Assembly: GCF_037975245.1 (NCBI RefSeq)
Contig: NC_092582.1
Span: 6,052,001-6,116,000 of the forward strand
DNA from: Apostichopus japonicus
Lineage: Eukaryota; Echinodermata; Holothuroidea; Aspidochirotida; Stichopodidae
Length of the DNA: 64,000 bases
Reading direction: 5' to 3'
A program made the position numbers and the translations under genes. Position 1 is the first letter of the stretch; every line of letters begins with the position of its first letter. The notes under the pieces are model-generated. The model was given only the letters and a program-made list of their open reading frames with translations, was not told the DNA's origin and made no database searches. Positions 1-64,000 of the stretch are shown one piece after another.

Positions 1-115
1 CTCACCGAATTAATTGTTTTTGACGGAAACGCTCCGATTTCGCCAAACATTCTAAAATCGAGAATGACAACATTGTTTACAATTCACCTTCTGCTCACCA
101 ACTATCAAGTCTGTT

Positions 116-3100
116 CTATTTCTTTTTATTTCTGGTTGTATAGTTGGCTCTGGTCATCCACCCGAAGAAATAATATCCAAAGCCCGCCCCTAGCAACACG
201 CTCATAGTTAGCCAGCCATTATAAGTCATTACTATCAACATCAGGGCGTACGCAACCGCTAACTGTAGAACGTGTAGTATAGTCTGTAGGGCGTGTCCTG
301 GATGGAGCAACGGAGGGCTGAAAGAGACAAATATATCTAATTATTTCACAAAGCTGTTTGAGTTTCAATACTGAAGTTACACTACGAAATATCATTCAGT
401 TTGTAAACAAATAAACTCAAGTGTTCCAGAGCAGTAATTTTCTGTATGTCAAAATGCAAAATGAAATTAAAAATGCAGTATAAGGTGATTAGTTGAATAT
501 TGTAGGAATCTGAAGATGGCGGCCATTGGGTGGGATATCGTTTTTACTAGTTAAAAAAAGAAAGGTACACTACTGTTGATATTTGGTTTAGATAGCAAGT
601 ATATTGTGCGACGACCTTTGACAATACAGTTTTTGCGGCTGTATTTGCTGGGAACTATACGATTTTCAAATTACTGTGATAAATTAATCGTTGCAGACGT
701 TTTCTCAAAGTAAAGCTACCCCTCACTGCATAGCTGACACTCTTATGTATGCATGCTCAAATCTTCCGTACCATGAACATGAACATCCAAGAGCCCAAAA
801 TTGGTATCGATATAACGACAAACTTTGATCATGAACACCGCAGGGAGGAAAGCTGAAAGTGTCTCAACTTTCTCTGGTCTTATAAGTTCAGTGGTTCAGT
901 AATATAAGTTCAGTGGCTCAGTGGTTAACGCCGGTGCCTTTCAATCATAAGGTCCCGAGTTCGAGTCACTCCAAGATTAATGTATGTCGTCCAGTTGCAG
1001 AGTTGTTGACAATGGACAATCATGGACGTTAAATATGAATCTAAGATACAGTCTTCGGTCACCTTGCGGCTTTGATAAGCCAATGATGGCTTATTCGCGA
1101 GTTCCTGCTTGCAAGAGGATCTAAAATACATACATACATACACGCATACAAGACACTGCGGCCATTATATCATTATAACTATATCACCTTCTGGGTCACT
1201 ATAAATGTACACAACTTCTTAAATCCCGTTCACAGAATCATACCTGTCATCATCTTTCTCTAGGATGTGAGATGTCTCTGTACTTTCTGCAGTCGTCTCT
1301 TCACCTTGTAAGTCAGCAATCAGTGACGCCTCCAACTTCGAACGAAGTACTTTTATCCATTCAAATAGGAATGCGATGAAGAACACGACTATACACGAAC
1401 CTATGAGTCCTAAAAAAACAACGATAAGAGAACAGAAAGAAACAGTATGTGACAATGAGCCACTGTGATTATTTGGGAGTGACATCACACCATTGTGACA
1501 AAGCGAATTCATCCCTCCGTAACTATTTGAAAGTGATATGACTACACTGTGGTTATACAAGACTGATGTCGCGCCGCTGTGACTTTTGGAATGTGATATC
1601 ATATCTCTGTGACCATTTGAAAGTGATATCGCGCAGCCGTGACTATTTGAAGGTGATATCACTACGCTGTGACTACAAGTGACTGTGCCACTGACAAGCC
1701 ACTTTGACTTTTGGAATGTGATATCATATCTCTGTGACTATTTGAAAGTGATATCGCGTGGCTGTGATTAAGTGCAAGTGAGTACCTGCAATCTTTGAAG
1801 GATAAAGGTACGCAGAATTTAAGTCAAGTTGATGCGTCATAGTCCAAGTAAAAGGAACATTTTGAGTGCTATATAGTGATGTTTCTATAGCCTGTCCGTT
1901 TTGAAGATATTCAGCTTTAATATATATTTTATGCGTGGAATGCTCATTTAAGGCTAAACTGACAATGACGTCAGCTCCTCAGTACAGGCATAACTGTTTC
2001 TGCTTTTCACAGTTGTTCTGTCAAGTTTGATAATTGAACCAAAAAATGTTCCTTTTAACTTTATTAGAACAACAAAGCACCAATGGATAACATTCATAAC
2101 ATTCATTTGTCTTGGAAACTTTTTTAATGAATTGTAAACATGTAACATAATTAATGAACAAAAGTCGAAAACTTTTAGACCATGTTTACTAACAATAACA
2201 TATAGCCTAAATTAATATATAGAGGTATGAACAAGATGAGATGGCGCCAGACTAGTACACTACAAAAATGACATTTTACCGAGTCTATCGAATGATTGCC
2301 ATAGATAATTGTACTTTATGCATGTTAATATATTGTTGGATATTGTGTAGGCCTATCTACCATCATCTTTTAAACTATATCTCCCTTTTCTTGTTAAAAC
2401 AATAAACATGCATAATTGGAATATTACGCAACTTATGAGGACAGAAACTAATTAATTTAAACTTACCAGCGATTGTTTCAACCTTCCAAGCTTTAATTAA
2501 TATCGTTGTTTCGACGTCAAAAGTGAAGTACATCATGTCCTGTATGATGAGACATAAACAAAGACGTATCATGAATGGTTTCTTGAATACGTCCATGCAT
2601 GGAAACATTTACGGAACTTTTAAAAGAGAGTTATTTAGGCCTATGAGGGGTGGATCGAGGGTTTTATAAAGAAGGAGTGTGGCCATGAGGTCATTGAAGG
2701 CGACTCCAATGTAGGGGTGTTTCGCGGGTCCTATACCCTAGAAGAAAGAAAAATTAAAGTTTAGACGTGAAAATGATCCATTCTGAAGCATGTTGGACAT
2801 ACACACATTGAAACAAAAATATAGTGTCTTCAAAAAGGTAATAAATAATTATGAAGTCAGTTTTTATACTTGCTCAAGTATCAACCTTGTCTATGCAGGG
2901 TAACAATGTATAGGCCTATATACTAAGGCCTACTTTCACGTAGAACAGGGTTGTCCAACCTTTTGCAGAGGAGGGCCGCATGGAATGATTATGATGAAGG
3001 AGGGGCCGCATGAACCCTACGCTCAATTTTTCGATTTTTGCCCGAAGCCCAAGGCAACAAGATATGCATGAGCACTGCGCGCGGAGCGCACTGATTTATT

Positions 3101-5542
3101 TTCCTTCCTGATAAAACATGAATAAAGTCCAGCCGGCCCCCCCCCTCCCTCCCAGAAGGTTCGAATGATTGATTATATAGCTTAAAATTGTTATCAATAA
3201 ATCTGCTCACTAACATTTCGCACCGTAGAGCATCTCTGGCGGGCCGGACGCAACCATGCGGCGGGCCGGACTGTGGCCCGCGGGCCGTAGGTTGGACAAC
3301 CCTGACGTAGAACATTTCTTAGCTACTTTAGTTCATCACCTGTATACAAGCAGGATTTATCATACATACGTTAATAATAGTAGTTAGTGTCTTTTTTCCT
3401 TAAGTTTAAATCTCTCCCAAACTAATACCGTTCTACGAATTGTAAGAAACACGTCTTCGTATCGATTCCTTTTTTTATCTCCTTTTTTTCTTTATATAAC
3501 TTATTTGTGAGTAATGCTGCTTACCTTTTAGACTTTACTAAATAGGCCTTTATTTAGTTAAATCTCTCGCAAACTAATACCGTTCTACGAATTGCAAGAA
3601 AAAAAAGTCCTATTCATGATTCCTTTGTTCTTTCCTGTTTTCTTTCTTTAGCTTATTTTGGGAGTAATGCTGCTGACGTTTTAGACTTTACTAACAAGGC
3701 CTATATTTAGTTACGGAATTATTCCAAGTAAGTGACAAAATTGGAACAAATTCCGAAGACATTTGATCAAGATGGAGATAGCACGCAATGATATACGGTA
3801 TCGGACCAGGTTCATTCACTGGACATGCAATTTGCATAGCCATCTTATCACAATTTATGTATCACTGGTGTAAATAAAGTCTTTGAGAAATAGGGGGGGG
3901 GGGGAGAGTTTAAGAAACTGTAAATATGTTGTTATGATGTTGTTGTAATTACTTGCACAGCCGCAAACAGGATGTTCACAAAAATAGGTTAGAATAAAAA
4001 TAAAAATATAAATAGATTAGGAATAATCAGGAAAGACAATAATAAAGGTGACTACTAATTGCGCTCTTTTCCCGCAGATTTCAAGCCAAAAGATAACCCA
4101 ATTGTTATTATATTATATTGTACTAAAGTTGACATTGTTTGGATAATCTCGAATTACTAAAAAATTATCTCTGACGTTGGACTTTGGTAAACATGCATAT
4201 TGTACCATTCTTCTATATAGTGTTATTGTATATTTCAAATGATTGCATAATTACCAGCAAATGCAAGCTTAAAGTGGTTTTTAGCATGAGTTATACCTAT
4301 ACTAACGCTATGGACGTTTTCTCTCAGTCGCGTGTCCCTTCAGGACCACCGTAGATACAGCTATATTGACCCATGTTGATGTGTAGTATAGTGCTGAGTG
4401 TCTGACAGTTTACATTCACAAATGCATATTCCTATAGTTACATATACACAGACCGACATTTTGCATACATAATGTCCACATTTATGATTTTCGATTGCCA
4501 GGCTTCCAAGTTTACTAACGAAGAAACACAGTAGCTTCAACAGAACTAACCAATTATTTATAAACGTATAGTCATATGCAAGGGCGGCGGAACCGGGGGG
4601 GGGGGGGCACAGGGGGCACGTGTCCCCCCACTTTTCCTCAGGGTTAAAAATGTGCCCTTTTTCTACATAAAAATTGAGGTGTCTCAAGTTAGCAAGAGGC
4701 CAGGGAACCAGAATGAACACTCGGGAAGGGCCGTTTCCGGCCATCTGAGGGGTTTGTAAAACCAAAAATTTTCTTGTACGCTCCGCGCCAACCGATGGTG
4801 GCGCTCCGCTCAGAATGTCGTGCATACAACTTTGGATATTGCAGTGCTAGTATGCATTTTTTCCATGAAAGGGGGGGGGGGGGGCCGTTGATGGAGTGAT
4901 GTGTATACGCGAAAAAGATAATACAATAAGAGTTATAAAGGTTACTAAATATAAGGCTACATCAGTCCAATTGAATTTCTGCAAAGTGCCCTTTGATGTC
5001 GGTGCCCCCCCCCCCCCAGATTAAAAGTGCTTCCGCCGCCCTTGGTCATATGTTCCTATTTACATACCGAGATTTGCATGTAGTTCAAATATTTGATCGC
5101 AGCTATTACGGCTAGGTCTTTCAAATAAAAGATTACAAAGTTATATTCAAATATAGAAAACTGTATGAGGTAACTCGACACAAGTTTTATCATATACCTA
5201 TATGCCCATGCATATATACTCATCCTGCGTCCATGAACTTGTACCCCCCCCCCCCCCCACCCACCCCCTAATTGAGTGATAAAAGATCAAATTCGAATTT
5301 GTGAGACACAAAAGTATTGCTGTATTGTTTTAAACGGTTACCATTTGCTGTTTGGGAGCAGTCAACTGATTACACACACACATAGTCCTATATCGTCACA
5401 TTGAGAGGTATCTAATCATGTGTATGAATATTGCTTGCACTGGCAGCTATATAGCACATAGAATACCACACAAGTGAAGATACAGCATTTGAGCAACGAC
5501 TGTTTTGCCAATAGTTTAATACAATAGCGTACTTACCTCCAT
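116..5542 (-). CDS. SLC31A-like: CTR/SLC31-family copper transporter, gene 1 (complete, 4 coding exons)
   Basis: Small trimeric copper-permease subunit of the CTR family, expected to carry Cu(I) across the plasma or endolysosomal membrane. Coding exons in transcript order: 5542-5537 (only ATG GAG), 2539-2467, 1409-1244, 317-116; lengths 6+73+166+202 = 447 nt, 148 aa. All junctions are GT-AG and the phases join cleanly (0, 1, 2). The protein starts MEDMMYFTF, a short Met-containing N-terminus before TM1. TM1 follows (GSCIVVFFIAFLFEWIKVLR), then an acidic/Ser/Thr loop. TM2 carries the family MxxxM motif (MLIVM, followed by TYN). TM3 carries GxxxG (GAGFG). The tail is basic (NKKK) and lacks the HCH end of CTR1. 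The length and short N-terminus resemble SLC31A2. The start is fixed by an in-frame TGA four codons upstream in the same exon. Family is seen directly; CTR1 versus CTR2 assignment is inference. Confidence 0.85.
318..1243 (-). other. Intron 3 of CTR gene 1
   Basis: Donor at 1243-1242, acceptor at 319-318. A+T-rich, with one SINE (about 905-1145) and no other feature I can support. Confidence 0.7.
905..1145 (+). mobile_element. tRNA-derived SINE, copy 1
   Basis: A tRNA-like head has an A box (TGGCTCAGTGGTTAACGC, 912-935) and a B box (GAGTTCGAGTC, about 957-967). It is followed by a tRNA-unrelated body and a tail of tacata repeats. The body recurs at 35925-36115 (shared tracts such as attaatgtatgtcgtccag and gcggctttgataagccaatg), so this is a dispersed family. 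A tandem ataagttcagtgg duplication lies at its 5' edge. Confidence 0.75.
1450..1790. repeat. Minisatellite, ~30-32 bp unit, in intron 2 of CTR gene 1
   Basis: Repeats of the theme ctgtgactatttgaaagtgatatc, for example near 1528, 1586, 1618, 1648, 1710 and 1742. They begin about 40 bp upstream (transcript sense) of the acceptor of the 1244-1409 exon. A reading frame runs through the repeats into that exon, but the acceptor and the phase with the previous exon show it is intronic. Confidence 0.75.
1791..2466. other. Rest of intron 2 of CTR gene 1
   Basis: A+T-rich with no gene or clear repeat. The intron's donor is at 2466-2465. Confidence 0.5.
2630..2760 (+). mobile_element. Fragment of a dispersed repeat (ggatc-agg-tttta type)
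   Basis: Contains ggtggatcgagggtttta, then gaaggagtgtggcc-atgaggtc-ttgaagg. The same order of words occurs near 24725-24800 and 53355-53430, so this is a degraded copy of a dispersed element. No intact ends found. Confidence 0.4.
2946..3304. mobile_element. Non-autonomous hAT-type element with perfect 8-bp TSD
   Basis: Terminal inverted repeats cagggttgtccaacc (2946-2960) and ggttggacaaccctg (3290-3304). It is flanked by a perfect 8-bp target duplication acgtagaa at 2938-2945 and 3305-3312. The 359-bp interior is G+C-rich (gggccg words) and has no transposase. 8-bp duplications and CAGGG ends are diagnostic of the hAT superfamily. Confidence 0.92.
3313..4570. other. Intron 1 of CTR gene 1, section between the two hAT elements
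   Basis: A+T-rich. A ~120-bp duplicated block occurs at about 3400-3540 and 3555-3680 (shared aatctctc-caaactaataccgttctac). A poly-G run lies at 3892-3904. No coding signal. Confidence 0.5.
4579..5044. mobile_element. Non-autonomous hAT-type element with perfect 8-bp TSD
   Basis: Terminal inverted repeats caagggcggcggaa (4579) and ttccgccgcccttg (ending 5044). Perfect 8-bp duplication gtcatatg at 4571-4578 and 5045-5052. The inside has several poly-G/poly-C runs and, at about 4740-4815, the module ttttcttgtacgctccgcgcc...ggtggcgctccgc that is shared with otherwise different elements at 16.8-31.9 kb. Confidence 0.92.
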
Positions 5543-5614
5543 CGTTGTATGTCATAGTTTTCTTCTTAGCCCCGACGCGTCTCTTAATGTCATGTCTTCC
5601 AAGCTCCCATGAAT
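5537..5614 (-). other. First exon of CTR gene 1, mostly 5' UTR, with the start codon at its 3' end
   Basis: On the minus strand this 78-bp segment ends ACGATGGAG directly before a consensus donor gtaagta. Joined to the acceptor at 2540-2541 it reads ATG GAG GAC ATG ATG TAC, in frame with the transporter. An AG at its upstream edge (cttacag) suggests either a further 5' UTR exon or a transcription start inside the segment; the sequence does not decide. Only two codons are carried here, so gene finders may miss it and start at the next in-frame ATG in the following exon. Confidence 0.6.
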
Positions 5615-7780
5615 CTGTAAGTTTTTGAAGTGGTTTAGGTTATGAAGTGGTAGGTGATAAATCACATAGACATTCAGTTGGCGTGATTTTCAAGTGCTAT
5701 ACGCAGATACTGCTATAGACTATACCAGTACATTTAAACTGCATGCATTGATGAATATCGGCTTCCATCCCTTCGTATATATTATAGCCTACTGACATAA
5801 CAGTTGCAGCTATAGTTTTAGATGAAACTCTCTGAATAGCAATACGATCGAATCGTTATATTATTAAATGTCTGTTTATAGGCTTATCGTTCATTTAGGC
5901 CTGCCAAGTTAAAACATCAGTAAAAAGATGTAGGCTAGTTATATAATAATCAGTAAATTTTCCTACACATATAGAAAGTAAACAAACAACCAACGTATTC
6001 TTCATATTCTAGTTCGTTCCAAAATGGGCCGTTCTTGGTGGCCAGAAGCGTATCTTAACGTTACTTAAACAAATGTTTATACATATATATATATATATAT
6101 GAATGATATGATATGACATGATAAGATATGATATAAAGACTAGCTTTCATTGAAATCCAACCAACCTAAACTGTCAATCTCAGTGCGAGCCTAAAAGATT
6201 TTCCTGTCATGCATGCATATTAATACTTTGATTGAGGGTCCCTGTTGCATGGTACGGGGTAGTAAACCAACTCAATCTGTCCTAAGCTGATGTGTTACAA
6301 TACCGTAAGCCTCCATTAAAACTAAGCCTGCAATGTTGAAAACTCGTTGACTAATTTACCTTTACCTACATTAATCTGGGAATTATCCCAGGAACTAACT
6401 GACGCTTTATAGTAACTTTTCTATTGAAAGAACGAAGTTTTAACCCACTGTTTGAGCAGCCTAGGAAATCCTCAAAAGAACTAATTGCGAGCATCCGAAA
6501 ACATTTGTAACGAAAATCAAACCCATTTGTAAAACGGATCATAAGGTTAAAACTGAAAATTTCCTCCTTGTTGATCCGAGTAGACAAGTATACTGAGTTT
6601 TTTAGTTTTCATTCCTTCTATATATAAACGAATCAAATAAAACTATATGCTAACTACAGTAACTTTCACATTCTACGCAGCCATGCAATACTATACGATC
6701 ACGTCTTTCCGCCATGCTTTGAACCTTGACTTGATTCTACGCAGTTGCTTCAAAACTCTACCGCAACTCTGTCAAAATCAAGTCAAAAGAAACTTGGCTT
6801 TAGTATTGATGAAGAAGAACTTTCTTTCACCTACATGTAGATCAGTTGTGAGGTTACCACTTTGTGGAAGAAGAAACTTCGAAAATATTTTACAAAATCC
6901 AAGGTAAAAAGCTTCTGAACTTTGCGAGACAGTTTCTTAAAAAGGTAATGTTACAAGTGATGTGAATCCTCGGCGAAACATATGTTTGAAATCACAAACT
7001 GATCTACCCGTTTATAGCGTGAACTAAAAGGACACACTAAATGTTTGCTGTTCTCTTATAGCAAATAATATCAAGTGAGCACTTGTACAAATAATTACAG
7101 TCAACAATCCATTCCCACGACTTTTGGACTCACATTGACATTTACGTTAGTTGTAAAGCATTGCGATTAAAGGTATAATAGACTTTACTGGTTGTTAAAC
7201 AATGTAAATCGAAGAAAGTTTTAAATCATTTCTGAATAGGTAGAAAGGGTCAGTGTAGTTTCATTTATGGTATATAAGCTGGATATTAAGCTTGTATGGT
7301 GTGAATTGATATAAGTTTGAAATAATAGGCGAGCACAAAACCGGAGACGGTGCACGCGTATAGACCCTATTTCTGAGAATTGAGTTAAATTGAAAATATA
7401 TATAGGTTAAAAGAAATATAACTAACATGGAAGCTGACGTCATCATTAAATTTGTGGCGTTAGTGGAACATTCCAAACATGTAATAGGTCATGAACTCGT
7501 CTATAATGTTTATTACCGGACATTCGATTATATCATTCAGTGTGTTGAGAGATTAAAACCACAGTCAGTCATATACAGTGGTAGCCTATACCATTTCTGA
7601 AATCAAGTAAAACTACACAACAAGCTGACACAGAAAAGCTATCGTCATAGCAAGCTGGAGTAAACTGCTCATGGTATAGACTCTGCGGAGTCTGTTATGT
7701 GAATTCCGATCAGTCTACAACCTTCCGACACCGAGGACTTCGATCATGATTCGCTCACTCAAGATATCTACATAACACAC
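5615..7780. other. Upstream flank of CTR gene 1
   Basis: A+T-rich, with an (AT)n run at 6078-6101. Short open frames at 6366-6587, 6647-6907 and 7261-7476 have no recognisable similarity or exon signals, and I do not call them genes. A promoter for gene 1 should lie here, but no convincing core element is visible. Confidence 0.4.
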
Positions 7781-8501
7781 TGCAAACGGCAACAGAGGAG
7801 TGGGAACAGACAGTGGGGAAGAATATATATATACGCGCAGATAATTATTTACAAATTATCCCCGAAATCAGCGTCTAACTCGTACCTTATGAACGCAATC
7901 TACACGTAATAATGCTCAATCGAGCCTGCTTGGGCTCGAAGGAACAAAAATGCGAGCAGACGAGGGCATATACCCCTAACACGTAGCCTCGAGACATCAT
8001 CTACACGTAAAACACTCCCTTACGGCGACTGTATAGCTTCGACACGAGGAATATATGACGTAATCACTGCAATTGCCTATAGCAGATCGGTAATAGCTAT
8101 TTATTGACCGTTGAAATGGTTACCCTAATTATAGTGTATCTATTTACAAATCATTATACATATCTACAAATTATCCCCGAAATCAGCGTCTAATTCGTCC
8201 CTTATGGACGCAATCTAAACGTAATAAAGCTCACTCGAGCCTGATGGGCTTGAAGGAATAAAATTGCGACGCGACGAAGTCATTTACCGCTTACACGAAC
8301 CTTCGAGACATCATCTACACGTAATCGACACAAGGAATACATGACTTAATCACAGCAATTGCCTATAGACGATCGGTAATAGCTATTTATTGACCGTCAA
8401 AACGTGAAAACAATTTATACAATTAAGTATTGAGAATGAAACAGATTCAAATGCAAATCAAAATATTTTCTACGCGAAAAAAAAACAAGAAAAAGGAAAA
8501 G

Positions 8502-8572
8502 GTGTTGACGGGGAATCGAACCCGGGACCTCGCACACACAAAACGAGAGCCGTACCTCTAAACCAATAGGCC
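8502..8572 (-). pseudogene. tRNA-Pro-like sequence inside the satellite, copy 1
   Basis: On the minus strand there is an A box (TTGGTTTAGAGG), a CTCG...CGAG anticodon-type stem, and a B box in CCCGGGTTCGATTCCCC. It most resembles eukaryotic tRNA-Pro. The anticodon loop is two bases too long, and the two strands of the would-be acceptor stem (GGCCTAT and TCAACAC) do not pair. It is a tRNA-like promoter body or SINE head, not a functional tRNA. Confidence 0.7.
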
Positions 8573-9732
8573 GCTTGTATATAAGCTAACATGGTAGCCA
8601 AGCCTACGTAGCTTCGACACGTCGGCTTCCAGCCAGTCGGTAGTAGCTATCGGCATACCTTCGACACGAGAAATAGATGACGTAATCACAGCAATTGCCT
8701 ATAGCAGATCGGTACTAGCTATTTATTGACCGTGGAAATGGTTACCCTAGTGTATCTGTTTACAAATCATTATACATATCTACAAATTATCCCCGAAATC
8801 AGCGTCTAATTCGTCCCTTATGGACGCAATCTACACGTAATAATGCTCACTCGAGCCTGCTTGGGCTCGAAGGAACACAAATGCGACAAGACGAGGGCAT
8901 ATACCCCTAACACGTAGGCTCGAGACATCATCTACACGTAAAACACTCCCTTACGGCGACTGTATACCTTCGACACGAGGAATATATGACGTAATCACTG
9001 CAATTTCCTATAGCAGATCGGTAATAGCTATTTATTGTTTGTGGAAATGGTTTCCCTAGTGTATTTATTTAAAAATCATTATACATATTTACAAATTATC
9101 CCCGAAATCAGCGTCTAATTCGTCCCTTATGGACGCAATCTACACGTAATAATGCTCACTCGAGTCTGCTTGGTCTTGAAGGAATAAAAATGCGAGGCGA
9201 CGGAGTCATTTACCGCTTACACGAAGCTTCGAGACATCATCTACACGTAAAGAACTCCATTGCGGCGACTGTATAGCTTCGACACGAGAAATAGATGACG
9301 TAATCACAGCAATTGCCTATAGCAGATCGGTAATAGCTATTTATTGACCTTAGAAATGGTTACCCTAGTGTATTATTTACAAATCATTATACATATTTAC
9401 AAATTATCCCCGAAATCAGCGTCTAATTCACACAAATCGGACACAATCTACACGTAATAATGCTCACTCGAGCCTGCTTGGGCTTGTAGGAATAAAATTG
9501 CGAAGCGACGGAGTCATTTACCGCTTACACGAACCTTCGAGACATCATCTACGCGTAATCGACACAAGGAATACATGACTTTATCACAGCAATTGCCTAT
9601 AGACGATCGGTAATAGCTATTTATTGACCGTCAAAACGTGAAAACAATTTATACAATTAAGTATTGAGAATGGAACAGATTCAAATGCAAATCAAAATAT
9701 TTTCTACGCGAAAAAACAAGAAAAAGGAAAAG

Positions 9733-9803
9733 GTGTTGACAGGGGATCGAGCCCGGGACCTCGCACACACAAAACGAGAGCCGTACCTCTAAACCAATAG
9801 GCC
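9733..9803 (-). pseudogene. tRNA-Pro-like sequence inside the satellite, copy 2
   Basis: Second copy, one higher-order unit (about 1231 bp) after the first. The A box is retained, but the B box is altered (GGGCTCGATCCCC instead of GGTTCGATTCCCC). The flanking gaaaaacaagaaaaaggaaa tract is shared by both copies, so the tRNA-like piece was amplified with the satellite. Confidence 0.7.
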
Positions 9804-10550
9804 GCTTGTATATAAGCTAACATGGTAGCCAAGCCTACGTCGCTTCGACACGTCGGCCTCCAGCCAGTCGGTAGTAGCTATCGGTATACCTTCGACACGA
9901 GAAATAGATGACGTAATCACAGCAATTGCCTATAGCAGATCGTTACTAGCTATTTATTGACCGTGGAAATGGTTACCCTAGTGTATCTGTTTACAAATCA
10001 TTATACATATTTACAAATTATCCCCGAAATCAGCGTCTAATTCGTCCCTTATGGGCGCAATCTACACGTAATAATACTCACTCGAGCCTGCTTGGGCTCG
10101 AAGGAACAAAAATGCGACCAGACGAGGGCATATACCCCTAACACGTAGCCTCGAGATCTCATCTACACGTAAAACACTTCCTTTCGGCGACTGTATAGCT
10201 TCGACACGGGGAATATATGACGTAATCACTGCAATTGCCTATAGCAGATCGGTAATAGCTATTTATTGACCGTGGAAATGGTTACCCTAGTGTATTTATT
10301 TACAAATCATTATACATATTTACAAATTATCCCCGAAATCAGCGTCTAATTCGTCCCTTGTGGGCGCAATCTACACGTAATAATGCTCACTCGAGCCTGC
10401 TTGGGCTCGAAGGAACAAAAAAAAAAAGCTAACAGACGAGGGCATATACCCCTAGCACGTAGCCTCGAGACATCATCTACACGTAAAACACTCCCTTTCG
10501 GTGACTTTATAGCTTAGACACGGGGAATATATGACGTAATCACAGCAATT

Positions 10551-13500
10551 GAATTTTGAAAGTCTTTCACTGATGCTTGGAATTAAGGTCAAGTCCTCGG
10601 TACCGCTATTAACAATGAGCCCTCATAAACCATGAGTCATTGAAAGCAACGGCGTAGCAATTAATATGGTGCCCGGGCTAGGGATTAGATGGGGCGGGGT
10701 ATTTTACTTATGCATGAGCTTCTTTTGAGGAGTGAGGATAGTTTACTTGACAATGCCAAACCATACATAATTAAACATTGTGTTTATCTTCAATGTATAT
10801 ACAATAGAAAGCCGATACTTAAGAAAGAAAAACAGACAAGAGCATCAATGACGCAGTATCTCAATACTGGAAGTTTTAATTTTGATTCCTAATTTCAAAT
10901 CTTTGCTCTGTCTCTACAATTATCAATATCAATCATGGTACAACAAATATATAACTTGCATTTTTGCCACTAATAGTCTCTGCAGGTTACACTTTATCCT
11001 GCTAGTCTTGCCTTTAGCGCTCATTGCCTGTTAGTCGAAAGAACGACGTTGCAAGGTTTAGTAATGTCATAGAATATTTAAGAACTTGTTTTTTATGTGG
11101 TATCCTTCATCTTGGGTCAGTCTCTGTTGGACTTTTTGGTCATATAGTTTGACGTCAATCACAACGGCCAAATTAGAAGAGGCGAACAACTCGACCATAT
11201 TCTTGATGCCTGCCTTGAGAGCTAGGCCTATTGACCTACTGTATGTTACTGAAGACTGTAGTGGTGACTACCATCAAAACTGTGTCCACTTCTAGATATC
11301 AAAACAACCCACGTTTTTCCATCTCAATTTTTCTGACATGAAGATTTCATGGATTTATGACTTGGAAAAAATAATGTAAAAGAAGATTACAAGTTTTTAT
11401 ATGCAAGTGATGGGTGGCCTCCTCCCCCCCCCCCCCCTAATAGCCACCTCAGTTCCTCTCCATTTTGTTATTTTATTTTAATTCTTTGTACAATTGATGT
11501 CAAACATTACAGGTTCAAAAGAAAGCTAAACATACTTCTTATAACCTTATACATCTTATATCCTTATAAATAAAACATAACCTTATACAATTTTTATAGT
11601 CTTATAAAAGTTGTGATGCTATGGCCGGCTCCTGTTTTATACGTACCCATCAAACAAACTTACCCTGGTCCTTCCTAGGAAAAGCTGTCTGAACACCAGT
11701 ACAATGCTAATGTGGCTATCACTGAAAGCCTAATAGGCCTAGGCCTATAGCCTATATATATATATTTTTTAAATGCACTAGGCCTACAGTAAGTAGCCTT
11801 CAGAAATACAAGAACGTGTATACGTAATTATACAAAATACATGAAGGGCAATCAAACAAACTTATCGTGGCCCCTGCTCTGAAAAGCTACCTGAACACCA
11901 GTACTATCCTTAAATGGATGCTACAAAAACGAAGGCCTAATATAAATTAAATGCACTACGTAGAATTCAGCAGTACAGGCTGTGTATATGTAATTAGCAT
12001 GCAATACACACCTCGCGTACCTAACTACAGTACAGAAAATTTGTCGCGAGGGTAGCCATTTTCGTATATAACATGTAGCTGTCATGAGTCATAGCCAATC
12101 TGCTACAAAACAGACTTGGGGGCGGGGCTTAACCATCAAAAACGGACCTTTTTACTAAAAGTAGGGGCGACAGCTCAGTGTTGTTTTAAGAAAGAAAAAT
12201 CATTTAAACATCAAATAAAGCAAATAAAAGCCATAAAATGTCATATACAACTAGTAAAATTCTTATTAATACCTACCTGTAAACAACAAATGAAAGTTTA
12301 AAATGTTAATAAAATATATAATACATAGGACCCTACTTTAGACGATACCACTGTTGAAAGACAATTCTATTCTATTCTCTTTCATAAAACATAAGTTTTG
12401 GAGCGTGTGCAAAACAGGTCTGCCAAAGTGTGTTTTCGGCCCGAATTGGACATAAATCGGTGAAAAAGTCACAGAATGAGATACAATTCTGGAATAAAAA
12501 ATAGTAACTTTTGTTGGTCTATATGATATATTCTTGCTCTGGAAATTCCAGAAAAAAAGAACTTTGTTTGAAGACGCTGAAAAATTTTTAAGAGAAGAGA
12601 GAGTCCCACTTACTGTTACAATATCTCTATACATGTAATGTATTGAGATAATAATACGGGAAGAGGTAATGAGATCCGATGTTCACATCTTATTCATAAT
12701 GTTTAACTCGTCACTTTTGGAAGAACTATGTTAAGTGCACCGTTTATTTAACTTGTGTCCCGTAAGGCTCCAGGGCCCGGGCATACCCCCCCCCCCTTGA
12801 AATCACTTGCGTTATGTCCCTGACTGAAAGGGATGAACACAATATAATAATAAATTCAATGTTTCAGAAAAAATGTTTATTTTCGATTTAAACAAAACAA
12901 AAGTTTTTAAAAAGCCCAATTGAAAAGTGTATATGTATAATGCACAAAAACATAGTGAATGTTATAAAAGACAACGCAAATAAAATAATCATAATCATAA
13001 CGTTAATAAGAACAATAATGCTTGGAATTACAAAACCGCTGATATCGCGGTATTAAGCAACCGATACAGAACAACAAACGATGACGAAATTCCTCGCTAC
13101 TTTCTTCTTTATTTGCAACACATTTCACACGATACAATGGACATGACGATACAACGGACATCCGGTATACCGGAACAGGATTATCCAAAATAGTCAGAGG
13201 TAAGTGCCTAGGGTTACCTCCCCCACCCCCCCCCCAGGGCCAATGTAAACACAACGGATACAAACTTTCCTTTTACGGGTTGTGCCTTCAAATGAAACAA
13301 ACGGGGAACAGGAATGTGGTGTTTAGAGCCCCTAGGAAAGTGACACTGCATACTTGTATAGATTGGGCCTAGGCAGACAAGAGACAAAAGCGACAGAAAC
13401 ACGACTGATGCGAAATCGGGTAAAAGAAGGAGTGTGACATTCCTATTTTAATGACCCCTCCCCCCACCCCCCCCCCCACTCCAATCTACTCGGTTCCCAC

Positions 13501-15754
13501 GAACATGAAATGTGTCTTCAAAAAACTAGAATCATTGCACATTTCAAGAAAAACTTTATCCTATTTTTAAGATATTGTACAAGTTACTAAGCAATCCAAG
13601 AAATGAATGTTTCTCCCGTCCTGTAGGACTCAACTACTATATACGGGATATCAATCAAAGTTTTAACTTGATTAGGGGTTTACAGACGAATCAATTTGAC
13701 AATGATTTAACAAAAGATCTAAACATCTTTTACAAATAACAATTTGTATCCAAGGTGATCCATGTCGTGAACACGTTCTTGGCAATTAAACTAAATCGAT
13801 GTCACCAAGCCATTTGAGAGTAAATATATCTTCGCAGCTATATATAACACTGATAACTGAAGCCTTGCAATCTTGACGACTGGTCTCCCTTCCCTTTCGG
13901 GTCTTACCCCTCCCAAACCTTCCCCTCCCCTCCCCTGTCACGTTATGTCCAAATGTATTACCACGCGTCTATATATAAACTAAACCAGGCTATTCGAGAA
14001 GAACGCACGAGATTTACAATTACATAATATAAGTGAATTTCTGTTCAACCAAGTAGCACGTAGTTGAATTTACATGATTCAACCACGTACATGTGTAATA
14101 TAAAAACTATAAACCTGTGCATTGTTTATTACTCTTCTCGTACCATATCCATTTGAATATTAACCATCTATGACACGGTTTATGCCGCTAATGATATTTC
14201 GTAGACCAAAATAAACACTACACGCTTTTTTTAGCGTTGTGTATAATTATGTACCATAAATACATGGCCACACTATAACATACTAATTGCTAAATGTATA
14301 GGCATATATTTAAACAGCTGTGTCAAAACATGTATAATTAACATTCAAGTTTTCCAGAGAGCCTACATACGATGTTTCTTTTTTTTTTATTGAAATAAAA
14401 CAATAAAACAAATGTAATGGAATATGAATGATACAAGAAAACTTGTTTTATGAGATTTTTAAGAAATGGATACGTTATTGCAGGTGGTGCACTTTCTAAA
14501 TTTGTTGCAAGTGAAAGAACAAACACATGATGTTTACGTTACATAAAATATCATGTTAGGCCTCAAACTAAAACAGCCCAATTTATCAACTTTATGGGAT
14601 ATTCTGGTGGTTAAGATTGACTACAGCTTTCCAAACAACGTTGTAAACGCGTACGTGATTAACACACCATGATAGCATGTATTAGACGCGAAGATAAATA
14701 TATTTCTTATTTTAAATTATTTTAAATTTGGTGAGGTTCTACGAATCATGAGTGTAAATGGCAACTGCAGGGTGAGTGCCATCATCAAGGCGAATGAGCT
14801 GAAAACATAGTTGTATTCTTCTATAATGTACGCATCATTTATTTAAAACAGAAGATGACTTCTTTCAAGGGGCAAATAAACAATGTGATTATCAAGGGAA
14901 GGTAAGGCTTTTCAAGAACTTGCGTCATAATGACATCACAAACCATAGTTACTGTATGATCTATATCCGTGATTAATGAGTTATATCTTGCAAACATAAA
15001 TGACTTTCAAACGACAATAGAATTGAAAAAAAATACTGAGATTTCAGCTAGCAAAAGTGGAATACGTTTGTCTTCAATCGGAATGTTCCTATTAAACGAT
15101 GTGGTAGATATCTTACCTATATGCTTCCACTATCAAGACAAGTTGCTATACTTGAGAACGTGACATTGTGTGTACTTGTTAAAGCTGCGCTTCCATTCAT
15201 TATGGTACAGTGTCTTTTATCGTTTAATACTTAACTTTCATAACAATACAGTTCATTACACTGAGTTATATAGCCATTAATCAACTATTGAACAAAACCA
15301 TTTTTCTGAAGACTTCATGGCATTTTTAAAGCTTGATTAAAACTAAGATGAAAATGTTCCTAGACTATAAATATTTTAAAGATCAGGATGCCATCGCTAA
15401 TTGGTCTTTAATCAATGATATTCAAATGGTGCAAAAAGCTATCAGGGAGGGCGTCCTTTACAATCTGAACAATTACAATCTTACTTTGGAGTAATACAAT
15501 TACTCGACAAGGTTTTGGTAAATTGTCGAAACTTTTCGATCCAGCCATAAAACAATTTATTTAAGAATCGAAAGGATAATTTCCTGATATTTATGACGGT
15601 TGAACATGAGGTCACGTGAGCAGTGCTAGCAAATCATTGCTTTTCGCGGTATTCTAAACTACAGTGAGTGCGTACTAATGAATCATTAGTGCAATAGTAC
15701 TTATCATTCATGAAGGCAAATCTTAAAGGAAAAAAATTGATAATGTTTTTTCCT
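10551..15754. other. Intergenic stretch between the two CTR genes
   Basis: No gene, RNA or intact mobile element recognised. Poly-C runs occur near 11421, 12786, 13215 and 13460. Open frames up to 98 codons (for example 12338-12634) show no family motif, and the sequence is A+T-rich. Part of this may be 3' flank of CTR gene 2. Confidence 0.5.
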
Positions 15755-18700
15755 TCAGTGCGTAGCTTCATTAATGTCCACAATAATGGACTTCCGCCAC
15801 CCGAATGCAAAATAGCCTGCACCGGAACCAAGGACAATTGACATCGTCAGCCAAAGGTTAAAGGTCATAACAACTAACATAAGGCTGTAGCTGATGGCTG
15901 TTTGGAGGATGTGAAGAATCGTCTGCAGAAAGTGGCCACATGAAAAAAAGCTCGTTCTGTGAAAGATAAGGAAATTGAAGAAAGAAACATATTTTATGAA
16001 AAGATATCATATAAGATGTTTCTCTTAATAATTTGAACTTTAATTCTTTCTTAACTGAATTATTTTTTTTAGACAAAAACAATGATAATTTTTTTGGAAC
16101 TTACGTTATACTTGAGTTGGATGGAATTGGTGAGCCTATCTACATTGGTACCATAAGTAAGGAATGATCAAGGAAATATGGGAATGAGCTAATGAAGGGC
16201 GACATAAGACAAGATGATGACTCAGACAAGAACGACATGAAGATGGCAATGAAAGAAAGACGAATGTTTGTTGGTTATAGAATTAACTAGGTTTATCCTT
16301 CTTGCATAATTGAGAGAAATCACGTTGCCTCTTGCAAAACAGGACAGGATTTCAAGATAATGGAGAATTCAATAGAGAAACACTTGCATGTATATAACAC
16401 ATCGACTCATATATGGGAATGGACAGCAATGTGACATTATCAGGGATATGTGTAGAGATCGATAGAACTCTGTGTCTAAGCAGGGAGTTGTTATGGAACA
16501 TAACAACTCCGTAGTCTAAGCATGTAGTCATTACCCTGTTTGGGTAACACTTTTACACTTCCATGGTCTGAGTTAAATTACAGTAAGCCCAGCAAACCAG
16601 TATCTTCTTACAAAATTTATCTTGAGGCAGAGCTCATATCGTTTCGTCTTGTATCTAACGTTACGGGTATAACATTTCACTCAAGGATGTCAGTAAGGAG
16701 AGTCATAATTTATGATTTCTCGAATGCCACGTATAACGTGAATGATGTTTGTGTTAAGGTACAGGCTTAATCAAGATAGTAATGTAGGTTAGCCGATATA
16801 GAAGTTTCACAAGAATACTAGTTACAAGAAATATCAGGTGCGTATCCAGGGGGGGGCGTTAGGGGCGCGCGCCCCCCGGGTAAGGAAAAGAGGAGAGAAG
16901 AAAAGAGAAGAAAAAAGGGAAAAGGAGGGGGAAAAAAAGAAAAGGAGGAGAGGAAGGAAGGGAAAAGAACAAGAAAAAAGAGAGAAAAAGGGAAAAGGAG
17001 GGAGTAGAAGATAGCCAAGACCTCGGGAAGAGAAAGAGGAACAGTCATAGTTAAAGCGCTAATCCCTATTATATACACAGGGTAGCCAGTGACAGATCGA
17101 GGATTACGGAGGGGGTGTGCGCCCAACCCTACCCCTTACATCGACAACTCAATTTTAGACGTTTCCATTTTTCCTCTCTCACTAATGTATATAAATACTA
17201 TATATGGTCTATCATAACGCGTGTGTGTGGGACGCCTTAAACAATTGTAGAATTGTGCTATATGGAACCAACTGTGGCTGGTCTTGAACTCGACCGAGTC
17301 GTCGGGGAACATTTCGGGAAGGGGGCGACCGACCCCCCCCCCCCCCCGAGCAAATTTTCTTTATGACATCGCTAGTAATTTCAAAATAGACAATGCTTAG
17401 ATGCAACTTACAAGGCCTGGGAAGTGTCATTTCCAGCGATCTGGGAGGCATTTTCGGCCAAAATTTTTCTTGTACGCTTCGCGCCAACTCATGGTGGCGC
17501 TTCGCTTAGATAGTTTGCCTACAGGCAATTACTCGCTACACGCCTGTTCGAATTTGTAAAGCAAAGAGCAGATATAACATCATATCAGTGAGCATTGAAA
17601 TGCATTTTCCACGATGAACAGCCTCAAAAACTGTCTATGTGTGTAGTCAAAGGCGTAGGAGCCCAATTGGATTTGGGGGCTGTAATGACTTGCCCGAAAA
17701 AAAAAGCCAAAATTTTTCGCGCGCGGAGCGCGCGTTCAACATATCGATGCCAATATCATATAAGCAAACATCGGTCATTATATTGCATGGTCCGTGAAAG
17801 TTGCACAGTATACCGCCAAATGCTAATGTAAACAACAAAATATCTTATGTAGATGGAGAAAAAGCATACAGATCCATTTATGTCAAAACTCTCTTTTACA
17901 GTAGTATTCTCGGCCAAGCTTAGACAGGGGCATAGCGAAGGGGTTTTTGTTGGGGGGGGGGTGTGGAGAATTTCATTTGCCGACGGATCTGGAAGTGGTG
18001 ACTGAAATGGGGGAGGGGTCTAAGGGGAGGGGGTGTCCCCCTCCCCTTTGGCAATTTTTTAGTTTTGAAACGTCCTTAGATGCAATCTGGTGCATATTTA
18101 AAGTCAAATTTGATTTGCCGACGGATCTGGAAGTGGTGACTGAAATGGGGAAGGGTCTAAAGGGAGGGGGTCTATCCCTCCCCGTTGTAAAATTTTTAGT
18201 TTTGAAACGTCCTTAGATGCAATCTGGTGTATATTTTAAGTCAAATTTGATTTGCCGACGGATCTGGAAGTGGTGACTGAAATGGGGGAGGGGTCTAAGG
18301 GAGGGGGTGTCCCCCTCCCCTTTGGAAAATTTTTAGTTTTGAAACGTCCTTAGATGCAATCTGGTGCATATTTTAAGTCAAATTTGATTTGCCGACGGAT
18401 CTGGAAGTGGTGACTGAAATGGGGGAGGGGTCTAAGGGTAGGGGGTATACCCCTCCCCTTTGGCAATTTTTTAGTTTTGAAACGCCCTTAGATGCAATCT
18501 GGTGCATATTTTCAGTCAAATTTGATTTGCCGACGGATCTGGAAGTGGTGACTGAAATGGGGGAGGGGTCTAAGGGTAGGGGTCTACCCCTCCCCTTTGG
18601 CAATTTTTTAGTTTTGAAACGTCCTTAGATGCAATCTGGTGTATATTTTAAGTCAAATTTGATTTGCCGACGGATCTGGAAGTGGTGACTGAAATGGGGG

Positions 18701-21700
18701 AGGGGTGTAAAGGGAGGGGGTGTCCCCCTCCCCTTTGGAAAATTTTTAGTTTTGAAACGTCCTTAGATGCAATCTGGTGCATATTTTAAGTCAAATTTGA
18801 TTTGCCGACGGATCTGGAAATGGTGACTGAAATGGGGGAGGGGTCTAAGGGTAGGGGGTCTACCCCTCCCCTTTGGAAAATTTTTAGTTTTGAAACGTCC
18901 TTAGATGCAATCTGGTGCATATTTTAAGTCAAATTTGGCACGGAAGAAGCTCCCGATCTCCTTTTCTCTATTCAGCTTTCCTTCTTTCTTCCCCTTCCGC
19001 TCTCTTCACCTTTTCTCCTTTTGCCGACAGACCCAAAATTTGCCGACAGCGACCAAATTATTGGGGGGGGGGGGGTGTGACACCCCCCACACCTCCCCGC
19101 TCGCTACGCCCCTGAGCTTAGAACTTTATTTTAATTACCACGGAGATAATTTTTAAGCTGTTCATTGCTATTTATTTTTCTTTCAGTAGGTGTCCGAAAA
19201 AATTGGAAAAAATTTGGTTGCGGGGGGGGGGCTGCATCCCCCGCCTCCTACGGGACCTACGCCTATGTGTGTAGTGTTCGGTTTCGATATACCTGATATC
19301 GGAAATATCTGCTATTCATTTCCTTCAACCAAGTTTTATAATAGCCATTATAAGAGGTTTTAATATTTCTACACCGATAAATTAACTGTGTCGGAATTTT
19401 CGAAAATTTCCTCACCAACATTATTCATCATACTTTCCTCTACTCGTGCAATTTTGACCTGTCTGTTAGGGGTTCAAGGAGGTTTTTCTATATTGGTTGT
19501 CCATAGATTGAATTTTGTGCAACATTATGGGTATGTTTTGAAGTGATTTTATTCACGAGAAATGTGAATTTTCAAATTCTCAACAAATAATGGGCTTAAA
19601 ACCTTCAAAAGTGGGGCTTTCTGATATTGTGGGAGTCGTTACGTAGAATCACCTACAAAAGCAATGATCCATAGGACATGCAGTGAGGTCGAACATGATG
19701 TGTGACTGGTGACAATCTTCAAAAAGGTTATGGATGGAAAAAAAACTTTTGGGAAATACTTGGTTCTCAGGTAAAAGTGTACATCTAGTTGGTCATTTTC
19801 AAGCCCGAGAAGTGCCATTTCCGGTGATCTGGGGGGTATCAAAACCAGAAATTTTCTTGTACGCTCCGCGCCAACCGATGGTGGCGCTCCGCTTAGATAG
19901 TAATTCGCGCCCCCCGGGTTAGAAAATCCTGGATACGCGCCTGAATATAGCATACAGAGTACGGTTTGGGAATATATTGATAAGCGTGGAAGCAACATAG
20001 AACTAAATCAGAATCTGTTTTAACCCAATATTCACGTAAATAGTATATAAATAGTAAATAGTATAGTATACAATTTTCGTAACCACAGTTTTTAGTCCAC
20101 TGTAGTTACTCTACTCGTATGGAGAGAAAGGGGGTTGGTAAAGTTCAATAACCGTTCGAAGAGGATATTCATTTATAGTGTTAATCAATCAAGTCATTTT
20201 ATGAACTGGAACAACGAATCAGGTATATGAGGTATGTTGGTATATATATTCTGTACCCCTACGCTCCCCTCCCCCCCCCCCACCCCTCCATTTCACCCAT
20301 CTCGGTCCCCATCTATTCATCCACGTGAGTGCTACGAAGATTGCGCAATATCAAAATTACACACGATCGTGCCCGTCATCAAATCGGAGTCGGTGTAACT
20401 TCTTGGACTGAAGCGAGGGCGCAATTTACAAACAAAACAGACGACAAACAACAGTCGCCACAAATTGCAACCATTGAAAATTCCACTGAAGTCTTGCGAG
20501 TCGAGTCTCCCTGACGTCACAGGAGACTATGTTGTCTATGGTCCGAGGTATGGAAATACCGCAGGAGTGACGAATCTGATCCGATCAGGCGTATACTTTG
20601 CATGAAACGTGAGCACAACGTGAGCACATAACACATGCCTTTTCGATATATTAGATTGATCAATGATTCCACTCTACATTGGATGGAAATTTCGACCAAC
20701 TAAATTTAGACAGGAACGTTACAATTAACAAGACGTATTCTGTGAGTTTAACTTAGTTTCAAACCAAACTGGAAACCTTAGAAATAACAAAATAATAACC
20801 GTCTGTATTCATCTCATCAAGAAAAGGAAAGAAACAAGAGCCCAAGGGCACTGTGGTTCCTTGCTTGGGGTATATGACAATACACATAATATTATCAAGC
20901 AAGATTGGGCTGAAATAGTCCAAGTAATTGTGGTCCTACATGTTCCCATAAAGTAACCAACACTATAGCCAACACTTTTGTGATCACAAAATGTGATCGG
21001 ATTTTTTATCAAAAGGCACTTTTGAGATCTAAATATGGCGTCGAAAATGTAAGAAATATAAGAGACCTACAAGCGTGTCAACAGATATGATAACAATGGG
21101 GACCTCAGATGACATGACCTTTAAGTTTCAAAATGTTCCACCACCCCATTCACAACTTGTCCCAAAATATCAACCATGTCACACCTTCGCATTGAGATTT
21201 AATTGCATTAAATGTCAAAATATTAACTTTGAACTTGTATGTAACTTCACACACAAAGGTCACCCGGAGGTCAACCAATTGACATTTTTGATCGGTGAGA
21301 CCTAAATAGAGCATGACTGTAAAAATTCAAACATTTTTTCTTTGCCCATTTTCTCCCCCCATAATACTACTTTTTTTACATTAGCTGACCTTTGGTGACC
21401 TTGGATCACATGACCGTTAAGTTTGAAAATATTCCCCTATACCATTTGCAACTTGTCCAAAAAAATCAACCTTGTCACACCTTGGCACTGGGAGTTATTG
21501 CATTAAATGTGTGAAAATTAACTTTAACATCAAATAACTTCGCACACGAAGGTCAAATGGGGGTCAACCCATTGACATTTATGATCAGAAGGTACCTTTA
21601 ACATCTGAAAATAGCATCGAAACTGTAAAAATCCACACAATACGAAAAGGTCACAAGAGGTCAAATTGAGGTCAAGGGTCACCCAGATGCGGGTCGACAA

Positions 21701-24700
21701 TTGGATTTCATTGAAGCAACTCCCAACCCTAACGGACAATTTGTTCTCAAGTTGTCGCAAAATTACTAGTTTTTTATCATTAATTGACCTTTGGTGACCT
21801 TGTATCACATGACCGTTAAGTTTGAAAATATTCCCCTATACCATTTGCAACTACTCCAAAAATATCAACCTTGTCACACCTTGGAACTGGGAGTTATTGC
21901 ATTAAATGTCTGAAAATTAACTTTGACCTCATATAACTTCGCACACGAAGGTCACACAGGGGTCAACCTATTGACATTTATGATCAGAAGGTACCTTTAA
22001 CATCTGAAAATAGCATCGAAACTGTAAAAAATCCACAAAACACGAAAAGGTCACCAGAGGTCAAATTGAGGTCAAGGGTCACCCAGATGCGGGTCGACAA
22101 TTGGATTTCATTGAAGCAACTCCCAACTCTAACGGACAATTTGTTCTCAAGTTATCGCAAAAATACTAGTTTTTTATCATTAATTGACCTTTGGTGACCT
22201 CGGATCACATGACCGTTAAGTTTGAAAATATTCCCCTATACCATTTGCAACTACTCCAAAAATATCAACCTTGTCACACCTTGGAACTGGGAGTTATTAC
22301 ATTAAATGTCTGAAAATTAACTTTGACCTCATATAACTTCGCACACGAAGGTCACACAGGGGTCAACCTATTGACATTTATGATCAGAAGGTACCTTTAA
22401 CATCTGAAAATAGCATCGGAACTGTAAAAAATCCACAAAACACGAAAAGGTCACCAGAGGTCAAATTGAGGTCAAGGGTCACCCAGATGCGGGTCGACAA
22501 TTGGATTTCATTGAAGCAACTCCCAACTCTAACGGACAATTTGTTCTCAAGTTATCGCAAAAATACTAGTTTTTTTATCATTAATTGACCTTTGGTGACC
22601 TCGGATCACATGACCGTTAAGTTTGAAAATATTCCCCTATACCATTTGCAACTTGTCCAAAAAAATCAACTGTGTAACACCTTGGCACTGGGAGTTATTA
22701 CACTAAATGTCTGAAAATTAACTTTGACCTCATATAACTTAACATACAAAGGTCACCTTGGGTCAACTTATTGACATTTTTGATTGATGAGACCTAAATT
22801 AGAGCATCAAACTATACAAATTCAAACATTTTTTCTTTGCCCATTTTCTACCCCCAAAATACTAGTTTTTTAACATTAATTGACCTTTGGTGACCTCGGA
22901 TCACATGACCGTTAAGTTTGAAAATATTCCCCTATACCATTTGCAACTTGTCCAAAAATATCAACCATGTCACACCTTGGAACTGGGAGTTGTTGCATTA
23001 AATGTCTGAAAATTAACTTTGACCTCGTATAACTTCGCACACGAAGGTCACACGGGTGTCAACCAATTGACATTTTTGATCGGAAAGTACCTTTGATATC
23101 CAAATCTAGCATCAAAACTAAACATTTTCTTTTTTGCTCGTTTCCTCCCAAAATAGGCACATTTTTTCTAATGTGACCTTTGACCTTTTGACCTTGGTTT
23201 CAGATGTAGTTTAATCTCCTGATTCCAAAAAACAAAACGAAAAGTCTGTACAACCATCCTAACTCCGACCGAAAAACTTTGACCCCATATAACTTCGCAC
23301 ATAAAGGTCACACGGGGTCAACCTATTGACATTTATGATCAGAAGGTACCTTTGACATCTGAAAATAGCATCAAAACTGTAAAAATCCCAAAAACACGAA
23401 AAGGTCACCAGAGGTCAAATTGAGGTCAAGGGTCACCCAGATGCGGGTCAACAATTGGATTACATTGAGGCAACTCCCAACCCTAACAGACATTTCGTTC
23501 TCAAGTTATCGCAAAAATACTAGTTTTTTATCATTAATTGACCTTTGGTGACCTCGGATCACATGACCGTTATGTTTGAAAATGTTTCCCTAACCAGTTA
23601 ACAACTTGTCCCAAAATATCAACCTTTTCGCACATTGGCACTGGGAGTTATTGCAGTTTTAATATTTTCGGTTTTTGGACCATAACCGACCTTTGGTGAC
23701 CTTTGTGGGCACCAAAAACAATAGGGCACACCTTCTCCATATGGCGGATCTATAGTCCAAGTTTGGCCTCAATCCAACATTCCCTTATTGAGATAGAGCG
23801 TACCCAAGCAAGTGTCACAGACACACACACACACATACATACATACACACATACACACACACACACACACATACGCCAACCTGACTGCATAGGTTCCTTT
23901 TGCAAAAGCAAGGAACCAAAAAGAGCAATTGCGTCATGTACTTACTTGTATAGGCCTTTGGTCTCCACCAGCAAAGTATCTTTATTTCTGGATATGTTGG
24001 ACATGTGGTAACTCACATTAATCAGTGCGCTACGCAGCATTACCTCACGCACAACTTTAAGACCCTCGTAAAGGAGAGCAAGAACGAAGACTGCTAGACA
24101 GGAACCAAAGAGATCTGAAAACATGGAGGAGGAAATACCTTGTAAATATTTAACTTATACATTTTTTTAGATTTAACTGTGCATAATCAATATGGGTGCT
24201 ACTAGTTGGATTACGTCATTTCCTTTTGACCCATATGATATTTCTGCGTGTTCTTTTCTTTACCTGATAAAGGCCCCCCCCCCCTCCCCCACCAATATTC
24301 AGAGCAATGATTTTTACACGGACATGATGCGGCAACTTCAACACCACTGAACATTTGTCTTACTCCTTCCCCCTCCGCCCCAATCCCACATCCATCGAAA
24401 GTCTTTGTCAGGGTTCCTGACTAATGATGAAGCATGCCTTTGTGATGAAGGGCATACGAGGTATTACTTGCATGACAGCACCCAGTTACTTACAGAGGTG
24501 TCATGACGGTTCATTGATTTCAAGAGTTGAGATGTTCCAGACAACTCAACTCTTGACGTCTGCCTGGAAGATGTGAAAACCCGTTCTGGCACTTTTTGTA
24601 ATCGAATATTTTATTATTATTATTATTATTATATTATTATTATTATTATTATACACTATGCTATCCAAAAGACAATCAAATGATTACTTGTCACAAACTA

Positions 24701-25163
24701 TTTTTTAAGCAACATCAGTCCATTATTGGAGGTGGATCCAGGATTTTAGAAGGAAGGGGGGTACCAATGTGCAGGCTCTGAGATTGTTGAGGCCGACTCC
24801 CATGGAGTTGAAATGGTGTATTAATCTGAGACATATTTAGACTATTAGTTAAAGTATAATATGGTCTAAACTCAAGGTTGTATACTAATAACTACTTTGA
24901 ATATTTGGTTGTGTGTGAGTGTGTGTGTGAGTTGGAAGGGGGGGGGGGGTCTGGGTGAGGTTCACAGGGGGTATCCTCCCCGTCATGCCCTGAGAAAGTT
25001 TACAATATGTGCCTTAGGAGACGTTAACACATGCACTGAAAACGTCGAAATATAAAGCTAACACAACATATTGTAGATGTGCCTTACCCCAAGTACCAGA
25101 GGTTGACCATTGCTCCACTAAGATGGTAGCGGTGTAATTGAGGTGAAAATACAGGGGATGCAT
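15755..25163 (-). CDS. SLC31A-like: CTR/SLC31-family copper transporter, gene 2 (complete, 3 coding exons)
   Basis: Second copper-permease gene. Coding exons in transcript order: 25163-25088 (76 nt), 24114-23946 (169 nt), 15956-15755 (202 nt), total 447 nt, 148 aa. The N-terminus MHPLYFHLNY precedes TM1 (GSCLAVFVLALLYEGLKVVR, with the family YEGLK signature). A Ser/Asn-rich loop follows. TM2 has MxxxM (MLVVM) and TM3 has GxxxG (GSGAG). The tail is short (VDINEATH). The start is fixed: the exon's acceptor is at 25180-25181, and an in-frame TAA lies between it and the ATG. Intron phases (1, then 2) and the 202-nt last coding part equal those of gene 1, showing tandem duplication. Intron 2 is about 8 kb and filled with repeats. 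A SLC31A2-like role is inferred from length and the short N-terminus. Confidence 0.88.
15957..16834. other. 3' part of intron 2 of CTR gene 2
   Basis: A+T-rich, with nothing recognised. An open frame at 16540-16770 has no supported function. Confidence 0.5.
17925..19114. mobile_element. hAT-type element nested in element A, perfect 8-bp TSD
   Basis: Ends caggggcatagcg (17925) and cgctacgcccctg (ending 19114). Perfect 8-bp duplication agcttaga at 17917-17924 and 19115-19122. The inverted relative of element A has the unoccupied site (near 27850-27865, read on the minus strand as ggccaagcttagg), so the insertion into A is visible by comparison. Most of the interior is a tandem array. Confidence 0.92.
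17970..18935 (+). repeat. Tandem array, ~137-bp unit, 7 copies, inside the nested hAT
   Basis: The word gccgacggatctgg recurs at about 17979, 18117, 18254, 18391, 18529, 18666 and 18803. Each unit has a G-rich block immediately followed by its near-perfect complement, for example gggaggggg-tgt-ccccctccc, giving a 9-bp-stem hairpin that is also G-quadruplex-prone. Open frames across the array are by-products of a repeat without stops. Confidence 0.93.
19949..20799. other. Intron 2 of CTR gene 2, section between element A and the satellite
   Basis: Open frames on both strands around 20329-20520 lack recognisable motifs and exon signals. Poly-C run near 20270. Nothing supported. Confidence 0.4.
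20800..23920. repeat. ~400-bp-period satellite rich in TGACCT/AGGTCA half-sites
   Basis: The landmark tgacctttggtgacct recurs at about 21385, 21785, 22185, 22586, 22881 and 23539 (spacing about 400 bp, with one shortened and one lengthened unit). Repeated words include accgttaagtttgaaaatat and cttcgcacacgaaggtca. The block is bounded by an inverted pair ggttccttgctt (about 20854) and aagcaaggaacc (about 23907), which may be the ends of the ancestral element. It lies in intron 2 of CTR gene 2. Confidence 0.88.
23817..23872. repeat. (CA)n microsatellite
   Basis: Runs of acacac with interspersed ataca units at the edge of the satellite. Confidence 0.9.
24115..25087. other. Intron 1 of CTR gene 2 (between coding exons)
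   Basis: Donor at 25087-25086, acceptor at 24116-24115. Contains an (ATT)n microsatellite at 24608-24652. A degraded repeat fragment at about 24722-24990 has ggtggatccaggatttta and a G-run followed by ctgggtgaggttcac. No other feature. Confidence 0.6.
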
Positions 25164-25179
25164 ATTGTATCTTGATTAT

Positions 25180-26075
25180 CTGAGAAAAGGATAAAACAAA
25201 TAGACATATAAAAAAAATATAAAAACATATAGGCCGGGTAGGCCTACATGGGTAAACAAAATGAAGGGTTTGTTGTCATATCGAAAAACTTACCCAATCA
25301 TGGGAAAGTTTGGGTTTGAGTTGGATATGATTCCCTTCCACCATATTTGAAAATGAGTGTATATATATATGACTTAGGGTAGAGGTGGTATATACAGTGT
25401 CATATTTGCTGACTTTCTACATGGATTTTGTGATTTGCTTGATAAGATGGTAAACAATCACAAAACTTAAATATCCAGTCACACTATAGACACGCACAAG
25501 CCACAGAATATTCCAACAACACGCAAATAAATGTAATCAACTCCCAGTCCGGTCTGGGTCCCCAGTAATTTTTCCCGCACTGGTCCCATTCATGTACAAA
25601 GCGATGTACGCATCCATACCACGTTAAACTGCCGGTACTATACTTTGCTCAACAATGAAATTTTATGTGGCAGACTTAGGAGATGGACTGCCACTCGCAC
25701 CACCTCACCCGGTGGCATCGCCAAGAACGGGGAGCGGTCATGCAGGGGTACATCCCAACTCCCCAAGCCGTACCGTAAAGCTGTAAAAAACGTTGGTAAC
25801 AACAGCTTCCTTCTGCATAACAGTTACGTCATTAAGATGACCTTAGGTCCATCACTTACTCTTTCACGAGGAATTTTCTCTATAAGAAACTACTCAAGCT
25901 ATTCACAACAAGAATAAACGTCTTATACTAGAGATGCAGTAAGCTCTGCTCTTTGTATTTGGCCACAGTAGACTTTAGTATTGGCAACACTAGTATCGTG
26001 TGTATGAATTTTGCAATGTTAAGTCTTCTGTGACAAGACGTCTCATTCGTAACTTCGAAAATAACCACGTATTTT
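25180..26075. other. Upstream of the first coding exon of CTR gene 2
   Basis: Probably 5' intron or promoter region. A 90-codon plus-strand open frame at 25645-25917 is not recognisable and no splice context supports it. Confidence 0.35.
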
Positions 26076-26761
26076 GATACCAGGCGCGTATCCAGGATTT
26101 TCTAACCCGGGGGGCGCGAATTACTATCTAAGCGGAGCGCCACCATCGGTTGGCGCGGAGCGTACAAGAAAATTTCTGGTTTTGATACCCCCCAGATCAC
26201 CGGAAATGACACTTCTCGGGCTTGAAAATGACCAACCAAATGTACACTTTTGCCTGAGAACCAAGTATTTCTCAATTTTTTTCCATCCATAACCTTTTTG
26301 AAGATTGTCACCAGTCACACATCATGTTCGACCTCATTGCATGTCCTATGGATCATTGCTTTTGTAGGCGATTCTACGTCACGGCCCACAATATCCGAAA
26401 GCCCCACTTTTGAAGGTTTTAAGCCCATTATTTGTTGAGAATTTGAAAATTCACATTTCTCGTGAATAAAAATCACTTGAAAACATACCCATAATGTTGC
26501 ACAAAATTCAATCTATGGACAACCAATAGGGAAAAACCTCCTTCAACCCCTAATAGACAGGTACAAATTGCACGAGTAGAGGAAAGTATGATGAAGAATG
26601 TTGGTCAGGAAATTTTCGAAAATTCAGACACAGTTAATGTATTGGTGTAGAAATATTGCAACCTCTTATTATGGCTATTATAAAACTTGGTGGAAGGAAA
26701 TGAAAAATACCAGATATTTCCGATATCAGGTATATCGAAACCGAACACTACACACATAGGC

Positions 26762-27750
26762 AGGCGCGTATCCAGGATTTTCTAACCCGGGGGCGCGAAT
26801 TACTATCTAAGCGGAGCGCCACCATCGGTTGGCGCGCAGCGTACAAGAAAATTTTTGGTTTTTATACCCACCAGATCACCGGAAATGGCACTTCTCAGGC
26901 TTGAAAATAACCAACCAGATGTACACTTTTGCCTGAGGACCAAGTATTTCCCAATAGTTTTTTTGCCATCCATACACTTTTTGAAGATTTTCTTCAGTTC
27001 CCAATCATGTTCGACCTCGTCGCATTTCCTGTGGATCATTGCTTTTGTAGGTGATTCTACGTCGCGGCCCACAATACCCAACAGCCCCACTTTTCAAGGT
27101 TTTCAGCCCATTATTTGTTCAGAATTTGAAAATTCACATTTCTCGTGAATAAACTCACTTCAAAACATACCCATACAGGGGCCTCGAAAGCTATTAGGGA
27201 TTGGTATGGCAGATCAGAGTGTGGCCATCTATCACAATTATCGGGGGGACGTTTGGTAGGTCAAACTACGCTACGCGCCACCATGGTTGGCGCGTAGCGT
27301 AATGAAGAAAATTTGTTAAAATGCCTCCCAGATTGCAGGAAATGGCACTTCCCGAGCTTGAAAACAAGACCCCTGCCATGCCAGAGTAGCCCGATTAATC
27401 TTCTGAAACACATTTTTGAAGTATGTTTCATTTTGGTTCATTATTTTTTGCCCTTTTTTTTTGCGCCGTGAATATTGGTCCGGCTCCGACGCCCCTGCCA
27501 TAATGTTGCAAAAAATGTCATCTATGCACAACCAATATAGAAAAACCTCATTCAACCCCTAACAGACCGGTCAAAATTACACGAGTAGAGGGAAGTATGA
27601 TGAATGTTGGTAAGGAAATTTTCAAAAATTCAGACACAGTTAATTTATTGGTGTACAAATATTAAACCCTCTTATAACGGCTACTATAAAACTTGGTTGA
27701 AGGAAATGAAAAAAATAGCAGATATTTCCGAACACTACACACATAGGCGT
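26762..27750 (-). repeat. Second copy of the terminal segment inside element B
   Basis: The terminal sequence caggcgcgtatccagg recurs at 26762, and the following ~700 bp repeat 26081-26760 in the same order (cggagcgcc module, cttttgcctgag, cattatttgtt, cgaacactacacacatagg). Element B therefore carries a direct terminal duplication, made longer by a 322-bp insertion. Confidence 0.8.
27176..27497. mobile_element. Small hAT-type element with 5-bp TSD, copy 1
   Basis: Ends caggggcctcgaaagct (27176) and ggctccgacgcccctg (ending 27497). 5-bp duplication ccata at 27171-27175 and 27498-27502. The interrupted sequence (acccata...atgttgca) is intact in the neighbouring terminal copy near 26487-26500. 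Contains the palindromic module cgctacgcgcca...tggcgcgtagcg. Confidence 0.88.
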
Positions 27751-28988
27751 AGGAGGCGGGGGGGGGGGGCTCCTACTGAAAGAAAAATAAATTGCAATGA
27801 TGTAGCTAAAGGAAATGAAAATATATCTCCTCGATAATTAAAATAAACTCCTAAGCTTGGCCGACTAATTTCGCCATTACTAATGTAAAGGAGAATTTGA
27901 CATAATTGGACCTCCATGCTTTTTCTCCATCTACATAAGACATTTCGTTGTTCACATTAGCATCCCGCGGTATACTGCGCAATTTCCACGGACCGTATGG
28001 TACACAATGGCATGCGATGTAATAACCGATGCTTGCTTATATTATATTGATGTTGAACGCGCGAGGAGCGCGCGAAAAATTTAGGTTATATTTATCGGGC
28101 AAGTCGTTACAGCCCCCCCCCCCCCCCAAATCAAATTGGGTTCCTATGACTACACATATCGACAGTTTTGAGGCTGTTCATCCTGGAACCGCCATTTTTA
28201 TGCTCACTGATATGATGTGATATCTACTGTTTGCGTTACAATTTGAACAGGTGCGTAGCGAATAATTTGCCAAGGGAGGGGCGAAGCCTGTAGGCAAACT
28301 ATCTAAGCTTCGCGCCACCACGAGTTGGCGCGAAGCGTACAAGAAAATTTTGGCCGAAAATGCCTCCCAGATAGCTGGAAATGACACTTCCCATGCCTTG
28401 TAAGTTGCATCTAAGCATTTTCTATTTTGAAATTACTAGTGATATCATAAAAAAAAAATATGCTCGGGGGGGCGGTCGCCCCCTTCCCGAAATGCGTCAT
28501 GTTCCCCGACGACTCGGTCGAGTTCGAGACCAGCCACAGTTGGTTTAATAGCATAATTGTTTAAGGTATCCATGCACACACGCGTTATGTTAAAGACCAT
28601 ATATAGTATTTATGTAGATACATTAGTGAGAGAGGAAATGGAAACGTCAAAAATGGAGTTGTCGGTGTAAGGGGTAGGGTGAGGCGCACGCCCTTCCGAA
28701 GTCCTCGATCCATCACTAGCTACCCGGTCATGTGTATATAATAGGGTTCAGCGCTGTAATGATGTTACTGTTCCTCTTTCTCTTCCCGGTGTCTTGGCGT
28801 TTTTCTTTTGCTCCCTCCTTTTCTCCCTTTTCTCTCCTTCTTCTTTTTCTTTTCCCTTCCTTCCTCTCCTCCTCCTCTTTTTCCCCTCTTTTTCCCCTCT
28901 TTTTCCCTTTTTTCTTCTCTTTTTTTTCTCTCCTCTTTTTCTTACCCGGGGGGCGCGCGCCCCCAACGCCCCCCTGGATACGCACCTG

Positions 28989-29961
28989 GATACGTCCCCT
29001 ACAAATGACTTTCTTCACTCTGTGTATGCTGTGCAACTAAAGTCAATGTCACATTGTGACTAGGCACATACTATTTCATTCCATGTTCGTTCCTCATGCT
29101 AGCAGGGAACTCGTACCAATGAGCTGCTTACTGGTAGTACTCCCGTATATACGTAACATATAGGCACATACTTCAAAATCACGACCAGGCCCCAGATACC
29201 TTAACAAAGATGCATGCAAGTGGCAGTATATATGGACAAAGGGTGGGTGGGGCTGGGGAGGGGGGGCAGTGAAAGAGAAGGGCGCTGCCCATAATTTGAA
29301 GGAAATGATTCCATCTCCTTTGTAAGTTGCGTCATTGCTACAGTATATGGAGCTGGAATACATCATATTAATACTGAGTAGCTCATTTAATTGGTACCGA
29401 GTAGGGCAGTAGGCCTACACCCGATATATGTACTCATAACAAACATGCGACTAAACTATTGGTATTCCTTCGCAATGCAATGCCGTTGAGTCGTTGTATG
29501 TATACTACGAGAATTGATATTTCTAGCGCATGGAATTCATCCCAGGGAGCAGTGTTACCCGAGCATGATCTGCATGACAGGCAACTTCGCTTTTACATAT
29601 ATTACCCTACAATGAAGAAACGGACTACACAATACACAGTGATCTTGTGGAATTTGAAAGCATCAAATAATTTGCCCGCTGAGTGATGGCCTAGCCTTCT
29701 TGAAGTATGGTATCACCACTGAGTAGTGATCATACACTGGACAGTGCGACAGTTTTGCACTACTACATATAGATCAGTACATACATAGCATGGCGGGACA
29801 CAAAGTGATCTCGCTCACAACCAGTAGGATTTTTTTTAAGTACGTTTCAACAATCAGTATGATGGCGAAAATCAGTCCTACAAATCATGGCGCTGCTATC
29901 TATGTTCACTGAGCCCTTTTTTGAGAGATCTATAGTAGAAGATACACTACAATGTTCTCAC
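28989..29961. other. Flank between element B and the candidate 5' exon
   Basis: No supported feature. Open frames at 29094-29366 and 29459-29686 are unrecognised. Confidence 0.35.
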
Positions 29962-30065
29962 CTTACGAGCTGCGGATTTTGTAATTGTGGAGCGTAGTCT
30001 GATCACACCTTCCAATGTCGGTGTAAAGCTGGCCGAGAGAAACTCCTGTGTGTGTTATGCACTCA
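29962..30065 (-). other. Candidate 5' UTR exon of CTR gene 2
   Basis: The coding exon at 25088-25179 begins with an acceptor, so an upstream non-coding exon is expected. On the minus strand a segment ending gcagctcgtaag is followed by the consensus donor gtgagaa (donor at 29961-29960). Its right edge is arbitrary. If correct, element B lies in the first intron. Weak evidence. Confidence 0.25.
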
Positions 30066-33000
30066 AATTCCAAAATTAACAACTTCACCTCACGATCCAA
30101 GCAATCCAGAAACAACAATCTACGACAAATCGAAAGTAGAAATTTTCTACCAAAATTCTTCTCTAATTTTTCTCACACAAACACACATTAAATTTACGAT
30201 GCCGTGCCAGTCTGTCCCTTAGGAAGTTCCCGATTTATTACCCGAACAACCACCGCGAAGTAGGATGGTTACCTTTCAGTAGCTACTACTTTGGTCTACA
30301 CCCACAATTTTCTCGTGGACAGCTGCCAGCTTTCAATGGGGGTGTTTCTACTGCCATGCATTACGAATCTGGGACCGACTGCGTGTCTCAATCCATCAAC
30401 GATATTTCTTGATTATATTATCGGGTCAAAATGAACTGTGGTGTCACATTTCCGTACGCTATTTGCCGTAGATTACGGTGACCTTTATCAAAATCGTCGT
30501 AACAGGGAGTCTGTATAGAGTATGGGCGTAGGAATGCGGAGTATGTTACTTTCATCGTAAGTTAGTGTAGGTCGCAGTAAGGCCTCGATGGGGGAAATAT
30601 TACGCTAATTTAGCCAATCACTGTCTGTTTTTATTAAATGAGGCATTTAACGGAAATATTGTACTCCAGGGATATAGTTGATATGTACCAGATCCATGCT
30701 GGCAAGTTACACTCGAAAAGATTAACAATAATGATGTAAGAGTGTGTGAAACTGTTATCGTTAGAACAATTTTAGAATTAAGTCAACATGTACCTTATCG
30801 TTGGGGTGGGCGCGAACTGCATGCTCCTGCGTTCCACTGTGGCAACGTTTACCTAATCTTCGGGGATATATAGACGTATACAAGTGACAGAAAACAGTGA
30901 TGTTACATTATTAGACACAATTAAATCCGTAAGTTCTTCGTGTCCATCTATTTACTCTGGAAATATCCACAAGTAGGCCCTGTCCACAACTTACTCTCCA
31001 GTCGCCCGGGGCTAGCTGTAAGCAAGGCAGGGCAATCTGTGCTACATGGTCCCATGGACTGTAGTGATTGGGTTTCGAACACCTTACGGGCCACAGTCAT
31101 AATCTCACAGGCATCACCTGACGAGTAATCCACATGTAACTTGCATACAAAGATGGTGTCGATCGACGGAGGGTCAAAATCGATTTAATATATAGTATAC
31201 TTGGTTTTGTTCTCTTATCATAATTGTGAATATCACAATATAAGGTCGAAAAAAAAAATAAACTATAACTGCGCAGGCTAACTGTTTTGTAGTGTAAAGT
31301 AAATCAGGCTAATAAATCGAATCAGTATGGTGAAAATTTTCATTCAATTCCTACTTGCCGTTTTTAAAATATCATCATTTGAAAGTTCGTGCATTTTGTA
31401 CAACTTGAATCAAACGAGTGTGATGTCATAACTACAAAAGGGGCGATGTGACGGCCAACTAGACGGTGCCATGATATACTGCTGAAACGTATGTAACTCT
31501 GACAGTAGAGATCAATGATTAATATATCGATTTGTATATACCAGGGGCGTCGGAGCCGGTACAATATTCACGGCGCAAAAAAAAAGGTAGGACTAAGAAA
31601 AAAATGGCAAAAAATAAAGAACCAAAATTAAACAAGCAAGTAGGCTAAATGTGACTACTCTGGCATGGCAGGGGTCTTGTTTTCAAGCTCGGGAAGTGCC
31701 ATTTCCTGCAATCTGGAAGGCATTTTTTTCAAAATTTTCTCCATTACGCTACGCGCCAACCATGGTGGCGCGTAGCGTAGTTTGACCTACCACACGTCCC
31801 CCCCCCCCCCCCGAAAATTATGGTAGATGACCACACTCTGATCTGCCGTACCAATCCCAAATAGCTTCCGACGCCCCTGTATACACAGTTCGGCATCATA
31901 TTGGGACGGGAGGAGTGAGTCGTCTACAACTATCGGCTAACGCACATATTACACGTGCCACCGATCTTCAACACTCAGAGGCTTAGCAAAACCACCGGAC
32001 GGTTCAATATGAACCAGGGCACTAGAATGTCCAGGGGCCTGCAAGAGTTGGTTACGACGTTAAGTTGATGTAAATTTAATTCTGAATTTTCAAAATAAAT
32101 CAAAGACGTAAACTTGTACTTAACAAATATAGCTTAAATTATGGGAATTATAGAACTTTGCAAATATAAGCCCTCTCGACCAAGCAAACATTTTCATATG
32201 GAAGGGACTGACCCTCTCCTAGCTTATACCCCTCACAGGACGTACATCAGCCAACCTTTGTGCCCAAGTTCAACTAATGCTGGCAAGTTATGTGTTTTAA
32301 TGTCCAAACCATATTCTAATAGCGCTATATCTCGTGGAGATACAATTTTTTTTGGCCATGCATTTGAAAACAGTCGAAATTCATTAACTTGGCACAAAAC
32401 AATTAACTAATATTATTATAAGGATGAAGTCTCGCCTATCGTTGAGGGAAAACATTTAACGAAGACGTTATGAAATAAAGACTACCCCGCTGATTCATGA
32501 TTAATTTGAAACATTTGTTTTTAAACAAATGATGTTAATGATTACAAATTGTCAGTTCTGTGTGAGAAACGTCCACTTACTCCGTTTTGTACGGGAAGAC
32601 AAATTGCTTCGCCAAGCAACATTTGTCACCCAACATGGACCGTCTCTTTCACACCTTCATAGCTAATATTTGTATTTCAAATGGATAATACAACGAATGT
32701 AATAGTCTATCAACCAACCTCGTTACGCAGTCTATTCAGTCACCTGTTGTATCACATGATCTACAAATAACACGTAATTGTTGCGCACATGGGCAGTGCT
32801 ACGGGAACCTATTAAGACCATACAAACAACACTTATTATAAACCTAATACTTTGTAATCAAAACTTAATACTTTGTAATCAAAAGAGTTATTTGTGTTAA
32901 AATGAAATCACCACTGTAAAAATTAATGTTATTTTTATAACTAGTTAATACGCTTTAATAAAAAAAGAACTGTTTCTTTTTATTACTATTGCACTAATAG

Positions 33001-33844
33001 GCTCTCGTATAAGTCACATTTCCCAACTTGTTTACTATCGTTCTTTGGTCTGTGTCTGTCGGTGTGTAGAAAGGGTATTGTACTTGTTACTGCATGATTT
33101 ATACAGTGAATTATTGTACACGAACTACAGACATTTTAAGTAAGAGGTATAACTTGCCGAAGAAACGTTTTAGTACAGTTGCAATCTTCTACCATATTCA
33201 ACACCTTTGTATCAAGTAGACTAGTTCCTAACTACCTACCTGGTTGGTATCGCAGTAAATTTGTCACCATGAACTTGCGAAACATTCAAAGGAATGTGAT
33301 CTAGCTGCTAGGCCTAGCACGTCCTTACCTAGGCTAAACTTTTCCTAGATATGCTTATCAATACTAAAGCCTAGCCTAACTTTTGTTTAAGTTTTGCGTA
33401 AGTTTTGACATACATGTTTAAACTTAGGCCACAGTAGGCCTGTCCATTGCTTCATGAACCGAACTTAAGTGAGCATAATATTTTGTATACCTAAACATAT
33501 CTCCTGGCTACATCAAGGTAACAATAATAGGACCCAACTAGCCTAAATATTATTATGCCTATACTACAGGCATGCCAGGTTACAGTGAATGTATTTTGAT
33601 CTGTTATTAACTGTACAAAAAATAGGCCTAAATTAATAAACAGACATGTCATTATCAGACAGACAAGTTATATTCACTTTATGAGGAGTTTCACCCTGTA
33701 ACAGACTGACAATGATTTTAGATATATTTCCTTTGTTCATGAATGTTGATGTCAGAAAAAATACTGCTATACATTTTGGTTTCTGCATAGCATTGTGCAT
33801 ATACTGCATGACTATTTTACTGATCAAATATCTTGTCCTTTCAG
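30066..33844. other. Region upstream of POFUT1 and of CTR gene 2
   Basis: The two genes diverge here, so both promoters may lie in it. Apart from the hAT copy at 31542-31879 nothing is recognised. Paired open frames at 30940-31133 on both strands have no motif. Many short palindromic words such as taggccta occur at 33300-33620. Confidence 0.4.
31542..31879. mobile_element. Small hAT-type element with 5-bp TSD, copy 2
   Basis: Ends caggggcgtcggagcc (31542) and gcttccgacgcccctg (ending 31879). 5-bp duplication tatac at 31537-31541 and 31880-31884. It is the same family as 27176-27497 but in the opposite orientation, sharing tgccatttcctgcaatctgg and the palindromic module. 338 bp, non-coding. 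Confidence 0.9.
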
Positions 33845-36800
33845 ATGATGAAGCTACACCTCACTGGTTGTCCAAGTAAATGGAGTTTCTTAATCCAGTT
33901 TAGTCTTTTATTACTCTTATGTGGGTGCTATGCTAGTGGGGCAAACATTGAAATTGACCCAAATGGCTATGTTGCCTTTTGTCCCTGCATGGGTAAGTAA
34001 ACTAAAAGTCTTTTATGTTACTTCAATTGCAACAGTTAAAGAAGAATAAAAAGAATTACTCTGGTTGAGCATAGTTTAACATGTTTTAATGATAAGATTT
34101 TCCAATCAAAATTTACTGTGGTTGAAAATAGTTAAACGTGATTAAATGCTTAGCAATTTCCATTCAAATAAAACAAAGTTCAAGAAACCATAACAAGCAA
34201 CATATCATCAGATCTTGTGCCTCCAAGAAATTACTAAGGTAGGAACAGGTTTCATTGACTAAGATAAGTGGTTTAGTTGGATATGTTGTGTACAGTATAA
34301 CTGATGTGACTAGGACTTCTGAGGATATTACTACTAAGTAAGCTGCTGTACTCACTAATAATTATGATTTATTATAATAAAGTTAAATAAGTTGATGAGA
34401 TAATTGCCTGCCCCATACCCCAAAGCAGGCACTGACCTTTAAAAGCAAACCAGCCTGTTTGGGTCCAGTTCTGAGGCTTCCATATGATAAAGATATAAAT
34501 AGATCAATAAATCACTTTTTAAACTTGGTTGAAAATGGCAGTTTTACATTTTCAGACACATCGGCATTTAAGTTTAATTTCTTTTGTTACTTTGAAGTTG
34601 CTACAAAAGGTTTAAGAAAATGCACCATTTAATTAAATAAGAATTTCAAGTTGTTTTTGAATACCTATGAATTTAATCTATGATACTGGACCATTAACGT
34701 ACATTCTATTTATTTAACAGGTCGCTTCGGCAATCAAGCGGACCATTACTTAGGAGCTTTGGGATTCGCTAAGCAATTGGACCGGACCCTCATCCTCCCT
34801 CCATGGGTGGAATACCCCTACAGAAGTGCCACATCGGTCAGTATGCTCTGTTTATTTAGTAGATTTAGAAACAGACAGTCCCATCAAGGACCAACCATTA
34901 GTATATTTCACATTTGTCTCATGAGTTATTTCCAATCAGCTGCATCCATTGCATAAGAACACCCATTTGAATCTGTATACTAATCCTCAGTCAGTCATGT
35001 TACTAAACTTGTAGAGTACGACTTAAGACCAAGGTTGCAAATTGATGGTAATAAGAGACTCCTGTTAGAGTTGGATAGTTGAGGGTAATGGGTAGTTAAT
35101 GATTTCATTCAATTCCAAAAATTGCTTTTCCAGACTCAGGACATGTTAGTATTAATGACTTACAAAAGAAGTAAATATTTATCTTGTTTTTGACCAAGCA
35201 TTAAGATAATCGACTAAATACGCTGCTTTTGAGCAGCCGTCTAGGTTTGCTCATGCATTCTACAAAAACCAATGGAGTTTTACTCCAAATAAGGTTGCAG
35301 TTGATAAAAGAAAGACATCTTGCTAGATATTTTAACCAATTGATGATTAGTTTACAAGTATTTAAATACCTTTGGTTAAATTGTACCCATTTCATTGCCC
35401 AGACACATTTCCATATTGGTATTAATATTCGGCAATTTTGACAAAATTGCATTTTTGAATTATTTTTGCCATTTTACTCCAAATAAACTTTGACTGGAAC
35501 TACACTGATATGACTGGTTCGTTTGAATAGTATAAATAAAAACTGACTGGAATAGAACCAAAGAGCTTCTGTAAAGGAGACCCACATCCAACCATCATCT
35601 ATAGATTGTATGACAGAGATCTTTGTGAAGAACGTTACAGCCAAGATAGCTCATGTAATCTTCCATTTTGGAGATACAGTATCCTAGTTTAAAAGTCGTG
35701 TCTGAGAGAGTTGTCGTTGTTGTTGTTTGTAAATCTGTGATGTCATAGTGCCACAAGGATCTTAAACCTTTTACTTTTCTCTTTGTTTTTCTTTCTAATT
35801 TTCAATGTATTATGTTAACAGTGTTGACACTTTAATAACTAATGCAATCATGAGGTCTTGTAAAGAGCTTCAATATCTTAGATTCAGCATTTAAAAAAAC
35901 CAATATCCATTTACAGGAAATCATAAGGTCCCTGGTTCGAGTTACTCCCAGATTAATGTATGTCGTCCAGTTACAGAGTTGTTGACAATTGACAATTCAT
36001 AATCATGGACGTTAAATATGAATGTAAGAGACTGACTTCGGTCAGCTTGCGGCTTTGATAAGCCAATGAGGCTTCTTCGCGAGTTCCTGCTTGCAGGGGA
36101 TCTAAATACACAAATAAACATTCTAAGAAATTTAAAAATATATAAAAAATATTGAAGCACATGTGGCTTGATGTTATATATCCTGTTTCGACTTTACCAA
36201 GTGATCAGCCTTGTGTCAGAATCTGTGATATCTCCCAAAATTGAATTAGGTTTTTCTTAGCTGTTTTGTGAAGATGTTCAACACTGGTATGTCTATCAAA
36301 TTGACTAACAAGGAAGCCTGGGTTTGTGTCTCCTCTTAAAATTTGGTTTTAATCCATCTTTAATTTGACTGGACATGGTTTATTTTCAAACTTTATCGCT
36401 GTCGATGTTTGCAAATAAAGTTCTCTGTTCATACATTTCTTTCACTTTTTTATTTTTTGTATTTTGATGAACATACAGGACCAGATTCCATTTAAAACTT
36501 ACTTTGAGGTCGACACGATAGCAAAATACCACAGGGTCATCCCAATGGAAACATTTATGAAAGAATTGGCACCCACAGTTTGGCCAGAGGGTAAAAGAAT
36601 AGGTATGTTTGGAGCCACCGTTTTGCACTTACAGTACAGTACAGAAGATTCACCGTCACTCGGACACAAACTATTATCTTTATACGAGTGTGAGAATTTG
36701 TTCTCAACTTTAATACAAATGCCTGTCCATGTGTCGATGAAACCCTCACCGCCAAGGCGCCAACTAGCTCTAAACTCGTCATTCTGACAATCATGACAGT

Positions 36801-39800
36801 GTGTTACCTTTTTGGCCGTAGGGAGTTAGAACAAGAACTTTCAGTACATTGTTAAAAATTATTGCATGATTAGAAATAAAGAGGTATTCAAGAGAAATGT
36901 CTCAATATGTTTTTAGAATGGTGTTAGTAGGGCAGAGCGCTATAGTTTAAAAGTACCTTTGGAAGTGAAAAGTTCCTAGAAGCATGCCAACGATGATCAT
37001 TTCTAAGAGAGTAGGCTTGTCTAGAAGGAATATTAATTATTATTGGTGTGTTCATCAGGTGCTTTTGTCCTTAGGGATGGGGGCTTGGGCAAATAACTGG
37101 ACACATGACTGTCGACTTGAAGGGCCCTGTATACTGTACATTATAAAAACTGACTGGAAGTCGAAATCCTTGCAGCATTATGATAGCCTTTATTTATTAT
37201 TTGACAACTATTTTGCTTTTCATACTTTCCAGTTGAGAATCACTGTTTAAATATGTTTATTTTGTATTTTTAACAGGTTTCTGCTATCGGAAAGATGCCA
37301 CCTCGAATGAATGCAGCATGAAGAATGGAAATCCATTCGGCCCTTTCTGGAATAAATTTAATATCAACTTTGACGGATCCCAAGAATATTCTCCTCTCTC
37401 CTTCAGCAGTCATTCTGGATCGCTGAAAGCTCAATGGGATAATACGTAATTACCAACGTTTTATTGCCTCAAATTCTGTTACGTGAAATTGCATGACAGA
37501 ATTCAAAGCACAGATCACAAGTATTTACTGCTGCTAATTATTACCAGACTTAACTCACCTCTCTCTGTCGTTTGTAGACTTCCTGCTTACAAGTCACAAG
37601 TGCTAGTTTTCACTGCTTCGGATTATGCCCTTTCTTAGATCTTTATGTAGTTTTTAGATTTCCTGCTTCTGAGTACCAGTGCTAGCATTCGCTGCTTTGG
37701 ATTATGCCCTTTCTTGACTCTTGTCTTTATATAGTTTGTAGATTTCCTGCTTCTGAGTTCCAGTGCTAGTGTTCCCTGCTTCGATTATGCCCTTTCTTTA
37801 CTCGTGTCTTTATGTAGTTTGTAGATTTCCTGCTTCTGAGTTCCAGTGCTAGTGTTCCCTGCTTTGATTATGCCCTTTCTTTACTGGTGTCTTTATGTAG
37901 TTTGTAGATTTCCTGCTTCTGAGTTCCAGTGCTAGTGTTCCCTGCTTCGATTATGCCCTTTCTTAACTCTTGTCTTTATGTAGTTTGTAGATTTCCTGCT
38001 TCTGAGTTCCAGTGCTAGTGTTCCCTGCTTTGATTATGCCCTTTCTTTACTGGTGTCTTTATGTAGTTTGTAGATTTCCTGCTTCTGAGTTCCAGTGCTA
38101 GTGTTCCCTGCTTTGATTATGCCCTTTCTTTACTGGTGTCTTTATGTAGTTTGTAGATTTCCTGCTTCTGAGTTCCAGTGCTAGTGTTCCCTGCTTTGAT
38201 TAGGCCCTTTCTTAACTCTTGTCTTTATGTAGTTTGTAGATTTCCTGCTTCTGAGTACCAGTGCTAGTGTTCCCTGCTTTGATTATGCCCTTTCTTTACT
38301 GGTGTCTTTATGTAGTTTGTAGATTTCCTGCTTCTGAGTTCCAGTGCTAGTGTTCCCTGCTTTGATTATGCCCTTTCTTTACTGGTGTCTTCATGTAGTT
38401 TGTAGATTTCCTGCTTCTGAGTACCAGTGCTAGCATTCGCTGCTTTGGATTATGCCCTTTCTTTACTGGTGTCTTTATGTAGTTTGTAGATTTCCTGCTT
38501 CTGAGTTCCAGTGCTAGTATTCGTTGCTTCGGATTATGCCCTTTCGGTGCAATTTTCCCTCTGTCATTTGAAGAATTCCTGCCTCAAAGTGCCCAGTGCA
38601 TTACTAGTGATGATAATGTCCTCAATTCATTCTCTCTCTCTGTGTTTTGTAGATTTCCTGCTTCAGAGTTCCCAGTGCTAGCATTCGCCGGTGCCCCTGC
38701 GTCGTTTCCAGTGGAGAAACACAACTTAGATCTTCAGAGATACTTTAAATGGTCCAAAGACATAGAAGAGCAAGCCAACTTATTTATCATTGAAGAGCTT
38801 GCCGAGGGCCCATTCGTTGGAATCCATCTCAGGCACGGTCTGGACTGGGTATGTTAATGGCTTCTTCTTCTTCTCATTCTTCTTCTCATTAAAGGAACAT
38901 CTTCAGGAAAAAAATTTAATATTGATAATATATAAGTTATCCAACAAACATGCTAGTAGTATTTCTATGTTAAATGTATTGAACGTCATGTTCTGCTCAG
39001 TGTCTGGAATAATCCTCTTTTAAGGCTAAAAGGGTGTGAAGACTCGCGCCAAAAGAAACGTCTAATGCTGGTAATCTGACCTAGTTTCGAATGAGGTGTA
39101 ACAGAAGTGTTAGACACCACCATCGATCCCAGAAAATATACACACAGCTTGCTACCGTCGGTAATTAGACACTAGTGTAGAGTCAATACATACAGCTGCG
39201 GTCAATACCCACAGCACAGTATGCAAACGATACAGCGATGGACATCACAGGTCCAGCTAAAGATAACAAGGTATCACGTTTCATTACTGTCTGCATTTTG
39301 TGGCGACACGAACAAAACGTCACCTGCAAGCAGCGGAACAAAACTAAAAGTGATTAAAAGATACAGCCTTGACTGATAGCAATGTGATATGCTAAATGGT
39401 TACTTTCTTGCAGCGAAGAGGATTTCGTTTCCATGCATTTCTCTTGCATTCAAGTCAGTTGGGACGAACTTAACAAAATTAGAAATTCAAAACTATTAAT
39501 GGCCTCTTCATATTTTGCATGTCTTATTGACGAAACTTGCATGAAAGAAGATGACAAAAGATGACAAATTTTTCTCCTTTCATTTGAACCGTATGTTAAT
39601 TGATTACAATACTAAAACATCTCAACTTGATTTACCGTGATTTCTACATTTATTTATGAAATAAAGAATATGATCTAATTTGATACCACCAATGTTATTT
39701 CTGCCCGATTCGAAGCTGTGAGTGACACCCTTTCTCCTGCAATTAATTATATCAATGTGTAATTAATTAATTAATAATAATGAATGTGTCATTTATGGTG

Positions 39801-41153
39801 ACATTTAAGTGAAGAGTGGTCATTTTGATACATTACCCTCACCTCAATAAGCTGTTTTATTGATGTTTTTTAATTTTTTTCCCCTCCTTTCAGGACAATG
39901 TTTGCACTCATGTTGATAGCTCTCGCCATCTCTTCGCCTCCCCCCAATGCCTGGGTTATTTTAACGAGTACGGTACGGTTACCAAAGAACTCTGCGCTCC
40001 GCCTAAGGATGTCATGAAGAAACAACTCAAGAAAATTGTGAAGAAAATTAAAGCAAAAGCTGTTTTCGTGGCCACAGATTCGGATGCAATGATCAACGAG
40101 CTACAGAAGGCTGTAAAAGTGAGAGACTTTTTCTTTTTTTTCTAATTTTTGGTATGAAATAAATATATAATATCAGTGTACTGGGAAAATAACACCTGAG
40201 GTATTTTATGAGATACGTCTAGGAAACAAAGAGTGTTCCTTATTATAGGGGACTTGATTCAGGTTTTCAAGATTTTGTATGGTATTGACAATTTATCCTT
40301 CACCGACTTTTTCATGTTTGCTAATAGTAGTTGTACCAGAGGTCATTGTATTAAACTCCAAAAGTCACAAAGTAGGATTAATATTCAGCATAACTTTTTT
40401 TCTAATAGGGTTGTGAATGAGTGGAACGGTTTGCCTGAGAAAGTTGTACTTGCAAGTAGTGTGAATGGGTTTAAGAATGCTTTGGACAAACACTTTAAGC
40501 ATTGTAATCGTGTCTGAGTGTTTGTGTTTTCATTTTTTTCTCTCTCCTATAGGGTCCTTGATGGTGACTTGAGTGTCCCTCCTGATCCTTTTTTTCTACT
40601 AAACTAAACTAAACTAAATGCTACTTTATGAAATGGTTGCTAATTCCTGCACCCGATATGTTTCTATACTTGGACTGGTCCGATGGGGAATGAAGACACA
40701 GAAATAGGACTGAAAAACAAAATGTGATAAAAGGGAGACCACAATGTAAATATTAGAAACAATGCAAGAGGGTAGTATCACCCTGCTAAAATTGACCCTG
40801 TTACCCCCCCCCCTCATCCTTCTCTCTCCCCCATTCCCTACCCTGTTCCAAACCTAGTTAATGTTAAAATTAATGAATATGACAAAAGCATTGTCTCATC
40901 AACCTTTATTTCATTGTTTAAAGCATGTGGACACAGCAGCATAACAATTGAATTTCATTGTTTCCAGGTGAAAGTCGTACAGAGGACCCCAGCAGAGCCT
41001 CATGTGGACCTAGCGATCTTAGCAAAGTCCGATCATTACATTGCCAACTGCGTGTCTTCATTTTCGTCCTTCGCAAAGAGGGAGAGGGACGTCTACGGTA
41101 AACCCACGTCTTTCTGGGCATTCACACCAAAAGAAACCAAGCAGGAACTTTGA
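33845..41153 (+). CDS. POFUT1: GDP-fucose protein O-fucosyltransferase 1, complete, 7 coding exons
   Basis: ER enzyme that transfers fucose from GDP-fucose to Ser/Thr in EGF-like repeats of Notch-type proteins. Exons: 33845-33992, 34721-34836, 36479-36602, 37277-37445, 38653-38848, 39894-40118, 40968-41153; total 1164 nt, 387 aa, against 388 in human. All introns are GT-AG with matching phases. Residues 1-32 form a signal peptide (hydrophobic [10 protein letters not shown]). [13 protein letters not shown] (about 46-58) begins the GT65 fold. NPFGPFW follows, and [10 protein letters not shown] (242-251) carries the Arg (246) equivalent to the essential Arg of the family. FVATDSD and [15 protein letters not shown] line the nucleotide-sugar side. 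The C-terminus is KQEL, a KDEL-type retrieval signal (human RDEF). The start is the first of two adjacent ATGs; nearly identical proteins would result from either. Introns 2, 4, 5 and 6 carry repeats. Confidence 0.97.
33993..34720 (+). other. POFUT1 intron 1
   Basis: Donor gtaagt, acceptor tatttaacag. A+T-rich with no embedded element recognised. Confidence 0.85.
34837..36478 (+). other. POFUT1 intron 2
   Basis: Donor gtcagt, acceptor aacatacag. Contains a SINE at 35925-36115. Other open frames in it have no support. Confidence 0.85.
35925..36115 (+). mobile_element. tRNA-derived SINE, copy 2, 5'-truncated
   Basis: Begins within the tRNA-like head (aatcataaggtccctggttcgag, covering the B box) and continues through the same body as the SINE at 905-1145. 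It ends in an A-rich ctaaatacacaaataaac tail. The A-box half is missing. Confidence 0.75.
37565..38652 (+). repeat. 83-bp minisatellite in POFUT1 intron 4, derived from the exon 5 splice acceptor
   Basis: The acceptor-like sequence gtttgtag-atttcctgcttctgag recurs at (position of the G of tag) 37577, 37657, 37741, 37824, 37907, 37990, 38073, 38156, 38239, 38322, 38405 and 38489. A degenerate copy lies at 38573, then the authentic exon 5 acceptor at 38652. Each unit also contains a copy of the start of exon 5 (cagtgctagcattcgc). Spacing is 79-84 bp, and the real exon is in register as the last unit. Confidence 0.95.
38849..39893 (+). other. POFUT1 intron 5
   Basis: Donor gtatgt, acceptor cctttcag. 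Contains a MITE copy near 39025-39300; the rest is A+T-rich. Confidence 0.85.
39025..39300. mobile_element. MITE (TTAA-type), decayed copy
   Basis: Starts aaaagggtgtgaagactcgc and runs collinear with the element at 49962-50326 (ctgacctagtttcgaatgag, cttgctaccgtcggtaatta, aaggtatcacgtttcattac). The right inverted end is lost. Confidence 0.75.
40238..40620 (+). mobile_element. 5'-truncated non-LTR retrotransposon (CR1/L2/Jockey-like) 3' end
   Basis: An open frame (40233-40517) encodes the C-terminal tail typical of reverse transcriptases in this group: a [10 protein letters not shown] start, [25 protein letters not shown], then a FKNALDKHF end. A short 3' UTR ends in ctaaa tandem repeats (about 40597-40619). 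5' truncation and a simple-repeat tail are normal for LINE copies. It sits in POFUT1 intron 6 in the sense orientation. Exact clade uncertain. Confidence 0.85.
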
Positions 41154-44100
41154 TGATTGTTCATCAGATGTGGTCTACTCTTTTAGAGTTCGACGTATCT
41201 TCTATATGTGTGGTCTTGCAGTGTGGGCAGACTGATGGCCTTGTCAGAGATGGCGCAACAGATACAGAGAGAGAGAGAGGGAAAGACTGGAACTGGTGAC
41301 AAAACTGTAATGGTGGTCTAGAAAGTAATTCACAGATGCAGTTGAAAGTAAATTCAAAGGGATTAAGGTAAAAGCAAATCCAACCATTGTCCTTAATCTT
41401 TGTATGACAGAGATAATCTTGATGAGCAATTCCCCCCAAAACAGATATTAATGAAAATTATATATTAGTTTAGAAGGTGAATTTATTTTTTAGGGTTCCC
41501 TTTATGTATTAGAGAGAAGACTTGAGTAAGTCTGATATGTAAACCACAGAGGCTAGCTTAGTGTGGTATGAGACATGTGATGTTATCATTCAGGTTGTCG
41601 ACCTTGTTATCTTTTATTCAATCAAAGTTGATATTTGAAACTAATTTGGGAAAAATGATGAAATGATAATCAAAATGTCAATAAGTCATAGTTTTGTAGA
41701 ATTTCTGCTGTTTTGTTCCCAAAAAAAAAAAGCAAAGCAAAGGGAAGCAAAGAGATTTTGCCTTCTGATTTAGAAAACTTCAGCCCATTGATATTAGTTT
41801 AAATCTATAGAATCCCCTCAAATAATCAAAGGACTTAATTTATCTGTTTAAAGGGAGGTGCTCTGCATGAACATCAGCTATCTCATAAGGCTAAGAGGCA
41901 GGCGATGGTTGGGTTTGGAGCTCTTTCAGAGTAGGTGGTGATTTGTTCTAGTTCATGAAGGGTTTTGCTATTCATTATTTTTTGCTGTTGTTTTTGTGAG
42001 GCTGATAGGTACGACAAAGATCAAGGTATTGGAAAAACAGGGATTAAAAAAGGAACCAGTATTTCAAAATATTCAAGATATGTTTTTAAACATGCCGTTA
42101 GAATTGATATTTCTTATGTCATTATCAGTACTACGGAAGTGTGTTAGTAGATGAATGAGTCATAAAAAGCATTCAAGAAAAGTTAAAAAAATAATCTTTA
42201 AGAAAAATAAATTATGATCAAAATGGGACAAAAAAAAAAAAAAAAAAGGGCATTGGAAATGTTTTTGTTTTTATAAATTAAAATTCTCGGTACATTACTT
42301 TAAGTAAATACCTAAACGTAAAGGAAAGGAATATTTTCTTAATATCTGGGTACATCTATAGAGAAATTCAACTTGAAAAGTAAATATATTTTCGGAGTGA
42401 ATGTATTAGATGATTTCAGTATTTACCTTTTGCTGTGTATGTTGAAGTTAAATGATTTTTGCTAGTTTCTGCTTAAAAAGAAAAAGAACAAAACAGAGTG
42501 AATCCTGAAAAAAAAAAATATGACTCGAAAAATTGTAAATGAATTTTTAAAGCGCAACGAGCTATTGGATGGAATGGCAGGATTCGAGCAAGTGATCTTA
42601 TTATAAGTTTGCTCCACCAAATAAGCTATCTGACCTTTTGTCTCAAGAGAAACTTGACATTTTTGTAGTTATAAGTCAAATTTCGAACAGAAAACTAAAC
42701 GGGACATGAGTTTTAAAAGAGCTCAGGAATCAGTAACTTAGAATGATATGAAACTAGTTTTAAACCAACAAATTCTTTCTTAAATTGTTAGGACCAAAAT
42801 GGCTTTGTGGGTTTTACATCGCTTATAATGCCATACACCGGTATATTTGTGAACTGTGAATTTATTTCTTCTCTTCAAAATTGTAAATTGAATAGGGCTT
42901 TTTTATTACTTATAACTTATTGTTAATCTTTATTACCTAAATATCTTTCACTTTTTATAAAAAGAAGTTTAGCTAAATTAGGAGGGGGTGGTCAGGGGGG
43001 AGGGTGGGGGTTAGGAGGAAGTAATGACAACAAGAGACCAAACTCTTTTCTTTAAAGTAATACTACATATGTATAGGATGGGGACTTCATCTGGTGACCT
43101 CAGGTCAACATGGTATGTGCTTTTCTAATCCAGTCCACAAGTGTTCAGCCTGTCCTTAGTACTTCATTCCTTGCCATGGATCTCAAATTCTGGATTTTTC
43201 AAAATTTTCTACCGTTTTCTTTATTTTAAGGTTAAGTCTAGTCATTACCAGTGATTTTCCTGGATCCACTGATTGAGGAAGGGGTGGGGGAAGGGGAGGG
43301 CGGGGGGGGAGGGGCGGATGATTACGGAATTTTTTCAAAGTCATAACTCATTACGAATTGGAGTATTTCACAGATATCTCCTTAGTGTTGTTTTGATCAA
43401 AAAACTATATATATATATTCTGACAATAACTTGTCTTCCAAAGTCAGTATATATATCTTTTTTTGTATTTTTTTTTTAATTTTTATAAAAGTAAATTTGA
43501 TAAAGAGTAATTTAAAGAGTTCTATCTTGGTAGTTTTCCCTAGATTCAGAAATAACATTATATTTCCATTTCTACACACAAGATCTTTCAAGAATTCTAG
43601 TACAATGTCTTCTGATGGTCTAGACAAAAAAGAAGCCAATTTTGTGAACAGGCAGATTTTTTTTCCTTCGAAGGAATATGTTTGGAAGAAAACAGTTGAG
43701 ATGTAAAAATCGTTTGCTACAGATTTATTTTCATGTACTGCATCATGTTGTTTTCTCTTTGTTATGATTTCATTGATCTTGAATGTTTTAAAAATTTAAT
43801 GTTTATTGCTTTTCTCTTTCTTTCTTTGTTTGTTTGCTCAATTTTTGAAGCAAAGATAATTTGTGCAAAAGTAAAGTGTCTTGCAATTATTGCTATGCTG
43901 CTGTTGACACACACATGGTACCTTTCTCATTTGTTTTGTTTTGTTTTCCATAAATATTGTTTCTTGAAATAGCTGAAGGCATTCCCAAAAAATATTGCTG
44001 TCTCTATGGTATTCATTTCGTTACAGTTGTTGGAGTAAGGCAGCTGTTTTGAAACCCTGTTTGCTTTCTCTTCACAACTCTTTCTGAGACTTAAAGTTTT

Positions 44101-46120
44101 AGTCGTAGCAAAACGTAGAGACATCTGAGATGCACAAAGCTTTTTCCACAATTTAGCGTAATAAGTAAAGACATTTACAGAGATAGAACATGTAAATTAT
44201 ATTGATTTGAATATAGGTGACAAATGTATATTTGCTATTTATATGGTCTTTCATATAGAGCTGAGTTAAAAATGTTACATGACCAAGTACTACAAATGCC
44301 TTTGGGGTAAATTATCTTTCTTCTTCTATTTTTTTTTTGGGGGGGGGGGGGAAATATTTGGAGGGAGGGAGGTGGAGTACATTTTGTATAATCTAATGCA
44401 TTTCAGAGGCATCAGATTTTTGGTATCCAATTTCTTTTTAAACACAGGCATTCAATTTTTTCAAAGGGTATTCTTGAATGTATCACATACCTCTTGGAAC
44501 ATGGTCAAGTACTTTTCACTGCAGTAACCTTACAAGATCAGATCAGTGAGTGAAGAAATGTTTCTTCTTCTCTCTCTTTTTTTTTCACTTTCATAGATTT
44601 CATTTCTGTCTGTCAGAAAAACCAGTTCTAAGGGAAAGATAAGTTAAATAAGCTGGAGTTAATAATAGAAAGGGTATTTCTGTACAATGAATTTAACATG
44701 AATTTAAAAAGTTCTCCAAACTATGCATAGTCTTTTGTTAATCTTTTGTTGGTGCTGGTTAATTGAAAATTTGAGTACCCAATACTACAGAGAAATGAAC
44801 TCTGAGAAATCTCCGTTGTTTGTATCGGTGTTACTAAGCTTACTTGCCATTGGAATATCCCCAAATATGCAAGCCGAAACAAAGGCAAAACAAATTCACT
44901 GTTTCAAATTAAATCTGTTAAAAGTTGGAGGATTTGATGTTATGACTCTAGTGGAATCTTCTTCAGATTTTAGCTGGCTCTTGTTAACAGTAACCTGAAG
45001 ATGTTGCTAGGGTCAAGAGATCAGGCCCTCTGACTTTCATATATATTTACAATTGTATGTTAACATTTTATTTCTCTCTTGGTTCAAGTTGTAGTCTGTC
45101 TGACCATTGGTTGTCTTGCCATGCAGTTGGGACAATTCTTTCCATACTGCATTGTCATGTCCCTCTTCAGAACACTGGTATTGTCAGTATGAGCAGTATG
45201 AATATCATGTTTCTATCAGAAATAAAAGGTTAGGAACTGTTTGTACTGTCAATACGAGTGCTTTGAAGCATGATATGTGAGGACAGTTTAGAGAGGTATT
45301 AGCATTAGGAAATTGTCCCAACTGGCTGGTTTTTACAGTTACATTATACTTCGAACTGAAATATCAATATCAAGGAACAAGTTTGGGTTTCTTTGCTTAC
45401 AATTTTAGCTTGCTTAAAGCATGGGGGAGGAGGGGGGGGGGGTGGTGATACAGGTGAACTTAACACTGTTAAAATGATTTTGTACAAACTGTTTTTTGTT
45501 TTTGATGCACTGGGATCAAGTTTGTTTCCTTTCACTAGTCTTGCTTTCAAATTTCTCAACATTTTTTTCACCGATTTTGTAAAGTTGTTTTATATATCTT
45601 TTTCCTGGTTTGGGCACGGTTAGGTTGTTTTGTATGATAAATCAGATGCTTACATGTGTTTCTATGTTTAGTATTTGCATTTCAAGTGTTATATTATAGA
45701 AGTTTTTGTTTGCTGTAAATGTTGGAGATTGTGGAAAATCTTTTCAGAAATGCTGCTCCTTCCTTTGCTTAATTTACACTGTCATATTTGTGAACAATTT
45801 TTCTACAATTGTTTTTTTTTCCTTCAATTTAAGGGTTGGGGAACTACAAAGTGTGTGTCATTTGCAATACAATATGCAGTAGTTTCAATCCTGTTGCATT
45901 TCTCTATTTCATTTGAATGTAGCTTCATGGTTTTTTCCCCCCTCAACTAGAAGAAGGGCTGTATTCAACTGCCGAAACAAATTGTAGCTAAATATGTCAG
46001 AAAAAGAGTAAAAAAGGTTGCATGGAAGCTGACTTTCCTTGATACAAATGCAAATACTGCAATAGACCTCAAGGATTCCCCTACTCCTCTTATCTTCACA
46101 TAACCATGTGCTGTATGCAA
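41154..46120. other. POFUT1 3' flank and intergenic A+T-rich region
   Basis: The POFUT1 3' UTR must begin here. An aataaa lies near 42204, but I cannot fix the polyadenylation site. Poly-A (42228-42247) and poly-G (44339-44351, 45430-45442) runs occur. Several 70-90 codon frames (43273-44998, 45344-45950) are low-complexity and unsupported. Confidence 0.45.
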
Positions 46121-46228
46121 TTGATTCTTCCTAACAGTATATGAAAGTATGATCATTGATTCTTCCTAACAGTATATGTAAGTATGATCATTGATTCTTC
46201 CTAACAGTATATGTAAGTATGATCATTA
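46121..46228 (+). repeat. 35-bp tandem repeat, 3 copies
   Basis: Units begin at 46121, 46156 and 46191 with ttgattcttcctaacag and end at tatgatca. Two of the three units contain atgtaagtat. Confidence 0.92.
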
Positions 46229-49200
46229 TCTGAAGCCGTGCAGGTGCTCATGCAGACGAGCTTACTGAGATCAGAGTAAAACATTGATGTCAAAGGTCAT
46301 CAGTACTGACTGTAAATTTGATCATACTAAAAATTGAAAAAAATATTCAAAACAGATTTTACTGGCAGTTCTTTCTGAGTATCTCCAAATCATTTCCAGC
46401 CGTTTTAAGTGTTGAATTAGACAATTCAATATTTCAAACGGGGAAAACTTCTTTGTGGTTGGCCAAAAAATGACAAAGCTGGAAAATCAGCGACCATTAT
46501 TTGACTTTTCTATCACATTTCGGGCTCATACTGATGACCTATATAAAGTAGATAAGGTGATGGGAAATGTAGAGGAATTTTATGGATTTAGCCATGATTG
46601 ATTTCATTAAGGCAGTTCTTTGAATTCATGATTTTGTGACCAATTCATGATAGAATGGCTGCCAGACTACCTGCATTGTCTATTACTAGATGATCTTATC
46701 ATAAACCACCCCTTCCCCCCCCCCCCATCCTCTGCAACAGCCTCCACACCAGCCCAGAGAGGTACATATGAGAATGTGGGGGGGGGCCGGGAATCTTGAC
46801 TGAATTTCTCATTTGTTTACATATGGAAGCATATCAAGAACAGCGGCAGTGTTTTCTTTCCTTAAAACATCGGCATTAAGTTCCCTTAGCTTCAAACCAT
46901 GGTCTTGAGGAGGTCTTACTTAACTGTTGAACTAGTTCGCAACATGTTTTATACTGTATATTTGGCACAAAACCTACCAAGGCACTAACATTTAGCAAAA
47001 AAAATTAATATTCATACCAAAAAAACAATAACCTTCACAACATCGTACACAAACAAAAGCAAAAATAAAAACATAGTTTTCAAAAACAGATGTCTCTTCC
47101 TGTATTTCTGTTCTGTTTAATCAACCATTCATAAGGTGTACAACCTCAACATCGGAACCTCCTTTGTATAAATGATTTAATCTAGTAATAATAACTAAAT
47201 TCACTGTCCTAATTAATACTTACATCCATCAATTAATTTTGCCATCACACTTCTGTATGAAATAATGGCCCTTCCACATTCTGTAGCACAGTGTTGAACA
47301 TCACTGCAGCGATATTCAAACAGACATAATTTAAAGTACTAATCCGAGACAAATTATCACCTTATATAACATGTTATGACCAAAACAGATTGATAAGAAT
47401 ATTCTCATATCTTATTGTGATTTGACGGAAAAAAAAAGAACACACCTAGCCAAATAAAACAAAACGAATAAAGTCATATTTTTTTTTTATGCACTCTGGT
47501 AATACAATGTCCAACCTTTAGTAAGTTGCAAATCTCAACAACAACTAACCGAAAACAAAATAAACACCAAGTCCTATCGGTGAGTGCCAATGATTCAGAA
47601 CCCAATTCACCTATTTATCCACCGTAAGAAACTAAATGCAGGGCTATGGATGTAAAGCTAATGCAGTAATACATCCATCCACAGGTGATTTAATAACCTA
47701 GCACGAAGAGGCTGCCGTAATGACCTCTTATAAAGAAGCATTAAAGCTCACAGACCCTACCTACCTCCAGAGTGGTGGCACCCAGCTAGCCACCCACCCC
47801 TCCCCCATCCAAGGATATAAATATGGCACCAAGCATGCAAAGTTTTTTTTTTTGTCAACCACTTGGTTAAAAGGTATAACAGTCCATGCAAAAGAGAGAT
47901 TTAACTATTATGATTTAACAGAAAGAATGGCACCAAACACACTGGACTAAATTCAAAACCTCAAAATAACCTGATCAAAAATGAAAAAGCAAATTCTACA
48001 CACCAACACCAATGTATGACATATAAATTGTTCTTAAATTTGACCTTATGCATGAAGATTAACAAATCCCTTCATCTCCCCCACCCACCCACTCACCACC
48101 CACACCCCCTCACAACAAAAAAGGAAGGGAAAAGGCATAATTGCACCTGTTCAATAGAACTGCCCAACATTTCTTAATTTGATCTCTACAACCCCACCCC
48201 TCAATCATGAGATGTTCTTGAGCACATAGGCTCTCTACGTTTGATATATTTATCGGCTTTTCTCATGCAAGCCGTAGGATTTTTCTTTCTCTTTTTCTCG
48301 TCTCTCTAGTCACCTGAAAGGATATTATAACGTAGACAGGTCAAGTTAATTTTAACATGAAAATAACAAGAGATTACTGAACATTAACTAACCCAAACCT
48401 ATAAACTCTCCCTCACTCCCTCCGTCCACCTCCCCCTACAACAAGATAAGAAAGACAAAAATCAAATCAAAGAACAATATAACAAATTACATTTAGGAAG
48501 CAACAAAACCGGTATAATTTCATTATTTTATCATTTTTGTTCATAGATATTATATATATATAGGTTTATATACACACCAAAGAAAGGATTGATTCATACC
48601 ACTGTGGCATTGCACGTTCTCTTCAATACTTGGAAATTAACATATTTACCAGCTCAAGACATGTATGCAATAAAAAGGTTCTGTCCAACCTAGACTGATA
48701 ATGTAAGGCAAATGTTCTATCACTATATAATACACCAAACCTGAAAAAATCCCTTTGTCAATGGCTTTATATTTTTCTCTATGCCAATTTCATCTTTTAT
48801 CTTTCAGCTGTGCAATTAAACATGCACTGATGATGCAATTTTATTAATTTGTTAAGGAGGAGGTCGAGGAAGGGAGTGATGGTGGGGGAGGGGAGGGGAG
48901 GGAAAGGGGTTGTCAGCCCCAAAACTCTTTCAACATCAGATTGAGGAAAGTAAGTCATTTCTGATCTTAGTTTAACAATCGGCTGAAGTAAGTCCCCAAC
49001 GTCATCCTGAAATATGCTAGAAAGTAAGTCACATAATGGTCAGTCACGTTCAACAAGCACATTACAATCATCGTCAACCCAGCATGCATGTCTCATCTTT
49101 GAGAAATTTTTTAATCGTCAAACTTTAACACATCTCACAACTAGGAATTATCTGAAGGGTACGGACCTAACTTAAGCATCCTTGCCTGTACTCCTTCTAG

Positions 49201-49961
49201 CACTCATTGATTACTCGTAACCATACTCGAGACACATTTTGAAATCCAGCATTGGTACAAGATGAAGTATTTGTACTCTAGCTTTGTACTCGTACTGCTA
49301 ACAACCCTACGTGTACTCAAAGTCATGTCATTGTACAGATCAATAAAAGTATACCCACTGCACCTTATGGAGTCTGGTGACAGAGTTCCAAGCATTCATA
49401 CAGTCCATTGCATGATCAGTTATATGGAGTCAGGTCACACATGGTGGTCCTTTAAACTGAGTGTAAAGAATTTTGAAAAACCACTGCTTTCACAAAGCTT
49501 CTCAACACACACCTTCCCTCCCTCCCCCCCCCCCCCGCCTCCCCACACCCAATCCCCATCATATTTATCAACCCTCTTCAAATGTTTTTCTGCTTATTTG
49601 ATATAACAAAATGGAACATAGATGAAACAAAATGAACATAGATTGAAATGTCTTACCCAATCTTTCATTCTAGCATACAACCATCAAATTTCAGTCTTAA
49701 CAAAATATAATTCGTACAATTTCTCCAGCCAAGTTCGAGAAAACCAAACCCTTTCTGGCAGGCAGGGAATAAGTTTCTACTCAACGTTTGTGTAGCAGCT
49801 CTGAATTTTGTCTTTTATAAAACACCATGGTTACCATGTACAAAAAAAAAAAACCACTACTAATCTTAGAATGTGTATAGCAAAGTGACAATTTGCATAG
49901 CATTTTGCAATGTGAAACTGGATACGGTATTCCCTCTGTAGTAAATGTCTCCACTGTGACC
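46229..49961. other. Intergenic region between POFUT1 and ATP13A1 (convergent 3' ends)
   Basis: A-rich on the plus strand, with C-runs near 46712 and 49526. No gene recognised. The 114-codon frame at 49262-49606 is not supported by any motif. Part may be 3' UTR of ATP13A1, since TTTATT (AATAAA on the minus strand) occurs at about 48840. Confidence 0.45.
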
Positions 49962-50326
49962 TTAAAGGGTGTGAAGACTCGCGCACAAAGAAACCTTTCA
50001 TGCCGGGAATCTGACCTAGTTTCGAATGAGGTGTAACAGAAGTGTTAGACACCACCACCGATCCCAGAAAATACACACACAGCTTGCTACCGTCGGTAAT
50101 TAGACACTAGTGTACAGTCAATACATACAGCTACGGTCAATACCCACAACACAGTGTACATAGCAGCAATGGACATCTCAGGTCCAGATAACAGATAACA
50201 AGGTATCACGTTTCATTACTGTCTGCACTTTGTAGCGACAAGAAGAAAACTTCACTTGCAAGCAATGGAAAGTTAACTTTTTCAGAGCGCGGCACGCGGT
50301 TTGGGGCGAGTCTTCAATGCCTTTAA
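49962..50326. mobile_element. MITE with TTAA target sites, intact copy
   Basis: TTAA at 49962-49965 is followed by agggtgtgaagactcgc, and gcgagtcttcaatgcct is followed by TTAA at 50323-50326. The ends are imperfect inverted repeats. TTAA duplications fit piggyBac-type movement, but the ends lack the usual CCC start, so the superfamily is uncertain. Shared with 39025-39300. Confidence 0.75.
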
Positions 50327-50793
50327 ACAGGAGGTGGCTTAAACAGGAGTCAATCCCTAAAAAATTATTTTTTGATTTGTGAAATAAATCAGTTTCTCTT
50401 TTGGTACTATCTTGTCTTCAAATTGATCCCTTGTTTCATTTTCTTCAAATATTTGCAGACTTTTGTGAGCTTAAATGTAAGATACATCCCCAAAAGTTAA
50501 AAAAAGTATAATTCTAAACTGACACACACAATACTTAATTTCAAGCAAATTAGTATACGATGATTCTTTCAGCATTTTTGATGTACAAATACTCCATCCA
50601 TTCTTTCTCATCTCTCAGAAGAAAATTCCAAAAAGTTGGAATTTTACTTCGCTGTGTTCCGCTCGCCTTCGTTCAACTCCGATGGACAATCACTCATTTT
50701 GTCAATCTCTCAACCTCTCGTATGCACACCAGGCCATCGGTGGCTGTCTGAAGTTTTTTTTCAGCATTTTGAAAATCAATTTGAAAAGTCGAT

Positions 50794-53700
50794 TCACTCT
50801 GCTTTCAATTTTGATGTACCCAGACAGAATTGGAGAAATCTGTCCACCATAAGAGCGGCCACGCAGTCAATCAGTAGTACCTTCAACAGGAGCGTGCGAT
50901 ACTGTAAACAGAAATTAAAAACTTCTGGTCAAAAATTACCGAAATTTTTCCTATTGGTTTGTGAAACAGTCAACATAAAGATTGTATTGATAAAGTTAAT
51001 CATGCATGTGGTAAGTCCCGGTGATTGTTGGCAACAGTATTAGTGTAAATTACTTGTAATGACCAGCATCCACTTCAAAAAACATAAAATCAATAGAAGT
51101 TAACTTATCATTCAAACTGATATGTCAACTTTAAGGAATTGTTAGGAACCATACCTCGAAAGGCAATTAACAACAGATAGTAACATAACTCACAGGCAGT
51201 TAACAACAGATATTTAACATACCGCACACAATATTAACAACAGATAGTGAACATGTCTCACAGGGAAATAACAACAGATAGTTAACATACCTCACAGAGA
51301 AATAACAATAGATAGTGAACATAGATCACAGGCAATTAACAACAGATAGTTAACATACCTCACAGGTAATTAACAACAGATAGTTAACATAGATCACAGG
51401 CAATTAACAACAGATAGTTAACATACCTCACACAATATTAACAAAATATAGTTAACATGTCTCACAGGGAAATAACAACAGATAGTTAACATACCTCACA
51501 GGGAAATAACAATAGATAGTGAACATAGACCACAGGCAATTAACAACAGATAGTTAACATAACTCACAGGTAATAAACAACAGATAGTTAACATACCTCA
51601 CAGGGAAATAACAATAGATAGTGAACATAGACCACAGGCAATTAACAACAGAGAGTGAACGTACCTCACAGGCAATTAACAACAGATAGATAGTTAACGT
51701 ACTTCACAGGAAATAACAACAGATAGTTAACATACCTCACAGGCAATTAACAACAGATAGTTAACATACCTCACAGGTAATTAATAGCAGATAGTTAACA
51801 TACCTCACAGGCAATTAACAACAGATAGTTAACATACCTCACACAATATTAACAAAATATAGTTAACATGTCTCACAGGGAAATAACAACAGATAGTTAA
51901 CATACCTCACAGGGAAATAACAATAGATAGTGAACATAGACCACAGGCAATTAACAACAGATAGTTAACATAACTCACAGGAATTAACAACAGATAGTTA
52001 ACATACCTCACACAATATTAACAAAATATAGTTAGCATGTCTCACAGGGAAATAACAGATAGTTAACATACCTCACAGGGAAATAACAATAGATAGTGAA
52101 CATAGACCACAGGCAATTAACAACAGAGAGTGAACGTACCTCACAGGCAATTAACAACAGATAGATAGTTAACGTACCTCACAGGAAATAACAACAGATA
52201 GTTAACATACCTCACAGGCAATTAACAACAGATAGTTAACATACCTCACAGGTAATTAATAGCAGATAGTTAACATACCTCACAGGGAATGAACAACAGA
52301 TAATTAACATAACTCACACAATATTAACAACATATAGTTAACATGTCTCACAGGGAAATAACAACAGATAGTGGACCTATCTCACAGGGATTAACCACAA
52401 ATAGTTAACATACCTCACAGGCAATTAAATAACAGATAGTGAACATACCTCACAGGGAAATAACAACAGATACTTAACATACCTCAAAAAGAATTGACAA
52501 CAGACAGTGAACCTACCTCAGCTGGAAACTCAATCACAGAAAACTGATCTGAAAATTCAGGCACTATTCCCAGTGTGAGAGACACGATTGAAATGATTGA
52601 AAACATCAGGCTGTATAGAAGGGGTTTGTTATCTTTCAAGCTCTCCATAAACGGGTGACCCTAGAAGTAAGAAAGAAAATTGGAAATTGAGGGAATACAT
52701 CAAAACAAACTGCCACTGTTGATAGCCTAGTTCAACATAATGAACGGTTTCTAAGATTTCATGTTATTTCCATATCCTTGTTTCCAGGGTAAATTTCAGT
52801 CTTTAAATCTGTAGAGATGTTTGGAGAGCATATTGCATGCAGTGTTCCCCCCCCCCCTTTCCATTCCCCTACGTGGTACCAGACCATCATCCCCTTTGCC
52901 TATATAGTACCTAGCCTATATAGTAACTAGCCTATATAGTAACTAGCCTATATAGTACCTAGCCTATATAGCCTAGCCTATATAGTACCTAGCCTATATA
53001 GTACCTAGCCTATACCTAGCCTAGCCTATATAGTTCCAGACCAAACAGTTAGTTTCTCATGTATAGACGAATCGACTTCCATAGTAAACAGAACAGACAA
53101 AATATTATAAAGGTAAAGAAAAGAAGAAGAAGACAAAGAATGTGGCCTCTGACCTTGTAGTTAATAGCAAATGTGTTGACTTGGAGCATCATAGATATTA
53201 TGTACACAGTGCTGTTCAGAATATTTGGTTGAAATTCTGCATCTAAATCTGGAAAGCCGGATTCCCTGGTAAAATAAAAAGAAAGAAGAAAATTAAAAAA
53301 TGGATAAAGTCCTAAATAGGATTTTCTTTGAAAAGCAGTATACAATTAACTTATGAAGGGCAGGGCAGATCCAGGATTCTACACAGAAGAGTGTGACCCT
53401 GAGGTCCTTGAAGGTAACTGGCAAGAAGGGTGGTATGGGGGACCAACCCCTCCACCCCCCCCCCAAAAAAAAATCAAAATTGTAAACTAAGAAACATACT
53501 CTACATTCCACAAACTAACTGGAGGTTGTATTTATGCAGGTTGCAAGAAATACATCACCACTGTTTTAATCTTAATTATAACAGCAATATTTAATTATTT
53601 AATTACTTAATTATAACAGCAATACTGGTGTTTTGGTCGTTAGTATGCTTGGTTGAAAAAGTCAAATTGCTTGTTTCACATAAATGCATCTAAGCCAACT

Positions 53701-56700
53701 TCTAATAAAGGGAATTTGAAATATAACACATTGTGAAACGCTGCACAATACCACTGCCATCAGAAAGACCACATCGATTTTATAATCAAAACAAGAGTGA
53801 GCTGCATTCCCTAGCAACAGTTTGAGAAGCACATGTTGCTACAATTTATAACACAAGCATGGTATGTTTCAAATGTGAAGTGCAAAGTTTTACTAACCTT
53901 TCGGGCATCCTTAATTTTGCTTCAGAGACTAGTTTCATTAAGCACCAGAAATGGACTCCAAACTGAAGTAGAACAGTAAGGACCGTATACAGGTTGAAGA
54001 TGTTAGGTAGAGGTCGGTTCTTGGACAACGTCTTCAAAGGCTGAAATGAAGCGGAAACATATCTGTATTAGAGCAAATCGATCATGATCAAGATGCTAAA
54101 ACCCAAAAATGAATTTGGGAATAATTCTCGAAAGGAAATTCGGTATTCTGTCGTTAATAATCATTAATATTGCAGAATTCAAGACACTTTTTTTGAATAT
54201 CAGACCTCCCAGCGGCCCTTCCACATAATGACGGTTTTTTAAAGGCTTCGAACATGAAAATAAATGTTTTTAAAGGTCGGAAATAAAGTTAATTTGTAAC
54301 ATACTCACCACCTATGCCCATTTTTACATCATCTGTGGCCCTTATTTAAAATACCTGACTTACATTAACTGCTGTTTGCGAGTCTGTTTTGTAGCACTGC
54401 ATGAATCATGCCTGGCTGTCCACAGAAACTTAATGGGCACTGGTTAGCATGACTGAATGCAATATTTCCACTCTAAAACTAAATCTTTAAAATATTTTAA
54501 ACTTAATATAAAAATAAAGGTTCAAAAGGTTTCAAAGAGTATTTTTCAAAAATAAAGAGCCGTTTCTTAAATAAAGGTTTTTTTAAAGGTTTTAAAGGTT
54601 TTGCTGGGAGATCTGTGATATATATAAGCTATTGTACTTCTTACCTTAGACCTTGATATGAATAGGAAACAGCCAGCCAATAGAAGCCCCTGTAAAGTAG
54701 CTTGACCATCACTGAACTTGACACCATCTAAATAGAGCACACTTTGACTGTACGCCAATATGAGAGCATTCAGTGCTAATATTTTAAACATCTGCAGCGT
54801 GGTCACTAAAGTACAGCGACCCTGCTTGACAATATGACAGACTGTAACAGAGAAGAGAAACGGTTTCGTTATCGTTTAGATTCGTACGTATTTCAATCCT
54901 CAATCCCAGAGCTACGAAAAAATGTCAAATTATACGCAGAAATGCTTTTTGACTGAGAAAATGGATGACGGCATCACCAGTGAATTTAACTAGCAGAAGC
55001 TAGAATAGGTATGCATAGTGATGAGATTCATAGTGATGAGCATAGAGTATGCATAGTGATGCTGGCATCACCAAAAATTGACCTTATCAAACTATATAGA
55101 ATATACTCCAGATGAGAATGATGATGTTTGCATCGCTAATGACAGAACCACCACAACCCACAGAATCTAGTGAAGGTGTGCATAGTGATGCTGGCATCAC
55201 CAAGGATTGACCTCATCAAACTATATAGAATCTACTCCATATGAGAATAATATCTGCACTGCCAATGACGGAAGCACCACCAATTACAGAATGTGGTTTA
55301 AATGTTTATAGTGATGCTGGCATCACCAAGGTTTGACCTCATCAAACTATATAGAATCTACTCCAGATGAGAATAATATCTGCATTGCCAATGACGGAAG
55401 CACCACCAATTACAGAATGTGGTTTAAATGTTTATAGTGATGCTGGCATCACCAAGGTTTGACCTCATCAAACTATATAGAATCTACTCCAGATAAGAAT
55501 AATATCTGCATTGCCAATGACGGAAGCACCACCAATTACAGAATGTGGTTTAAATGTTTATAGTGATGCTGGCATCACCAAGGATTGACCTCATCAAACT
55601 ATATAGAATCTACTCCAGATGAGAATGATGCCTGCATCGCCTATGACTGAAGCGCCACCAATTACAGAATGCAATTTAAATGTTTATAGTGTTGCTGGCA
55701 TCACCAAAGACTGATTCACAAACTATGCAGAATCTACTTCTGATGAGAATGATGCCTGCATCGCCAATAACTGAAGCACCACCAATTACAGAATGCGGTT
55801 TAAATGTTTATAGTAATGCTGGCATCACCAAAGACTGATTCACCAAACTATGCAGAATCTAAATATTTAATGACAGTGATGCTTGCATCACCAAGGACTG
55901 ACTGACTCACCGCACTGTATAGAATCTAGTTTGGATGTGAATGGTGATGCTATACTGGCATCGCCTAGCTTCACTATCTGAGGCTGATCTTGTTCTTCCA
56001 GCTCCTTCATCATGGCGTTTAACTTTTTCTGGGTCTACAAACAAAACGTTGAAACTGAGTAAGTTTAAGATCTCTGTAATGCAGTATATTATCAAAAACA
56101 GGAAAAACATAGCTTCCTTTTCTCTCTCATATGTAAAATTTGGATTCCACTCACCCGTGTAAGATCTTCTCCCCTGGCACGACGAGGGCCAGCCCTTCCA
56201 GCCAAGTGCCTGGTTTTGTCTTCATTACGACCTTTGACCCCATCGTTCTTATGTGACCTGGCGTCGTCTTTCAGCTTATGGTTATCGGACCTTCTTCTGG
56301 CTGATACAATCTGGAGAGGTTTCACACTGTCAGCAGAAGAATTATCTACGGATGTACCGTCCGTCTGATGAAAGAGGTGAAAAGAAACAACTTTAAAAGG
56401 ACAGTGTCTAACATTTGCAGTATATTTTCACCACAAACTAGTAGAAAGACATATCTTAGAAACATGCTATATTGCAAATATATGAATTTATAAAGTTTAG
56501 AGCTAGTTTGGGGGAATTATTGCATCTGGCAACTCAAGAGTGACATTGTCATGGCAACAGGGCTGAAAATATCTTTGTGTGTAAAGTACCATGTATACAA
56601 GGTAAGCATATATATGCATGAATGTGGAACAGGACTCCTCCATTCACCGAAACAATAAGTTAGGTACAGATCCCTTTCCACCAATTTGGTTCAGGATATC

Positions 56701-59700
56701 AGTTTCTTCAATTTGCAGATGTCGCAAACATTTGTTCACTACTCCATCATAGTGTCTGCTACACATAACAGTACTGGGAACAACTATGACACCCTACAGA
56801 AACAAGTGTTTTAGTGTTTTCTTGTGAATGTTCTTCAAGGACGAATGGTATCTCCATAGTGAAAAATGTGAAAATACTTATTAAAATGATTGTAATGAAC
56901 CAATCCTACAACACATTTGCATAGGTTTTAGGAGACATTTCTCTGATATAATATTATTGCAATTTATTATGTAAGTGGAACTTTGAACATTTCCGTGAAA
57001 AAAATTGCGGTAAATTGAGTATTAACATTATACAAACCTCATCTTTGGGTTTCTTCCTATGGTTAAGAGACAATGGTGCTTTTGACAATAGAGCGACACC
57101 TGAAAATAAAGGAAAAACATTTGGTATGAATATTTATGAGCATAGATGTAGCTAATTGGGCGAAGCAAGAGTGCGTCTATGGATATGCATGACAACCCAT
57201 GATAGCAGACATGACAACATGACCCAGACATGACAACATCACTTTAACTCACCGACATGAGCATGCTTCAGAGCGCCTACGTCATTCGTACCATCTCCAC
57301 ACATGAGGGTTGTGAATCCCTGCTTCTTCAGGGTGGTGATGACCAGTTCCTGGGAGATTTAAGGAAACCAGCCAAGAGTATATATAAATTTTTTTTTATG
57401 TACTGTAATCAAATATTGTAACTCGCTGCCCGACACTCTTCAAATAAACATAAATAAGTAATGGTCTTGCTATTATTATGTTTCAGTATGGAATTTTCTT
57501 ATGTTAATCTCCTTAAAGTCCTCATAAAGCTACCCTGGAGGTAGCCTCCACCCACCCCATCCCCCCTCCCTCCAGATTATCAGGCAGCTCTACAGTTATT
57601 TCACTGCAGGAATATACATTACCTTCTGCTTAGGTGCCACTCTTGCAAACACTTTCACATACGGTAACAAAACATTGAAAAATTGTTGATTGGTTGAGTT
57701 GAAGTGGGTGAGAGCCTGAAAGAGAAGAGAGAAGACATTGCTGTTTCGTTGGCAAACTGACAAACCACGGTTTCCTATCAAACAAAGTCACTCCAGGGTT
57801 CCCGAGCCAAGGGGACAATCCACAGCTAAATACAAACATTATGGGTTGGTAAAATTCAACAAAATAGACAGATCTTCAAATACAAAATGACAGTGAGACA
57901 CTCCTTAAGCATTTTAGATCGTTAGAAATGATACCAGGCCTGTTTGGACGCAGGTGAGAGTGCTATGGATTTTGCTACTACGGTCATGAGCTTTGATTTT
58001 AACATGCTCTGCATCGCCATGGTTACTTCTCAAGTCTGTCTATATTACTATAAAAGTCTGGTAAAGAAAAGAAATACTTTCATAGCATTACACTTCCATA
58101 CTGAATATTCAAGACTTACCTGACCCGTGATACAAAGGTCATACTGATAGATGAGGTCCAGTTTGCCTTTGGCTGGTACCATCGGTAGGATGACTGTGTC
58201 GTCAATTGACTGCCAGTGCCATTCCTCGTCTATTGTAAATATAATTAAGGAAGACATTGTTTTTTATTTGGTGATGCAATAAAGGCTCAGGTACTGATAG
58301 TAAGTCTTTGCTTAATAAACAAAAAAATATGTGCAATTTAACAATCCTAAATTACCATGTTATATACATAAAATTATTGGATATCACATTTCATAAGTTG
58401 ACATGCTGCTCTGTACAGCAAAGTGCTACTAAATCCAGTGTTACAAGAATAAAGAACCATTCCTCGAGTGTGTTATCTTACGTCAATTCAATTATTGAAT
58501 ATTTTGTGTAATACCCTGATAAGTAATTCTGATGGGAAAGGTTTTCCTTTTTAGTTTTCTAAGTTGTGATTAAGAAAAAAACCCATTCCTACTTTGTTAT
58601 CTGATGGAAATATAAAATTAATGAGCATCTTGAATAATACTCACATTAAAATGATATAACAATACTCACATTAAAATGATATAAACAACATTTTGTTACT
58701 CTAAATATTTGAACACTACTTTGTGGTTAATTCCATTTAACTGTCTATCTTTTAATACTTTATTCCAATTCCCTTCTATCAGTTCAAATCCAAGCAAATC
58801 CCAAAGTAGTTGCAATTTATATTTCTGCAATTTTAAGCTGAGTGATAAAATTTCTCCCTAGTCCAGAGCAAACTTAGAAGGTTTTTCAGTTCCATATTAT
58901 TGAGACCAAAAAGCCACCCTTCTTTATTGGAGACGACCAAATATTGGAGGAACAAGAAAACAATTTCCCTCATGACAACTCCATGGGACAAGTCAGCATC
59001 AGTGTGTCAATTTTTAGGCCAAGGTAAGTTTATGATTTATGGTAAATACTGTCTCTTAAAGAAGGACATTTATGGTGGGAACTCACGAAAGTTATTTGGT
59101 TCTGTAAGGACAAGTGTAGCTTGTTTTCTGGTGAACCGCAGTTCCTTGGCAACATGACAAGCTGTGAGTGGGTTGTCGCCGGTAATCATCACAGTCTAGG
59201 AAGAAACACAGAGAGGACTACATTTATCCATTTGAAAGCCACAATTGGTAAAACACATTTATATGTCTAAAAGAGTTACTGCTAACAATCTGCATTACAA
59301 ACTACTATATTCAAACTTAAAGGATGACCTCATGCACAAACTTAAAATAAAATATATCAACTAGAAATAATTATTAACAGTGTGGGTGTATATATCACAA
59401 ACAAGTGTTTGAGAAATGATTTAAATTATCTGAGACTCATCAATTTTAATTATCTTTGACTAATCAATCTTAATAATCTAAGACTCATCAATCTTAATTA
59501 TCTTAGACTCATCGATCTTAATTATCTGAGACTCATCAATGAAAGTGACTGAACTACCTAGTCTAGCACACTCTCCATTGAGTCAACTCATCACAAGCAA
59601 CACAACAATCAAATACAGAAAAACGTCAAGCATGCATACCCATGACGACAACAACAACAAATTTACAAAAGCAAAGATAATATTTGCTAGTACAGGATTC

Positions 59701-62700
59701 AAACCAGTGCCCTCACGGTGATAAGCACTGAACCTGAGGTCCTTGGTTCAAATCCCACTCAAGCCAAAAATTTCTTTGCCTTTTGCAAACCTGTCTCAAA
59801 TGTATTGGCCAGTTTTGCATAGTTCATTTACGTGCATAAAAAGAAGAAAAGTAAAAAAAAGAAAAAAGTTTCCATGTTTTCTTATAAGAAGAGCTGAAGC
59901 CTGTCACACTCTTTAGTAAAGCCACTAATTAAGACACTAATTAACATTCTAGCAGGATTAAAAAAATATCATACTGCCTTAAATTATAAACAGAATTGAA
60001 ACAAAAAGTAGCCAAATGTATTTCCATGCTCACATGATGAGAGGCCTGCTGGATCTCTTTGATGGCAGATTTCGAGTCTCTCTTTAAAGGACAGGATATG
60101 ATTACGAAGCCATCAAATTCAAGATCTCTCTCAACTTCCTCTCTCTTCAATTGTCTTATCTGAAACCGAAATAAATGAGAGAAAATAAATGATAGGAAGG
60201 ATGATTGACCAAACTGCGCATCGGCTAAGAAATCATGCGTAGGTGGTTGTATTAAAATACGAGGGTCTCATGTTTTGGTTCTAGCTGGTTCTGGCTCGAA
60301 AATATCCAAAATAAATGTTGAAACAGACCGGAATGAATCATGTTGAAATCATCACAACATGATTGCAAATTCTTTCCTGGTTTACTTACAAGATTATGGA
60401 GAGTGCAATATCTCTCATGAAACACTTTAAATGAAACTCTCTACATAAGGCCTTTTTTATCTAACCGACATAATTATGTATCATACATATTCATTCTTGT
60501 TCAAAGAATAAAAAATTCAAAGAAAGTTATTTGAAAATGAAATCCACTTGTCATACTCCATTTCACAGCTGGTTCTGTTTCTCTGACAAACAAAACTGAA
60601 ACTGATTTTATTTTTGTTTCAAATGCACAAGCCAAAAATAAATAGCACTGATATCACATGTGACTGACACATCAAAGTTCCTTTGCTTATCAATTTTTAT
60701 TTTCTTTCTGATATGAGTTTAGGTTTGTAATCATTTTAAAAAATTGTGCTATATTTTCTTGGTTTTTTAACCTGGCCACTTACAAATACAGGCATTTATA
60801 CAGTTCTGTTAATAAAGTGAGTTATACAATCACTTCGATATCACACCTGAGAAGAGCTGAGATGACCGATCTCTCTGTGGCCCAGGGCCAGGACTCGAGC
60901 GCCTTGGCGAGACATCTCAGAATGGACCGAATCATAATCGTCAGGGACGGAGGTAAACTGTGGGATATGAAAACTCTTCAACATTAAAGGTTGCATTGTT
61001 GAATTTAAAGATCAATTGTATATCTACATCAGCACATTTTTTTAAAGTTTTTTAATTTTTAAAGAAAAGGCAAACCAAAATTCAATCTTTAGCTTATATG
61101 ATAGAGATCGTTATGATGAACCACTCCTCCAAACAGAAAAAAATGATAACAAATAAATCAATAAAATCAATAAAATAAAAAATATATAAATATTGTGCCC
61201 CATTTAGGAGATATTCTAATTGAAAAGTCAGCCATTTTGTTAATTTTGCAACGTCATAGTACCACTTAAATTTGGAGCTGCTAACTTTCCCTTGGAATTT
61301 TTTCTTATTTTCAAGGTAGAATGTTACCAGTGATGACACTGAGCTAAATGCCATCATTGGGACATGTTAATAAGCTCCAATATTTTAGATTTGAAAAGCA
61401 CATCTCCATTACTGAAAGTAAATAGTGTATCAAAATAAAGCAAGTGGTAAGAGTCATATTTAGAATTACTCGAGTCTTCTTCTGTCTTGTGTGTGATATA
61501 AATAGTATATAATATATATATATATATGCAATATATATATAAATTGTGATATCTCAGTTTTAATAGCTGTTTGAGGAGAGATGTTCATGACAGCTTTCCC
61601 TATCACATAGACCAACAGCGATGGTTGGGTTTGCGTCTCTCTTAATTGACGCTTTGGACAATCCGCTCAGCTCCGGTAAAACGACCCGTGATTGTCGTCA
61701 AATAAATAATTTTTTAAGACGTTTCTGGAACCTCAATGAATCCCAAATCCAATGATGGTGAAATAGCACTAACCATCGGTCTGAGCGTTTCGGGGGCTCC
61801 CTTCACGGTCACCATGTAGTTATTCTCCGTCGACCCTGCTTCCTGCATGGAACACACAACTCCCATCCTCTTCAGGGCACTCGCAAAGTGGAATCGTTGA
61901 ACAATCTTCAGAGGTTTACTTTTAATCCTCTTGGGTATGAGGACATCGCCTGTCAAACGTGATTCGGAAACAAACGAAACATGACGTGTTTACATTCAAA
62001 ATTGAGAGGTGGATTTCTTTTCTTCCCCCCCCCCCCACTGTAATATTTCTACCATAGTTATCATTCTTAGTATAGTAGTCTTGTTGTCATTATTACACTA
62101 TTGCTGTTTCACAGACATGTAAATTAGGATATTCTCAAAGTAATGTAACATCAGACAGGATACAACAGACCACAGTTTGTCAGTTCATTGAAGACAAAAA
62201 CAGAAAGAATGAAAGATGAAGTTAATGATGAAGATCTGCATTTTATATTACATAACACTCAAGGGTGATAAGTATTCTGTGCAATATTCACAAATACGGT
62301 ACAAGCATATCCAATAATGTGGAGGGAAAGTGGGCTGGAAAATTCAAAACCCTGACAATCAAAGGTGCATCAGTGGGTGGGTCCATGATGAATGAAATCC
62401 CGACTCCATAGTTTGATATAAATGTCAGACAAAGGGAAGCTCACCTTTAGTTAGCGTCCAGTCAACCGCCACCAGTGTGGCTTTCTCGAGAGGGTCGCCG
62501 ACCAGGGTGTCGTCCAGCTGAACCAAGGAATGGCAAGTAGCGAGAACTTGAACCGTGGAGAGAGGAACTTCATCAATTTTGCTCATCTTCCCAGTACCCC
62601 TGATAAAGAAGGAAAGATCAAGAGATTAGGAAGGACAAGGAAGAATGGATTAAGGGATAAAAGCTTAGGGGAGTCAAGCTCATTAAACTGAAAGCAGTCT

Positions 62701-63345
62701 GTCAATGCCCTAGTTATTCCAAACATTAAGTAAACAGTAATATTGGGGGGGGGGGGCATTCCCTACAAATGAACTTAAATCAGTAAGTTGTGCCAAGAGT
62801 CTTGTGAGAGGTTAAGTTTCAGTAGGCAACATGGTCTCACTGGGTGTATCAAATTGAATGCTTGGCTAGTACACATGGCTAATGACACTTTGTAAGGTAA
62901 ATCATGTTCAAGCATCTTTTACTTCAGATTCTAGACTTCAGTGTTGCATCATAAGATAAGATTCATTCACAACTTACACATTGTCAGTGACAACTAAAGG
63001 CCTTTTGTGGCTATTGAAATATAGTAAACCCACTGCAAGTACAGTGTTATATGCTTTAAACTTTATGCCTTAATTTAATGCCTTAACTTTAATTGTCTTT
63101 TGTGCAAACACCAACCCCTATCATAGCATTCCTATTTGCCACTTTAATAATTAAAACGAACTTATTGTAAATGACACCAACACTCCCGATAAACATAAAG
63201 ATAAAATAACACGGACAGACTTACGGCAAGCCTGCAACGCCCTCCACGACCAGGTTGTCACTGGTCAAGGTACCAGTCTTGTCGAAACAGCAGATATCAA
63301 CTTTACCAGCAAAAGGTATCCTGAATGGTTCAGTGCAATAGACAC
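50794..63345 (-). CDS. ATP13A1: P5A-type ATPase ATP13A1, C-terminal 731 residues in 17 exons (5' part outside the window)
   Basis: ER P5A ATPase (yeast Spf1), which extracts mis-inserted transmembrane helices. Exons in transcript order: 63345-63225, 62599-62445, 61949-61774, 60957-60847, 60159-60034, 59195-59087, 58229-58120, 57715-57623, 57349-57253, 57099-57038, 56364-56155, 56034-55911, 54841-54645, 54040-53898, 53265-53154, 52660-52517, 50901-50794. All are GT-AG with consistent phase. Counting visible residues: [10 protein letters not shown] then the phosphorylation motif DKTGT (Asp 21), nucleotide-binding KGAPE (141), TGD (about 234), and [11 protein letters not shown] (about 351). A basic linker (387-456) follows, then [16 protein letters not shown] and helices M5-M10 (499-731), ending GTSKLKAE. 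These regions align closely with human ATP13A1. The linker exon 56364-56155 is Arg/Lys-rich and looks poorly conserved. Three introns contain notable arrays. Confidence 0.97.
50902..52516 (-). other. Last intron of ATP13A1
   Basis: Donor gtaggt at 52516, acceptor ctgtttacag at 50903-50902. Almost entirely a minisatellite (51135-52516). The remaining ~230 bp before the last exon is unique. Confidence 0.9.
51135..52516 (-). repeat. ~34-bp minisatellite (about 40 copies) carrying the 5' splice site
   Basis: Transcript-sense unit: GAGgtatgttaactatctg, then ttgttaattgcctgt. The first unit is the authentic exon end and donor (GAGgtaggttcactgtctg), so the array starts exactly at the splice site. 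Groups of variant units (cacaatattaacaaaatata, then gggaaataacaacagatag, then agaccacagg) recur together at about 51430, 51842 and 52010, indicating higher-order amplification. Confidence 0.95.
52905..53035. repeat. Short tandem repeat, ~17-19 bp unit, in an ATP13A1 intron
   Basis: Repeats of agcctatatagta-ct between exons 53154-53265 and 52517-52660, about eight copies. Confidence 0.9.
53266..53897 (-). other. ATP13A1 intron with a dispersed repeat fragment
   Basis: At about 53355-53470: cagatccaggattctacac, agtgtgaccctgaggtc-ttgaagg and a poly-C run. These words match the fragments at 2630-2760 and 24722-24990. No intact ends. Confidence 0.5.
54201..54615. mobile_element. Probable short DNA element in an ATP13A1 intron
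   Basis: cagacctcccagc at 54201-54213 and gctgggagatctg at 54603-54615 are inverted repeats (12 of 13). The interior has repeated aaaggtt words. No clear target duplication, so the assignment is tentative. Confidence 0.5.
54842..55910 (-). other. ATP13A1 intron containing the 126-bp array
   Basis: Donor gtgagt at 55910, acceptor ctgttacag at 54843-54842. Most of it is the array at 55010-55905. Confidence 0.9.
55010..55905 (-). repeat. ~126-bp tandem array (63-bp half-units) derived from an exon end and donor region
   Basis: The word gctggcatca recurs at 55061, 55190, 55316, 55442, 55568, 55694 and 55818. A related word (gcttgcatca) lies 63 bp further at 55881, and the authentic exon end (tgatgctatactggcatcgc) falls at the next 63-bp step. 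Units contain copies of the exon's GATGCC...GCATCA, TAGATTCTATA and the donor-side TGAGT/TGAAT-CAGTC-TTGGTGATG. Confidence 0.9.
56365..57037 (-). other. ATP13A1 intron, nothing embedded
   Basis: Donor gtttgt (57037), acceptor ttcatcag. A+T-rich. Confidence 0.8.
58230..59086 (-). other. ATP13A1 intron, nothing embedded
   Basis: Donor gtgagt at 59086, acceptor at 58231. Plus-strand open frames at 58308-58511 and 58900-59157 overlap the intron or the following exon and are not genes. Confidence 0.8.
59424..59540. repeat. ~27-bp tandem repeat, about 5 copies, in an ATP13A1 intron
   Basis: Repeats of gactcatcaatcttaattatct with minor changes. Confidence 0.88.
59695..59770 (+). mobile_element. 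tRNA-like SINE head fragment
   Basis: cctcacggtgataagc (A-box-like) and ggtccttggttcaaatccc (B box) are spaced as in the SINE at 905-1145. No clear SINE body follows. In an ATP13A1 intron. Confidence 0.55.
60160..60846 (-). other. ATP13A1 intron, nothing embedded
   Basis: Donor gtgtga at 60846, acceptor gtttcag. A+T-rich. Confidence 0.8.
60958..61773 (-). other. ATP13A1 intron with a (TA)n microsatellite
   Basis: Donor gttagt at 61773, acceptor ccacag. A TA-rich microsatellite lies at 61505-61540. No other feature. Confidence 0.8.
61950..62444 (-). other. ATP13A1 intron, nothing embedded
   Basis: Donor gtgagc at 62444, acceptor ttgacag. A poly-C run occurs near 62028. Confidence 0.8.
62600..63224 (-). 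other. ATP13A1 intron, nothing embedded
   Basis: Donor gtaagt at 63224, acceptor ctttatcag. A poly-G run occurs near 62745. Confidence 0.8.
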
Positions 63346-64000
63346 CTAAAAACAATGGAATAAAAACTTAAACATTCAATTTTGAAGAGCTAGGGACAAG
63401 GAATGACATAAATGCTGTTTGCATCTGTCAATTCCATCCCAGTGACCAAAAAAACACTTATACGAGATTATCATAAGATAATGGACTCTGAGAAGTGAAC
63501 ATTAACATGTGACTTTAGTTTAGTACAACATTCAGCATCTGAGCTCCGCAGTAACGACTTGAACACTGATATATCAGTTTCTTTTATTACTGCAGGTATT
63601 ATCTGTAAGGTAACAGCACTGACACAATGTGAATACATAAATATGTCTTCAGTATTAGAATGACTCTTGGCCTAAATTCGGAGGAATAATTTATCCCACA
63701 AATTGCATAGCAAACTTCTACACAAAATGGTGAAATTGCTGTACAAGTGCAAAGATGCATAGCAATTTTGTGTATAGGAAACAAAATCTTTGATAATAAT
63801 TTCATATGTGATATGTGATATCCATTAACTTGGCCTTTATGACATTATAACCCTGTCACTACATGTATACTGATATAACATTAATTTATTACTAAACTAA
63901 GCCGATGTAAAGGTGTAGCCCCATCACCATATTAGCACTGATTTATAACTAAACTTGGCCTATGTGAAGGTATAGCCTTGTCACCACATGAACACTGATA
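63346..64000 (-). other. ATP13A1 intron running off the right edge
   Basis: The acceptor tttttag is at 63347-63346. No exon is recognised in the last 650 bases. A duplicated block occurs at about 63870-63930 and 63935-64000 (shared cctatgtgaaggt/ccgatgtaaaggt, then tagcc). Confidence 0.6.

Follow-up and report, generated by a model that had tools for sequence, protein, structure and literature searches.

The window, a stretch of 64,000 nt of the Apostichopus japonicus genome (NC_092582.1, positions 6,052,001-6,116,000 of the forward strand, assembly GCF_037975245.1), contains two genes that we modelled exon by exon, POFUT1 and ATP13A1; 24 exons read through, with GT-AG introns. The best PDB matches identified with phmmer are 5ux6 for POFUT1 (E 1.5e-100) and 9jbz, an ER transmembrane helix translocase, for ATP13A1 (E 2e-262). 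POFUT1 was given an upstream edge at 33845, a putative start placed at the earliest in-frame Met in its first open stretch, and ATP13A1 continues past the window end at 64000, with more exons outside, so that its edge at 63320 is uncertain. Three introns of these genes carry a minisatellite at a splice junction, the acceptor in the case of array 1 and the donors in the cases of arrays 2 and 3 (Table 1). The alignments to 5ux6 and 9jbz are gap-free over all three junctions, at which the first base of the acceptor exon is 38653 and the last exon bases of the donors are 52517 and 55911. The preliminary description of the window knew of no named class for such arrays. The class exists: minisatellites that span exon-intron boundaries have been described, in the available parts of two papers on amphioxus genes, as mirages (PMC3087553, PMC3902484).

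Table 1 Genes, exons and junction-associated arrays at the locus (window coordinates)
Feature	Coordinates	Strand	Basis
POFUT1-like gene (GDP-fucose protein O-fucosyltransferase 1), 7 modelled coding exons	33845..41153	+	phmmer, 5ux6
POFUT1 intron holding array 1, 1207 bp	37446..38652	+	exon model
Array 1, acceptor-derived mirage, 11.8 copies of an 83-bp minisatellite unit	37566..38545	+	tandem-repeat detection, junction alignment, genome matches
Degenerate array 1 copies filling the gap before the working acceptor	38546..38652	+	exon plus gap score 70, p 0.002
POFUT1 exon; similarity to the array 1 unit covers its acceptor and first 29 nt	38653..38848	+	alignment, model, phmmer
ATP13A1-like gene (P5A ATPase, ER transmembrane helix translocase), 17 modelled exons in the window	50794..63320	-	phmmer, 9jbz
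Array 2, 34-bp minisatellite x 40.3, begins at the donor	51150..52520	-	18 copies of GAG|GTATGT
ATP13A1 exon with the 3' donor GAG|GTAGGT; its encoded sequence ends in ..FPAE|	52517..52660	-	model, phmmer
Array 3, 126-bp minisatellite x 6.4, two ~63-bp halves (64-bp half units), donor-derived mirage	55053..55861	-	repeat detection, alignment
First 49 intron bases, a divergent junction copy joining exon and array 3	55862..55910	-	alignment, genome matches
ATP13A1 exon, source of array 3; holds a 19-residue stretch at its 3' end	55911..56034	-	alignment, genome matches, model, phmmer

The unit of array 1 aligns across the POFUT1 acceptor (29 exon nt and 42 intron nt), and that of array 3 aligns across its donor, including 57 exon nt; none of 1000 shuffles equaled either alignment. 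The units were searched against the 671 Mb of the genome, with the best candidates alone scored and very common words skipped. The 13 matches listed for array 1 comprise the array itself, with its frayed end, and window positions 38635-38681 (E 1.8e-6), and the 7 listed for array 3 comprise that array and the junction at 55875-55946 (E 3.6e-8). Both arrays arose in place, given that the array's own junction is the sole other match listed in the genome, and the exon is their source because its side of the match encodes conserved protein. A dispersed repeat as the origin of the units was ruled out, all matches listed among the best candidates scored lying at the locus. Identity to the array 1 consensus is 92-100% for the inner copies, 80-82% for the end copies and 87% for the junction; the corresponding values for array 3 are 87-100%, 80% (one end copy) and 79%. 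Array 1 carries 12 copies of TAG|(A/T)(C/T)TTCCTGCTT, and one of these 12 AG motifs upstream of the true acceptor outscores it (9.1 vs 8.7); the persistence of the array despite them indicates that acceptor arrays can survive. The donor motif is weak in the copies of array 3, where two internal sites score 6.0.

Array 2 is the weak one of the three. The donor lies within it and recurs in register, with GAG|GTATGT occurring 18 times, and the junction 40-mer recurs with a score of 38, compared with a background maximum of 30 among 3,388. The exon side alone gives no signal against the array, with 631 of 1000 shuffles as good and p 0.56 in a second test. Array 2 appears to copy the donor, its exonic share being unproven; all 18 genome matches listed for its unit fall inside the array itself. 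The decoy donors mostly outscore the true one (11.0 vs 9.0). When the units were cut with a simple script, 24 of 40 begin with GT and 16 do not, some of the latter retaining a GT one or two bases off (GTGGTCTATG, four times). A rule of decay of the decoy motifs was considered and dropped, as shifted GTs remain in array 2 and the arrays in CCT genes retain their motifs. The register of one acceptor and two donor arrays with real exon boundaries, asserted in the preliminary description, accordingly holds in full for arrays 1 and 3, and for array 2 with respect to the repeated donor, its match to the exon being doubtful. When the 8 intronic arrays of the two genes are placed randomly as single seeds, 0.49-0.80 spanning units are expected, compared with 3 observed. 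The triple co-location is improbable by chance under this null, as had been claimed, although P(>=3) of 0.006-0.027 is a post hoc value and, without array 2, P(>=2) is 0.07-0.18. A further ATP13A1 array lies 58 bp below the donor at 64408, and the junction there shows no match to its unit.

We surveyed 273 kb around three unrelated gene families (CCT, myosin and adaptin) in 31 stretches, all picked from exon lists before the sequences were inspected. The CCT sample consists of nine multi-exon loci minus one piece of the C17 gene, with the single-exon matches C8:490794 and C3:29768027-29769685 excluded; the myosin and adaptin sample consists of 16 stretches with at least 3 listed exons per 10 kb, two adaptin clusters (C3 and C13) being omitted. 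An aldehyde dehydrogenase search, with 13 scored matches of 132 candidates, is not part of the sample. Exon edges were derived from Pfam exon ends and the scores of splice motifs, which are below 4 for 12 of 232 edges. Fifty clean introns were obtained from 52 candidates, one of those dropped being incomplete and the other lacking a fitting splice pair. Arrays occupy 9.9% of the sample and 7,849 of the 45,507 bases in the clean introns. In these pre-chosen genes, six donors and one acceptor have in-register arrays (score at least 36), so that junction arrays do recur elsewhere in the genome. One array in a CCT gene contains 11 GAG|GTATGT sites, the true donor among them, and one array presents 36 donor-like sites.

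Recurrence depends on the position relative to the junction. In the offset profile, from which 34 of 276 edges too close to a fragment end were omitted, recurrence at donors (n=100) climbs smoothly from exon to intron, from 1% at -80 through 4% at -20, 7% at 0 and 10% at +20 to 17% at +100. At acceptors (n=99), it stays at 1% from -80 to +60 and reaches 6% at +80, 5% at +100, 9% at +150 and 12% at +200. There is no peak at the junction (offset 0). Arrays are scarce in exons and before acceptors, and exons together with the 60-80 bases ahead of acceptors seem largely protected from them. At +60, recurrence is seen for 13/100 donors and 1/99 acceptors (Fisher p 0.0013), and the 95% CI of the difference, bootstrapped over 26 loci, is 0.034 to 0.231. 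At the junction itself, the difference is suggestive (7/100 vs 1/99, p 0.065), and omission of the C17 gene changes it to 5/95 vs 1/94 (p 0.21).

Under a seed-placement null for the sample, in which four periods were hand-set after the arrays were known and one of these shifted much (214 to 62), junction-spanning arrays at donors number 6 vs 1.6 expected (P 0.006), or 4 vs 1.1 without the C17 CCT gene (P 0.023). Acceptors show no excess (1 vs 1.7), and the pooled count is 7 vs 3.3 (P 0.046). With TRF periods instead, there is no clear excess of junction contact at either donors (5 vs 3.3, P 0.24) or acceptors (1 vs 3.4); among arrays with at least 3 copies and at least 100 bp, the donor count is 4 vs 1.3 (P 0.03). 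The donor excess, present in the window as well (3 vs 0.5-0.8), speaks against a pure filter. Comparison of arrays with adjacent junctions, proposed genome-wide in the preliminary description, thus yielded, in the 273-kb sample, an excess at donors but neither a peak at the junction nor an excess at acceptors, and the special seeding at splice junctions suggested there does not fit the smooth rise from exon to intron.

It seems likely that mirages originate when minisatellites are born at random in introns rich in arrays and splicing then acts as a filter, the founding unit having chanced to span the exon-intron boundary. Among the ideas raised earlier, the best fit is tolerance of tandem duplication as long as the outer splice site is preserved. 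Tandem duplications would arise throughout the introns of the A. japonicus genome. When a donor is covered, the copies would fall downstream, within the intron, and the duplication would be tolerated because the exon-proximal donor remains functional and keeps defining the exon; it could then grow by slippage or unequal crossing-over. When an acceptor is covered, the copies would lie upstream, and such duplications would be mostly purged because they put AG sites before the true acceptor; duplications within exons would be purged as well. Selection would, then, be the cause of the donor-acceptor asymmetry. While the array homogenises internally, the working, exon-proximal copy would be held by coding and splicing constraint and would for this reason resemble a divergent end unit. 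The tolerance reading leaves the donor-side excess unexplained: a selective filter can only lower counts, so that the filter alone falls short of it.

That excess could point to a donor-side birth hotspot, where transcription or 5' splice-site recognition, through R-loops, nascent-RNA invasion or replication conflict, would make tandem duplication more frequent in the ~100 bases around donors. The donor excess under the seed null and the crowding of arrays into the first 100 intron bases make such a bias conceivable. Arrays of at least 100 bp in intron bases 1-100 number 11 vs 3.0 after donors (P 0.0004; 8 vs 1.7 without the C17 gene, P 0.0004) and 4 vs 3.0 at acceptors; for arrays of all lengths, the counts are 12 vs 4.9 at donors (P 0.003). 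However, acceptors lean the same way at all lengths (8 vs 4.9, P 0.11), the profile lacks a junction peak, and these P values are uncorrected for the several length classes and distance bins tested, come from few, clustered loci and rest on a null that takes no account of seed removal in exons and near acceptors. R-loops, invoked in the preliminary description, find no support in GC skew, which in a weak test is similar in mirage arrays (mean 0.205, n=7) and other arrays (0.180, n=43; P 0.82). Altogether, we regard a hotspot as rather unlikely. The same doubt applies to its full consequence, namely, that minisatellite birth is biased to the first ~100 bases of introns, donor included, via a process linked to transcription or recognition of the 5' splice site, such that several percent of donors become arrays in which only the foremost site is used by the cell.

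Two further explanations are much less probable. The repeated donors and acceptors might be used alternatively to adjust splicing or expression of the two genes, as the retained motifs (12 AG in array 1, GT starts in 24/40 units of array 2, 11 GAG|GTATGT in the CCT array) and the reported precedent of the human 6-16 minisatellite with multiple splice donors would allow. However, unit length is not a multiple of 3 in 9 of the 10 junction arrays, the exception being array 3 (one of the nine alternates between 69 and 73), and read-through from the true donor of array 2 meets a stop inside the first unit, so that use of array sites would mostly break the protein. Moreover, RT-PCR suggests, according to the authors of the partly available report, that amphioxus mirages leave splicing undisturbed (PMC3087553); we consider regulatory use highly improbable. 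Intron gain, in which tandem duplication of an exon piece containing AG|GT creates the intron itself and the arrays are what is left of that event, is a model put forward for amphioxus globins in the available part of the same report (PMC3087553), and AG|GT is present in array 2 units. It is hard to reconcile with the 120, 248 and 211 array-free bases at the opposite ends of the three introns and with the lack of a match between the units and the junctions at those ends (p 0.50 to 0.95) or the 60 nt of exon adjoining them (best p 0.63). In none of the three introns do both splice sites derive from one duplicated unit, and we give this origin very little credence.

An array of repeated donors is likewise said to be present in the human 6-16 (IFI6) gene, whose minisatellite, as Turri reportedly described in 1995, provides multiple splice donors; it differs in being human and in that, judging by the title, the donors are used as alternatives. 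Introns have also reportedly been derived from tandem arrays or gained by tandem duplication (Zhuo in 2007, Gao and Lynch in 2009 are said to have described this); splice-signal sequence is likewise duplicated, but there a new intron appears, whereas here an existing intron is enlarged from one end. The junction arrays set up a natural splicing competition: at the start of the intron, the exon-proximal donor has to win within a series of 11 to 36 similar donors, some of them with better scores, so that the rules of 5' splice-site choice become testable with ordinary RNA-seq. Length instability of the arrays would be a possible source of splicing variation.

The closest counterparts are the amphioxus mirages, described in the available parts of the two papers from Adh3 and the globins BflGb6 and BflGb9, and also reported for TnC and PGBD5, at donors or acceptors, with units of 10-72 or 150-160 bp, many of which carry AG or GT signals, and with homogenisation that affects the inner copies but spares those at the ends (PMC3087553, PMC3902484). 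The A. japonicus arrays are, likewise, minisatellite-sized tandem repeats in genes; the units of arrays 1 and 3 span the boundary, those of arrays 1 and 2 contain AG or GT motifs (the motif of array 3 is weak), and arrays 1 and 3 are homogenised inside, with the end copies left out. By their sequences, they look like the same kind of element in an echinoderm, a group for which no mirages were found in the literature searched, which covers few subscription journals. Unlike the amphioxus cases, which the available parts of those papers report gene by gene, the echinoderm arrays, known from the DNA of one assembly, were counted in a sample against a null, yielding a rate of ~7% of sampled donors and a donor-acceptor asymmetry not seen there. 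Such a rate in an echinoderm suggests that mirages could be frequent among deuterostomes whose introns are rich in repeats.

The units of arrays 1 and 3 each reproduce an exon-intron boundary of the gene in which they lie: array 1 copies an acceptor together with 29 bases of a POFUT1 exon, and array 3 aligns to a donor and 57 bases of an ATP13A1 exon. None of 1000 shuffles reached the score of either array. In searches of the 671,581,487-base genome (35 contigs, with the window at C22:6052001-6116000), the matches listed for each unit lay in the array itself and, outside it, solely at the junction of that array (E = 1.8e-6 for array 1 and 3.6e-8 for array 3). The register with a real exon boundary claimed in the preliminary description thus holds for these two. 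Because the exon side encodes conserved protein, the exon is the source of both arrays. For array 2, the claim stands in part: the array opens at the donor GAG|GTAGGT, GAG|GTATGT is repeated 18 times, and the junction 40-mer recurs with a score of 38 (background maximum 30, 3,388 values), although the exon side taken by itself gives no significant match. When the array is divided into units with a simple script, 16 of the 40 lack the initial donor GT, with the G swapped for three different bases and some units retaining a GT one or two bases off; of the 34 columns in the unit, just one shows lower conservation. This loss could reflect selection against decoy donors or sub-family drift.

Both gene models have GT-AG introns and read open to a single terminal stop. 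The POFUT1 product retrieves POFUT1 structures from the PDB (5ux6, E = 1.5e-100), and the ATP13A1 product retrieves 9jbz (E = 2e-262), an ER transmembrane helix translocase that we take to be ATP13A1; the alignments are gap-free across all three array-linked junctions. The POFUT1 start (the modelled position, 33880, does not share the frame of its ATG, and the Met at 33845 is in frame) and the 63320 edge of ATP13A1 are uncertain and were excluded from the junction set.

Features in and beside the window
Feature	Position	Strand	Unit and copies	Remark
POFUT1	41153 (coding end)	+		7 modelled exons
ATP13A1	63320-50794	-		17 exons inside the window
Array 1	37566-38545		83 bp x 11.8	POFUT1 intron
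Array 2	51150-52520		34 bp x 40.3	ATP13A1
Array 3	55053-55861		126 bp x 6.4 (unit of two halves)	ATP13A1
Large array	7846-10551		309 bp	left part of window
Large array	17969-18937		138 bp	left part of window
Large array	21363-22784		400 bp	left part of window
Short array	46120-46227		35 bp x 3.1	past POFUT1 coding end
Dispersed copy	39020-39370			within POFUT1 intron
Dispersed copy	49965-50320			beyond ATP13A1
Edge array	63827-64349		~61 bp	extends into adjoining stretch

The edge array lies 58 bases downstream of the ATP13A1 donor at 64408, and comparison with that junction gave no match. Units of the short array carry CCTAACAG followed a few bases later by GTAAGT (GAAAGT in the first unit), resembling a repeated tiny exon. 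The two dispersed copies, similar by eye from GTGTGAAGACTCGCGC through CAATACATACAGCT, are perhaps a short mobile element.

With the eight intronic arrays of the window placed randomly as single units, 0.49-0.80 would be expected to span a junction, and P for at least three is 0.006-0.027 depending on settings. This test is post hoc, and arrays 1-3 account for 19% of all intron sequence in the two genes; the question was therefore put to an independent sample. The array-free remainder of the three host introns is only 227, 248 and 260 bp.

The sample comprised 31 stretches (273 kb) picked from Pfam exon lists (CCT chaperonins, myosins, adaptins) before their sequence was seen. Arrays with a period of at least 15 occupy 27,062 bp (9.9%) and number 94, or 92 once contiguous pieces are joined. 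In the array-richest gene, a CCT chaperonin (stretch L013, C17:156000-165999), tandem arrays cover 6,827 of 10,000 bases, and two begin at donors. Among 50 clean introns, with both ends set by homology and splice motifs, 18 contain arrays, 20 in total; four of these overlap the donor, another is separated from it by 11 bases, and no array comes nearer to an acceptor than 32 bases. Junction-derived arrays, recognised by alignment and by reading, do recur beyond the window genes. One CCT gene has a 46-bp unit with 11 GAG|GTATGT sites, including the true donor, and, in another intron, 121-bp units with 60 exon bases; a second has 36 donor-like sites (ATG|GTGAGT in 30 cases) and an array of 31-bp units, the first of which are repeats of TACATCACTG|GTA. 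One myosin gene carries two donor arrays and a different one an acceptor array.

For each edge and each offset, we searched the following 1.2 kb of intron for a further copy of the 40-mer at that position (score of at least 34, reached in 0 of 3,388 background trials).

Edges with a recurring 40-mer, by offset into the intron
Offset	-80	-60	-40	-20	-10	0	+10	+20	+40	+60	+80	+100	+150	+200
Donors (n=100)	1	3	3	4	6	7	9	10	10	13	15	17	16	17
Acceptors (n=99)	1	1	1	1	1	1	1	1	1	1	6	5	9	12

Recurrence climbs smoothly from the exon to an intron plateau, with no peak at the junction itself across the 100 donors and 99 acceptors, which argues against the special seeding at splice junctions proposed earlier. 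The acceptor ramp is displaced 60-80 bases inward, the pattern expected where the branch point and the pyrimidine tract are protected. The donor-acceptor asymmetry is clear at +60 (p = 0.0013; 9/95 vs 1/94, p = 0.018, without the array-richest gene) and suggestive at offset 0 (p = 0.065 and 0.21, respectively).

Most likely, these arrays arise by random tandem duplication inside introns already full of arrays; the duplicated units would then grow by slippage and homogenise, with splicing acting as a sieve on which duplications persist. A duplicated donor would leave the working site first, with the copies falling in the intron; a duplicated acceptor would place decoy AGs ahead of the true site. 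Coding continuity suggests that the first, exon-proximal donor is the one in use. A donor-side bias in array birth is also possible because selection alone makes no excess. Since coverage counts favour the intron, where arrays grow, each array was also placed as one seed. In these seed and distance comparisons, which comprise several uncorrected tests on few loci, the shortest periods give 6 donor-spanning arrays against 1.6 expected (P = 0.006; 4 vs 1.1, P = 0.023, without the array-richest gene) and 1 acceptor-spanning array against 1.7, and arrays of at least 100 bp crowd intron bases 1-100 past donors (11 vs 3.0, P = 0.0004; 8 vs 1.7 without that gene), with 4 against 3.0 in the 100 bases before acceptors. 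Arrays of all lengths number 12 near donors (P = 0.003) and 8 near acceptors (P = 0.11), with 4.9 expected at each. With TRF periods, donor contacts are 5 against 3.3 expected (P = 0.24). Random duplication sieved by splicing remains our preferred reading.

Minisatellites of this kind, thought at first to lack a named class, belong with the mirages of amphioxus genes, which are minisatellites that straddle an exon-intron boundary. No echinoderm counterparts were found among the matches listed in the open-licence literature. In the portions of the amphioxus reports drawn on here, RT-PCR suggests normal splicing and the authors propose intron gain (PMC3087553); they also report somatic and haplotype length variation, and inner copies are homogenised (PMC3087553, PMC3902484). 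Compared with those portions, arrays 1 and 3 are like mirages in the features that sequence allows to be compared, with weak splice motifs in the copies of array 3, whereas array 2 shares the repeated donor without a significant exon side. Unlike what those portions describe, the present arrays come from an echinoderm, with a counted rate and a donor-acceptor asymmetry.
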